DNA of 64,000 nucleotides. Source: Lichina pygmaea. Lineage: Eukaryota; Ascomycota; Lichinomycetes; Lichinales; Lichinaceae. The position numbers and the translations under genes are program-made. Shown here one piece after another: positions 1 through 64,000 of the stretch; position 1 is the stretch's first letter, and each line of letters starts with the position of its first letter. The notes under the pieces are model-generated. The model worked only from the letters and a program-made list of their open reading frames with translations. It made no database searches and was not told the origin of the DNA. The DNA is taken from positions 1,488,001 to 1,552,000 of the forward strand of contig OY730175.1 of assembly GCA_963422465.1 (NCBI GenBank), given 5' to 3'.

Positions 1-183
1 GCGACCGCGGCGGTGGAGAAGAGAGGCTCGGAGAGGTCTGAGTCCAGAGAGACTGCGGCGATTGAGGCCGCGAACCAGCGGGCCGATGCCTCCGAGGTGA
101 CCGCAGCAACTCTGCGGCGTCAACACCAGGCTTTCCCATTCTGCCCCTTTGCACGAAGGGTCTCGTGGTCTAGCGAGTCCTAA
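1..183 (+). CDS. possible C-terminal end of an unknown protein (partial)
   Basis: Frame 1 is open from the window edge to a TAA at 181-183, giving about 60 residues rich in Ala, Ser, Arg and Glu that would form a charged helix. There is no start inside the window. The opposite strand is also open over much of this stretch, so coding status is uncertain. I recognise no domain. It may be the 3' end of a gene to the left, or chance in GC-rich DNA. Confidence 0.22.
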   Translation, partial: ATAAVEKRGSERSESRETAAIEAANQRADASEVTAATLRRQHQAFPFCPFARRVSWSSES

Positions 184-1988
184 GCGAGCAATCTATCGGT
201 CGAGGTCATCACGGTCGCCTCGTCTGCGAATCTAGGATAGTCCACTCTGGATCTCCTCGATGGCTGAGAGGTGATCGACGTCGAAGAGAGAGGAGGGAAG
301 TTTGGTGGGGAAATGAATTCGGGGCCTTCGGGCGTGGTTTTCATTGCCAATATCAACAGAGCCACTACAGATGATACGGCCAGCTTCGAGGCCTTGTTCC
401 TAAGGAGGTTCCAACCGGAACGGTAGAAGGAGAATGACTCAACTGGGGGAGTCCAAAAAGACCATGGAAGACTTCTCCAGAGAAACGGATGGAAGACTGC
501 CCAAGGTGGGAAACATACTGCTAAGAAATGTCATAGGACCACGGCGCAAAGAGGACTGATAGGTGCATCTGTACTAGTAACATTGTTCATTCAGGAGTTG
601 CAGAGCTACGTACTGTAGCTAGAGATGTGGGGCACTAGCTGCATGAATATTACGGCTCTGCAGAGTTTCCACTCTTGTCTGTTCCCACTCTGCCTTTTCC
701 ACTCTGCAGCGTTCACCCCTCAGGAAATCGGCTCTGCTGCAAGAACACACGGTCACGACACCCACCAAGGAAAGACAAGAAGAGCAGTCATGGGGGCAAC
801 TGTAGCCCATGGCGTCTTTTCCACGTCTCTATTTCTTGTTCTACGAACATCTTGTTCCCTCGAATGCATTCTACTTGTATTCTTCTCTTCTCTCCCAAGG
901 TCTTACTGTACAGTACGTCGCATACTCTGTTATGATTATGTTACTTTGACATCATTCTTTCACTTCTACAGGCCCTCCTTTTTTACTAGCTCCACGTTAA
1001 CCCGCCCTAGTTCTATCATCTCCACCCCGACCCGTCCACCTTTTTCCTCTCCACACACACACACACACGCGCGCGCGCGCAAGTCCTTCTCTATCGTACG
1101 GTATACCGTCTCTTGTACCATGTCTCTTACAAGGAGCATGTCCAGGCCCGTCTGCAGTGGCGGTACCGTACTACATCTCTCACTTCTTCCAGCACCAGCG
1201 ATACATACAGTACACACAAGCACTTTTTCCCACCGATGCAAAGCCACCGTAGACCAATGCAAGGCACTACAAATTCCACGCAAGACACTACAAAGCAAAG
1301 ACAAGTACTCTGCACGTCACGCAGGAATATATTAGACTCAAGATTACAAGACAGCCCCCAAACAAACACACAAAGATATGCAGTGTGCAATCAAAGCTGC
1401 AAGGCATGCTCCTCGGAGTGCCAGGTGCCGAATGAAGCCTTGCGGAGAGGCGGTGTTCACGAGATCTCCGTCCGTGCCGTCGTGTGGTGGAATCCCCCAC
1501 GGGGCTCAGGAAGTCTGCGAGGGCGCTGAAGATTGACGTGATGGGGACTGGGGCCGGTGAAGATGTGGCTTGGGAGGACACGGAGAGAGAGAAGGGGGGA
1601 GGAGGGGGGTTCTCCTACTCCTCTGCCCTAGCAGCGGCGCTGGCTAGTCACGGGTGAGAAGTGTCCGAGAACACCTACCGTGGCTCTACCCGAACGGACA
1701 ACTGCGAAACGGAGTCGCTCCGGGGAATGGTGCGTGGTCGTACTGTTGCTTATCGGAGGCTGTTACGCCCACACACGCACACATATACACAATCCACATT
1801 CGAGAGATAGACAGAAATAGACACGCTCTTGCTGAGCAAGTCGACGCCGGGAAACAGATATCCTTCTCACATGTCGACTGCTAGCACTTGTTGCAAGCAC
1901 GTGCGTCTCTGCCTACATCACGTATCGTCGCCATCACCAATCCCGAGTCTTCGCACCCGGCCGGGGGGGGGATAGCAAGTGCCTGGGT
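184..1988. other. no recognisable gene
   Basis: I see no conserved protein in any frame. The longest open stretch (about 625-1335, +) has biased Ser/Thr/His composition and crosses a dinucleotide repeat. The right end would hold the 3' UTR of the leftward NAC-beta gene. Confidence 0.5.
1052..1080. repeat. (CA)n-(CG)n microsatellite
   Basis: About eight CA units run directly into six CG units. Alternating purine-pyrimidine tracts of this kind can adopt Z-DNA. The repeat lies in non-coding sequence. Confidence 0.9.
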
Positions 1989-2616
1989 CTATTCAACTTT
2001 GCTCTCAAAGTTCTCGCCCGGCACCAGATCAGGAATGTCATCGTCGTCATCGTCGTCGGCCCTCTTTTCGTCGTCCCCGGCAGCTCCCCCCGCGCCACCT
2101 TCCTTCTTCTGTATCGACTGGTAGCTCTCGGCGAGTTTCCGGAGCGAGGCCAGCGAGTCCGGACCGAGCTGGTTCAGGATACCCGGCACCAGCTCGGTGA
2201 GCTCCTTGTCCTCGCCGTTGCCGTAGATAGCAAAGGTGTTTGAAGGAACGGAAGCATGGACTAGCTCAGGGGAAGAGAAGAGACAGGCATGTGTCAGCGA
2301 ACGGATGAATTATACTCGAGCCAGAGTGTGGTTGGGCTGGATGTCAGGGAGTGCTTTAATTCGAGCATCAAGTCGGACGGAACGCGGAGACTTTACCCTT
2401 TGGATTCGAAAAGTGAATCACGTTCCCGTCCTCCTTGAACATGTTCACCTCTTCGATGGCCTGGATCGGTTGTGTGCTGATCTTCTTGAGCGTAGCCTGT
2501 AGTTTCTTGTCGTCGGAACCGGCGCTCTTGTGCACCTTCTTGACTTTCCGTCGCGGCGTGCCCTTGCCGCCAATCCGCACCGATTGCTGCAATCTGGCCA
2601 ATTTGGCTGGATCCAT
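1989..2616 (-). CDS. EGD1: nascent polypeptide-associated complex subunit beta (BTF3/Egd1)
   Basis: This ribosome-associated chaperone subunit pairs with NAC-alpha at the exit tunnel and shields nascent chains from mis-targeting. Two exons, 2397-2616 and 1989-2260, are separated by a 136-nt intron with GTAAAG donor and TAG acceptor; the splice restores the family sequence [17 protein letters not shown]. The product is 163 aa, normal for fungal NAC-beta. Seen in order: the basic ribosome-binding motif RRKVKK near residues 22-27, the NAC domain (about 35-100) with the run [18 protein letters not shown], a helix to about residue 120, and an acidic tail with seven Asp in a row. The start matches the family N-terminus ([10 protein letters not shown]). 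It is a single-copy housekeeping gene with no obvious partner nearby. Confidence 0.96.
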
Positions 2617-4899
2617 GATTGTCGCTCTAGGAGGCCGGTCAATTCATCCAGATCAGTGGTACGCTTCGCAATAATTCAGATGGATGGGAGATTTGCAATT
2701 TTGTCATGACAGGACGCTGGCTTCCAGGCCGATGGAGACAGATCCAGCCGACAAGCTCACCGATTGCAATCCAGATATGCCGAGTCTACTAGAAATGATC
2801 CGTATGAATTGGTATGTCTTCGGCTAACAAGTACGCAGCTGTGTATCAATGGCCGAAGCTGCCTCGACTGAACGTATATAGAGTCTTGTGCGAGCTGTTG
2901 CTGCCACTCGCACGAGGTGATTTTTGGGATGGACTCGCGGCGGAACAGTACCGAGTTGCGCGTGTGGGGTGCAGTAGCGCACCGTACAGTGGCGGGCGGC
3001 CACATCCTTGGTCGCTGCCGCTTAACGTACGGTACTGGATGGCATCGTGGGCCTTCGGTGGCATTGTGCATCACTTGCGGTTAGAGCCGCACTCATGGAT
3101 TACTGTGTCAGAGTCAATGTATGGAGTACGAGTACTCCGTACATAGGGAGCTCTGACCAGTGGATGGATGGATAAGATGAACTTACCGCAATGTCTGTAA
3201 GAGTCTGTTTTCCAAAGGTTCAAGCAAGGTGTGTTCTACTGTTACTTGGTGGTATGGGCTGGAAGTCCAATAGCTATGGTAAGGTCCTACCGTACGGTAG
3301 AAGCTAGGATTCGAGTACCGAGTCACGAACAACCCGGCTCATAAGCCCCAGCTCAAGATCTTTTGTCTACCTGGAAGTGGCAGCCATCTGGAAGAGACCC
3401 TCATTGTTCCGGCTGCAAGTGAGACCTGGCTGAACACTGAGGTACCGTGATCCTGTTGCAAATTGTCGCAAGTAGCAGCCATTCCAGTAAGGCCTGTCCC
3501 AGGCAAGGTACGTATAGACGTACTCCGTAGAGCTCCCCGGGTTGGCCCTCGGCAGTAGGTCATGGCATAAAGCTGGTGTACGGAACGTAGGCTTCCTCGA
3601 CCTGTACAAGGACCTCCGAGGCGAGGGCGGCCCGGGTGGCTCGAGACTGGATAGAGCAGTCCCCGGCAATGACGGCGTAGCTGCTTCAAACCCGGACGGG
3701 TGTTGGCATCGTAGGCTCTCCGGGATACTTCTAGCAACTTTTTCGCATCCCTGTTGCGTTAGAGGGCTCATTGCCAAAGAATCTACTGGTCACCTGAAAC
3801 ACTGAGGTGTGCAATACAGTACAATACGTACTACTCTCCATTGTTGCTTTGGGTCAGCTGAGATACCAGACAGCCTGAAGTACGTATTGATGTTGATGTT
3901 GCTGTATGTGCAGGCTTGGGTTAGTGGCGTGTATCGTAAAGAAAGTGGGGGAGTAGAGCCCAAGAGGGAGGGTGAGAGTTGAAGACAGGTGTGAGCACTG
4001 AGCACATACCCTCGTACCGTACTGTAATGGTAGTAAGCTGGTTGACCTACTGCCGTACCGGTACCGCGCCGATCTCACAGGCCACAGGACGTATGTACGT
4101 ACCGTGCGTCGTATGCTGTGGGTGCAAGCCAGCGGATGAGCCAGCCGGGCAGGCCAGCGAGCTTGGGGTGAGACGGGGCGCGCTGATCCTATTTCGGCCA
4201 CTTAGACCTCGATGCCACGATGCTTCCTGTGGACTCGTGACGTAGTCTGAGAATCAGCTCGCAAACGGCATCTTGCATCAATCCTCGGTCTTTTCAAAGC
4301 CGCTACGGTGGGTTGACAAAAATTTACGCAGGGGCCCCCCCCGCCCTGTCAAAAGTAGCTGATCGCGCAGCTCCTTAGCAATACCGTAGTTGCTTGACCA
4401 CACTGAACAAGGATCAGCCTTTCTACATCACACTACTACAGTATCTCTAGGGAGCTAAGCGATCAGGCATTCGTGATCAGGGGGTGCGTAGACTATCGTC
4501 ACCCCACTGTACGGAACCGTATCAGTAGTCGATTTTGCTCAGTGATTTCCAGTCTGCCTCGTACCGAGATGCCTCCCGGTTAGGTACCGTTCGATGACTG
4601 GGCGTTTTGGCGGGCGTGGCGCGGTCGGCTGCGGCTATTCATTCCTTTTTCGGGCTTAGCGTCAGTGTACCTCCCCCCGTCGGCGTCATTGTTTCCCGTT
4701 GGTCCGAGCGTTGGGAGGACGGCGCGAAGATACCAACGTCCGTCAGCGGAAACCTGGCATCATGCTCAGTTGAATCTTCCAAGGCCACCTAGCTCTTTCG
4801 ATCCCGAAGCAGCCCGTCAATACTCAGGAGACCTACAGATCACTACACTCCCTGATCGGACCTCGGACCACGACGCTTTTGCCATACCCTGCCATCGAC
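2617..4899. other. intergenic, no gene seen; many short GTACGGTAC-like palindromes
   Basis: No conserved protein is visible on either strand. The stretch holds many small palindromes built from GTAC, TACGGTA and ACTCCGTA, for example near 2987-2995, 3120-3145, 3285-3300, 4010-4100 and 4560-4590. Similar words recur in other intergenic parts of this window. The right end must hold the promoter of the dehydrogenase gene. Confidence 0.5.
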
Positions 4900-5904
4900 A
4901 TGTTCGCCTGGGGAGCGCAGTTCCACCCCGACAACGACATCCCTGATCTCTCGAGCAAGGTCATCCTCGTGACAGGAGGTATGGAGGAACTTCAAACGCG
5001 CCACAGCTTCGCTTTCCTGTCTCTCCTCGTCCTCGATGCTAACAATCGCCACCCAGGAAACACCGGCCTCGGCAAAGAATCCTGTCTCCAGTTCGCCAAG
5101 CACCATGCCGGCCACATATGGTTGGCCGCACGTACCGAGTCCAAAGCGCAATCGGCCATCGACGAGATCAAGAAGACCGTGCCGGATGCCAAGATCAGCT
5201 TCCTCCCGCTAGACCTCACGTCGATGCAGTCGATCGGTGACGCGGCCAAGATGTTCCAGTCAAAGTCGGACCGTCTGGACCTTCTGCTCAACAACGCCGG
5301 TATCATGGCCGTGCCCGTCGGGACGACGAAGGAAGGGTACGAGATCCAGCTGGGCACGAATCACATCGGGCATTTCCTCTTGACCAAGCTCCTCCTCCCG
5401 ACGCTCCAGAAGACGGCGGAGCAGCCAGGCTCGGACGTGCGGATCGTCAACATGTCGTCGATGGGCCACCAGATGGCCCCGAACGTGGGAATCAACTTCG
5501 AGGACCACCACCTGCCGGCGGCCTCGACCTGGACGCGGTATGGCCAGTCCAAGCTCGCGAACATCCTGTTCGCGAGCGAGCTGGCGCGGCGCTACCCAAA
5601 CATCACCTCGGTGGCCGTGCACCCGGGTGTGGTCAACACCGACCTGATAAACTCGTACAACGACAGCAACACGCTCTTCAAGTACGTGTACGGCATGTTC
5701 AGCGGCCTCGTCTTCAACGACGTCCCGACCGGCACCAAGAACCAGCTCTGGGCGAGCACCGTGGCCAAGGACAAGCTCGACTCGGGCGCCTACTACGTGC
5801 CCGTCGGCAAGAAGAACGCCGGGAGCAAGCAAGCGCGCGACGCCGAGCTCGCGAAGCAGCTATGGGAGTGGTCGGAGAGGGAGGTGCAGAAGCACGGTTA
5901 CTAG
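4900..5904 (+). CDS. short-chain dehydrogenase/reductase (retinol dehydrogenase/WWOX/TIC32-like)
   Basis: An NAD(P)-dependent oxidoreductase with a Rossmann fold. Exons 4900-4978 and 5057-5904 flank a 78-nt intron; the splice falls inside the cofactor loop and restores TGGNTGLG (TGxxxGxG). The product is 308 aa, usual for the family. Other signatures: NNAG after the fourth strand, the catalytic Ser in VNMSSMGH, the Tyr/Lys pair in YGQSKLAN, and HPGVVNT after it. There is no signal peptide or clear membrane anchor, so a cytosolic enzyme is likely. The ATG at 4900 gives MFAWGAQFHP, typical of fungal members, followed by IPDLSSKVILVTGG. Substrate cannot be told from sequence, and the neighbours (NAC-beta, metalloreductase) do not suggest a pathway. 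Confidence 0.92.
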   Translation: MFAWGAQFHPDNDIPDLSSKVILVTGGMEELQTRHSFAFLSLLVLDANNRHPGNTGLGKESCLQFAKHHAGHIWLAARTESKAQSAIDEIKKTVPDAKISFLPLDLTSMQSIGDAAKMFQSKSDRLDLLLNNAGIMAVPVGTTKEGYEIQLGTNHIGHFLLTKLLLPTLQKTAEQPGSDVRIVNMSSMGHQMAPNVGINFEDHHLPAASTWTRYGQSKLANILFASELARRYPNITSVAVHPGVVNTDLINSYNDSNTLFKYVYGMFSGLVFNDVPTGTKNQLWASTVAKDKLDSGAYYVPVGKKNAGSKQARDAELAKQLWEWSEREVQKHGY

Positions 5905-6416
5905 GGGTTGCGGTCCTCTTTCTTCCTTTCTTCCTCTCTTTGACACACCCCCGATCACCCCCTTCCACTCGATCCTCCATCTCTTCCACGCAATCCATCC
6001 CAACGGTTCTGGGGCCCTTTCAGAATGACGATAGGATAGAAAAGGGCAATGACGTTCCGGGAGTCGTTTCAGTCTTTGATGCCGATTCAATATGTTCCGT
6101 CTCTCACGCCGGTCTACATGTCTCTCACTTTTCCTCATCGACAACCGACGTCGAAGGAGAGGAAAAGCGAAGAGGGAGAGGTCTGTGGGAGAGAGAAGGG
6201 GGCGCGAAGTTGTTCGGGTGCTTCGGTGGATTTCACAGGCTTGCGGGGTTGATTGATGTAAAGGTTTCCACGTCATTGATCTGTTGATGACGACGATGAT
6301 ATCAGTGATTTATCAGTGATTTATCAGTGCTTTCCAAGTCGTCGACATGTTTCGGTAGCCATTTTCGCATTTTCGCATTCTCGCATTCTTGCATCTTTGC
6401 GTTGGAGTCCATCTCA

Positions 6417-6720
6417 TTGCTGACTAGTCGTTGCTGACTAGTCGTTGCTGACAAGTCATTGCTGGTACCTTGCTGCTAGTACCTTGTTGACGAAAAGTCA
6501 TTGCTGACAAGCTGTTGCTGGTGATACTGACAAGGTGTTGATGGTGCTGGTGATGGTGCCGGTGATGGTAATACTGACAAGTTGTCGATGGTGATGGTGT
6601 TGTCGATGGTGATGGTGATGGTGATTGTGATGCTAATGCTACTGCTACTGCTGCCGATGATCATCATCATGATGCCAACAACAACGATACCAGTGTCATC
6701 AACCAAACAGCTCAACCTAC
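6417..6720. repeat. degenerate minisatellite (TTGCTGACTAGTCG / GATGGT units)
   Basis: The left part repeats TTGCTGACTAGTCG and TTGCTGACAAG; the right part becomes GATGGT/GGTGAT triplet-like units ending in ATCATCATCATG. Frames over it give artificial low-complexity peptides, so it is not treated as coding. Confidence 0.75.
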
Positions 6721-6969
6721 CGGGTAGATAATCACTGGTACAAAGTACTGTACTCTGCGTGATCTAACATAACAAGAGATGAGTACGTAGTAGCATCGTC
6801 ATAGCTCCAGGCTATTTGATCGTAGTGGGGAGGGGGATTAGGGCAAGGAAAGAAAGCAAGGAAGCCAGAGAGAAGGAAAGCCAAGAAAGACCAAGAAGAA
6901 AAGAAGGAAGAATGAAAGGACGAAAGACGTCATGTCTCTCTTTGCCCTACGCGCTCGTGACACTACGGG

Positions 6970-6998
6970 AGTACTGTACTGTACTGTACTGTACTGTG
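6970..6998. repeat. (GTACT)n microsatellite
   Basis: Five consecutive copies of the pentamer TGTAC/GTACT lie in non-coding DNA. Confidence 0.85.
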
Positions 6999-7272
6999 AG
7001 GTTCCCGGCACCTCACACGGATGGGCGCTCCCCCCCCCTCCCCCCCCCCCCCTTTCTTATCTTGTGGCGCTCGCACGGAAGAATAACATGCCTTTCCTAG
7101 ACCGAACAAAGATGGACGAAGAAATAGAAATGTTCAATTACATGACAAGGCTTGCGTTATGATTGAGCGGACGGCGTGGTACCTACAAGCCCGTCTTGAT
7201 GTCCACAAGCTTTGCCGTGGGGACCGGACGTGCCGATACCCAAGAGCCTCACGATAGAACCAACCGCATGTC

Positions 7273-9575
7273 CTAATACCCATACGCCTCGCAGTGTAAC
7301 CAGATGCCCTGTGCCCCGGTCCCCTTGTGCACGGCCCTCTCGTCGCTGAGGCCGACGACGTGGTTGCGCACCGTCGTCGCGAGCGTCTGCGGCCCGCACA
7401 CGACCACGGCCGTCTCGCCGAGAGCGCACTCGAGCGTCGGCAGGAGCAGGTGTCGCGGCGAAGGACGGCCCGGTCGGATCGATATCGCCAGCTCGTGCTT
7501 CTCGACGGACTTGGACAGGGGCTTGGACGGAGAGGCCTTGCCTGACGACGATATCATCGACGACGCCGACGAGACGGACTCGGACCCGGACGAGCCGGAC
7601 GAGGCCGAGGATGCCCTCGCTTTCGTGGCAGAGGAAATCGGGTCTGGATGCGTGCTGGAGCCGGAGCAGGGACAGCCGGCGCCCTCGGCCGCGCCCTGTT
7701 CCCGGTCTCGGACGTCGCTGGTGATGGTCGTCCGACAGCAGCAGGTGTCGCCCGGGCCACCGGCAGATTCGTTCTTGCGGTCGACGGCGCGTTCAGCGTC
7801 GCCGCCCTCCGTCTTCGTCGTCGTACCGTCGGGTGCAGTCTTCTCGCAACCGGCAGATGTACTCTCGAGCGGAGGCCGTTTGCCCGGCTGGCACGATGGA
7901 GACCCGCCGACCAGCTGCGAATGTTCCGCCGTGAGGGAAGCGTCGCAGGTGATGTAGATGCTCACCGCCATCTCCACCGACCGGCCGCGGCGTCTCATCT
8001 CTGCCACGTCGCTCATTGCGCGGGTCACCTGATCCTTGAACCAAGACCACTCCCGCACCGATCGGACGACCCAGACAAAGTGGATGTAGCGAGTGACGAC
8101 TCCTCCCCGCCGGCTGGCTCCGATGGCGTTTGGCCGTCGGTCGGATGACCTGGGGCCGTCTTCCTGGCTCAGCCAAGCCGAAACGAGATCCCGCATGAGA
8201 GGGACGGTGAAGGTCGCGCCGATGCCGCCGCCGAAGAAGACGACGCTGTCGAACTGCCGGAGCGGCCGGATCCGGCCGTACGGGCCTTCGACGATCACCG
8301 TCTTGCTCGGCGACGCAGCGACCTCGACCACGGGCAGGGCCGGTCGGCCGTCGGCATATTCGAAGAAGCGCTTGGTCCCGCCGCGCTTGGTCCGCACGAG
8401 AAACTCCATGCGACCGTCCTGCGGGATGGACGCGATCGTAAAGGGGTGGCTCTGGAAGGGAAGCAGAGAATGGCAGGAGAGGAAGACGTGTTGGCCGGCC
8501 TTCCACCGGACCGGCGGGTCGTGGATCGTGAGACGGGTTATGCCGCGGTCGAGCGGCGTGAACTCGGCTCGGCAGGCCAGGAGCGTCGTTGCGCCGTCCT
8601 GGCTCGATCTTCGTCGCGGATGAAAGACGGACAGGTTTCCGTACATGGTGAAGCACGCTCGCACGAGGCGGTCGAAGACGAAGAGCGCGACCGGGATCCA
8701 GATCCACATGTGGACTCGATCAGGGGTGTGGACGTAGACCATGGCCAGGAAGGCGACGAAGGAGACGAGATGCTGCAGCACAAAGAACTCATACGCCCAG
8801 CCTCTGATAGGCGTCATCGAGCTGAAGACGATCCAGGCCAGGACGCCCCACGCGCCGAGACCCTTCCTGACGATCGGGCTGTCCTCGATCTTGGTGCCGA
8901 TGTAGTCCCAGCGGGCCCAGACCCTGAAGAAGTAGGCCATGTGCAGCGTCACTGTGAGGAAGAGACACCGGGCCGCCCATCGATGGAGCCAGTTGAGTCT
9001 CTCGTAGCTGGAGCCGACGAGAAACCCAACGATGCTGTTCTTCCCCGCCAGCAAGAACAGCAAGGGCAGCTGACCGAGCGCGACATGGCCCGTCCGATAG
9101 CCGACCGTCTCCCACTGCCAGTAATCCTCCAGATCAAAGGTGTAGAAGCACAGGACGAGCAGAACGACGGTGTTCGCGGCGATGAGCAGCGCCGGACCGA
9201 CCGGAGGGGTCGCAAAGACGAAGGAGCGTATCCTCAGCACCGGCGCCGAAGCGTAGCTGATCTCCCTCGTGATCGCGGCGACCGTCGCACCGGACCTCGT
9301 GAAGATGTTCTTGGGTTTTGCCGGTGTCGGTAGATCGAGGTACGCCGCCGAGACCCTGCAGTGGCATTAGCATCGGGGAGTAGGGCACGTCGACCGAGTC
9401 CACCACGTCTAGTCTCTGACCTCTGACGACACAAGACCCAGTTGGCGACGTTCACCAGCGTCGCGAGACCGATGGCAGCCCCTACCACGGCCCAGTACAT
9501 GCGTGGGAAGTAGTCGAACGGCAGTTGGGCACCACGGCCGCCGCCGACATGGCTGCTGTGGTCATGGCCGGCCAT
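7273..9575 (-). CDS. ferric/cupric reductase, FRE/NOX-type transmembrane flavocytochrome
   Basis: Reduces extracellular Fe(III)/Cu(II) by passing electrons from NADPH through FAD and two hemes across the plasma membrane. Exons 9421-9575 and 7273-9355 flank a 65-nt intron (GTCAGA donor, GCTAAT branch-like word, TGCAG acceptor); the product is 745 aa. A membrane helix follows the N-terminal GHDHSSH motif (residues about 20-50) and several more form the ferric reductase domain. Two bis-His pairs spaced 14 apart, about H176/H190 and H247/H261, suit the two hemes. The FAD motif HPFTIASIP and the nucleotide site GGGIGATFTVPL follow, and VVVCGPQTL closes the NAD-binding lobe. Oddity: about 150 residues of low-complexity Ser/Gly/Asp/Cys sequence (with TCCCR and GCPCSGSS) are inserted between the two halves of that lobe. 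It is divergent from a Ctr copper transporter, which favours a metalloreductase over an NADPH oxidase. Confidence 0.93.
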
Positions 9576-9814
9576 CGCAGGATTGATTACGGACGATCCT
9601 CCGAGACGGCCATCAACGATCTCGTCGCCGGATCACAGCTTGCCTAGCATGGTCGACACCCATGTCAAAGGGTGATGAGAGGTTCAAAGGGAAGCCGATG
9701 AGGAACAGACATCCAACGAGATGGTTGTTCCTCGGGACCAACAGCCTCGCGACGTCTCTCTCGTCTTTTTTTCTTTTGTCCACGGCCGTCGTCACCTTCG
9801 GTCATGTTCTGTCA

Positions 9815-9835
9815 CCCCCCCCCCCCCCCCCCCCC
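9815..9835. repeat. poly-C run
   Basis: Twenty-one C in a row on the + strand, then CTCCCTC. One of several long C runs in intergenic DNA of this window. Confidence 0.95.
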
Positions 9836-10152
9836 TCCCTCAACCACTTCAGCTGTGCTAATTACGCAAGGGGCCCCACCAAGGCGATACCCCCATGCCC
9901 CCCAAGCGCGACGTGCCAAAACTCGCGCCAGCGAAATAAGCACGATCGAGCCTAGAAGTTAGTGTACGCTACGGCCTACGCTAGGCGGAGGCTGACATGC
10001 GAGAGCCTAATTCGACGTCGCACCGGCGGCGCCATGCCAAATCGAGCGGAAACCCTCTCATACCCGCTCGGTTTCTCGTTCACTGGATCCGCTTCGGTGA
10101 CTAAGCACACCCGTTCTGCACGCCGGGCCGAGCTCACAAGGGCACGATCGGT

Positions 10153-10206
10153 CCGTGACGGGGTCGTGACTGGGTCGTGACGGGGTCGTGACGGGGCTGT
10201 GACGGT
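10153..10206. repeat. minisatellite, unit about GTGACGGGGTC
   Basis: Four to five near-identical 11-12-nt units occur in tandem upstream of the Ctr gene. Confidence 0.85.
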
Positions 10207-10626
10207 TCTCCGTACGAAGGGAGGTGCGTGGGATGGCTGTTATCGTTGTCTTTTTCTTTCTTTCCAAAAAACTCTCTCAATCATTCAGTGACCCAACATG
10301 AGTGAGGGCTTTTCATCTGCGCCAATGTTGGCGAGCTCTAATCACCGGTGATGGTTGCAACTGTGATCGTCAGTACTTACCACGGCACAGGTTCAGGGAA
10401 GTACTACTTGCCTCGAACATCACCATCACCCGGCCGTCGTCCTGTTCCTGGTGCCTCGGCGGCGCAGAAGATAGAGATCTCTGTCTTCCCCGAGCGGCGA
10501 TTCCTCGAGGGCTCAAACCAAAGCAAGAGAAACCTCGTCTTGCGCCGTCTGTAAGGGGTCAGCTCTGCCTCAAGGGCAACCCCTGGAGCGTCAAGCAGAG
10601 CCGTGGCCACATTCTCCAAGCCCAGC

Positions 10627-11301
10627 ATGGCTCACCAGCACTCCTCGAGCTCGTCGTCGTCCTCCTCGGCCGGCATGGCCATGACGTTCTTCACCTCGAT
10701 CGAAACGCCCTTGTTCTCCGAGAGCTGGACGCCGCGGTCGACGGCGGGCTACGCGGGGACATGCATCTTCCTGATCGTGCTCGCCGTCGTCTTCCGCGGC
10801 ATCATGGCGTTCAAGCACCACATGGAGCACCGATGGCTCGACCAGCATCTGAACCGAAGATACGTCGTCGTGGCCGGGCAAAGGAACGAGAAGGCACGGA
10901 CCAGCGAAGATGGCGGCGCCCGGACCGCCCTGCTCGTCTCGGCCACCGGCGTCGAGGAGGACGTTCGCGTCGTGCGGAGACACATCCGCGAACCCTTCCC
11001 TTGGCGACTGAGCGTCGACGTGCCTCGGGCCGCGATCGTGGTGGTCATGTCCGGAGTCGGTTATCTTCTGTACGTTCTTTCCTTTCTCCTCTCGACCTCT
11101 CGCCTTCCGACTCCCTCCTTCTCCTGCCCTCTTGCAAGTCGTGCCCGGATCTCCCGTCGTCCGCTGACGCCAAGTCTTCCTCCCTGACGTAGGATGTTGG
11201 CGGTCATGACGTTCAACGTGGGATATTTCCTGTCCGTGCTGGCCGGTGTCTTTGTCGGGGAATTGCTCGTGGGCCGATATGTCCAGACCGAGGAGCATTG
11301 A
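10627..11301 (+). CDS. Ctr-family high-affinity copper transporter
   Basis: Trimeric plasma-membrane or vacuolar Cu(I) importer. Exons 10627-11069 and 11193-11301 flank a 123-nt intron; the splice builds the family's second membrane helix as GYLLMLAVMTFNVGYF. The product is 183 aa. Seen: a short Ser/His/Met N-terminus (MAHQH, nine Ser, GMAM), the conserved FSESWTP segment, TM1 (CIFLIVLAVVF), a cytosolic loop with HHMEHR, then the diagnostic MxxxM (MLAVM) in TM2 and a close-packed TM3 with GVFVGELLVGRY (GxxxG-like). The N-terminus has fewer Met motifs than yeast Ctr1, closer to Ctr2/Ctr3-like forms. The ATG at 10627 is chosen because it begins the family-like N-terminus. Position beside a metalloreductase and a copper-binding GPI protein supports the call. 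Confidence 0.94.
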
Positions 11302-12081
11302 GCGAAGATTGCACGCTCGTGGTAAATTCTAATTACTATCATCATCGTCGCGTGGGAGGACTCTCCTTTTTGGTTTTCTGGTTTTTTTTTTGGGAAAGGA
11401 AAGGCAGGCAGGCAGCCTACGCAGCAAAGGGCCCCTCGGTCGACGACTGTATTCTACTTTTACGTCTTGGTCGCCAAGGAGCAGGGAGGGCGGGGTCAAC
11501 CGTCCGTATCGATGGTTCTTCCCACCTACCAAGGAGCGCGCGACCATATTAGACAGTCGTTCTACTCAGGCGTGACCTGGATTCATCAGACGACCGACGA
11601 CTCTAGAAACCTCCGTCAGACCGACCGAACAGAGGAAGTGCCTTGTCTGGGCTGCCCACGGGCTGCCCGAGCCCGGCACTCCTCGTCGACGACGTTTGCC
11701 TCCACTCGTACTACATTCCGGGCGGTCGGTCGACACGTTCTTTGCAAGCTCGACTCGAGGACGAGATGCTACCTTTTGGTGAGCCAGACGCCTCACACCC
11801 ACCCTCTCTATTACTCTCTCACACACACTCTCTCTATCAGAGACACTAAGCCCACCAAGGGATCAAGCCCATGACCACTTAAATTTTGATTTTGGCATGA
11901 CAGAAATCGAGCTTTGAAGAGACGCCTCGAGACACTCAAAAAGATACGAGACACCTCGGCATTAGCTATGGGACCAACGCATGCATTATTGGATTTCAAA
12001 TTCAAATCTCCGCTGTAGATTCCCTGCCCGAGCGGACAAGGACAGTCGACGCGCTCTCCCGCCCTTCCGTCTCCCCGTTTT
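11302..12081. other. intergenic between convergent genes; no gene seen
   Basis: This stretch holds the 3' flanks of the Ctr gene (+) and the Bim1-like gene (-). It is pyrimidine- and CT-repeat-rich near 11805-11845. No conserved protein is seen. Confidence 0.6.
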
Positions 12082-12874
12082 TCATACCAGCACGACGGCG
12101 TAGCCGAGCGCACCGGCCGCCGCACCGGCCATGGCCAAGCTGAAGCCGTTCCGATGCGCGGCGTTGGTGGTGACCTCCGGGACCTCGGCCCCGGTCTCGG
12201 TCGCCTCCGCCTCATCCGCGTCCGTGTCGTCGTCGTCGATGTCGTCCATGTCGTCCATGTCACCTCCACCCATGTGACCTCCGCCGTGACTGTCTCCCAT
12301 GGGGCTGCTCGAGTTGGCGTTGATGGGCTCGTCGAGGGCCTCGGTCGTCATGCCGGTGGAGTTGGTGCACGAGCCGGCTTCGGCCGGAGCGTCGCGGAAG
12401 GTGATATCGGCGCACTGAGAGACGTCAGCGACCAAAACATGCCCGGCGCTCAAGCTGCGACGTTCCACCACTCACGTTGTAGAGACCGGTCTCGCCGTCC
12501 ATGGCGATCTGGATCGTGGCGTTGGTGCCGTCGCTGACGTCGACGCCTTCGGGGACCTGGAGATTGTCCAGGCACAGCGTGCCCATGCCCTCTTGCAGCA
12601 CCGTCGGCAGGAGCTCGACGTTGAAGTTGGATCCCGGGTCGTTGCCGATGGCGAGGAGCACCTGGAGGTAGGCGCGGGCGTGGCCTAGCTCCAGCTCGAT
12701 GCGATCGCCCTGCAGAGACCAGTCGGTGCGCTCCTCCGACGGCGAGTCCGCGCCGCTACACGGGAACTCGCCCTGATCGTCGCTGTTGGCATCGCGTTCG
12801 GTCGGGTAGACGAGTTCGAAGTGGGCCAAGGCCAGCGGCAGCAGACTGCAGCAGAGAGATATCGAGAGCTTCAT
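12082..12874 (-). CDS. Bim1-like (X325, LPMO-fold) GPI-anchored copper-binding protein
   Basis: This family has a lytic polysaccharide monooxygenase fold but binds copper and, in Cryptococcus, aids copper import with Ctr1. Exons 12476-12874 and 12082-12414 flank a 61-nt intron; the join gives LYNCADITF, a conserved end of the domain. The product is 243 aa. A signal peptide (MKLSISLCCSLLPLALA) is followed directly by His (HFELVYPTERD), the expected N-terminal His of the copper site. The domain runs to about residue 140 and has the family word DNLQVPEGVD. After it comes a linker rich in Met, His and Asp (GDSHGGGHMGGGDMDDMDD), a plausible metal-holding tail, and a hydrophobic C-terminus (AMAGAAAGALGYAVVLV) fitting a GPI signal. 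The ATG at 12874 is chosen because it opens the signal peptide. Cell surface or wall location is expected. Confidence 0.9.
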
Positions 12875-12901
12875 CTTGATCGTGGCTGCGACTCGCACTT
12901 C

Positions 12902-12908
12902 TTTGCTC
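12902..12908 (+). promoter_or_regulatory. copper-response-element-like word TTTGCTC
   Basis: The 7-mer equals the core bound by fungal Mac1/Cuf1-type copper factors and lies 28 bp upstream of the Bim1-like start codon. A 7-mer is expected several times by chance in 64 kb, and it also occurs inside the NAC-beta coding region, so this is weak. Confidence 0.25.
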
Positions 12909-14213
12909 TCGGGTTGCTCGACCGGTCTATCTTGTCGAGGAGATGTCGATGGTTAGGAGAGAGGTATGTTGTGAGACGTCCGATTGGGCTCTCGGACAGG
13001 GGTACGCACCTTTATATACTTCCGTAGAGGCTCCACTGTAGGGCCCTTCACCGCCGGCTACATCATTTCCCTGATACACCCCCCCCCCCCCCGCGGCCCC
13101 AACCCCCGGGAGTTCCCCCCCACACTCTCCTGCGCGTTCGTTACGTACCGCGCGTACGGTATCGGACGTGGGTAATAGGTCCGAAGCCCATGTACATACG
13201 TACCTCGTAAGCTCGTCTCGAAGTTTTCCGAGCCGTCAAGCCCTTCCGACAACTGTTGGTTCGCCCCGTTGGTTGAGCTGATTGTCGTGGATATGAGCAC
13301 GTTTGTGTCTGCCGGGTGGTTGGTAGCGGCGGGCGGGTGGCCCTTAATCCTAGGGTTGGCGCGCTTGCGGAATAGCGTTGACGATCACTGCGTTAGGCTG
13401 TCGTGGCCGCCTCAATGTACTACCCGTGCCCATGGGGGATGCCGAAGTACCCCCCCCCAGTGGCACGGCTACTGTCACGGGGTCGATGACTAAACAGCCC
13501 TCTGAGCGGAAGAACATTACTCCGGGGGCGCACAAAAGAGATTTTCGCTTCCTAGCTAAAAAGATGGCGGGATTCATCTCTGAGGTGGAGACGTACTAGG
13601 GAGCAATTGATTGTCTTGCTGCTCTAGGAAGTTGTCCAAGCTCTGTAGAGGTGCCCCGTCACAGTTGAGTGTAGCCGTATTGTAGTCGGCTTGCGTATGT
13701 GGATATTTCTGGCCGTTGTGCTCTAGCGTCTTCCGACTGCTACTGTATTTCGCCAATGACGTCGGCCAACTCTAACCCCAACTTTTGAAGCTCTGCTGAG
13801 AGCTCCGTGAGCTCCTACAGTACTGAAAGCCGACGACTGGTCGACTGAATGACTGTTCAGATCGGTCTAAGAAACTAGAATCTAGGAGCGACGACAAAGA
13901 AGCAGAAGAGGAAAACTCTGCCCACCGTCACGTGCGTCACAACAATTTAGCCGTCGCTCAGGGGGAGGCTGATCTCGACACCGCTGCAAATCCCCGGGAA
14001 CTATCCAGAGTCCCCGGTCGACAAGTACGTAACGTACGAGGTGTATGATCAGCGGAAACAGCGTCAGATACATACAGTACAAGCCAAAGTTCATTGTAGA
14101 GCCGCATTTGCAAACCTCTCAAGACATCTAGATGCTTGCACTCGTGCAACTCAGAATTCTGTGTGACCCCTGTTGGCATCGATGACTGCCAGGCAACATG
14201 CCTGTACAAGATC
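12909..14213. other. intergenic; poly-C run at 13079-13092; no gene seen
   Basis: This stretch holds the promoter side of the Bim1-like gene and the left flank of the transposon nest. There is a 14-nt C run and GTACGTACG-type palindromes near 13140-13205. Short open frames lack any recognisable family. Confidence 0.55.
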
Positions 14214-14226
14214 TATCAGCTTGATC
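14214..14226 (+). repeat. target site duplication of founding LINE A (left copy)
   Basis: ATCAGCTTGATCA is identical to 51767-51779, directly before the 5' end of LINE A here and directly after its A-rich tail there. It brackets the whole 37.5-kb nest. Confidence 0.93.
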
Positions 14227-14777
14227 ACAAAACTCTTCCCAGTACCACATCGTCAAAGGACCATCACTTTTGACAATAAGCGGATTTTGTCATAAGTCCT
14301 GGTGACCAGTCGTGAAGCTTGCTGAAACCACCCACTTCCCAAGAGTAAAAACCCATCACTTTTCTGAATCAGGCCTATTGGTCAAAAGTCGTGATCCCAG
14401 AACTCACGTCTTCTTGCTTCAACTACCAACCACCCAGCCACAACAAGAGTGAGAGAGACCAGAGGTATCCTGAAGGACTGGGCAAAGCCCTACCTACCCT
14501 GGAACAATAAGCCCTGAGACCAAAACTCAGGATTGAACCAGTAACTCCCAGTCTATCAGAGATAAAACACCAAACTTCTTCTAAAAGTGAGAAACATCCA
14601 CCAACAAGGAGATCAGGGCTCCCAGGATAAGAGGAACAGTTTAGAGCTTACCTCTAGTGCTGGTAGAGTTGAAAAACTCTAGGAAAGCTCAGGTAGGGAG
14701 TGTGGTCCCTAGCTTGAGTTAGTACAACCAGATTTCCCTAGAGTCTAGTTGGAAAAGACTGCCCAGGTGTAAGGTCC
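14227..14777 (+). mobile_element. LINE A, 5' UTR part
   Basis: This is the 5' end of a Tad1-type LINE, recognised by alignment with the 5' UTRs of LINE B (minus strand, 41972-42286) and LINE D (33912 onward): shared words include AAACCCATCACTTT, GTCAAAAG and TGTGATC/CGTGATC. It begins with AAACTCTTCCCAGTAC, as does LINE B. It is cut at 14777 by the LTR of element W. Its 3' part resumes at 49295; ORF1 and the endonuclease half of ORF2 are absent from the window. Confidence 0.85.
14257..14298 (+). other. conserved hairpin in LINE 5' UTR
   Basis: GGAC and GTCC close a stem containing CTTTTGACAA facing TTGTCATAAG. The homologous place in LINE B (42213-42254, minus) has a perfect 10-bp stem, CTTCTGACAA with TTGTCAGAAG. 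LINE D lacks this part. Confidence 0.6.
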
Positions 14778-15770
14778 TGTTGCAACAACTACTTACAATA
14801 GTCCGCATCTGGCAGCCCCACATCTGTCAATCACATGATGTGGCTCTACTCACATGACCAATAGAGGAATACAGCTCTGACTTGCATACCTGACACAAGC
14901 CAGCCATGACCAGCCATGACTAGCCAGCTACTTGAGACAGCTGTGCAGTAGCTTGGAGATTGGTTGGGGTTGCTTAGCTAGATGCTCTGTTCTCAGCTCT
15001 ATAGTATATAGAGCCACTCTCACTGTTCTTCTTGGAGACCAGCAAACAATTCTAGCAACACACTTGATTCTTCCCACCAAGCAGTCACCTGAGCACACTG
15101 CTGGTAATGTTCTCACAGTTTTGTTCACTCTCCTCGCACTGAAAAGAGAAGCAGTCTGTTCATGATGACTAGCTTGGGCAGAGCTCTTCATAGCAAGAGG
15201 ACTCCTGGCAAATTGTCACAACAAGACAACAAAATAATAGATCTGGCTGACCAAAAGCCAGCACCTCCCAGCAGAGACTCCCTCCAGCAGGGGGGGGACA
15301 ATCTCTCACCAGAGGGGCAGCATCACCACCACACAACAGTGGAGATGTGGAACAGGAGTGTGTGTTGGAGGAGATTGTTGCAGATGAACACAGCACTCTC
15401 AGGTATAGTGATAGGACTCTCTTGTCACTGACAGAGAAACTCAAGAAGCTTGAGCACAGGAAGAAGGTGCTCAACAAGCAGTCAAACCTTATAGCAAGGT
15501 GGGTTGAACTACAGACACTTAGTCACCAGGTTATGACTGAAGCTATAGGGCTGGGAGACAGCAGATATGTAGGACCAGCTGTAAATAAGCCAGCCCACAG
15601 TGATGTAGTTGTGGGACTGTCCTGGGCAGAGACATCAACTACCTGGACATACAGGGGGGATTTCAAACTTAGGGGTATCACAAAGTACTCTGGGAGAAGT
15701 GTGCAAGAACTGCAGAAATACCTACATCAATGCAAGCTAGGTTTTGAGATCTCAGAGGTTATAGACAATA
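14778..15770 (+). mobile_element. LTR retrotransposon W, left fragment (LTR plus gag-like start)
   Basis: Fossil Ty3-type element inserted in LINE A. A 283-bp LTR (14778-15060) begins TGTTGC and ends GCAACA. After it comes internal sequence with a gag-like reading frame from about 15347: an N-terminal coiled coil, then the start of a retrotransposon-gag fold. It is interrupted at 15770 by LINE B and resumes at 42287. The rest of the element is missing from the window, so it is broken and incomplete. It is older than LINE B, LTR-I and LTR-II, which lie inside it. Confidence 0.72.
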
Positions 15771-15933
15771 TTTTTATTTTATTTTATTCTTACTCTGATT
15801 TGGCTGGTGAGCCATGCAGAACTTCTAGATACATGCTTTTTTTCCCAGAAAACCTTTGAAGGAATAAAAACTGAGACTTGGGTAAGACTAGGGAATTATC
15901 TGGAAGAATATGCAGTGTCTGGAGAAAATAAAA

Positions 15934-18900
15934 TCACAGAGATGATAGGTTTTCTGGTAAGAGTTGGTGTGCTAAGTTAAACTGGTCTAGTCTTTTCAAA
16001 GACATAAACCAGAGAAGAAATTCTTTAAGCACTTTAGGCTTTTGAAGTAAAGTAGAGAAATTGTAGGAAAGAAAAGTGGCTTGCTGTCTTTGAGTAAGAA
16101 ACTTGTTACAAGGGAAAGTAATATGTTGAGCAGTCTCTTCTCCAAAACCACAGGAACATAGAGGGGATTGGAAGTCAGGAACATTTACTCTGAAAAGAAA
16201 GCTGGCTAGTCCTATCCTTGCTGATAGAATCTGCAAGTAAAGACTAGCTTCAGCTTTTCTCAAGTCTTTGAAAACTTTGAGATTTTTCCTTTGGGGTAGT
16301 CTGCAAAATAGCTCCCAGACTGGAGAACACTTCTGTCTGTTTGCCTGCCATCTGGCTTCCCACTCTTTCTGAAACACTTCTTGAAATTGTTTCTTAGAGT
16401 AATCTTGGTTAGTGGTTAGTTCTTCTAGCTATCTTGCTTTCCAGTTAGGTGTGATAGTAGACAGAGACTTTGGAGGTGTTCTCAGAGTAGAAACAAAAAC
16501 AGTGATCTGGGAAAAGAGCTTATAGAGAAGTGAGGAGAGAGGATTAGAAGAAGTATTAGAAAAATAGAAAGATTGTAGGAAAGTTGCTGTTCTAAATTTG
16601 AAATAAAGATCAAGAGATGGTAGGAATAGTTCTCCTTCAATAAGAAATGTAGGAGTAGCTTTGAAGACACCTCCTATAGTTTTTAGACACTTAGTCTGGA
16701 AAAGATTTAGAGAAGAAATATTAGAAGGTTTTTTGTGGGGATTGAACCAGACTCCTACTGCATAGCTGAGAAGTGATCTCAGTATTGCAGTGTAGACAAG
16801 TCTAGCAGAGAGAACAGGTAGACCCCATGTAGAAAAAGTAGTTCTGGAAAGTGCTGAGAAAAACTTGGAAGCTTTCTGTAACATGATTTTCTGGTGTTTT
16901 TTCCAGAGAAGCTTGGAATCATAGTGTAGTCCCAGAATACACACTTCTTCCTTAGACTGTAGTACCACTTCTCCAAGTCTTAGACTGAGCTGAAGATTAT
17001 CTGTTCTTCTTCTAGAAAAATAGAGAAGTTCATACTTTTCAGGTGCAAACTTCATTCCATGTTTTCTTGCCCAGTCTAAACACTTGGAGTGAGTAGACTT
17101 TAGTTTCAGAAGATTGCTTTTAAGAGAAGAGGAAAATGCCAGAAGGTTTGTATCATCTGCAAAGCCCAGAGTTGATACACCTTTCTCTGGTGTATGAACA
17201 ATATTATGAAGATCTGAAATATAGAAAAGAAATAAAATAGGAGAGAGAGGTGAACCTTGAGGGACTCCACAGTGTACTGGAAAAAAAGAAGACTCTGAAT
17301 CATCAAAAACAAGAGAGGTTTTTCTTTGAGTAGTGAAAGAAAAGATCCAGTTAACAAACCAGCTGGGGATTCCTTTTCTCTCCAGGATTTTCTTGAGAAT
17401 TTCTGGCAGAACTCTATCATAAGCTTCTGAGATATCCAGAGAAAGAAGACTGGCTACCATTCCTTCCTTCCAGACTTTTTCAACTTGGGAAGTGAGTAGA
17501 AATAGTGCAGACTCAGTTGATCTTCCTTTTCTGAAGCCTATCTGGATTTCTGGTAGCAGGTTTTCTTTCTCAGCCAGTTCACTTAGCTTTGTGGCTGCCA
17601 GAGCTTCCATCAGCTTCCCAATTGTGTTGAGAAGTGCTATTGGCCTCCAAGCTTTGGCATAGCAATAGGATCCTTTGCTAGGCTTTCTCAAGCATATTGT
17701 TCTGGCTGCTTTGTATCTGTCAGGGAAATATTCTAGCTTCCAGCAGGCCTCCAGAACTTTGGCTATCTTTTCATTGAAAGAGTCTCCTAATACCTTTAGA
17801 AATCCATTGGGTAGAGTGTCTTTCCCAGGAGCTGTAAAAGGTTTTTTCTTTTTCAGAATATTGTGGATATCTTCTTTGGAGATTTCCTGAGATAGCTGGT
17901 GTTGTTGGTGGTTGGCTGGCTGGTCCTGGGATTCTGGTACTGGCTGGAGAGGTAGAGGGAAGAACTAGGTTTTGAATACTTCTACTTTTTCTGTGAAAGT
18001 TCTGGCAGTTTCTCCATCTTGCTTTGTGAGCTCTGGAATAATTGGAAGTTCTGGTGGTTTGCCAGCTTTTTCTTTACCCCACTTGGCTATTTTCCAGTGC
18101 TTTTGTGTTTCAGCCAGGTTCTGGAGTTGTTCTCTGAATGTCTTTCTTTTAGCATTCTTGATCAGGTGTTTTTTTCCTTTATTACCTTTTCAAGTTTGTA
18201 GACTGGTTCTTGGTTTTGGAAGACTTTTCTTCTTAGTTTTCTTTCCTCTTTAATTTTCTCTTTAATCTCTTGGTTCCACCAGGGAACAGTGTACTTTGAG
18301 TCTCTCAGAGGTCTTGTTGTCTTGTCAGCCAGTTCTTGAAGAGCTTTGTCCAGGTTCTCCAGATAGCTGTCCACTTCCTCTCTGTTAAGTATTGGTGGAA
18401 TAGGGGGAAGATTCTTAGCTTCTTTCTTGACTTGGTCCAAATCTAGTGTTCTCCAGTTTCTTTGGTGGGTTCTGGCTTTCTTTGGTGTTTCTAGACTTAG
18501 AATTGTCTGAACTGGTCTATGGTCTGAACCTGTGTAGAAGTCTAGGTTAATCTGGGAAGAGATAAAGAAATTAAGAAGTGATATAGAAATAAAAGATAAG
18601 TCAATAGCAGAGAAGGGAGGCTCTGCCAGTGTTCTTGCTCTTGTTGGTGTGAAAGGTGCTATTGCCAGCTCTAGTCCTTGATCATCTGTGAGTTCTTTGA
18701 ACTTAGTAGCTAGTTCAGAGTAGAGTTGGGAGGATTTTGACCAGGATGGGTGGTGGAGGTTTGAGTCAGTCAGAAGAATATGTTCTCCTTCTTTCTCCAG
18801 TGCCTGAGCCAGTACATCCAGTAGAGCTTCTGCTGATGCTCTGTAGTTTTCCTGGTTTGTAGGTGTGAAGTACAGGTTATGTACCCAGAACACTTTTGCT

Positions 18901-19193
18901 TGCACTCTTATCTCCAGTGATGTTAAATCCTTGCTCCAGAACACAGGGGTTATAGCTGACCTCTGTATTCTTCTGTTGATTAGAATCAGAGTTCTCCCTA
19001 ACACTTGGTCTTGAAGAGGGTAGAAGGCTGAGAAGACTGTTGAGGTACTTGTTTCCTGGTATGGATTTCTCCATGGTTCTTGAAGTGCAATCAGATCCAC
19101 TTCCTGGAGTCTGGGGTTAGCTAGTAGAAGATCTTGACATGTCTGGCTTTTCTGCACATTATACTGGAGAAGGTTGAGAGTTGGTGTACTCAT
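15934..19193 (-). pseudogene. LINE B ORF2: endonuclease-reverse transcriptase (decayed)
   Basis: Starts at ATG 19193, which overlaps the ORF1 stop as TGATG. The intact first block (to 18162) is an APE-type endonuclease: LLQYNVQKSQ, ALQEPW, LLTDSNLHHPSWSK, GSDHRPV. The frame shifts before the reverse transcriptase (17691-16429), which keeps KAWRPIALLNTIGK, GFRKGRSTESAL, SLDISEAYDRV, GVPQGSPLSPILF and FADDTNLLAF. A stop and a further shift separate the C-terminal CCHC-like motif (CSCGFGEETAQH), about 16377-15934. There are at least three breaks. No RNase H domain lies between the reverse transcriptase and the zinc motif. Confidence 0.9.
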
Positions 19194-19408
19194 CAAACCT
19201 CTGGGTTAGAATCCACAAGTATCTCAAAAGAGTTTTGTTTTGGAAGATTAGTGGTAGTCTTCAGGTTTTGCAGAGAGGTTGCTTGAGAGCTAAGTCTTGC
19301 ACTTGATCTAGTTCTCACCAGCTCTCCCTGTTTTCTTTTCTTCCCATCCTCTCTATCAGATAGATTAGGGCCACTTCCAGTATTGGTGGTCTGGCTTGGA
19401 GAGAAGAT

Positions 19409-19767
19409 TTTTTGATTTGATTCTTACACTGTTTGTAGCTTTACAGCCATGCAGATCTTCCAGCTAATAGTGAACTTCTTCAGAAAACCTTTAAAGGAAT
19501 AAAAACTGAAGACAGGGAGGTGACTAGAAAGTGTAGCAAAAGAAAATCTTGTAGTGTCTGGCAGGAAAAGCTTCTAGATGTTGGAGTGTGAATAGTGAAG
19601 TTTGAAAGCCAGATTAAATTGGTTTAGTTTTTTCAAAGACATAAACAAGTACAGAAACTTCTGTAGAAGCTCTGGGTTTGAAATAATAGTAGTGAAATCT
19701 TGGAGGTTAAAGAGAGCATGTTGTCTTTAACTTGAGTAGAGAGAGTATGAAGAGGTGATATGCTTTA
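19409..19767 (-). mobile_element. LINE C, 5'-truncated copy (about 359 bp)
   Basis: It carries only the 3' end of the LINE: the last residues of ORF2 (KHITSSYSLYSS onward to FKLHYSHSN) and the 3' UTR with a tail. The 14-bp duplication CTTGGAGAGAAGAT is present on both sides (19395-19408 and 19768-19781). It inserted in ORF1 of LINE B by target-primed reverse transcription with early stop. Confidence 0.9.
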
Positions 19768-20830
19768 CTTGGAGAGAAGATAAAAGTGGAAGAGATGTTT
19801 TCTGGAGTGGTGTATCTTCCAGGTCTGGTGAGCCAGGATTCTCTAGCTTTCTGTGTAGCTTCCTGCTTTTTAGGGCAGGCTTTTTCCCAAGCAGAGTGCT
19901 TCCCTCCACAGTTAGCACATTTGGGAACTAGCTTTTCTTGAGGAATTGAGCAATCTCTTCTGGCATGTTTTCCTCCACATGCCAGGCACTGTGCTTGAGC
20001 TTGGCAGGTTCTTGTCTGGTGTCCAAACTTTGAGCATTTGTAGCATTAGACCACTGATGTATCCAGAAGTGCTGGTTCTACTTCATGGATCATATGGCCA
20101 AGTACAACTTCTCTCTTGATTAGTAGATTAGCTTGCTCAGGTGTTGCAAGATCTATGTGCAGAGATGTCACAGATTTCTTAAGAAGTTTGGACTTTCTGG
20201 TCCAGTAGGTTCTCAGGATTTTGACCTGGTTTTCTATACCAGGGTTTTGTCTGAAGATAGTCTTAGTTGTCTCTTCCAGGTTATCTGAGTTAAAGTCCTT
20301 TGTTTGAACTCCATGAACCATGACTGGGAAGATTCTGGAAGAGATCTTAGCTTCTTCAGAGAACACTGCAGAGATCCAGTCTTTGTTCTGTTCTAGTTGG
20401 GTCTTGGCTGAGGGAGATTCCAGAGAGATGATAATATCACCAGAAGGAAGCTTTCTGACTGCTCTGATATCTTTCTGGCAAGATGTAGAGACTTTGTTCT
20501 TGATAGCCTGCACAAGCTGGGAGAGTGTTCTGTTTCCTGTCTGTACTATTTGGACTCCAGGTCTGATAGTAATCTCACTGAAAATTCTCTGGGGAACTGG
20601 AATTTCCTGAACTGTAGCTTTCTGGACTGCTTGAGCATAGGAGAGATTAGATGCTGGTGTTTGCATATTTTTCTCAATTCTGTCCAGTCTCTGGAGAACT
20701 TTCTGGATCTCTTGTCCAGTGGTGGAAGGTGTAGCTATATAGCTTGCTAGCTGGGTGGTGATTTTCTTCCATGCTGCCTGTACCTTTGGGGAAGCTTTAG
20801 ACTGGTTTAGCCAGACTTCAACAATCTGGG

Positions 20831-21324
20831 TGTTAAAGGCCGGGCCGGGTTCACACAGAAGGCAGTACGGTCTGTTGCTTCGCAGGGCAGATTCTAGACA
20901 GGGACTTGGTAGAGGAATAGACAGGTGGGGTAACTCTCCTGTGCTATTGTCTCAGTACGATGTGTGCATTGGTGTTCAGCCTGGAGAGCTAATCTCTCCG
21001 GGCCCTTTGGGGGGTCTTTATACAGATGCCCCAAGGGGGGGGGTCTCCTCGAGGGGTATCATCCTTTTGCGTGGACAAGCTCCTCGCTTAGCTCCTGCTT
21101 GTCCACCAGATAAGCTCCTTGCTTAGCTCCTGCTTGTCCACCGGACAAGCTCCTCACTTAGCTCCTGCTTGTCCACCGGACGAGCTCCTCGCTTAGCTCC
21201 TGCTTGTCCACCAGACGAGCTCCTCGCTTAGCTCTTGCTTATCCACCAGATCAGTCAGATGTTGTTCTGTATGACTAACACTCCTCCCTCACTTACCTGG
21301 GCTGTTCCGGCCTAGGCCTTAACA
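20831..21324 (-). repeat. LTR-I, 3' LTR with 35-bp tandem repeats
   Basis: The 3' LTR of the minus-strand element. The region 21070-21255 holds about five copies of a 35-bp unit with the hairpin-forming ends GGACAAGC and GCTTGTCC. Confidence 0.9.
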
Positions 21325-24300
21325 CTATCCTCTCTCTCCAAGGGTTCTGTCCCCAGATCCTTTTTGTTCCTGCTCCTCTTTTGTCATGAACCAAGGCCAG
21401 ACAACTTGAACTTGTCGTCGCAGTTTTCTTTCTTGTTGTATTGGCAAAATAGGCAAGAAATCAAAAATTGTATGCGGTGCTTGTTGTCACGACCACACCC
21501 AGTGTGTCGTGAGCTCCGCATCATCTTTTTGTTGTCGGTGTGTTGAGAAGGGTTGTCGCTGTGACCTTCATCTCTCAGAATCAGAATGGAAGAAGATGGA
21601 ACTTGAGTGTGAGCAGCTTGAGGCTCAGCTGCGGGAGACTGATGACCAATTGTCAAAGTTGCTTCCCTGGCAGATCTGCCTCCACTGGCAGCTGGGTCAT
21701 CTCTCACAGAAGGAGGCTGATGCCATCTGTCATGAGCTGTCCGCCATCAAGGATCAGGAATCCCTTGATGCTCAGGAACAGAAGGCTCTCTGTGTTATCT
21801 GTGAACAGGAGGCCAGTCAGGCTGCTGCTCCACTGTCCTTTGAGAACATCTTCTCTTCAGAGGCTTTGGCTTCTCTCAAGCTGTTGTCTCTGTCAGACCT
21901 GGTTGCTGCGGGTTTGCTTGGTGGTAATCCACCAGCTTCTGGTTCATCGCAGGGCTGAAGTTCTTGGTTGGTTCCTATGAATTCTCCTCTTCGTCAAATC
22001 CTAACCACTTCACCAGGTACTCAGTTTTCTGTCTGTTTCTTCGACTATCCAGGATTCTTTCAACATTGTACTCTTCTTTGTCATCCTTGAAGTTCCATTC
22101 TGTCTTGATCTCTGCGTCACTGGGTGCTGGTTCAAGCAGTGAGACGTGGAATACTCAGTGTATCCTTGCTTTTTGTGGTAGTCTCAGTTGATAGTTGACC
22201 TTCCCAGTACACTTCTTGATTTCGAATAGTCTGATTCGTACATGATCCAGCTTTTTGCTCAGTCACTTTGAGCACAGGTTTTTTGTTGATAGGTAGACCT
22301 TATCCTCTTTTTCCAGGGTTGGTCCCTTCAACCTTTTGTTGTGTAATCAGCGGGCGGTGGTGTTCTGGGCACAGTCAATTGTTGTTTTCATCATCTCGTG
22401 CATAGCAGCGAGTTTGCTAACATCAACAACATTGCCTTCTGCTGTTGCCTGCCATCAGGGGTTTCTTCTGTAGTTCGCAAAGAATGGTGTTGTCCCTGTC
22501 ACACTATGTTGCTGGTTGTTGTACACAAACTGGGCTATTGGTAGCAGTTCCACCCAGTTATCCTGCTGGTGGTTGACGTAGTGTCATAGATACTGCTCTA
22601 TTGTCTGGTTTGTCCGCTCAGTTTGTCTGTCAGTTTGTGGGTGGTAGGCTGTTGACATCCTTGTATCAATACCAAGTTGCCTTGTCCACATGTTCCAGAA
22701 TTTCAAGGTGAAGAGTTTGTCTTGATCTGAGATGATTGTCTTTGGTAGCTCTCGGTGGCTTACCAGCTCTTTGAGTAGGATGCTCGCAAGTTTGTTCGCG
22801 GTTCCTGACTCTTTCCACAGGACCAGGTGGGTGTATTTGGTGAGCTTGTCAACAACCACCAAAATGCTATCGTATACCACCTTTGTTGCTGGGTCTGTTG
22901 ACTTTGGCAACTTGACCACAAAATCCATTGTGATAGTTTCCCATGGTGCCTCAGGTAGGTCCATTTGCTGTGCCTGCCCATAGGGCTTATGTCTTGATGG
23001 CTTGTTCTTCGCACACTGTTCGCAGTTGCGAATGAACTCTGTCACCTTGCGCTTCATTCTGTCAAAGTGGTAATTCCTTTAGATTTTCTCCAAGGTTTTA
23101 TCTTGCCCAGGGTGTCTGTGCAAAGGCCTGTCATGGTGCCTCCGGATCACCTTCTCTTGTGCTCTTTCTGGCACAATTTCCTTTTTGTTTGCTGTCTTGT
23201 GGCCAAGGGTAAGGAGTGGACTCTTTGTTTCTGTTGTTGCCAGTTGGGGTTGGGCATAGACCAGGGTTTGTCCTTTTGTCGCTAGGATTGGGTGTTCCTC
23301 TGTTGTTTTCTCATCCATCAGGTCTGGTCGCCTGCTGAGTGCGTCCACTCAAGCATTTTCAGTGCCCTTCCAGTAGAGGATTTGGAAGTTGTATGATGCT
23401 AACAACTCTGCCCATTGAACTTGCTGTCAGTTTAGCTTCTTTGTTGTTGTGAAGTAAGCTAGGTTCTTGTGGTCTGAGTACATGTCTACTGTGTATTTTG
23501 CCCCCTCCAAGTAAGGCCTCCATTCTTGGAATACATCGACAATTGCTAGCAACTCTTTGTTGTGAACATCATACCTCAGTTCTGGGCTGGAGAACTTTCT
23601 TGATTGATACGCGACAGGGTGTAAGCAGTTGTCAGTGTCTGGTTGACACAAGCAGGATCCCAATGCTTGGTCTGAGGCATCAGTTTCCAGAATGATCCTC
23701 TTCTCAGGATCAAATGATGCCAAAATAGGTGTGGAGATGAATTTATCCTTCAACTCCTGGAAGGCCGCTTGTTGGCTCTCTCCCCACCTGAAAGATTTGT
23801 TCTTTCTGGTTAACTCTGTCAAGGCTGCTGCTGTTCTTGAGTAGTCCTTGATGAATTGTCAGTAGAAGTTTGCAAATCCTAGGAAGGATTGTACTTCTTT
23901 GAGGTTTTTGGGTGTTGGCCAGTCTTGTACTGCTGCTGTCTTTGTGTCATCTATTCGAATTCCTTCTGTTGTCAGGATCAACCCCAAATATTCCACTTCT
24001 TTCATGTGGAAAACACTTTTATCAAGGTGTAACCTCATGCCTGCTTTCTGGAGCGCATGTAGGATTGTTTTGACATGCTGTTTATACTCCTCCAAGGTTC
24101 CATTGGTGTATACCAAGACATCGTCGATATAAGCGGTGACAAATATATCCAGGTATTGTCAGAGGACAGTGTTAATAAGTGATTGGAATGTCACCGGTGC
24201 ATTTGTAAGGCTGAATGGCATCACAGTATACTTGTAGTGCCCGTACCTTGTACGAAAGGCTGTCTTCCATTCCTCAGTCTTTCATCCTAACCAGGTTGAA

Positions 24301-26716
24301 AGTGCCTCAAATGTCAAACTTGGTAAACTATTTGGCTCCTTGGATCTGGTCTTGGATTTCTGATATCAATGGCAGCGGGTAGCAGTTTTTCACTGTAATC
24401 ACATTTAGCCACCGATAATCAACACACAGTTGAAGTTTACTGTTTTTCTTTGGCATGAACAATATCAGGTATCCAGCTAGTGATGTTGAAAGTCTTATGA
24501 ACCCTTTCGCTAGGTTCTTGTCCAGGTAGTCTCTCAGGGCCTCAAGCTCTTTTGCTGACAGAGTGTAGATAGGGCTGTGTGTGGGTTTTTTTCTGTCTTC
24601 CAGTGGAATCTTGTGGTCCCACTCCTGATGTTCCGGTAGTGTCACGATCGCTGTTTCTTCAAACATCTCCTGGTATTCTTTATACTCACTTGGCAACTGC
24701 GGTGCCTGAGTCTCACCCACAGTGTCTTGCGTGGTGCAAAGTTGTTGTGTTCAGGGTTTCATCCAGGCCACACAGGCCTGCCCATGCCAGTGGTATTTCT
24801 TCCAGCGTGTCAGTGAGATTTCTTTGATCATCACCCCTGGTTCTGATGTGACCAGTGTCTTATCTGGAAAGACTAGTTGCCTTCTTGTCCAGTCAATCCT
24901 TGGGTTTTGTTTTTCCAACCATGGAAGTCCCAATATAACTTTGTGTGGTATTCAGACCAAGTCAAATTCCTCTGTTCCGATTGTCATGCCATGGACACTC
25001 AGTCTCAGGCTCTTGGTCTCCTTTGTCACTTGTCCCTTGTCTTTGGAGAGTGGTGTTCTGTCCACCACTGTCAACTGGTAGGGGTCTCTCTTGCCTTGGA
25101 CTGGAACCTTGTTTCTTCTGGCAAAGCTTTCTGACATGAAGTTGCCAGTCGCACCAGAGTTGATCATGGCCTTAGCCAACTGCCCATTGACTCTGATCTT
25201 GATGTGAAAGTGCAGGCTGCAGGCTGTTGCGTCAAGGCTTGGCTTGACTCCTTCCTCCCAGGGTGTTGTCTTGCCTGCTCTTCCGACCCCAGTTTTGAAA
25301 AGTGCTGCTAGTTTTTTGAGCCACCTAGGCCCTGGGCCTGACGCTCTACCGTGTGTCATCTGCATCGTGTGGTGAAGCATCGTTCCCACAGATCTTGGTT
25401 GCAATCATCAGCAATGTCTCTGACCTGGGTGATGCTGAGAGTATTGTCGACCCATCGTGACACTTGCATCTCCCCTATTTCTGATAGAGTTGCATCCTGT
25501 TGTTGAAGGACAGGTTTGTCAGGGACTGGTGGTGGCTGGGCTTCTTTGTTGTTGACCTGTTCCTCTATATAGCTGGTTGTGTCAAACTCGGAGATCAGGT
25601 CATCCTCCCAGTGGATTCTGTTGACCTTCCTTCAGATCTTGTCAAGGTGGTCCAAGGTTTCTTGGAGCATGTTCTCAAGTTTTTCAGCGTGTTGTCAGAG
25701 GTTGTCCTCCTCTCTGAGGAGTACTGCCTCAGGGTGATTGTGGGGCAGTGTGTCTTGGGGGGCCCTCTGGGGCTCCTCCATCTCCCTGCCTTTCCAGGCA
25801 CTCGTGGTGTTCAACTGCTTCCCTTTACCCTTCTTGTTCTTCTTCTTGCTTCTGCAGTTCACTGCAAGGTGGCCCACTTTCTGACAGTTGTAACACTTCC
25901 GTGTCTCCTTCTTTTGTGGTTCCACCACATTGATTTCCATGGGTACCAAGCTGTAGTTATCTTTGGCGGGTGTTGGCTTTTTCTTCACCCATAGTTTCAT
26001 CTGCTTGCCTTGCTTCTCAAGCTCTCTCTCAAACTGTCAGTTGTCGATGCGAGCTGCAGTCTTGATTATTTTGTAGAGCTCAGTTGGTCAGTCTCCTCGT
26101 GCAATGTCATCCTTGACTTGTTCCTTAAGGCCTTGGTAGAATAGTGCTGTTAGTGCACTGTCCCCCCACTGGGTCCTCACTGCTAGTTGTTGGAACTTCA
26201 CCACAAATTCCAATGCTGATCCAGTTTGCCGCAGTGCTTGGAGCTTTTGTTCCACATCCCTTTCCTTGTCAAGGATCCCAAACATCTTCCTCATGGCTGT
26301 CTTAAAGATTTTCAAGCTTCCCATAACCTGTCAGGTATTGTCTTCTTGCTCCTTGGGGTCTGCCTGATTGTCTAGGTAATCCCTTAAGTAGATGTTGAAC
26401 CAAGTGAAGGCTGGTCCTTCCAGGTAGGAGGCTGCAAACAGCACCTTCTCCTGGTCTGTCAGGAACTGGGCTGTGTTGAACCTATAGTAGAGCTCCAGTT
26501 GTGAGAAGAACAACTCCAGTCCTCCCCTGGATCCATCGTACCTCTTCGGGGCACCTACCTTTAAGGGCTTCAGGGGTAGGTTAACAATAGGTGCTGCCTG
26601 GACAGCCTGGGCCTGAGCCACCTGAGCAGCTTGGGCTTGGGCTGCCTGAGAAGGGGTAGGGCTTCGTGGATCCACTATCGTATCAAGTCAGTGTCCTATG
26701 TGTTAGAGGCTGAAAC

Positions 26717-27315
26717 TGTTAAAGGCTGGGCCAGGTTCACACAGAAGGCAGTACAGTCTGTTGCTTCGCAGGGTGGATTCTAGACAGGGACTTGGTAGAG
26801 AAATAGACAGGTGGGGTAACTCTCCTGTGCTATTGTCTCAGTACGATGTGTGCATTAGTGTTCAGCCTGGAGAGCTAATCCCTCTGGGCTCTTTGGGGGG
26901 TCTTTATACAGATGCCCCAAGGGGGGGGGTCTCCTCGAGGGGTATCATCCTTTTGCGTGGACAAGCTCCTCGCTTAGCTCCTGCTCGTCCACCGGACAAG
27001 CTCCTCGCTTAGCTCCTGCTCGTCCACCGGACGAGCTCCTCGCTTAGCTCCTGCTTGTCCACCGGACGAGCTCCTCGCTTAGCTCCTGCTCGTCCACCGG
27101 ACGAGCTCCTCGCTTAGCTCCTGCTCGTCCACCGGACGAGCTCCTCGCTTAGCTCCTGCTTGTCCACCGGACGAGCTCCTCGCTTAGCTTCTGCTTGTCC
27201 ACCGGACAAGCTCCTCGCTTAGCTCTTGCTCATCCACCGGATCAGTCGGATGTTGTTCCGTATGACTAACACTCCTCCCTCGCTTACCTGGGCTGTTCCG
27301 GCCTAGGCCTTAACA
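26717..27315 (-). repeat. LTR-I, 5' LTR with 35-bp tandem repeats
   Basis: Same LTR with about eight copies of the 35-bp unit (26960-27240). Its greater length equals three extra units. Confidence 0.9.
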
Positions 27316-27805
27316 CTGGGATACTGGCACTGTGTTTTCTCCAGCTTGTTGGTCTGGTGTTGCCAGAGAGGTATCTTGTTGGCTTGGCTCTGGGGGAATA
27401 GATAAAGAAGAAGAGCTGGATTGGATGTTGGGAGATCTGGGAGCCAGTATAGAGGTTGGTACTCTAGAGTTGTATTGGGGATGACTGGGTTTTTTCTTTT
27501 TTGAGGCCATAGCTCTGGGTTTCCAGTAGTGATACCTTTAGAGAGTTCAGAGAGTTGAGGGAAAGAGAAGAGTACTCTGACTTTCCAGCAGTAGTGATCT
27601 AGCCCTGAGTCCAGACCTCAGAGCTAGACTTTCCTGGGCAGCTTCTTCCTTCTAAGCTCTGGGTTAGGTCTGGGAGTATTCACCTAGACTAGAGACCAGA
27701 CCCCCTATCTAGACTTTCCTTGAATTCTTAGATTCTGCCAGCCAAGAGTAGAGCTCAAGTCATTCCACTTTTCCACTCTCTGTTTTCCTCTTGAACTGGG
27801 AGTAC

Positions 27806-28193
27806 TGTTAAAGGCCGGGCTGGGTTCACACAGAAACCGGTACAGTCTGTTGCTTCGCAGGGCAGATTCTAGACAGGGACTTGATAGAGAAATAGACAGA
27901 TAGGTAACTCTCTCTGTACTATTGTCTCAGTATGATGTGAGTATGTGTGTTCAGCCTGGAGAGCTAATCCCTCCAGACTCTTGGGGTGGTCTTTATACAG
28001 ATGCCCTAGGGGGGGGTCTTCTCCAAGGGGTATCATCCTTTTGTGTAGACAAGCTCCTCACTTAGCTTCTGCTTGTCCACCGGACAAGCTCCTCACTTAG
28101 CTCCTGCTTGTCCACCAGATCAGTCAGATGTTGTTCTGTATGACTAACACTCCTCCCTTGCTTACCTAGGCTGTTCCAGTCTAGACCTTAACA
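27806..28193 (-). repeat. LTR-II, 3' LTR
   Basis: Starts TGTTAAAGG and ends CTTAACA; holds about two 35-bp units (28046-28120). Confidence 0.88.
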
Positions 28194-28800
28194 CTATCCC
28201 CTCTCTCCAAGAGTTCTGTCCCCAGATCCTTTTCTCCCTGCTCCTCTTTTGTCATGAACCAAGATCAGACAACTTGTACTTGTCGTCGCAGTTCTCTCTC
28301 TTGTCACATTGGCAAAATAGGCAAGGAATCAAAAATCACATGCAGTGCTTGTCATCATGACCACGCTAAGTGTGTTGTGAGTTCCACATCATCTTTTTGC
28401 TGTCAGTGCATCAAGAAGGGTTGTCACTGCGACCTTCATCTCTCAGAATCAGAATAGAAGAAGATGGAACTTGAGTGCAAGCAGCTCAAGGCTCAGCTGC
28501 GGGAGACTGATGACCAATTGTCAAAGTTGCTTCCCTGGCAGATCTGCCTCCACCAGCAGCTGAGTCATCTCTCACAGAAGAAGGCTGATGCCATCTGTTG
28601 TGAGCTGTCAGCCATCAAGGATCAAGAGTCCCTTGATGCTCAGGAACAAGAGGCTCTCCGTGTTATCTGTGAACAGGAGGCCAGTCAGACTGCTGCTCCG
28701 CTGTCCTTTGAGGATGTCTTCTCTTCAGAGACTTTGGCTTCTCTTGAGCTGTTGTCCCTGTCAGACCTGGTCACTGCGGGTTTGCTCAGTGGTAATCCAC

Positions 28801-29776
28801 TGTTGCGGTCTGTACCGTGCTGTCCTAACCGAGTATAGGATTAAGGGCAAGATGTGGAAGGCGGGTTGGTTCTCGCAGAAGAGGAGTGTCAAGGAGTGTG
28901 AAGGGGTTTGGTGGAATGTGGTGGTGGTGACACCTGATCAATAGCTTCGTACAAAAGGATTGTATTGAAGTAGATCTAGTTGTCTGGATCACAACATGAG
29001 TTGAAGATAATCATTCCATAAGGGAACTATCGCCAGACTATATAGTGCTGGTGGGGCGGCATGGTGTAGCGGGAAGCTGGTGAGAGTTTCCCACTACGTG
29101 GCACCCATGACCCGGAACTAGTGGTGTCAGGCCTGGAGAACCTGACTAAACTAGTTGTCAGTTCAAATCTGACCCACCCCACATTCTGCCACAAAAACCC
29201 CCGAGATTCATAGAACTTGTCTAAGATGTACTCCTCGCAAGATGTATGAAAACTCCCAAGAAATAGCTCACCCAATATCTGTCAAGATCCACAAAACCCT
29301 CATTACTGTGGTTTTCCTATTTCCCCTACAGAGTTTGGGGTTTTCCCACAGTACGTACACTACAAACCACAGGGTGTACAGTAAATACGTGAGGTCCCTG
29401 AGTCAAGTCTACCAGAGACAAAAATCCTTCAAGAAGTTCTGCATGGCTTAACAGCCGAATCAGTGTAAGAATCAAATCAAATCAAATCAAAATCAAAATA
29501 TAGTGCTGGTCCGTCAAGACAATCAAGATTGTCTTGACAGTCTTGATGTCGAGACGGGTGAGATTGTCTCAACAGTCCCACCATGTTATACACCCTGCGT
29601 CAAGACTGGTGAGATTGTCTTGATGCTTCATGCATGCTGCGTCAAGCCGCCTGTGTGTGTCTTGACAGTCACGTGACCCCTTGTTGGTTGGTCACTTGAC
29701 TTCCATAGTGTCCTCTTGCCTGGCCCGTGGCCTGATTGCCTATAAATAAGTGGCTCCCATCCCAGGGGTTGTAACA
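28801..29776 (-). repeat. solo LTR of the element-III family, carrying SINE 1
   Basis: Ends TGTTGCGGTC and GGTTGTAACA match the reversed LTRs of element III. The 5-bp duplication TCCAC is on both sides (28796-28800, 29777-29781), and LTR-I has the uninterrupted empty site. No internal region remains, as after LTR-LTR recombination. Without SINE 1 and its duplication it is about 518 bp. Confidence 0.9.
29053..29497 (+). mobile_element. SINE 1, tRNA-headed, LINE-like tail
   Basis: A 445-bp non-coding element with the 13-bp duplication ATATAGTGCTGGT (29040-29052, 29498-29510). The head resembles a tRNA, with pol III A-box-like TGGTGTAGCGG and B-box-like GTTCAAATC, and an acceptor-like pairing GGGGCGG with CCACCCC. 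The tail is (AATCA)n-like. It is about 97% identical by eye to SINE 2. Its last 40 bp resemble the LINE 3' end. Confidence 0.92.
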
Positions 29777-32700
29777 TCCACCAGCTTCTGGTTTATCACA
29801 GGGCTGAAGTTCTCGGTTGGTTCCCACAAATTCTCCTCTTTGTCAAATCCTAACCACTTCACCAGGTACTCAGTTTTCTGTCTGTTTCTTCGACTATCCA
29901 GAATCCTTTCAACATCATACTCTTCTTCGTCATCCTTGAAGTTCCATTCTGTCTTGATCTCTGTGTTGCTGGGTGCTGGTTCAAGCAGTGAGACGTGGAA
30001 TACTCAGTGTATCCTTGCTTTTTGTGGTAGTCTCAGTCAATAGTTGACTTTCCCAGTGCACTTCTTGATTTTGAATAGTCTGATTTGTACATGGTCCAGC
30101 TTTTTGCTCAGTCACTTTGAGTGCAGGTTTTTTGTTGATAGGTAGACCTTATCCCCTTTTTCCAGGGTTGGTCCCTTCAACCTTTTGTCGTGTAATCAGC
30201 GGGCGGTGGTGTTCTGGGCATGGTTGATTATTGTTTTCATCATCTTGTGCATAGCAGCAAGTTTGTTAACATTGACAATATTGTCTCCTGCTGTTGCCTG
30301 CTATTGGGGGTTTCTTCCATAGTTCGCAAAGAACAGTGTTGTCCCTGTCACACTGTGTTGCTGGTTGTTGTACACAAACTGGGCTATTGGTAGCAGTTCC
30401 ACCCAGTTATCCTGCTGGTGGTTGATGTAGTGTTGTAGATACTACTCCATCGTCTGGTTTGTCCACTCAGTTTGTCTGTTGGTTTGTGGGTAGTAGGCTG
30501 TTGACATCCTTGTATCAATGCCAAGTTGCCTTGTCCACATGTTCCAGAATTTCAAGGTGAAGAGTTTGTCTTGATCCAAGATGATTGTTTTTGGTAGCCC
30601 TCAGTGGCTTACCAGCTCCTTGAGCAGGACACTCGCAAGTTTGTTCGCGGTTCCTGATTCTTTCCACAGGACCAGGTGGGTGTATTTGGTGAGCTTGTCA
30701 ACAACCACCAAAATACTATTGTATACCACTTTTGTTGCTGAGTCTGTTGACTTTGGCAACTTGACCACAAAATCCATCATGATAGTTTCCCATAGTGTCT
30801 TGGGTAGGTCTATTTACTGTGCCTGCCCATAGAGCTTATGTCTTGATAGTTTGTACTTTGCGCACTGTTCGCAGTTGCAGATAAACTCTGTCACCTTGCG
30901 CTTCATTCTGTTGAAGTGGTAGTTCCTTTAGATTTTCTCCAAGGTTTTATCTTGCCTGGGGTGTCTGTGCAAAGGCCTGTCATAGTGCCTCCGGATCACC
31001 TCCTCTTGTGCTCTTTCTGGCACAATTTCCTTTTTGTTTGCCACCTTGTGGCCAAGAGTAAGGAGTGGACTCTTTGTTTCAGTTGTTGCCAGTTGGGGTT
31101 GGGCATAGACCAGGGTTTGTCCTTTTGTCACTAGGATTGGGTGTTCCTCTGTTGTTTTGTTGTCTATTAAATCTGGTTATCTGCTGAGTGTGTCCACTCA
31201 AGCATTTTCAGTGTCTTTCCAGTAGAGGATTTGAAAGTTGTATGATGCCAACAACTCTGCCCATCAAACTTGTTGTCAGTTTAGCTTCTTTGTTGTTGTG
31301 AAGTAAGCTAAGTTCTTGTGGTCTGAGTACACGTCTACCGTGTATTTTGCCCCCTCCAAGTAAGGCCTCCATTCTTGGAATATGTTGATGATTGCTAACA
31401 ACTCTTTGTCATGAACATCGTACCTCAGTTCTGGGCCAGAGAACTTTCTTGATCAGTACACAACAGGGTGTAAGCGGTTGTCAGTGTCTGGTTGACACAA
31501 GCAGGATCCCAATACTTGGTCTGAGGTATCAGTTTCCAGAATGATCCTCTTCTCAGAATCAAATAATACCAAAATAGGTGTGGAGATGAATTTATTCTTC
31601 AACTCCTGGAAGGCTGCTTGTTGGCTCTCCCCCCACCTGAAAGATTTGTTCTTTCTGGTTAACTCTGTCAAGGCTACTGCTGTTCTTGAGTAGTCCTTGA
31701 TGAATCATCAGTAGAAGTTTGCAAATCCTAGGAAGGATTGTACTTCTTTGAGGTTTTTGGGTGTTGGCCAGTCTTGTACTGCTGCTGTCTTTGTGTTGTC
31801 TATTCAGATTCCTTCTGTTGTCAGGATTGACCCCAAATATTCCACTTCTTTTGTGTGGAAAACACTTTTATCAAGGTGTAACCTTATGCCTGCTTTCTGG
31901 AGCACATGTAGGATCTTCTTGACATGCTGTTTATACTCCTCCAAGGTTCTATTGGTGTATACCAAGACATCATCAATGTAAGCAGTGACAGATATGTCCA
32001 GGTATTGTCAGAGGACAGTGTTAATAAGTGATTGGAATGTCACCAGTGTATTTGTAAGACTGAATAGCATCACAGTATACTTGTAGTGCCTGTACCTTGT
32101 ACAAAAGGCTGTCTTCCATTCCTCACCATCTTTCATCCTAACCAGGTTGAAAGCACCTTGAATATCAAACCTGGTAAACTATTTAGCTTCTTGGATCCAG
32201 TCTTGGATTTCTGATATCAATGGCAGTGGGTAGCAGTTTTTCACTGTGATCACATTTAGCCGCCGATAATCAACACACAGTCAAAGTTTGCTATCTTTCT
32301 TTGGCACAAACAATATTGAGTATCCAGCTGGTGATGTTGAAAGTCTTATGAACCCTTTCACTAGGTTCTTGTCCAGGTAGTCTCTCAGAGCCTCAAGCTC
32401 TTTCACTGACAGAGTGTAGATGGGGCTATGTGTGGGTTTTTTTCTGTCTTCCAGCAGAATCTTGTGGTCCCACTCCTGATGTTCTGGTAGTGTTGTGATT
32501 GCTGTTTCTTTGAACATCTCCTGGTATTCTTTATACTTATTTGGCAACTGCAGTGCCTGAGTCTCACCCACGGCGTCTTGCGTGGTGCAAAGTTGTTGTG
32601 TTTGGGGTTTCATCCAGGCCACACAGGCCTCCCCACACTAGTGGTATTTCTTCCACTGTGTCAGTGAGATTTCTTTAATCATCACTCCTGGTTCTGACTT

Positions 32701-32796
32701 GACCAGTGTCTTATCTGGAAAGACTAGTTACCTTCTTTTCCAGTCAATCCTTGGGTTTTGTTTTTCCAACCACAGAAGTCCCAATATAACTTTGTG

Positions 32797-32908
32797 GGCC
32801 TGCAACGACTCGAACCTCCACGTGGTGCAGGCTGGGAACCTCGGGGCAGTCGATGGCGGGCGGCTTCCCAGGCTGCTCGTAGTCGCTGCACCAAGAGCTA
32901 ATCGAGTC
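32797..32908 (+). ncRNA. HDV-like self-cleaving ribozyme at the 5' end of LINE D
   Basis: Numbering from G1 at 32797. P1 is GGCCUGC (1-7) with GCAGGCU (31-37), 7 bp including the family's G1-U37 wobble. P2 is GACUCGA (11-17) with UCGAGUC (32902-32908), 7 bp. P3 is ACC (18-20) with GGU (28-30), and its loop UCCACGU resembles HDV (UCCUCGC) and CPEB3 (UUCACGU). GG after P1 can pair with CC of that loop (P1.1). P4 starts with CUC/GAG and continues GG..GCAG with CUGC..CC. The joining strand before the P2 3' side is CUAA (32898-32901), fitting CNRA; C32898 would be catalytic. Predicted cleavage before G1 coincides exactly with the junction between target duplication and element. Known in R2 and some other LINEs; here read by eye from one copy. 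Confidence 0.86.
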
Positions 32909-33911
32909 ACCAGTCGAGCTGCTGGTGTTGCGGAGTGACAGGCCACCGGAGGTGTCGCGCAGGCACCCTGGACACCCCCGTGAAACAGCTACAGCAGAAC
33001 AGAGGACTGCGACCAAGCTTGGGAGATGAAAACCACCCGACAGACAACTACCGTGTACACTACGGCCTGAAGCCATCCCGACAGCTGGTGGATGTGAAGT
33101 CTAGGTGTCTGATAGGGCACCTCTGGAGTAGTCGAGAGGAGTTCTCGTCAAGTCACCCTCCTAGCAGAGTCTCCAGCTAACGTGTGAGGATCTGCTAGGG
33201 GGGGGAGTGGCCTTGGCACTGTGGTGTTGTTAATCGAACAGAGACCACCTGTTAAAGAAGGAGAGTGGTCGTACAAGGAGACGTCGCCGCTCCAGTGCCT
33301 AAGGGCTGTGTGATAGCCAAAGTGCTGGCTTGATGGTTTTGCCTAAGGCCTTGCCATGAAGTCTCTTCGTACAATCCACAATCTGGGGCCGGGGGACTGG
33401 GTTATCCAGTGGGCCAACAGGTGCAACTGAGGCCCCACAGGCGACAGCGGACCAAGGAAAACTCCTCCCTACTTGGTTAGTGGGCTGGAAAGGCAGCCCT
33501 GCAGGTGCTGGCACGGCCTGCAGGGTCCGTAAGGCCTGCGAGGCATGGTCGGCCTTTGTACGAGAGATCTGCGAAGGTAACACAAAACAGTTAACAACTG
33601 CGAGGCGTGGCATATAATAGCAGTGACGGAGGTAGGGCCTGGGCCTACTACGAGACTGTCTATATGGCCCGAGAGGATGGATGCACATGCCGGTTTGTAC
33701 GGAGTGCAGGCTTAGGCTGCAAACAACAAGCTCAGGGAGCAAACTACAGTTGGAGCGTGGGCTCTGGGCTGGTGACCCAGCGCTCCGAAGCAGGATCCCA
33801 GGGGTGAGCACGTACGGCGGAGTGCAAGAGACCTCGGGACTGTGGGAAAGTGTGGTAGAGACCCTGTGGGGGGGTGCCAACTCTACACTATGTTCTGGCA
33901 TAGTACGACTG
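32909..33911 (+). other. CpG-rich 5' module of LINE D, absent from LINEs A and B
   Basis: About 1 kb between the ribozyme and the 5' UTR shared with other copies. Its base composition is unlike the rest of the LINE (many CpG), and I recognise no protein. It could be the native promoter/5' UTR of a ribozyme-bearing subfamily, or a piece gained by template switching from another RNA. Confidence 0.6.
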
Positions 33912-34321
33912 TGGCTCTGAAACCACTCAAACCTTAAGGTGAAAACCCATCACCTTTGAGAACCACGCGTGTTTGTCAAAAGTTGTGATCTTGAATCCCC
34001 GACCTTCTTCTTCAACAACCAGCAATCTACCCACAACCAGAGAGAGAGTCTCAGGATAAGAGGAATGGTTAGAGTCTGACTGACTCTGGAGCTAGCAGAG
34101 TCTTTGGCTCAAGGAAAGTCTAGATAGGGGGTCTGGTCTCTAGTCTAGGTTAATACTTCTAGCTTTGCCCAGAGCTTAGTTGGAAAAAGCTGCCCAGGAA
34201 AGTCTAGTCTTGGGGATTGGTCCCAGGACTAGATTATTACTGCTGGGAAACCAGGTGACTCTTCTTTCTGGCAGTACTCTGCAGACAGAAAACACCCAAC
34301 CAGTGCCAAACAATCTCTAAC

Positions 34322-35713
34322 ATAGCTCCCAAGAAGAAAAAACCCACCTCTTCAGAAAGTAACACCAGAGCTACACCAGCTATACTCTCCCAACCAGCTT
34401 CCAGTCTGCCTAGCACCCAGTCCAGCTCTCCTACCCTCCAACCAGCTCCCCAGAATAACTACAAACTAGTAGACTTCTGGATCAAAACTCAACCAGTCCC
34501 AGAATCTATTCTGAAAAGCTGGGAAAATATCAAAAAGAGCTTCTTCTCTACAGAAGCCCAGTCTAGCTCTACTGGCCTCACCAACAGAATCTTCCAGGAG
34601 CTGGAGAATATCAACAAGTGGCTGGACAAACAAGAAGCCAAGCCATCATATGCCCAGGCTGTCCAAAAATCTATTCCAGCACAAATCCCTCTACCTGCAA
34701 GAATTCTCAAAGAAGTTCTTGTACATCCTGGTATCCAGCCACCTGACATGGCTAATAGAACTCACATCCAGCTTTTCCAGGCTCTTCAAGACAGACTACC
34801 CAGCCCCTACAACAAGCAGGTCAGAGCAGTAAGGAAACTTCCTTCAGGGGATATCCTTATTAACACAGAAAGCCAAGAGACTAAAGTCTTCCTAGAGAAA
34901 AACCCTGCCTGGGTATCAGCTATCTTCACAAAGGAAGCAACCATCCAGCCCAAGAGATTCCCAGTTCTGATCCATGGAGTCAGAACAGAAGATATCCAAC
35001 CTGAAGACCTGGAGAAAACCTGCCAGATAATCCAGAACAGCAACCCATCTCTGAGCAAGCAAATCACCATCCTGAGAGCCTACTGGTCTAAGAAGGCTAT
35101 AGCTCAAAAGAAGCCAGTTACCTCTCTCCACCTGGATCTGGCTACCCCTGAACAAGCCAATCTTTTGATTGAGAGTGGGCTAGTGCTGGGGCACAGGATG
35201 CATGAAGCAGAACTTTTTCTGGCAGACACAGTTATTGCACAATGTTTCAAGTGCTTTGGCTATGGGCACCAAGCACGCTTCTGCAAGAACAAAGCTGTGT
35301 GTGGTGCCTGTGGAGGCCAGCATGAAAGGAGAGCCTGCCAAGTTCCTGAACAGCTTCTCAAGCCAAAATGCTGCAACTGCAGAGGAGCTCACCCAGCCTG
35401 GGCCAGTGTCTGTCCAGTACGCCAGGAAGCAGCCAAGAAGGCAAGAGAAGCATGGAACACACACCCAGGAAAATATGAGATCCCAACAGCTACCTCTGTT
35501 CCAGCTCTACAACCCCCCCCAGTTATGTCTTTCCCTCTCTCTCAGTCTCTACCAGGGGGGAAAAAACGTAAAACAGCTGAGCCAAGCAGAAGCTCAGAGA
35601 GACTCAGAGGTGCACTCCCAGAAGTGCAAATTCTTTCTTCAAGATCAGCCAACTCTGGAGGAAAGCTACCAGCTAACTCCTTCAAGATCTTTGATGCTGA
35701 GATGTCTGCATGA
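34322..35713 (+). pseudogene. LINE D ORF1: gag-like RNA-binding protein with zinc knuckles
   Basis: The frame is open for 463 codons from the position equivalent to the LINE B start, but the start codon reads ATA (34322) instead of ATG; the next in-frame ATG is 34748. Features: a basic N-terminus (APKKKKPTSS), SYAQAVQKSIPAQIPLPARI, the RRM-like core with RAVRKLPSGDILI and PVLIHGVRTEDI, the ATPEQANLLI segment, then Cys-rich zinc knuckles (CFKCFGYGHQARFC, CGACGGQHERRAC, CCNCRGAHPAWASVC). The end is Ser-rich and basic. The stop overlaps the ORF2 start as ATGA. Confidence 0.9.
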
Positions 35714-38700
35714 AAGACACAAAGCTGACACTTCTCCAGTATAATGTGCAAAAAAGCCAATCAGTCCAAGAGCTACTGCTAGCAACCTCAGCTCTCCAAG
35801 AGGTGGACATTATTGCACTTCAAGAGCCCTGGAAAAACCCTCACCTAGAAACAAGCACTTCAACTGTTTTCTCTTCCTTTCTTCCTCTCTACTGTTCAGA
35901 GATTGGCAGAACACTTTTTCTTATTAATAAAAATCTGAAACTCTCTTCTCTTCATCCTACCTTCTGGAATAAAGACTTTGTTTCTCTTGAAATCTACTTG
36001 GAAAACTCTTCTACTTCTCTTTGGGTACATAATCTCTACTTCACCCCATCAAGTCAAGAAAACTACACAGAGGCATCAGAAGCTCTTCTCTGTTTACTCC
36101 AAAATGCTTTACAAGAACAAGGACAACATATTCTTCTCACAGACTCAAATCTTCACCACCCAGACTGGTCAAAGAAAAGAAGACTGTACTCTGAGACTGC
36201 AAACAAGTTTCAAGACCTAATGAAAGATTTAAATCTGGATTTAGCTATTGCACCTTTCACCCCTACCAGAGCAAGATCTCTTTCTGAAAAACCATGTTCT
36301 TCTATTGATCTGTCTTTTATTTCTTCTTCTCTTTCTAACTCTCTGATTTTCTCTAAAGTGGCTCTTCAGTTCTTTCATGGGTCTGACCACAGACCTGTAC
36401 TAACCTGCCTGGACCTGGATCCTCCAAGGAAAATCTGGAAACCAGAAAGAAACTGGAGAACACTGGACTCAAACCTTGCAAGAGTAGAGTGTGAGAAGCT
36501 ACACCTGCTCTTCCACTTCCAAGACAAATATGAAGTGGATGAGTACTTGGAGTATCTTGACAACTTTCTCCAAGAAATAGCAAGCAAATCCACACAGCTC
36601 CAGAAGCAATCTGGCCACTCAGTTCCCTGGTGGAATCAAGAGATCCAAAACAAGGTTAAAGAGGAAAGAAGAGTAAGAAGAAAAGTGCAAAAAAGGCAAG
36701 CAAGTCAAGAGGAACTTGAGCAAGCAACTAAGCTCAAGAAAAAGGCAGTCAGAGATGGAAAACAGAACACTTTCAGACACCAAATCCATGAGCTGGCCAG
36801 CTCTTCAAAGTTCTGGAAGCTTGCAAAGTGGGGAAAGTCCAAAGCCAACAAGACTCCTGATCTTCCTCTGGTTCCTGACCTGGAAACACAAGAAGGAATA
36901 GCCAAAACCTTTGAGGAAAAAACTAAAGCCTTCTCACAGCAGTTCTTTCCAAAAGCTCTAGTTCCAGAACCAGGCTCAGAAAGCTCCCAGACTATCTCTG
37001 AGATACAGCTCTCCCAGGAGGTAACATGTGAAGAAGTGGAGCAAATTCTGGCCAAGAAGAAACCTTTCACAGCAGGAGGGAGAGATAAGCTGCCAAATGG
37101 ATTCCTGAGAGCTCTGGGGCCTAGGTTCTGCCAAGCTCTAGCTATTCTGACTTCAACATGCTGGAAACTGGAGTACTTCCCTGAAAGATTTAAGAGTGCA
37201 AAAACAGTCTGCTTGAGGAAACCTGGCAAGGGAACCTACAATCAAGCTAAAGTCTGGCGCCCTATAGCTCTGCTAAACACAACAGGCAAGCTGATGGAAG
37301 CTATTGCTGCAGCCAGACTAAGCAAGATAGCAGAAGAAGCTGGACTATTGCCAGATATCCAGATGGGCTTTAGGAAAGGAAGATCCACAGAAGCAGCACT
37401 TTTCCTTCTAACCTCCCAAGTGGAAAAAGTCTGGAAGAAAGGTATGGTTGCATCCCTACTCTCACTGGATATCTCAGGAGTCTATGACAGAGTTCTCCCC
37501 AAGATACTACAGCAAATTCTGAAAAGAAAAGGAATACCTGCCTGGCTAGCTTCCTGGATCTACTCCTTCTGTGATAAGCGCTCTACCACTCTTGTCTTTG
37601 ATGATTCTGAGTCTTGTTCAATTCCTATTCATTGTGGAGTTTCTCAAGGTTCTCCATTATCCCCTATTCTTTTTCTATTCTACATTTCTGAATTGCATGA
37701 GACTGTGCATACTCCCTCTTCTGGTGTATCTGCCCTGGGGTTTGCAGATGATACAAATCTGCTTGCTTTTGGTCACTCCTTGAAAAGTAACCTTCTGAAG
37801 TTAAAGAACACACACCTCAAATGTCTATCATGGGCTGCAAGACATGGAATGGTCTTCTCTCCTGAGAAATATGAAATACTTCATTTTTCCAGAAGAAGAT
37901 CAGACAATCTTCAGCTCAAGCTCAGACTGGGGAATATGATTCTCAAACCAAAAGAAGAAGTGCGAGTACTTGGAGTGTACCTAGATGCAAAGCTCCACTG
38001 GCACAAACACCAGAGGATTATTCTTCAAAAAGCACAGAAAGCACTCTCTTCTCTTTCTAGAACTTCCTATTCTACTTGGGGCTTTCCAGTTCACACATCA
38101 CGTCTGGTGTACACTGCTATACTGAGATCTCTACTGAGCTATGCAGTGGGGATCTGGTTTAACCCTCTAAGAAAATCCTCCAATATCTCTTCTCTTGTTT
38201 CATTTCAAAACAGATGCCTAAGACTTATTGGGGGTGCCTTCAAAGCCACTCCTTCTTTTCTATTAGAGAGTGAGCTTTTTCTTCTACCTCTAGACCTATA
38301 CTTTAAATTTCGCACTGCCTGTTTTCTTTCTTCTATTCAAAACTCCCCTCTCAAATACTTTCTTGACAGTATCTTTTCCACTATTTCCAGCTATGCCTCT
38401 CTCTTGAAGAAACCTTTAAAGGAATCCTCAACTATCTCTCCTAAGTGGAAATTCACTTGGTTAAGTCAAATAACTACTAACCAGGCTAGTTCAAAGAAAG
38501 AACTACAAAAGCTCTTTACTAAAGAGTGGGAAGACCAATGGGAAGAGAAGAAAAGAAGAAGCTATCCAGGCTGGCAGACTTTCTGTCAAAAGCCACACAA
38601 AAACAATCTGAAGCTCTACAAAGAGTTACAGAAAGCTGAGGCAAGTCTGCTACTGCAAATCAGGACTGGAAGAATTGGTCTGGCAAGTTTTCTTTTCAGA

Positions 38701-39406
38701 GCTGGAGTTCCTGACTTCCCTACCCCACTATGTGTGTGTGGCCAAGCAGAAGAAACTGCAAAACATATCACCTCTTCATGCTCTCTTTGGGGCGGCATGG
38801 TGTAGTGGGAAGCTGGTGAGAGTTTCCCACTACGTGGCACCCATCACCCGGAACTAGTGGTGTCAGGCCTGGAGAACCTGACTAAACTAGTTGTCAGTTC
38901 AAATCTGACCCACCCCACATTCTGCCACAAAAACCCCCGAGATTCATAGAACTTGTCTAAGATGTACTCCTCGCAAGATGTATGAAAACCCCCAAGAAAT
39001 AGCTCACCCAATATCCATCAAGATCCACAAAACCCTCATTACTGTGGTTTTCCTATTTCCCCTACAGGGTTTGGGGTTTTCCCACAGTACGTACACTACA
39101 AACCACAGGGTGTACGGTAAATGCGTGAGGTCCCCGAGTCAAGTCTACCAGAGACAAAAATCCTTCAAGAAGTTCTGCATGGCTTAACAGCCGAATCAGT
39201 GTAAGAATCAAATCAAATCAAAATCAAAGTCATGCTCTCTTTATTCAAGACAAAGACAACAAGTCTCTTTTAATCCCCAAGACTTCACCACTATTATTTC
39301 AAACTCAGAGCTACTACAGAAGTTCTTGTACTGGTTTATGTCTTTGAAAAGACTAAACCAGTTTAATCTAGCTTTCAAACTCCACTATTCCCAATCCAAT
39401 ACCTAG
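35710..39406 (+). pseudogene. LINE D ORF2: APE endonuclease and reverse transcriptase, interrupted by SINE 2
   Basis: Nicks target DNA and copies the LINE RNA at the nick. ATG at 35710 overlaps the ORF1 stop. The frame is open to 38788, where SINE 2 is inserted; host-element sequence resumes at 39243 and ends with TAG at 39404-39406. Uninterrupted length would be 1080 aa. Endonuclease: LLQYNVQKSQ, ALQEPWKNP, LLTDSNLHHPDWSK, GSDHRPV. Reverse transcriptase: KVWRPIALLNTTGK, GFRKGRSTEAAL, SLDISGVYDRV, GVSQGSPLSPILF (S replaces the usual P of PQG), FADDTNLLAF. C-terminal CVCGQAEETAKH zinc motif. No RNase H domain. CpG is almost absent (none in 36001-36600). Confidence 0.93.
38789..39229 (+). mobile_element. 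SINE 2, inserted in LINE D ORF2
   Basis: 441 bp with the 13-bp duplication TCATGCTCTCTTT (38776-38788, 39230-39242). A-box-like TGGTGTAGTGG at 38798-38808 and B-box-like GTTCAAATC at 38897-38905. It is the same family as SINE 1. The insertion adds 454 bp to the reading frame, which both shifts it and brings an early stop. Confidence 0.93.
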
Positions 39407-41543
39407 ATTCTCTTCTCTTACCAGAAACTTCAAGATTCCTTGTTACATTCCCTAGTCACACTCTGCCTTCAGTTTTTATCCCTTCAAAGGTTTTCTGAAG
39501 GAGTTCACTATTAGCTAGAAGATCTGCATGGCTGTAAAGCTACTACTAGTGTAAGAATCAAATAAATAAATAAAATAAAAAAATATAACTTTGTGTGGTA
39601 TTCGGACCAAGTCAAATTCCTCTGTTCTGATTGTTGTGCCATGGACACTCAGTCTCAGACTCTTGGTCTCCTTCATCACTTATCTCTTGTCTTTGGAGAG
39701 TGGTGTTCTGTCCACTACTGTCAATTGGTAAAGGTCTTTCTTGTCTTGGACTGGAACCTTGTTTCTTCTGGCAAAGCTTTCTGACATGAAGTTGCCAGTC
39801 ACACCAGAGTTGATCATGGCCTTAGCCAACCACCCATTGACTCTGATCTTGATGTGAAAGTGTGGGCTGCAGGCTGTTGTGTCAAGGCTTGGCTTGACTT
39901 CTTCCTCCTGGGGTGTTGTCTTGCCTGCTCTTCCAACCCCAGTTTTGAAAAGTACTGCTAGTTTTTTGAGCTGCCTAGGCCCTGGGCCTGATGCTCTACC
40001 ACATGTTGTTTGCATTGTGTAGTGAGGCATTGTTCCCACAGGTCTTGGTTGCAATCATCTTGTTCAGGGTTGACCCTTTGGATGTGCATATTCTATCATA
40101 CTTCCATCTCAGACCCTGGGAACCACATCTTCTTTCTTTTCTCTAGAAGGTGTTTCTTGCAGTGGTTGTCTTTGCACACCTTCCAATAAGGTTGTCCACA
40201 GACTGCTGTTGTAGCCTGGTGTAGGTCCACTTGTGTAGTGATGTCTCTGATCTGTGTGATACTGAGGGTATCATCAACCCATCATGACACTTGCGTCTCC
40301 TCTATTTCTGATAGGGTTGTGTCCTGTTGTTGAAGGACAGGTTTGTCAGAGACTGGTGGTGGCTGGGCTTTCTTGTCGTCAACCTGTTCCTCCATATAGC
40401 TGGTTGTGTCAAACTCGGAGATCAGGTCTTCCTCCCAGTGGATTCTGTCAACCTTCCTTTGGATCTTGTTGAGGTGATCCAAGATTTTCTGAAGTATATT
40501 CTCAAGTTTTTCAGTGTGTTGTCAGAGGTTGTCCTCCTCTCTGAGGAGTGCCACCTTAGGGTGATTGTGGGGCAGTGTGCCTTGGGGGGCTCTCTGGGAC
40601 TTCTCTGTCTCCCTGCCTTTCCAGGCACTTGTGGTGTTCAACTGCTTCCCTTTGCCTTTCTTGTTCTTCTTCTTGCTCCTGCAGTTCACTGTGAGGTGGC
40701 CCACTTTCTGACAGTTGTAACACTTCTGTGTCTCCTTCTTTTGTGGTTCCACTGTATTGATTTCCATGGGTACCAAGCTGTAGTTATCTTTGGCAGGTGT
40801 TGGCTTTTTCTTCACCCATAGTTTTGTCTGCTTGCCTTGCTTCTCAAGCTCTCTCTTGAACTGTCAGTTGTCAAAGCAAGCTGCAGTCTTGATTATTTCG
40901 TAGAGCTTGGTTGGTCGGTCCCCTCACACGATGTCATCCTTGACTTATTCCTTGAGGCCTTGGTAGAATAGTGCTGTTAGTGCACTGTCCCCCCACTGGG
41001 TCCTCACTGCTAGTTGTTGGAACTTCGCCACAAACTCTGATACTGATCCAGTTTGCTGCAGTGCTTGGAGCTTTTGTTCCACATCCTTTTCCTTGTCAAG
41101 AATCCCAAACATCTTTCTCATAGCTGTCTTAAAGGTTTTCAAGCTTCCCATGACCTGTTGGGTATTGTCTTCTTACTCCTTGGGGTCTGCCTGATTGTCT
41201 AGGTAATCCTTTAAGTAGATATTGAACCAAGCGAAGGCTGGTCCTTCCAGGTAGGAGGCTGCAAATAGCACCTTCTCCTGGTCTGTCAGGAACTGGGCTG
41301 TGTTGAACCTATAGTAGAGCTCCAGTTGTGAGAAGAACAACTCCAGTCCTTTCCTGGATCTATTGTACCTCTTCAGAGCACCTACCTTCAAGGGCTTCAG
41401 GGGTAGGTTAACAATAGGTGCTGCCTGGACAGCCTGGGCCTGAGCTGCCTGAGCAGTCTGGGCTTGAGCCACCTGGGAAGGGGTAGGGCTTCGTGGATCC
41501 ACCATCGTATCAAGTCAGTGTTCTATATGTTAGAGGCTGAAAC

Positions 41544-41966
41544 TGTTAAAGGCCAGGCTGGGTTCACACAGAAACCAGTACAGTCTGTTACTTCGCAGGG
41601 CGGATTCTAGACAGGGACTTGATAGAGAAATAGACAGATAGGTAACTCTCTCTGTACTATTGTCTCAGTACAATGTGTGTATGTGTGTTCAGCCTGGAAA
41701 GCTAATCCCTCCAGGCCCTTGGGGTGGTCTTTATACAGATGCCCTGGGGGGGGGTCTTCTCTGAGGGGTATCATCCTTTTGCGTGGACGAGCTCCTCGCT
41801 TAGCTCCTGCTTGTCCACTGGACAAGCTTCTTGCTTAGCTCCTGCTTGTCCACCGGACAAGCTCCTCGCTTAGCTCCTGCTTGTCCACCGGATCAGTCGG
41901 ATGATGTTCTGTATGACTAACACTCCTCCCTCGCTTACCTAGGCTGTTCCGGCCTAGACCTTAACA
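41544..41966 (-). repeat. LTR-II, 5' LTR
   Basis: Same ends; about three 35-bp units (41783-41895). Confidence 0.88.
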
Positions 41967-42286
41967 AGTACTTACTCAATCCTGGGACCACACCCCAAGA
42001 CTGAGTGTTCCTAGGTAATTGGGGTCTGTCCCCAGTTCTCCAGAAAACCACTGTCCTCTCTCTGTCTTGTTATTGGTAGTCTGTTGCTTGTTGAAGTTAA
42101 AGATCGTAGAGTTTGGGATCACAACTTTTGACAAACAGCTTGATTTTTCCAAAGTGATGGGTTTTCACCTTAAGGTTTTGGTGGTTTGAGGGTGGAACTC
42201 GGCTGGTTTCCAGGACTTCTGACAAAATACAGTGATTGTCAGAAGTGATGGTCCTTGGGTGTAGTTGTACTGGGAAGAGATTTTTT

Positions 42287-42448
42287 GTTATAGACAATAA
42301 GAAGATAGTTCTCAAAGTAATACAGTACCTTGATGAAGCTATTAAGAGTGTGATGCAGATCTGTTACAAGAAAGGTGAAATAGAGATGATGACTTGGGAC
42401 CAGTACAAAAGTCTTTTCAAGAATCAATTTAAGCATCCAACAAACAGA
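42287..42448 (+). mobile_element. LTR retrotransposon W, continuation of the gag-like region
   Basis: This resumes after LINE B at the duplicated GTTATAGACAATA. It is an open helical segment typical of retrotransposon gag. It is cut at 42448 by the 5' LTR of element III. Nothing further of W is found to the right, so the element is incomplete. Confidence 0.75.
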
Positions 42449-43052
42449 TGTTATGATCCCTGGGATGGGAGCCACTCATTTATAAGCAATCAGGCCGCGG
42501 GCCAGGCAAGAGGACACCATGGAAAGTCAAGTGACCAAACTGACAAAGAGTTATGTGACTGTCAAGACAAACACGGGTGGCTTGACGCAGCATGCATGAA
42601 GTATTGAGACAATCTCACCAGTCTTGATGTAGGGTGCAGGAAGTATTGAGACAATCTCACTCATCTTGACACAGCGTGCATGAAGTGTCAAGACAATCTC
42701 ACCAGTCTCAACACAGGATGCATAGTATAGTGGGACTGTCAAGACAATCTCACCTGTCTTGATGTCAAGACTGTTGAGACAATCTTGATTGTCTTGACAG
42801 GCCAGCACTATATAGTCTGACAATAGTTCCCTTATGGAACAATCATCTTCAACTCATGTTGTGATCCAGACAACTAGGTCTACTTCAATACAATCCTTTT
42901 GTACAAAGCTATTGATCAGGTGTCACCACTACCACATTCCACCAAACCCCTTCGCACTCCTTGACACTCCTCTCCTGCAAGAACCAACCTGCCTTCCACA
43001 TCTCACCCTTAATCCTATACTCAGTTAGGACAGCACAGTACAGACTGCAACA
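42449..43052 (+). repeat. element III 5' LTR
   Basis: It holds about five degenerate 40-bp units with TCAAGACAATCTCACCAG followed by TCTTGA (inverted ends), about 42590-42790. Confidence 0.88.
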
Positions 43053-46000
43053 CTTTGAAGACCCTCAAGGATGAGTACCTCAGGAGCAACCAACCCCAAC
43101 TTCCCAGATGGAAAGATTAGCGTCACCAAGCCAGACCTGTTCTACAGTGAAAGAAACAAGGTTGACGACTGGCTCATGCAACTTCAAGTCTACTTTCAAT
43201 TCCAACCAGAGATGAGACTGCCTAAAGAAAAGTGGCTACTCTTTGCAACCACTTACATAAGAGACAATGCCCACTGATGGATTAAGCCTTATGTCAACAA
43301 ACATCTCTCAGGAAACAGAGATCACAACAGCACATCAGAATAGATGACAAAATAGACATGATTCAAGGACAAGATCAAAAGAATCCTTGGACTATCTAAC
43401 AAAGACAAAGTGGCTACACAAATAATCTAGCACATTAAGTAACAACACTCAGCCGCAGAGTATACCACACAGTTCAAACAATACTCAGTACTGACTGACT
43501 GGGATAACAACACTCTGATAGTCATGTACTGACATGGACTCAAGGAAAACATGAAGGACAAGATCACCTTTGACAGACAAGCAGTCAACACACTGGATGA
43601 GCTCATCGCACAAGCAATCAACATTGACGACAAGTTATTCAAGCAAGCAATGGAGAAGTACCATGACAGAAGATACAGCCACCCCACATAGCATGTGAGC
43701 AACCACTACAAGCCACCTAACAAGGCACCACCACATAATCCATATGGCTATGCACCCATGGAACTAGATGCAGTCCACCACAGGAGAAGATTCACAAAGG
43801 GAAGAAACAACAAAAAGAGGAAAGCACTGAAGTGCTATGCCTGTGGCAAGCTAGGCCACATGGTGAAAGACTGTTGTTCAAAGAATAAGGTGCACTGACA
43901 GCAACTTAATACGCTTGATGGAGACTGGAATGTCATCAAGCCAGAGGACCCACCAGGAGAGGCCCAGCTATCCCTCGAACAATAGGATGATTACAACCAA
44001 ACACTTGAAGCAGCCTACCAACTGGTAACATCAGGAGGTAAGGACCTACCAGAACAGACAGGTCAGGACAAGGGACAGGAGCTCTTAACCACCTCTGATG
44101 GGGACTGAGACAAACCTGTGTCTATCAAAGAAGAAATACCACAAGGAAGCTATACTTACAGCATGGACCCACAAAACTTACGGCATGGTGAACTACAGTG
44201 GAGGTTCTGCACAAAACACTACTGCACCTACCATGAACAACTACAAAGGTACGGAGGACATTCACCCTACCACGCCACCTGCCACAAGCATTAGGTCAAT
44301 TGCGAGAAGGATGTGTGTGAGATCCACCTTTGGGACAAACACAAACATACCACATTCTCCGGGCACACACATGATTGGCACGAATACCTCATGTTCCTAC
44401 AGCAAGGCAACAACAACAACTGCTACATCAACAATTGGCAGTACTGCCTCAGACCCAGATGTGACAAGCATCAGCAAGACAAATTCATGAATAGATTCCT
44501 CAGGACTGATGGGAAGGGCTAGACCTATTGCCCAGTCAGTGGAAAAACACTTCAATCAGGAAAAGACTGAACTCCCTTGTCAAGGGGTGACATCAGGAGC
44601 TCAACCACATGACCCCTAGCAACACAAAGCACCTGTGATTATCTGTGTCACTACACACCAACACGCCAGTACAGACATACACACTTGTTGATTCTGGAGC
44701 CAGCGGAAACTATATTTCAAGACAACTTTACAACACTCTCAGCACTGGAAAAAAACACAAGCAGCAGCCCTACCAGCTCACGATGGCAAATGGACAGACA
44801 GAGCTAGTCTGCCATAAGACGCAGCCAATGGAAATAGTTACCGGACACTATACTGAAAGGATCCACCTTGATATTGTCAAGTTGGCCACTCAGGATATCT
44901 ATTTAGGGATGCCTTGGCTAAAGAAGCACAACCCAGTTGTTAACTGGAGGACAGGAGTACTCACATTTAGGAACTGCACTAACAACACAGCTCAGACCTG
45001 TTACCAGCCGCAGAAGGTGTGGACAGATGAGGGAAGGAGTCCTCAGTGGAATCTCACTGACAGAAAGGACAACTCTCAAGAGAAGAGGTCCACCTTGACA
45101 GGCACACCCCAGAACCAGGTGGCCAAACAGTCAGAGATGAAGAGAGAGGAAGTTGTTAACTCTCTGGAGATCTCTGAAAAGTACTGACCTGGGTATGATA
45201 GCCTCTTTCAGGAAGAGACAACAATAGCAGTGTTGCCTAAGCACTAACCTTGGGATCATGAGATCAAGTTGCAACCAGGGACAGAGCCAGGATTTGGACC
45301 AATTTACCAGTTATCAGAGAAAGAGCTCCAAGTACTTTGCAAGTACCTGGAGGAAAACCTGAAAAAGGGTTTTATTCAAGAATCTCAATTGCCAGCAGGA
45401 TACCCAATACTATTTGCACTAAAGAAAGACAGAAGTCTTCAACTTTGTGTGGATTACAGGAAACTCAACAACATTACTATCAAAAACCAATATCTGTTGC
45501 CAAATGCGAACAAATTGTGGGACAGGATCAGCCAAGCTACAATCTTCACTATGCTAGACTTGAAAGGAGTATACAACCTGATACACATGAAAAAAGGAGA
45601 AGAATGGAAGACAGCCTTTAGAACCTGATACAGACACTACAAGTATCTGGTTATGCTATTCAGACTCATGAATGCACCAGCAACATGTCAAGCATTGATC
45701 AACAACATCATCAGAGCACACCTGGACTAAACAGCTATCACCTACCTAGACAACATTCTTGTCTACTCAAACACATAACAGGAATATACCAAACATGTGA
45801 AGGATGTTCTACAATACCTACAAGAGGCAGGGCTCAAGCTCAACCTGAAGAAATACAAGTTCAACAAACTGGAAGTTGAATTCCTCAGATACATCATAGG
45901 AATCAAAGGGATCAAGATCAACTCTGAGAAAATCAAAGTGATTCAGCAATAGCCAACACTGACATCAGTTAAGGAAGTACAAGCCTTCCTAGGATTTGCC

Positions 46001-48394
46001 AACTTCAACTGACAGTTCATCAAGAACTACTCACAGACAGCAACACCACTGACAGAACTCACAAAGAAGGACATGGAGTACTGGTGGATGGAGAAATAAC
46101 AAAAAGTATTCCAACAGCTCAAGAACACTTACACCAAGAAACCAGTTCTCCTCAACTTCAAGACAGGCCAACTGACACAAATCAAGACAGATGCTTCAGA
46201 TCAGGCAGTGGGAGCATGTCTATACTAATAGGCAGACAGTAAGTGGCATCCAGTTGCCTACTACTCACGCAAAATGTCATAAGTAGAACAAAACTATGAT
46301 ATCCACAACAAAGAACTACTGGCAGTTGTCAACATACTGGAATATTGGAGAGTGTATGCGGAAAGCAGTTCTGAACTCACTATTCTCACAGACTACAAGA
46401 ATCTGACAATATTCACAACAACAAAGAAGCTGAACAGACAACAAGTCAGATAGGCTGAACTCCTAGGGCAACACAAGTTCAAGATCTTGTACACCCCCGG
46501 ACAGAACAATAGGAGAGCAGACACACTACACCAACAAAAAGACCACATAGAAGATGATGAACACCAAGGAATAATCTTACAGCAGGACCAGCAAGGAAAC
46601 CTGGTACTTTGACCACAGATCAACAAGCTCACAGTAGAAGACACTGAAGAATTAATAAGGAACTACCACAACAACCCAGTACATAGTCACCCAGGAATCA
46701 CCAAAACCACAGACCTTATCCAACAGGCAGGGAACAATGTCATCAACCTCTGACAACATGTCATAAGCTACATCAGCAAGTGTCTACTATGCCAGAAAAA
46801 CAAACATGGAAGACATAAGCTATATAGAGAGGGACACCTGAACACAATACCAAGAGACTCTTGGGAAGACATATCAATAGACTTCATCACAAAACTACCC
46901 AAGTCCAAAGACCCAGTCACAGAAATCACCTACAACTCAATTATGGTGATTGTGGACAGATTCACAAAATACCTAATAGTAGTACTATTCAAGGAAACCC
47001 ACACAGCAGAGCAGTTGGGACACCTCCTACTAGACAGATTGGTCAGGGACCACAGAGTTCCAATCACAGTTATTACTGACAGAGATAAACTCTTCACATC
47101 TAACTACTGGAAAACAATCAGTGCAGCCATGGGAACAAAACCCAAGATGTCTACAGCCTATCACCCACGAACTGACAGCCAGACAGAGTGAGCAAACCAA
47201 GTCCTGGAGACTTATTTGCAGTATTACATCAACCAGACCCACAGCAATTAGGTACAATTATTACCAGTGGCACAGCTGGCAATCAACCAGCACAGATCAG
47301 ATTCAACAAAGGAATCACTATTCTTTGCCAATTTTGGACAACACGCAAACATCAGAATACCAAGCAAAGCTTCACCAAACACGGAGAAAGCACTCCAACA
47401 TGACAAGCTCCTACAACAAACACACACAATGATAAGGCATTACCTTCAAGAGACCTCAGAAAAGATGCAACACCAAATAGACAAAAAATTGAAAATGGCA
47501 CCTCAGCTGAAGAAGGAGGATAAAGTCTACCTTCTCACAAAAAATTGGAAAGTCAAGAAACCAAGAACAAAGAAACTAGACTATGTCAAGGTCAGACTAC
47601 TTTCAGTCAAAGAAAGAACTGGACTAGTCAACATCAGACTGCGACTACTGAGAGACACTTGGGTACACCCAAACTTTCATATCTCAATGATCAAATTAGC
47701 TGACCAGAGCACACCCTTGCAGGAAACATTTCATTACCAACCAGAGGAAGAACAGGAATTTGAGGTCAAACAGATCTTGAAGAGAAAAAGTCAGTGATAC
47801 CTTGTCAAGTGGAAAAACTACCCAGACTCAGAAAATACCTGGGAACCACTCAGGAACCTCGTGAACTGCCAGCTCCTCCTGCAGCAGTTCTGGCAGAAGC
47901 AGGACTGAACAGCTCGGCCTGCAGTGCAGACGTGTCAATGACTGTCGCTGACAAGTCTTCACCATCTGCCTCCATTTCAGCAACAAGGCACTGGAGCTTC
48001 TTCTTTGCTTGACTCTCAGCACCTTCAAGAACCTTTCACTTTCAGGACACACAAGCCTGCAGCTTGGCAAGCTGCTCAACAAGAGTATCCTGCTTGGCCT
48101 CATCAACAGCCAAATCCTCGCAAAGGTTATCTCAGGTCATGTTCAGCAACTCCCAAGAAAGCGACACACAGGACTTCCCATGACAAGTGCATTCAGCACA
48201 CTTCAACTTATTGTTGTCGTCAGATATTTGGAAGCAGGGCTTGTGGTTTAAAACACAGAAGTCACACAGAGCAAGCGATACAAAGTTATAATCACAGATC
48301 TGGGCTACCAGTTGTTTTCAGTAAGTAGAGGCACGTGATTTCGCAGACATACTCAAGAATTCATCAGGACAATGAATGAAGAAGAGGAGGGTAG

Positions 48395-49294
48395 TGTTAC
48401 AACCCCTGGGATGGGAGCCACTTATTTATAGGCAATCAGGCTGCGGGCCAGACAAGAGAACACTATGGAAGTCAAGTGACCAACCAACAAGGGATCACAT
48501 AACTGTCAAGACACACACAGGTGGCTTGACACAGTATGCATGAAGCATCAAGACAATCTCACCAGTCTTGATGCAGAATGCAGGAAGCATCAAGACAATC
48601 TCACCAGTCTTGACGCAGGGTGCATAACATGGTGGGACTGTCAAGACAATCTCACCCGTCTTGACATCAAGACTGTCAAGACAATCTTGATCATCTTGAC
48701 AGGCCAGCACTATATAGTCTGGTGATTTTTATTTATTTTATTTGATTCTTACACTGATAGTAGCTTTTCAGCCATGCAGATCTTCTAGCTAAGAGTGATT
48801 TTCTTCAGAAAACCTTTAGAGGAATAAAAACTGAAGACTGGGGGTGACTAGAGGATGTAGCAAAAGGAAATCTTGTAGTGACTGGTAGAAAGAAAACTTC
48901 TAGATATTAGAGTGTGAATAGTGGAGTTTGAAAGCCAGATTAAACTGGTTCAGTCTTTTCAAAGACATGAACCAGTATAGAAACTTCTGTAGAAGCTCTG
49001 GGTTTGAAATAATAGAAGTGAAATCTTGAGAATTAAAAGGAGCTTGCTGTCTTTGGCATAGTCTGGTGATAGTTTCCTTATAGAACAATTGTCTTCAACT
49101 CATGTTGTGATCCAGACAACTAGATCTACTTCAATACAATCTTGTACGAAGCCACTGATCAGGTGTGATCACCACCATGTTCCACCAAACCCCTTCACAC
49201 TCCTTGACACTCGTCTCCTGCGAGAACCAACCTGCCTTCCACCTCTCGCCCTAATCCTATACTCAGATAGGACAGTACAGTACAGACCGCAACA
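48395..49294 (+). repeat. element III 3' LTR, interrupted by LINE G
   Basis: Same family as the solo LTR at 28801-29776; about three repeat units near 48535-48700. A TATA-like CCTATAAATAAG lies on the minus strand at 48421-48432. Confidence 0.88.
48727..49058 (-). mobile_element. LINE G, 5'-truncated copy in the 3' LTR of element III
   Basis: About 332 bp holding the ORF2 C-terminus and 3' UTR; duplication TAGTCTGGTGAT at 48715-48726 and 49059-49070. Confidence 0.9.
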
Positions 49295-49333
49295 AGCCAG
49301 AGGAACAGGACCTGCCAGAAGAAACCCAGGAAT

Positions 49334-49608
49334 TTATTTATTTTATTTATTTTATTCTTACACTGATTTAGCTGTAGAGCCATGCAGAACTTCTAGGTAC
49401 ATGTTTGTTTCTCCAGAAAACCTTTGGAGGAATAAAAACTGGAGCTTGGGAGAGACTAGGGAAAATCTTGTGGAATATGCAGTAGCTAAGGAAATTTGTA
49501 CATGTAGCTATTTGTTAAAACAAACAGTTGGCTTGGTAGAGCTTAGAAAGAGAGCTGGTGGGCTAGGTTGAACTGGTCAAGTCTTTTCAAAGACATAAAC
49601 CAGAAAAC
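49334..49608 (-). mobile_element. LINE E, 5'-truncated copy inside LINE A
   Basis: About 275 bp with the LINE 3' end on the minus strand; imperfect duplication around CCCAGGAAT (49325-49333 and 49609-49617). Confidence 0.82.
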
Positions 49609-49617
49609 CCCAGGAAT

Positions 49618-51554
49618 AGTAACTATCCCAAGAAGTCTCCAAGGAAGAAGTACAAGAGGTTCTAAAGAAGAAAAAACCTCTCAGCACAAGGCCAAGACAC
49701 TACCAAATGGATTTCTAAGAGTACTGGGAGACCTCTTCAACAAAAGAATTGCCAAGGTTTTGGAGACTTGCTGGAGACTGGAATACTTCCCAGACAGGTA
49801 CAAGTCAGCCAAGACAATCTGCCTAAGGAAACCTGGCAAGAGATCCTACTGTCAAGCAAAAGCATAGTGTTCTATAGCTCTCCTGAATATAATTGGGAAG
49901 CTAATAGAAGCTATTGCAGCTGCAAGACTAAGTGAACTAGGTGAGAAAGAAAATCTCTTGCCAGAAATCCAGATAGGATTCAGAAAAGAAAAATCAACAG
50001 AATCAGCACTTTTTCTTCTGACCTCCCAGGTAGAAAAAATCTGGAAAGAAGGAATGGTTGCTAGTCTTCTCTCTCTGGATATCTCTGGAGCCTATGACAG
50101 AGTCTTGCCAGAAGTTCTCAGAAAGATCCTAATTAAGAGAAAGATTCCAAAGTGGTTTGTATCCTAGATCTTTTCTTTCACTACTTCACACACTACCTCT
50201 CTTGTGTTTGATGACTCAGAGTCCCCCCAGTTCTCTATACACTGTGGAGTCTCTCAAGAATCATCTTTCTCTTCTATTCTATTTTTTTCTATATCTCAGA
50301 ACTGCACAATACTGTACACACCTCTGAGAAAGAAGTTTCAGTACTTGGTTTTGCAGATGACACTAATCTTCTTATATTCTTCTCTTCCTTGAAAAGCAAC
50401 CTTCTTAAGTTGAAGTCTACATATTCCAAATATCAGAACTGGGCAAGAAAACATAGTATGAGGTTTGCACCTGAAAAGTATAAACTTCTCTATTTTTCTA
50501 GAAGAAGAAGAGACAATCTTCAGCTCAGTCTAAGACTTGGAGAAGTGGTACTTCAACCAAAAGAAGAAGTACACATCTTGGGACTTTACTTTGACTCAAA
50601 ACTTGTCTGGAAAAAACACCAAAAAATCATGTCACAGAAAGTCTCTAAATATTTCTCAGCTTTATCCAGAACAACCTACTCTACTTGGGGACTACCAGTC
50701 CTAACAGTACATCATGTCTACACTGCTATACTAAGATCTTTTCTTAGCTATGTGGTAGGAGTCTGGTTCAATCCCCAAAAGAAACTCTCTAATATTATTT
50801 CATTATCTACTTTCCAAAATAAATATCTAAGAACTATAGAAGGTGTCTTTAAAGCCACTCCTATTTTCCTACTTAAATCAGAACTATTTCTACCCTCTCT
50901 AGACTTATACTTCAAGCTGAGAACAGCATGTTTTCTTTTATCTTTCTATTCAAACACACTACCCAACTCTCCTTCTACACTTCTCCACAAACTACAGTCA
51001 GATTTCCCTCTATGTTTCTTCTCTCAGAACAGCACCAAAGTCTCTGACAACTATTTCTCTGAACTGGAGAACAGTCTGGCTAGAACAACTAACTACTAGC
51101 CAAGACTTCTCAAAGAAAAGTCTACAGGAGGTTTTCCACAAAGAATAGGAAGCCAGATGGCAGGTAAGCAGAGGAAATTGTTCTGCTATTTGGGATATGT
51201 TCACCAGAAGGCCACAGAAGAAAAATCTTGATATCTTCAAAGATTTGAGAAAAACTGAGTCTAGTCTATTTCTTCAAATTCTGTTAGCAAGAATAGGACT
51301 GGCCAGTTTTCTTTTCAGAGCAAATGTCCCAGACTTTAACTTCTCTCTATGCACCTGTGGTTTTGGAGAAGAAACAGCCCAACACATCACTTTTTTCTGT
51401 AACAAACTTTCAAACCAAAGACAACAAGTCCAATTCTCTCTACAAGATTTCCCATCTATCTTATTCTCCTCCAAGCTACTTCCTAAACTTCTTTTCTGGT
51501 TTGTCTTTGAAAAGACTTGACCAGTTCAACCTAGTCCACCAACTCTCTTTCTGA
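49618..51554 (+). pseudogene. LINE A ORF2 remnant: reverse transcriptase and C-terminal zinc motif
   Basis: Open blocks in changing frames keep TLPNGFLRVLGD, GFRKEKSTESAL, SLDISGAYDRVLPE, the CGVSQESSFS block (a decayed PQGSPLS), FADDTNL in a shifted frame, HKAYTAILRS-like and KATPIFLLKSEL segments, and the zinc motif CTCGFGEETAQH near 51350. There are at least five stops or frame shifts, more than in LINE D and consistent with LINE A being the oldest. The N-terminal endonuclease half is missing. Confidence 0.87.
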
Positions 51555-51766
51555 GCTTTACCAAGTCAACTATTTGTTTTAACAAATAACTACATGTACA
51601 AATTTCCTTAGCTACTGCATATTCCTCAAGATTTTCTCTAGTCTCTCCCAAGCTCCAGTTTTTATTCCTCCAAAGGTTTTCTGGAGAAACAAACATGTAC
51701 CTAGAAGTTCTGCATGGCTCTACAGCTAAATCAGTGTAAGAATAAAATAAAAATAAAAATAAAAAA

Positions 51767-51779
51767 ATCAGCTTGATCA
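51767..51779 (+). repeat. target site duplication of founding LINE A (right copy)
   Basis: Identical to 14214-14226; marks the right edge of the nest. Confidence 0.93.
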
Positions 51780-52070
51780 ATTGCTCTTGGGTGATCAAGT
51801 CCCCAGGCTCATCTGACATCTTCTCTGGAAAGTGTTTCTCAAGGCAATCCTTGACCCAGTGGCCTGGGGAGCGATCTGACCAAAGTGGTTTGATACTGCT
51901 GCGGGCTTTTCTGCTCACCAAGCGTATAAATCTAACCTCATTTCCGCTATACGCCTCGTACGCATTCCAACGCAAAAGGGATCTGGGCCGTTGATGCGAT
52001 CTAAGGTGCATGTGGAGAAAAGACCACCGATCCATAGAGGCGCTGCACAGTGAGGGGCTACGACGGAGCG
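51780..52070. other. host DNA between the nest and the nucleoporin gene
   Basis: This stretch holds the 3' flank of the leftward nucleoporin gene. A minus-strand frame is open through here and would continue across the pre-insertion site; I recognise no family. Confidence 0.45.
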
Positions 52071-53428
52071 CTATTCGTCCTTGAGCCCGCACAGATCCGT
52101 CTGGAAGATGCGGTCCAGCCAGAAGCACACCCTCCAATAGACACTTGCCCTTGCGTAGTCGAACCTCCCGTCTTCGAGCTTTGGGATCTGGTCGACGAAC
52201 TTCGGGTTGCGGAAGAAGTCGCCAAAGGGGATGTACGACAGCAGGCCATCGAAGGTGCCTTGTCTCGGGAGAACGGCCTCTTCGGCCGGTCGTAGCTTGA
52301 CTTTCCGCGCCGTCGGGATCACTCTGCACACTTCGGTCTCGGTTGTCTCGGGCAGACGGGGCCCGCGGTAAGTCCCGTGTCGAGCCGTGGCCGTGGCCGC
52401 ATACTCGGTGACCGTCGCGGACGAAGCGGCGGATGAGGACAACGAGGACGTTGCTTGGTTGCTGGCGTTGGACGACGGAGCAGAAACCACGCTGAACGAC
52501 CTCGGAAGTGTCGAAGCTCGCCGTGAACCCTCGTCGGAGGGACCGGCGGTAGACGAAGACAAGAAACCGCTTGACAGATGAACGGGCACCTCTGCTGTGG
52601 ATCGAGGCTCGGAGAGTCCCGGTACGTCCGCGCCCTCTTGCCTCACGGGCGTTGGCTCGTCTCGATGGGGAGACTGCCCTCGGTACAGCTCGGCGCGAAC
52701 CAAGAACCCCTTGATCTCCAGCGGTGACGCTTCGAGCGCTCTCTCGGCTGCCTGGGTCGAGTTGAAGGTGACTTTGATCCAATGCTCGCCACCACGATAG
52801 ACGTTGGCTTTCAGGCGCTCCTCGGGCGTGAGGACTCGGGGAACTGGGTAGCTGGCTATCGTTCGGAACTTGTTGAATCCCATGGGCGAATCTCGAGGGT
52901 AGTCCTCGCAGACGTAACCGCCGCTAAGCTTTTCGAACCGGTCGATGGCCGCATACTGCTGCGTCGACTTGAAGCCGTAGAGGATGACTTCCGTCGGCTC
53001 CTTCTGGATGTGCAAGGCCGGAGCAGCGCTTGCCGGAGCTGCCGTTCCGACCGTCAAGGCCAGCCCGCCGGAAGCGGTGGTGTTGTATACGTTGCTTTGC
53101 GAACTAGACCGTGACCGAGATTGCTTCGGTGGCGACTGGTCCTTCGGGCCAGACTTTGCCAGGTCGTGCCTGAGCACTTCCCCAAAGTACGCGATATGAG
53201 GATCCTCCTTGTTCGCGGTAGGCGTGTGCTTCGTCCGAGTTCGGCCTCGCCGTGACTTTCCAAAGGGACCACTCTCGTCCGCATGCTTGCGTCTCTCGCT
53301 ACGATTCAGAGCAACATCAGCGGGATCTCCATGGTGACAGGACGAAACTAGGATATGACAGACTCGGCATTGACAAGACCGAAGGGTAGCCTCTTGCCAT
53401 CATCCTCGGACACGAATCGCATCTGCAT
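52071..53428 (-). CDS. NUP53: NUP53/NUP35-like nucleoporin (MPPN/RRM domain)
   Basis: Structural nucleoporin of the inner pore ring, binding Nup170/Nup155 and the membrane. Two exons, 53364-53428 and 52071-53298, flank a 65-nt intron (GTCTGT donor, CGTAG acceptor); the product is 430 aa. The N-terminus MQMRFVSEDDGKRLPFG resembles the start of fungal Nup53, then a basic SFG-like segment (GPFGKSRRGRTRT). The MPPN domain is at about 125-230 (EVILYGFKSTQQYAAIDRFE, GGYVCEDYPRD, GGEHWIKVTF). A Ser-rich linker follows, and the C-terminal amphipathic helix region ends FWLDRIFQTDLCG, the membrane-binding signature. The domain and C-terminus are certain; exon 1 is chosen for phase and family likeness and is less sure. 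It shares a 264-bp divergent promoter with FMP46. Confidence 0.9.
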
Positions 53429-53692
53429 GGTGATGGGGCAGCAATCTGTAGAGCAAGGTACAGGATTATGGGGGCTTGTGGCCGAAAACTTGACCGTGGC
53501 TGAAAGTGACTTTAGACGCGTTAAGCGCCACGACAGGGACACGCGGTCGGTTACCGTGACAACCGCCAGATTGGGCTGGGTCACGTGATCAACTTTAACT
53601 TGACGACATCCGACATCACTGCAAGTGACCGACGGACTGGGCCGGAAGAGAAGCTGGGATCTTCAGTCTACGGTACCTCTTAAGACCCCAAG
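53429..53692. promoter_or_regulatory. bidirectional promoter between NUP53-like and FMP46-like genes
   Basis: Only 264 bp separate the two divergent start codons, so 5' UTRs and promoter elements must overlap. No TATA box is clear. Confidence 0.6.
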
Positions 53693-54267
53693 ATGTTCGG
53701 ATGGGTGAGTCGCTCCTATCGCCCGTGTCTATAGAGGCCACAAAACTCACTGATTCTCTACAGGGCAAAACTCTCGATGTCATTACCCTGTTTCACAAAC
53801 CATCTTTGCAATCGTCGACGCGCCTGCTGGCTCTGTTGCAACGAGCTTCGATAAAGGCGAGTGACCCCGGGCAGAAAGCCAACATCAGAAGAACAGAATG
53901 GGACCTGGAGGTCACAGAGAAGAGCCCCACGTCGGATCAGCTCCGAAGCATATTGGAGTATGTCGGGGCGGGGAGAGCAGGTGATATCATGAGAGGTGCC
54001 AAGGATGAGGCGGATGCCATGAGGAGGCTGAAGGCGAAGCCGGGCGACTTCGTCTGGCCGCTGGTAAGGACGCTCTCGACCCTCCGGCCAGATGGCTTGA
54101 CTCACAACGTACGCAACAGACGGTGGATTGGAGCAACGGCCGTGTGGGTAAGCAGACCAATGACCTGGATAGCTGCTGACGATGGCGTAACTCTGACGAT
54201 CGACCCTTCAGTGACGGGTGAAGATACCTCTGAGATTCTCAAATTGCTGGAGTGGAATGGCAAATAA
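53693..54267 (+). CDS. FMP46: Fmp46-like mitochondrial redox protein (DUF1687)
   Basis: Small thioredoxin-fold protein of unknown substrate, mitochondrial in yeast. Four exons: 53693-53704, 53764-54063, 54120-54147, 54212-54267; introns of 59, 56 and 64 nt. The splices give MFGWGKTLDVITLFHKPSL at the start and TVDWSNGRV-VTGEDTSEILKLL at the end, both family hallmarks. The product is 131 aa, the usual size. The first exon codes only four residues. Reading straight through the introns also stays partly open, so the exon structure rests on family match. It is divergent from NUP53-like. Confidence 0.9.
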
Positions 54268-54511
54268 TTAGCATCGAAATGATAATACAGGGGTTATTGC
54301 GGTCGAGGAGGCCACCGACACGCCCATTGACCCCTGTTGATTGCTCTTTCTGCCGTGGGGCGGTGTCCAGGACCCTGTTACCACCGCGAAGACTTAACGT
54401 AGTCGGCGCAGGTGGGATGGCGGACAGCGTCAACACAACAGTGCCTGTGATCGTCGCCGTCAGAAGCGCGCCGAAGAAATGCAGGTAGAGTTGGCCATAT
54501 CTCTTTTGCAT
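54239..54511 (-). CDS. possible small membrane protein (hypothetical)
   Basis: A 90-codon frame starts at ATG 54511 with MQKRYGQLYLHFFGALL and a hydrophobic stretch (FFGALLTATITGTVVLTLSAI) that could be one membrane helix. The rest is unremarkable, and its 3' end overlaps the end of FMP46 on the other strand. No family is recognised; it may be chance or a first exon. Confidence 0.22.
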   Translation of the reverse strand: MQKRYGQLYLHFFGALLTATITGTVVLTLSAIPPAPTTLSLRGGNRVLDTAPRQKEQSTGVNGRVGGLLDRNNPCIIISMLIICHSTPAI

Positions 54512-55167
54512 TCGTTGCCACCGAGGGCTGGGAAGCTCTGCCCGGCTTCAACGTATGTTGAATTCATTGCAGAAGGGACCGAAAGGCTGTGAACATCAGG
54601 TTCTCATCGGAGGATGGGACGCTTGCTTCCTGAGCCAGGAAGATTCCTATCTTGATGCTTCGAGTTGTTGCGTCTTGGTGGACATGGGTGTCTGGGCAAT
54701 TTATGTAGATTATTATATAGTGGCATCTATGTCATTACTCTCTTCCCCTTGTTGTGTTCTTACTCTCCTGCTTGCAGCAAGAAAGCCTTTCTTCTTTGAT
54801 TCGGCGCGTGTAGCTGGCCCAGCTATTTTGCGGTTCTGTTCGTTTGTGGAGACCGATTTTATGGTCGCCTTGTAAACAAAGGGTGCTAGGGTGTCGTCGT
54901 CGTGGTTGCTATACACGATTGCGGGGGGTATGGCTTCTTCCATATAACACGTCGATGGTTGGGTTTTGCCTATAAATTCCTCGCCGCCATCTTCTCTCCC
55001 AATTTTCTTTCTTCCTCCAAACCATCTCCGCTCCCACACAATTGCCCCACATCTACATCTTGCTCAACAACAACCAACCGTCAATATCCATCACGCATCG
55101 CTGCCTTCCATTATCATTGCTCCGAGCATCCTTCAGCTTCTCGCTCGGAGCTACCGTTCTGCCCGAG
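54512..55167. other. intergenic; promoter and 5' UTR of the RRM gene
   Basis: A pyrimidine-rich leader precedes the start at 55168 (55000-55160). No gene is recognised. Confidence 0.55.
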
Positions 55168-58100
55168 ATGGTCATACCATCTCATCCATGGGGCGCCGGT
55201 CCCCAGCTCACTCCCGAGCTGACGACTGTCGGTCACTTCGGTGAACCTTCGTCGATGAATCATGGATCGACGGCAGCCGGGTCTCCTGGCTTTCACGGCT
55301 GGGTGCCGCAGGAACAACAGTATTGTTGCGGCTGTTGCTGTTGCTGTCAGTGCCGGGCCCAGTCGACGGACCAGCCGGCCGGATATCACTATCCCCCTCC
55401 CGTCGACTACTCTCGCTTGCCTCAGGGCCCGAATCCGTCCTTCTTCTATCCAGCCGCATTTGCACCGGTCGATGTGTCTTTTGGTAAGTACCACCTTACT
55501 GCGGACTCGACTCGAGTCCAGAACGGTATCCATATCAGTTCGATGACGGACAACGGTCCGGTTTCCAATGCGGTCATGCACGGCAGCCGCGCGACTGAGA
55601 TCGGAGACTACATGCGAAGCGTCTCCAACCAGGGGAGTGGCCGAGATGGCGCTTGGATTCTCGTCCAATGCATCCCGAACAGCGTCCGCGAGCTAGAGTT
55701 GCACGAGGTGCTCCGAGACATTGCATTTGTCAAGAACCTGGTCTACTTTGAGAGCGGGGTCGTCGGAACGGGTTCAATGAACCACTCTTACATCCAGTGA
55801 GTCTCTTGACTGACTTCTTAGCATCCCGTCAAAGACTGACGTGCCAAAGGTTCGAACGGAACGAAGATGCCGAGGCCGCAGTGGCTAGACTCAACGGAGC
55901 GATCATTTGGGGATCCAAGCTCGCGGTGACTTTCGTCAACATGGATAACGGGGGCGAAACGCCTTTCCGCAGTAAGTACCTAGAACCCTACATTCAGCCC
56001 ATCGGCTCACGTGACCTTCCAGACGGCGAGGCTCATGGTACCACCAACGTTATGGTCTCTGGCACGACTACCCCGGACGGCAACCAGCAGCAACGCAAGG
56101 AGACCACGACGCGGCGCACCTCCAGCCCGCTGAGGGGTTCTGCGCCGGTGTTCGTGCCCCGCCAGTCCCCGCCGGCGCAATCGCCCATCAATTCGTCCGT
56201 TCATGCAGGTGCCACGGTGCAGAAGGACAACTCCGTCCCGGCCGCTCCGTTGGCGCAGGCGGCTGTCGAAAGCTCGATGGGCCAGCCTGTCCCGGTCCAA
56301 GAAGACTTCCATACCGGGAAGAAGGCCGACGCGGTCAAGGAGGAGGCTACGACGGCTCACGATGTCAAGACGGTCAAGGATGCTGGTCCGACTGTTCAAC
56401 TGAGCACCGACAAGAACCTCACTCCTGTGATCGAAGTCAAGACCGGCAAAGACGTCTCGTCGACCGCTGGGAAGAAGACCGACGCGGTCAAGGAGCAGGC
56501 CACTACGACTCTCGAAATCACGACTCTCAAGGAGCAAACCCCGATGCTCGAGACGAAGACTGAAAAGGAGACCACCCCGGTTGCTGACGTGAAGGCCGAA
56601 GAGACCGTCAACAATGTCGAGACAGCTGTGCTTCTTCCAAAGCACAGCTACACAAGGAGCAAACACGGCAAAATCAAGAGTCCTGCAAAGGAGCTAATGC
56701 CAGAATCGGGCTCGCGCAAGCTCTCTCCTGCTCTCGAGTCTCACCCAATTTCGACGCAGGTCGGCATCAGCAACGGGAATGATCAGAATGACGATGAGCC
56801 GGTCGAGCCGAAGAAGACGGCACGTCAGGTGAAGAAGTTCCGCTTGGGTTCGTTGAAGGAGAACCCAGGCTCATCTGACGGGGCAGACCCCAACGGGAGC
56901 ACCCAAGGCGACGGAGTTGGACAGCCCAACAAGGCTCATGCGTCTGCCAACACTGAGCCGGTCAGCGCAGATGCCTCTCCGTCCACCGTTGGCTCGGAGC
57001 CGAACATGGCCGGTGCCGAATCCAATGGCCAAGTCGAAAACCAGACCCAGATCGCCGAAAGCTTCGCGGCGGACAAGGCACAGGATACCAAGGACGGCGT
57101 CGCAGACACCACGGATGCGGAGGGCGAATCTGTTCAGGTGTCTAAGAGCGACCCCCCAGACCCCACACAGGGACAGGATACAGTTTCTGGCTCCCACAAG
57201 ACTGACGTCGCCCCGCTCGAGAATCTGGCGGTGATCAAGGATGCGAACGTCGCGGGTGACCAGGCCGCTGCTGTCGAGAAATCTGCCACCGACGCTCATC
57301 ACGAAGCCAGCAAGGAGAGCACTGAGGCGGTCGAGCCTGTTACGCAACAGTCAGAGCTGGCTGAGGAGCCACAGCCCAACTCTGCGACCTGCTATGACGA
57401 GGCGATGCAGAACGGTGGAAAGGTCGAACATGTGGTGCTCGCATCCCTCAAGGCCAGCAGCGGGACGGGGTCTTCTGCGAATCGATCTCGGTCGGTCAGC
57501 CCTCCCCAGCACGAGGATTCGCTTCCGCAGCAGCGGCAACCACTTCGGGCCGCTGTCCCGACGACGACTGCAGCGTTTTCTCGTTCTTCGGCAAGCGGAT
57601 CGCCAGAAGCACGGGCCACGGAAGCTCTGAAGGCGTTTTTGGGCATCGGCAGCCGGTCGGGCAGCATTTCGTCCGATGTGCAGAAGAACTCGGGCTCCGG
57701 ATACACCACGGACAGCATGTCCTCGACCCTTCCGAGCCCGCCTCAGAACCTGATCCTTGAACGTGGCACATTCTCGGCCAGCGCGCTCGAGAAGGCGTTC
57801 GAGGCGAACAAGGGCAAGGGCAAGTGGGCACCGGTACACGGGCGCAACATGTCCGGTCCTCCCAGCGGCTCCGATTTCGCCGAGCGCTACGACGCCGCCG
57901 TCAAGAACGGCACGCCTTTCGAAGAAGTCGTGCGCGACGCTCTGCGGGCGTCGATGGCCAAGACGAGCCGGCAGTCGCCTCCTCACTTCGCGCCTCCTTT
58001 CGTCCCGCCCGGTGCGCCTTTCCCCTTCATGGTTCCTCCGCTGGGGTTCTTTGCTCCTCCTCCACCCCTGCCTCCGCCGCCTCCGCCGCCGTTGCCGGCG

Positions 58101-58364
58101 GCTTTCATCCCCGCCGTCCCACCCCCGCCGACGTTCATTCCCACGGTCGCGACCCCGCCGAGTGTTCCCGCTCCTCCGCCCTTAGTCGGCCGCGCCGAGG
58201 ATATCTCATCATCGACGGCGCCTCCTCCTTCCGCGCCGGCGTCGCAGCCGGCATCACCGCCGCGCCCGGCCGTCATCGCCGCCCCGAAGGTGGCGCGCAT
58301 CATCCCGGCAGTGCCCTACATCGCGGCCTTCGACAAGAAGGCGAAGAAGGCGAAGAAGAACTGA
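55168..58364 (+). CDS. RRM RNA-binding protein with low-complexity and polyproline regions
   Basis: Exons 55168-55796, 55850-55971 and 56023-58364, with introns of 53 and 51 nt; 1030 aa. One RRM at about 165-255: WILVQCIPNSV (RNP2-like), VVGTGSMNHSYIQ, FERNEDAEAAVARLNGAIIWGSKLAVTFVN. Before it lies a Cys cluster (YCCGCCCCCQC). After it comes a long disordered part with repeated DAVKE/VKT units, then Ser-rich sequence, and a C-terminus of polyproline (PPPPLPPPPPPPLP) closing with basic KKAKKAKKN. Two related segments occur near the end: YDEAMQNGGKVEHVVLASLKAS and YDAAVKNGTPFEEVVRDALRAS. The second intron is a multiple of three without stop, so retention would add 17 residues. I cannot assign a named family; role in RNA binding is inferred. 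Confidence 0.82.
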
Positions 58365-58689
58365 CGAAGCCTCATCTTCTCTCCCTCATTTCTCTTCCTC
58401 TTTCCCTCGACTCTCTATTTCTCTCGACCAGCTCAACTACGTGCTTACCCGTCTGTTGGTCGAGGTTTTGTGTTTCCTATCGAGATTGTACTTCCTCAGG
58501 TTTTTGTTGTCGTGTTGGATGGTCGGATGTTCGGACGGTTGGATGGTCAGTTGGTCCTACTAGTCGAGCTGTTGAGTACAGCACCCAGATTGAAACACCG
58601 CATGTACGTGGAGAAAGATTGCAGATTGGAGAGATGTCCTAAATTGAAAGATGATTCACAAGAAACTTGATCATGACCGTCCTAGTAGG

Positions 58690-58985
58690 TAGTAGTGGCC
58701 GTCATCGTCTGTCTAGCCGTCTTCGTAGCTGTTCCTGACGTTGTTTCTCTTCCTGTGGCTGGTCCTATAGCCGTCTCTGTGACCGTCTCCGTGGCCGTTC
58801 CTCTGACAATCTCTCCAACCGTCCCTCCAACCGTCTCTCTGACCCTCACTCTAAGCCTGCCTCTGATCGTCTCTCTTATCGTCTCTCCGACGATCGGTCT
58901 ACGGCACTCTCTACCGTCCCTCCAACCGTCTCCCTGACTGTCTGTCAACAGTAATGTCCACTGTCTACCGTCCCGCTCCGTCCTT
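58690..58985. repeat. degenerate minisatellite, unit about CCGTCTCTCTGA
   Basis: About twenty diverged 9-12-nt units give artificial RETVRGT-like peptides on the minus strand. Confidence 0.75.
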
Positions 58986-59954
58986 CTCCGGATTTCTTCC
59001 TTACAGCCACTGTACCTACTCACTACCTAGTACTTACTACTTGTAATTACTTACTCACTACCCTCCTAACACACACATACGCCCACACAGTACTCCCACA
59101 AGCCGCTCTTCGCAGCAGGGTCTCTACGCTTTTATCCTGATTGAGTTGACATCTCACGCATGCGGGCATGCATGTGGGCATGCATGTTTGTGTCTACCTA
59201 CATATCCAACAATATACCTACAGAATGGACGTACAATATGTATATACACTTTGTATGTAGTCTTGGACCGCATGCGGTCCCTTCTGTACGCACAGGAACT
59301 ACTCAAGTCCAGAGGTGACTGATCAACCAATCAATATTTCAAAAAACACGCACCTCTCAGGAGAGGATAGCGCTAGCCAGGCGGTGCAGAGGGAGGTTAT
59401 TCACCCCTTCTAGGGTCTTCCTTACCTACTGTTTATAGTTGAACCAGCATAGTCTAGATCTCTAGTGCTAGAGTGGTGTAAGAACTCCGATACCGATATC
59501 AATGCCTCTCAGGAGAACCACAGCAGGTCGTTCAAACAGGCGAGGGAGTGATTATCAAGTTGAACAAGAGAGTGATTGACTGCCTCCCCCCCTTCCCCTC
59601 TAACAAAGGAACGGGGTGGCCTTGCTATGCATGGTTTGGTATGTCATGTATGGTATTCGTATGATATGGTAGCTTGGTGCGGTATGCTAGTTTGGTGCGG
59701 GGCAGTCTTGATGTACGCATCGTACACATAGCAATCAGGTGCAATGTATAGAAATAAGACTCAAGTGCTGCATAAAAGTGCAGAATACAGGCGTAAGAAC
59801 CGATCGCGCCGTGAAATGAGAGCTGGTACGGAGGTACAGCGGAGAAGTATCCCTACATATAGACAATACGTGTACGCTCCGCTGAGGACAGAGGTTCAGG
59901 TTGGCATGGCTAGCTATACCTCTCTTCGTCGATCACTGTTCATGTCCTTCTCCG

Positions 59955-59991
<37 letters not shown>

Positions 59992-60004
59992 CCCCCCCCC
60001 CCCC
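59955..60004. repeat. poly-C tract (35 C, GG, 13 C)
   Basis: The longest homopolymer in the window, followed by six T. Confidence 0.95.
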
Positions 60005-60303
60005 TTTTTTCGACACCCTCGACACACCACGCCGCAATACAAGATATGAACGCCTGAATGTCTGAATGAAAAAGAAGACAAAGTCATGTTGACGTCGTGA
60101 GTACAAGAGACCCCTAAAGCTGCTGCTGCTGTCACGTAGAAGACACAGGTGGCGAACAAGTCCCCCAAAGATATTGTGGAAGCGGGTGGGAGGCGGAAAA
60201 AGTCAGGTGTGAAGACAATGTGTGTGCTGTTGGCAACCAGGGGAATGGAACGGCATAGTTTGGTACTATTGCTGTCAAGGGAAAGAGGAGAAAGGGTGCT
60301 GGG

Positions 60304-62566
60304 CTAGAAGATCGTTCCGAACGAGCCGTCGTTGAGGACCGTTTTCCGCGGGCTGGATGGCTTGCCATCGACGTCCGTGGTCGTCTTGCGGTGTCTGTTC
60401 GACGCGGTCAGATCAGTCTTGCCTCTGTTCGTAGCGGCCGGCTACAAGAAATGTCGAATCTCGACGACGACGCACCTGAATGTAAACCCGACGAACATGC
60501 CCTTGTTCACACTGTCGTTGCGATCCGCCATGCCCTCGATGGCCTGCTGCTTCTCGTGCACCTCCTTGTACTTGGCCATGTCCTCCTCGTTGCTAAAGTC
60601 GTCAAAGTAGCCGGCGTCGGTCTCCGAATCGAGCTCGGGCACAAAGGGCGCCATCTGTGCCCGGAGCTGATTCCACTCGACCTCGGCAAAGTACGCGTGC
60701 GAACGGATCTCGGAGATGTTGGACAAGCGATGGCTCTTGGATGCGATGAGTCTGCTCGTCACGTGTTACACCGCGACTCCCCCCAGCCCTGGATTGACCA
60801 AGACTTACCGTTCGATCAGATTCCATGTGCGCTTGCTGATAAAGTAGTTCGGATCCTCGAACACGGGTTTCCTCCAGACCGACTTCCAGTTCTTCAGATT
60901 CTGCCACGTCTCTTCCACCGTCGATCCCGCGAAAGGCGGATACCCGGTCAGGGCCTCGAAGAGCATACAACCGAGACTCCAATAGTCTACGGTAGAATCG
61001 TACTCTTCGCCTCTGAGGACTTCGGGCGCCATGTAGTCAGGGGAGCCCACGATGGACTTTGCGTAGTTCGCATCAAGATCTCGCAAGGCGCGGTACCCTT
61101 CTCGCCGTTCGGCCATGGTCCGCTGCTCGGTGGGACGCCCAAAGGGGCTGGTCACTTTGCCCACTTCCTCGAGCCTGATCCTCATCGACTCGATCTTGAC
61201 GGGGCTGAGCATGCCCGAGGACAGGCCAAAGTCCGTGAGCTTCACGTGACCGGTCGAATCGATCAGAAAGTTCTCGGGCTTCAGATCGCGATGGATGTAG
61301 CCCAGCTGGTGGAGCGCATCCACACAGGCGAACATCTCGGCGATGTAGAACCTGACATAGCGATTGTGCAGCACGCCGGTGTTGTTGAGCAACGTCCGAA
61401 AGTCGCCGCCAGGGACGTATTCCTGCAGCTTCCTTAGATACAAAGCACGATGGACTGAGCAACAGGAGTCCCTTACCATAGCTAGGTAGATACTCTGCTC
61501 GTCCTGGAAAGCGTAGAGCAGCTTCACCAGCCAATCGCTCTTGGCAGCCGTCAGGATATCGCGCTCCGTCAGCACGTGCCGTACTTCGTCCAGCTTGAAC
61601 AGCAGCTTCTTGCTCATGACCTTCAACGCGCACACTTCCTTTGTGTCCTTCTTCTGAGCCAGGTAGACTTGGCCATACCCACCTTGCCCCACCTGAGTGA
61701 GGATATGAAAGTCTCCATGCCTCAGACGCGTCCGACGCTTGCGGAGATGTGCCCTTTCGCGGCCGAGATACCTCTGCCATGCTGCTTCATATTCGGCATT
61801 GGGGGTAGCCGGAGGGGATGGCACTTGAGCTTTGAACTGTGCAAGTCGTTGTTGCCGTGAATGCACATAGCTCAGCAGATCGAAGTAGTGGTCAAGGAAG
61901 TCTGGCGACAGTCAGCACCGTCGTCCGAGATTTAGAATAGACCCTCGGCGTACAAAGCTGAGCGACGTTGGCCAGTCTCTTAATTTGCGGCTTCTTCAAC
62001 TTCTCCAGATCTTCGGCACTTAGCCCTTTGTGCGTATCATAGATCTTCCGAGTTCCTCCGATCTGCTCGCGGGCCTGATAGAGCTCTTGCCGCGAAGCTG
62101 CAGCTGACGACTGTTGCTGGTGTGGTTCCTTGCCTAATTTCGGCCTCGGCGGCGTATTCTCCTTGTTCGACTTCTTCGGGCTCGCCGGGCCAGGACGAGT
62201 GTCCCTCGTGTGGACGATACTGTGCTCGTTCCAGCTGAATGGATCCTCACCGATAGGCACATTCCCTCCCTTTGGAGTCAGGACAGGTCCTTGCGACAGT
62301 CGTGTGGCCTTGTTCGGACTGAGGGCCGTAATTGGCGTGGGCGTGAGCTTGAGAGAGTTTTCGAACGCATCCGAGAGCTCAATGGCTCCAGGCGGAATCT
62401 GCTTCTTGCTCGGGCTGCCCTGAGGTGTCTGAGACGGTGACGTGAACCACTCGCCGGGGGGAGGCGTTCGAGGTCGTTCCATATCGCGGTCCGTACCCCT
62501 CGTGCGTAGAGGCGGCGGTGGGCGGGGCAGCATCGACTCGGACGACAGCGGGAAAGGTGACGCCAT
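60304..62566 (-). CDS. sidB: SidB/Dbf2/Sid2 NDR-family septation kinase
   Basis: Terminal kinase of the septation initiation network, acting with Mob1 at the division site. Five exons: 61954-62566, 61477-61901, 60809-61422, 60476-60751, 60304-60394; introns 52, 54, 57 and 81 nt; 672 aa. A disordered Pro-rich N-terminus is followed by the Mob-binding helices (KRLANVAQLYFLDHYFDLL, about 195-220). Kinase signatures: GQGGYGQV (about 276-283), catalytic Lys in CALKVM, HRDLKPEN, DFG, then the family's long insert before the activation segment IVGSPDYMAPE, and DYWSLGCMLFEALTGYPPF. The C-terminal extension has the hydrophobic region AGYFDDF. The short last exon (HRKTTTDVDGK...GTIF) completes the C-terminus after FVGFTFR. 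The second intron is a 3n intron without stop (18 codons). Confidence 0.95.
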
Positions 62567-64000
62567 GCTTCGCAGAGTCGCAGCAGTCGGACGACAGCAA
62601 AGATTGCGATAGCGAGAGCCGTGATCGGCAGCTAGAAGTACGTACGGAAGGATCCTTGACTTAAGTTTCGTCGCTGGACATCGGGGGTCGTCGAAGGTTG
62701 ATGGTCACATTCCGTACCGCCTCGGTGGGGCTAGCCAAGACAACAACCACGGTTACCACAGCGACAATACTAGAGCTTTGGATGTGTTCTAGAAGTACTC
62801 CGTACGTATGGGTACTGTTTACGTATACTACCTGCAGGCATTCCCGGTTAGACGAGGTCACGAGAACATGAGTTGAGAGTACTCCGTACTGGGAGCAGAA
62901 GATTCAGGCACAATGCGACAATCCAGATCTTCCTCGAGATAATCCTCGAATCGGGCGTGGAAGATGGAATTCGCTCCAACCTCTTACATTTCACCGACGG
63001 AAGACCATGGACCAAGGATTTCTTCGTTTGCATCAAAATGATCATGTAACGCTACATGATCAAGAGATGTGTTTGATATATGCGATCGGCGCATATTAAG
63101 GCATCAGTTGCAATCTTCCAGGCCGGGCCATCTTTTTCCATTCAGCTAAATGGTTCTATCGCAGAGGACGCTCCGTGGGATTGTCTATGGAAGTTGTCTT
63201 TCATTAAGCGCATATAAAGTCGATTCTGGGAACGTAAAAGTGCTAGATTCATCTTCAGAGAACTTTCCTCCTCGAATCCGCTTGCGGGCAGCTTATGATT
63301 CCAGGGTTGAGCCCTGATGTGATGTGTTGCGAACCGCTTGATGGCGCGATGGCGGAACGTCTTGCCACAAGGAGACTCTTATGGCAAGAGGATCAATGTT
63401 AATCCTTGGACTGTGATAGAAGACATGATGGTTAGGGCATACGTCTGATAGCAGGGATCGCACAACCATGGCTGATCAGCTTAATAATTTGTGCGCAATG
63501 GATGCAATTTTCCTCTGGAGCCTCAGCCATTGAAGGGCGGCATCGTACAAAGCGCCACCCCGGCTTTTGTGCAGTGACCCAAAACTGAGATCCATTCTAG
63601 TTTTCTTCGAATCAGCTCGACTCTACTTTGCCGCAGTGCCACTGGCAGAGTGCCAGGCGTTTCTGATCACAATGTTCTACAGCCACGAGAGTATGGATTC
63701 TATCCGCAAGATATGCAGTCAGTGACTCGACTGCAGGGGCTGACTAGTCTCGTCGCGCAGTCCTGACATCCAGGAAGCATGGGGTCGCAACCATCTGGTG
63801 AGCGGAGCAGCTACTCTGATAGACGCACCTCTGAACTTGTTACCTAGGTTGGTGGCGACACTTGGCCCGAAATCGGCTCTCAAGAAGGTCAACCGGAAAG
63901 CAATCCTTGAGGTCAATGTCTCCAAGGTTTGCGAGACGATTGTCGCCCCCGAGGCCCCCCTGGCCTTGAGGCTGCAGGGAAATCTTCTGTGAGCGTCCCG
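62567..64000. other. intergenic; no gene recognised
   Basis: Promoter side of the kinase gene, with GTACGTA and ACTCCGTA palindromes near 62640, 62800 and 62880. Open stretches at 63719-63992 on both strands have no recognisable family. Confidence 0.5.

Follow-up and report, generated by a model that had tools for sequence, protein, structure and literature searches.

Several described systems resemble the locus reported here in part. R2 carries at its 5′ end an HDV-like ribozyme whose cut falls exactly on the 5′ element junction (PMC3774820), and in trypanosomatids the Pr77 sequence of L1Tc and NARTc is an HDV-like ribozyme at the 5′ ends of autonomous and nonautonomous LINE relatives (PMC4035085). 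In fungi, ribozymes of the HDV class are in print, and cleavage has been demonstrated for two of them (PMC5640933). A different kind of element is MINE of Magnaporthe grisea, in which a full-length, 1113-nt WEIRD RNA is fused to a 5′-truncated MGL LINE; according to the accessible text of PMC2104539, MINE insertions have target-site duplications (TSDs) of 10 to 20 bp, template switching occurs at GCC*A/U, and 33 chimeras are listed. The same text gives the function of WEIRD as unknown in 2007 and reports no solo copy; Gogvadze et al. took WEIRD for a housekeeping noncoding RNA.

The locus analyzed here lies in a stretch of 64,000 nt from Lichina pygmaea (contig OY730175.1, positions 1,488,001 to 1,552,000), referred to below as the window. 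It holds an insertion in which a ribozyme, a stretch of apparently noncoding sequence, and a LINE follow one another within a single TSD (Table 1). The insertion quite probably contains a nonautonomous, apparently noncoding, ribozyme-led RNA of ~1.12 kb that was attached to LINE cDNA by a jump of the reverse transcriptase (RT).

Table 1 Features of the insertion (window coordinates)
Feature	Position	Strand	Details
Left target-site duplication	32783..32796	+	AATATAACTTTGTG, 14 bp
HDV-like ribozyme	32797..32908	+	Predicted cut between 32796/32797
P1, 5′ strand	32797..32803	+	Partner 32827-32833; GGCCUGC/GCAGGCU, G1-U37
P2, 5′ strand	32807..32813	+	Partner 32902-32908, 7 bp; GACUCGA/UCGAGUC
P3	32814..32826	+	3 bp, ACC/GGU; loop UCCACGU
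P1.1, GG	32834..32835	+	Able to pair with CC 32818-32819
P4, long hairpin	32840..32895	+	Mismatch C46/A97 in the window copy
Predicted catalytic C	32898	+	Element position 102, within joining strand CUAA
WEIRD-like module	32797..33914	+	1118 nt, apparently noncoding; the ribozyme is its 5′ part
Hairpin	33888..33903	+	CTATGTTCTGGCATAG (in D2, CTATGCCTCGGCATAG); 11 nt before the module 3′ end
LINE proper	33915..39581	+	Joined end to end with the module
LINE ORF1	34748..35713	+	321 aa; no Pfam match at E up to 0.1
LINE ORF2	35710..38805	+	Endonuclease and reverse transcriptase domains
Right target-site duplication	39582..39595	+	AATATAACTTTGTG, 14 bp

RESULTS

An HDV-like ribozyme fold in the window

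Reading of the sequence confirms that window positions 32797 to 32908 make up a full HDV-like fold, and the segment is assigned to the HDV-like self-cleaving ribozymes, with cleavage itself as a prediction. P1, P1.1, P2, P3, the CUAA strand, and C32898 all lie where the first-pass annotation had put them. Together with P4, the helices form the nested double pseudoknot of the class, and the cytosine directly 3′ of P4, in the strand that joins it to P2, is the residue that we take to be catalytic in HDV-like ribozymes. An A at 32893 causes one mismatch in P4, leaving 38 of the 39 designed pairs formed in the window copy; among the aligned copies described below, this position is G in 30 of 30 rows of a second lineage, D2, and in 22 of the 28 other rows of the window lineage, D. 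The fungal variants described in the accessible part of PMC5640933 typically show a C-G pair where cleavage occurs, have a loop E within P4, and place one more nucleotide between P2 and P3; conversely, the window ribozyme has G1-U37, a plain long P4 hairpin, and a P2 that abuts P3.

A covariance-model search, named in the first-pass annotation as a check on the fold, bears it out in part. In a search of 181 bases, RF00094 aligns over the whole model at 32795-32911 (32.3 bits, E 0.0024), but the gathering score of 50 bits is not reached there or by any of the matches listed for the rest of the genome, the best of which scores 43.9 bits. At gathering level, an Rfam scan of the window returned no matches. 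At E up to 5, RF00094 was the sole Rfam match in the whole window, with a shorter alignment than in the 181-base search (32795-32869, 29.2 bits, E 3.2). Across the genome, at least 85 matches to RF00094 were obtained (86 scored of 1614 candidates), every one below gathering, and the best 30 belong to D2. A structure descriptor of the full architecture, composed with the target already known, matched one place on the two strands of the window, namely, 32797-32908, and had no match in 40 first-order Markov-simulated windows.

Two further candidates were rejected. A 75-nt RF00094 match that might have represented a third ribozyme type proved on reading to be a decayed copy of the same family. A search with drz-agam-1 for other HDV-like families gave a best E of 2.14, with control matches in 11 of 14 genomes; 34 of the 37 places listed coincide with known module copies. 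An exact pattern had no match in IMG/VR.

The predicted cut falls on the insertion boundary

The ribozyme begins with the very first base of the insertion. As the first-pass annotation had proposed, its predicted cut coincides with the edge of the 14-bp target duplication, which is present at both ends of the insertion and as a single copy of AATATAACTTTGTG at an unoccupied paralogous site (24932-24945). The flanks are paralogous to sequence around that site (21927-24945 to 29776-32796, and 24932-25409 to 39582-40059), diverged and with the element absent. The paralogous duplication as a whole (21927-27066 and 29776-41892) is ~91 to 92% identical and keeps the unoccupied site of the element.

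Sibling copies, in which a different 5′ boundary would have spoken against the earlier reading, agree with it. The start GGCCTG, at the same G, is found in 79 of 80 fetched copies (the window copy counted), and the 20-nt upstream flanks of the 80 are unrelated, with at most 14 letters in common in any pair. When the query included 14 nt of flank, 26 of the 39 other scored copies aligned from G1, 12 began 1 to 13 nt before it, and one began 2 nt after it.

TSDs that abut G1 were identified at seven further loci, with lengths of 14 (L041), 13 (L012), 11 (L044), 11 (L057), and 12 (L061) nt and, with one mismatch, 15 nt (L006) and 11 nt (L038), in a survey for which the fetched sequence of most other loci stops short of the 3′ end of the insertion. 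Four loci were extended to look for TSDs, and a TSD was found in all four. A 12-nt TSD-like match with one mismatch at L060 is plausible and was left out of the count; at L054, a match of 11 nt with one mismatch and no A-rich tail was dismissed as chance. The triplet CTA is most frequent at −16 to −14, where it occurs 31 times in the 80 flanks; this position would be expected if the target is nicked at the TSD end that lies away from the element.

The ribozyme leads a module that is separate from the LINE

The first-pass annotation had placed the ribozyme at the 5′ end of a LINE, “LINE D.” The ribozyme does open the insertion, but the LINE starts at 33915: a search with the LINE 5′ region (query 33836-34436) scored 40 of 512 candidates, and each of the 39 scored copies other than the window copy begins at that base. 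The accompanying view that the ribozyme defines the LINE 5′ end does not survive this result, nor the presence of the module on many LINE positions. In an R2-type arrangement, most full-length LINE copies would have the ribozyme.

The first 1118 to 1119 nt of “LINE D” are common to D and D2 loci, and the shared stretch halts at ...CTGTGG. The module measures 1118 nt in D and 1124 nt in the D2 copy L041; it is broken or shortened in L049, L055, L061, and L092. Past CTGTGG, most fetched loci with a complete module go on at differing LINE positions, mostly in 5′-truncated copies, with LINE sequence that is 97 to 99% identical to the window LINE in some loci and ~66 to 94% identical in others. Among the matches listed, 60 typed junctions comprise 57 distinct strings after CTGTGG; the next letter is mostly C (47 junctions), with T in 9 and G and A in 2 each, and CC follows GTGG in 38 of the 60. 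Three pairs of loci share a junction site (L005/L030, L007/L022, and L052/L062), and L023 has two modules in a row, a D module and then a D2-like one from position 46. The window insertion has its junction at base 1 of the LINE, in a LINE copy with ORF1 and ORF2. Because the junctions vary and the LINE copies begin at 33915, positions 32797 to 33914 are regarded as a separate module, and the ribozyme most likely belongs to this hitchhiking RNA module rather than to the LINE.

In eleven loci, the continuation is mostly GC-rich and has no match to the window LINE (L002, L003, L014, L024, L026, L050, L058, L060, L064, L067, and L068). Two frames in these partners weakly resemble the end of an RT (Pfam RVT_1, E 0.054, and zf-RVT, E 0.013), and because of this weakness their nature is tentative; the partners in L002, L014, L050, L068, and others are perhaps another LINE lineage.

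The first 26 nt of the module, with up to 3 mismatches, occur at 240 places in the genome, and the reversed control occurs at none. One copy (G000:C1:540-565) is 540 bases from a contig end and possibly near a chromosome end. L009 (D) and L041 (D2), the two copies whose ORFs were compared, have no ORF of ≥60 aa in common as judged by eye; L009 has a 200-aa antisense frame.

In their anatomy, the module-LINE insertions are of the MINE/WEIRD type. As in the accessible account of MINE (PMC2104539), a full-length 5′ part of ~1.1 kb, noncoding in MINE and apparently so here, sits on a 5′-truncated LINE at variable sites, some of them used twice. A TSD, of 10 to 20 bp in MINE, spans the chimera, as it does here in the window copy and the seven loci, two with one mismatch; and cytosines mark the switch point, within GCC*A/U there and as CC after GTGG here. 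The differences are that no mention of a ribozyme was found for WEIRD in the accessible part of PMC2104539, and that 33 chimeras are listed there compared with 240 places with the first 26 nt of the module here. Neither module contains the sequence of one published MINE primer, a result that decides nothing. Compared with the ribozyme-bearing LINEs, R2 has its ribozyme as part of an autonomous element (PMC3774820, accessible part), whereas here it is on an RNA of its own that is attached to LINEs; NARTc is a truncated form of L1Tc (PMC4035085, accessible part), whereas in the window insertion blastn gives no match between the module and the LINE part.

The LINE and its surroundings

LINEs of the Tad1 clade typically have an RNase H domain. 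In the window LINE, endonuclease (EN) and RT are present, and Pfam gives no RNase H at E up to 5. An insert at 38789-39229, bounded by 13-bp direct repeats (TCATGCTCTCTTT; 38776-38788 and 39230-39242), is missing from other copies and ends ORF2 early, at 1031 aa versus open frames of 1083 aa in many copies. The insert is SINE-like, with a start that looks tRNA-like by eye and in which ARAGORN finds no tRNA, and a 97.5% copy of it lies at 29052-29495. Remains of LINEs that are ~66 to 68% identical to the window LINE are located at 16118-19172 (minus strand), where EN and RT are in separate open frames, and at 49766-51390. The window also holds a ferric reductase gene whose best named relatives, at ~50%, are from Thelocarpon and Patellaria (Pezizomycotina); another relative is at 84%. 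By these matches, the host is probably a filamentous ascomycete.

Conservation and covariation in two lineages

The mean divergence between D and D2a modules is 0.166 in a set of 56 modules that leaves out L001 to L008, L032, L049, L055, and L061, and the minimum distance to a nearest neighbor is 0.004 in D and 0.000 in D2a. A further group of module copies is D2b. Near-identical copies in two lineages that are 16% apart suggest at least two recently active sources.

For the ribozyme, 59 rows (22 distinct), chosen for resemblance to the window or for their RF00094 score, were aligned. Standard pairs fill 97.6% of the 858 cells of the 22 distinct rows, compared with 28 to 40% when the partner is slid by 1 to 3 columns. 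The seven pairs of P1 and the two of P1.1 are invariant in all 22 distinct rows and, like the catalytic C, across all 59. In P2, 92.9% of the cells are paired, and in P4, 98.0%; pair 16/107 of P2 and pair 62/82 of P4 are each G-C in D and A-U in D2. Changes on both sides occur in three pairs, a number reached by 8 of 500 shuffles; of the five measures of covariation, one (how many further pair types occur) is no higher than in the shuffles. In 20 further loci, taken from a larger number of places with an exact match to the first 26 nt and outside the 85 RF00094 matches, the eight core letters checked and the catalytic C are kept throughout, P1 has a mismatch in one (L091), and at least one pair is broken in 13.

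The D copy L010 and the D2 copy L041 differ in the ribozyme by 11 substitutions and one gap, and each forms 39 of 39 designed pairs, two of them kept through double changes. In simulations, all 39 pairs survived in 0.9% of cases under uniform and 0.6% under CpG-weighted mutation, and two or more kept double changes arose in 1.9% and 12%, respectively. Between 5 D and 6 D2 copies hand-chosen from the 59, the ribozyme diverges by 0.099 and the remainder of the module by 0.164; positions 673 to 784 of the module alignment also diverge by 0.099.

Most changes are of one type: G>A and C>T account for 382 of 422 in D and 243 of 252 in D2a. This pattern of copy decay is as expected of cytosine mutation, for example, RIP or deamination. 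The lineage-wide double changes at 16/107 and 62/82 are transitions, the type that dominates copy decay, and the covariation argument is weakened by this mutation bias and by the choice of copies. Of the compensatory changes in P1, P2, and P4 for which the first-pass annotation proposed to compare copies, those at 16/107 (P2) and 62/82 (P4) are seen, with a transition bias; P1 is invariant in the aligned rows. Overall, the retention of pairs across D and D2 gives the predicted fold moderate support.

DISCUSSION

The most likely course of events is that the module RNA gains its 5′ end by self-cleavage and that a LINE RT jumps onto the 3′ end of this RNA and copies to G1. Copies of the module would be transcribed, with read-through from upstream supplying at least part of the transcripts, and the ribozyme, to judge from the fold and the boundary, would cut just before G1 and free an RNA with a precise 5′ end. 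The uniform genomic junctions suggest that the 3′ end of the freed RNA is constant, at ...CUGUGG or ...CUGUGGC. Meanwhile, a LINE RT working on LINE RNA at a nicked target would stall within that RNA or reach its 5′ end, as the junctions and TSDs indicate, and could then jump to the module RNA at its 3′ end and copy it to G1. Joining of the cDNA end to the target would leave the TSD abutting G1, and abutting TSDs are what is observed. The window copy would represent an end-to-end jump, made from base 1 of a LINE copy that has both ORFs. We count this mechanism as supported by the fold and its Rfam alignment, the uniform G1, the abutting TSDs, the variable junctions, the LINE start at 33915, and the full set of 39 pairs in both L010 and L041; the support is tempered by the RF00094 scores below gathering, the transition-type double changes, the covariation measure that does not rise above shuffles, the way in which the 59 rows were selected, the broken pairs in 13 of the 20 further loci, the equally slow divergence of positions 673 to 784, and the GC-rich partners.

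Other explanations differ in what they make of the module and of its 5′ end. The module might be a housekeeping noncoding RNA of the host, with the ribozyme maturing a host transcript and the genomic copies being dead retropseudogene chimeras that give rise to no others. The lack of an ORF of ≥60 aa common to L009 and L041 by eye agrees with this explanation, as does the expression of WEIRD in M. grisea at 20 to 61% of Ilv5 (accessible text of PMC2104539); against it, near-identical copies in both D and D2a, together with the D2b group, suggest at least two recent sources, and we regard it as rather unlikely. It is improbable that the 5′ end is a plain transcription start and the HDV-like fold an inactive relic. 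A full-length capped RNA would likewise yield a uniform G1, and the RF00094 score is below gathering, but the cleavage site of the fold falls on the exact boundary; moreover, P1, P1.1, and the catalytic C do not vary among the 59 aligned rows, a set selected by similarity or score, and the eight core letters persist in 20 of 20 further loci.

Two more readings carry very little weight. That the ribozyme is the LINE's own 5′ end, in the style of R2, could be argued from the window copy, where the module directly precedes a two-ORF LINE copy inside one TSD. This reading is highly improbable and was rejected because the other scored LINE copies, 39 of 39, begin at 33915; furthermore, the module is attached at many LINE positions and to LINEs that differ in identity. 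A circular, viroid-like source, in which a single HDV-like ribozyme on multimers would make both ends, suits a module of ~1.1 kb that is apparently noncoding. However, a search for head-to-tail junctions returned one place, where blastn finds no similarity to either module, and the predicted folds are branched and only ~2 SD below those of 25 shuffles; a circular or multimeric source was rejected on these grounds and seems extremely unlikely.

The first-pass annotation knew of no such ribozyme for fungal LINEs of the Tad1 type. In part this stands: a literature search in which subscription journals were thinly covered found, among the papers listed, no link of an HDV-like ribozyme to WEIRD/MINE or to a fungal LINE or other retroelement. 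Fungal HDV-like ribozymes as such are already in print (PMC5640933, accessible part).

HDV-like ribozymes are known on LINEs and their shortened relatives; the one described here is on an unrelated, apparently noncoding RNA. A ribozyme on the module would account for the exact 5′ ends of such chimeras. We tentatively entertain, at somewhat less than even chances, a class of ribozyme-capped RNAs, without proteins or a LINE-like 3′ tail, that would spread through a 3′ end attracting jumping LINE RTs, with the ribozyme remaking the exact 5′ end from any read-through transcript and with WEIRD as another member. If WEIRD is a member, the class would span filamentous ascomycetes. RNAs of the WEIRD type, whose function was unknown in 2007 by the accessible text of PMC2104539, thereby gain a testable mechanism, and the window copy shows a one-step route by which a LINE may acquire a 5′ ribozyme.
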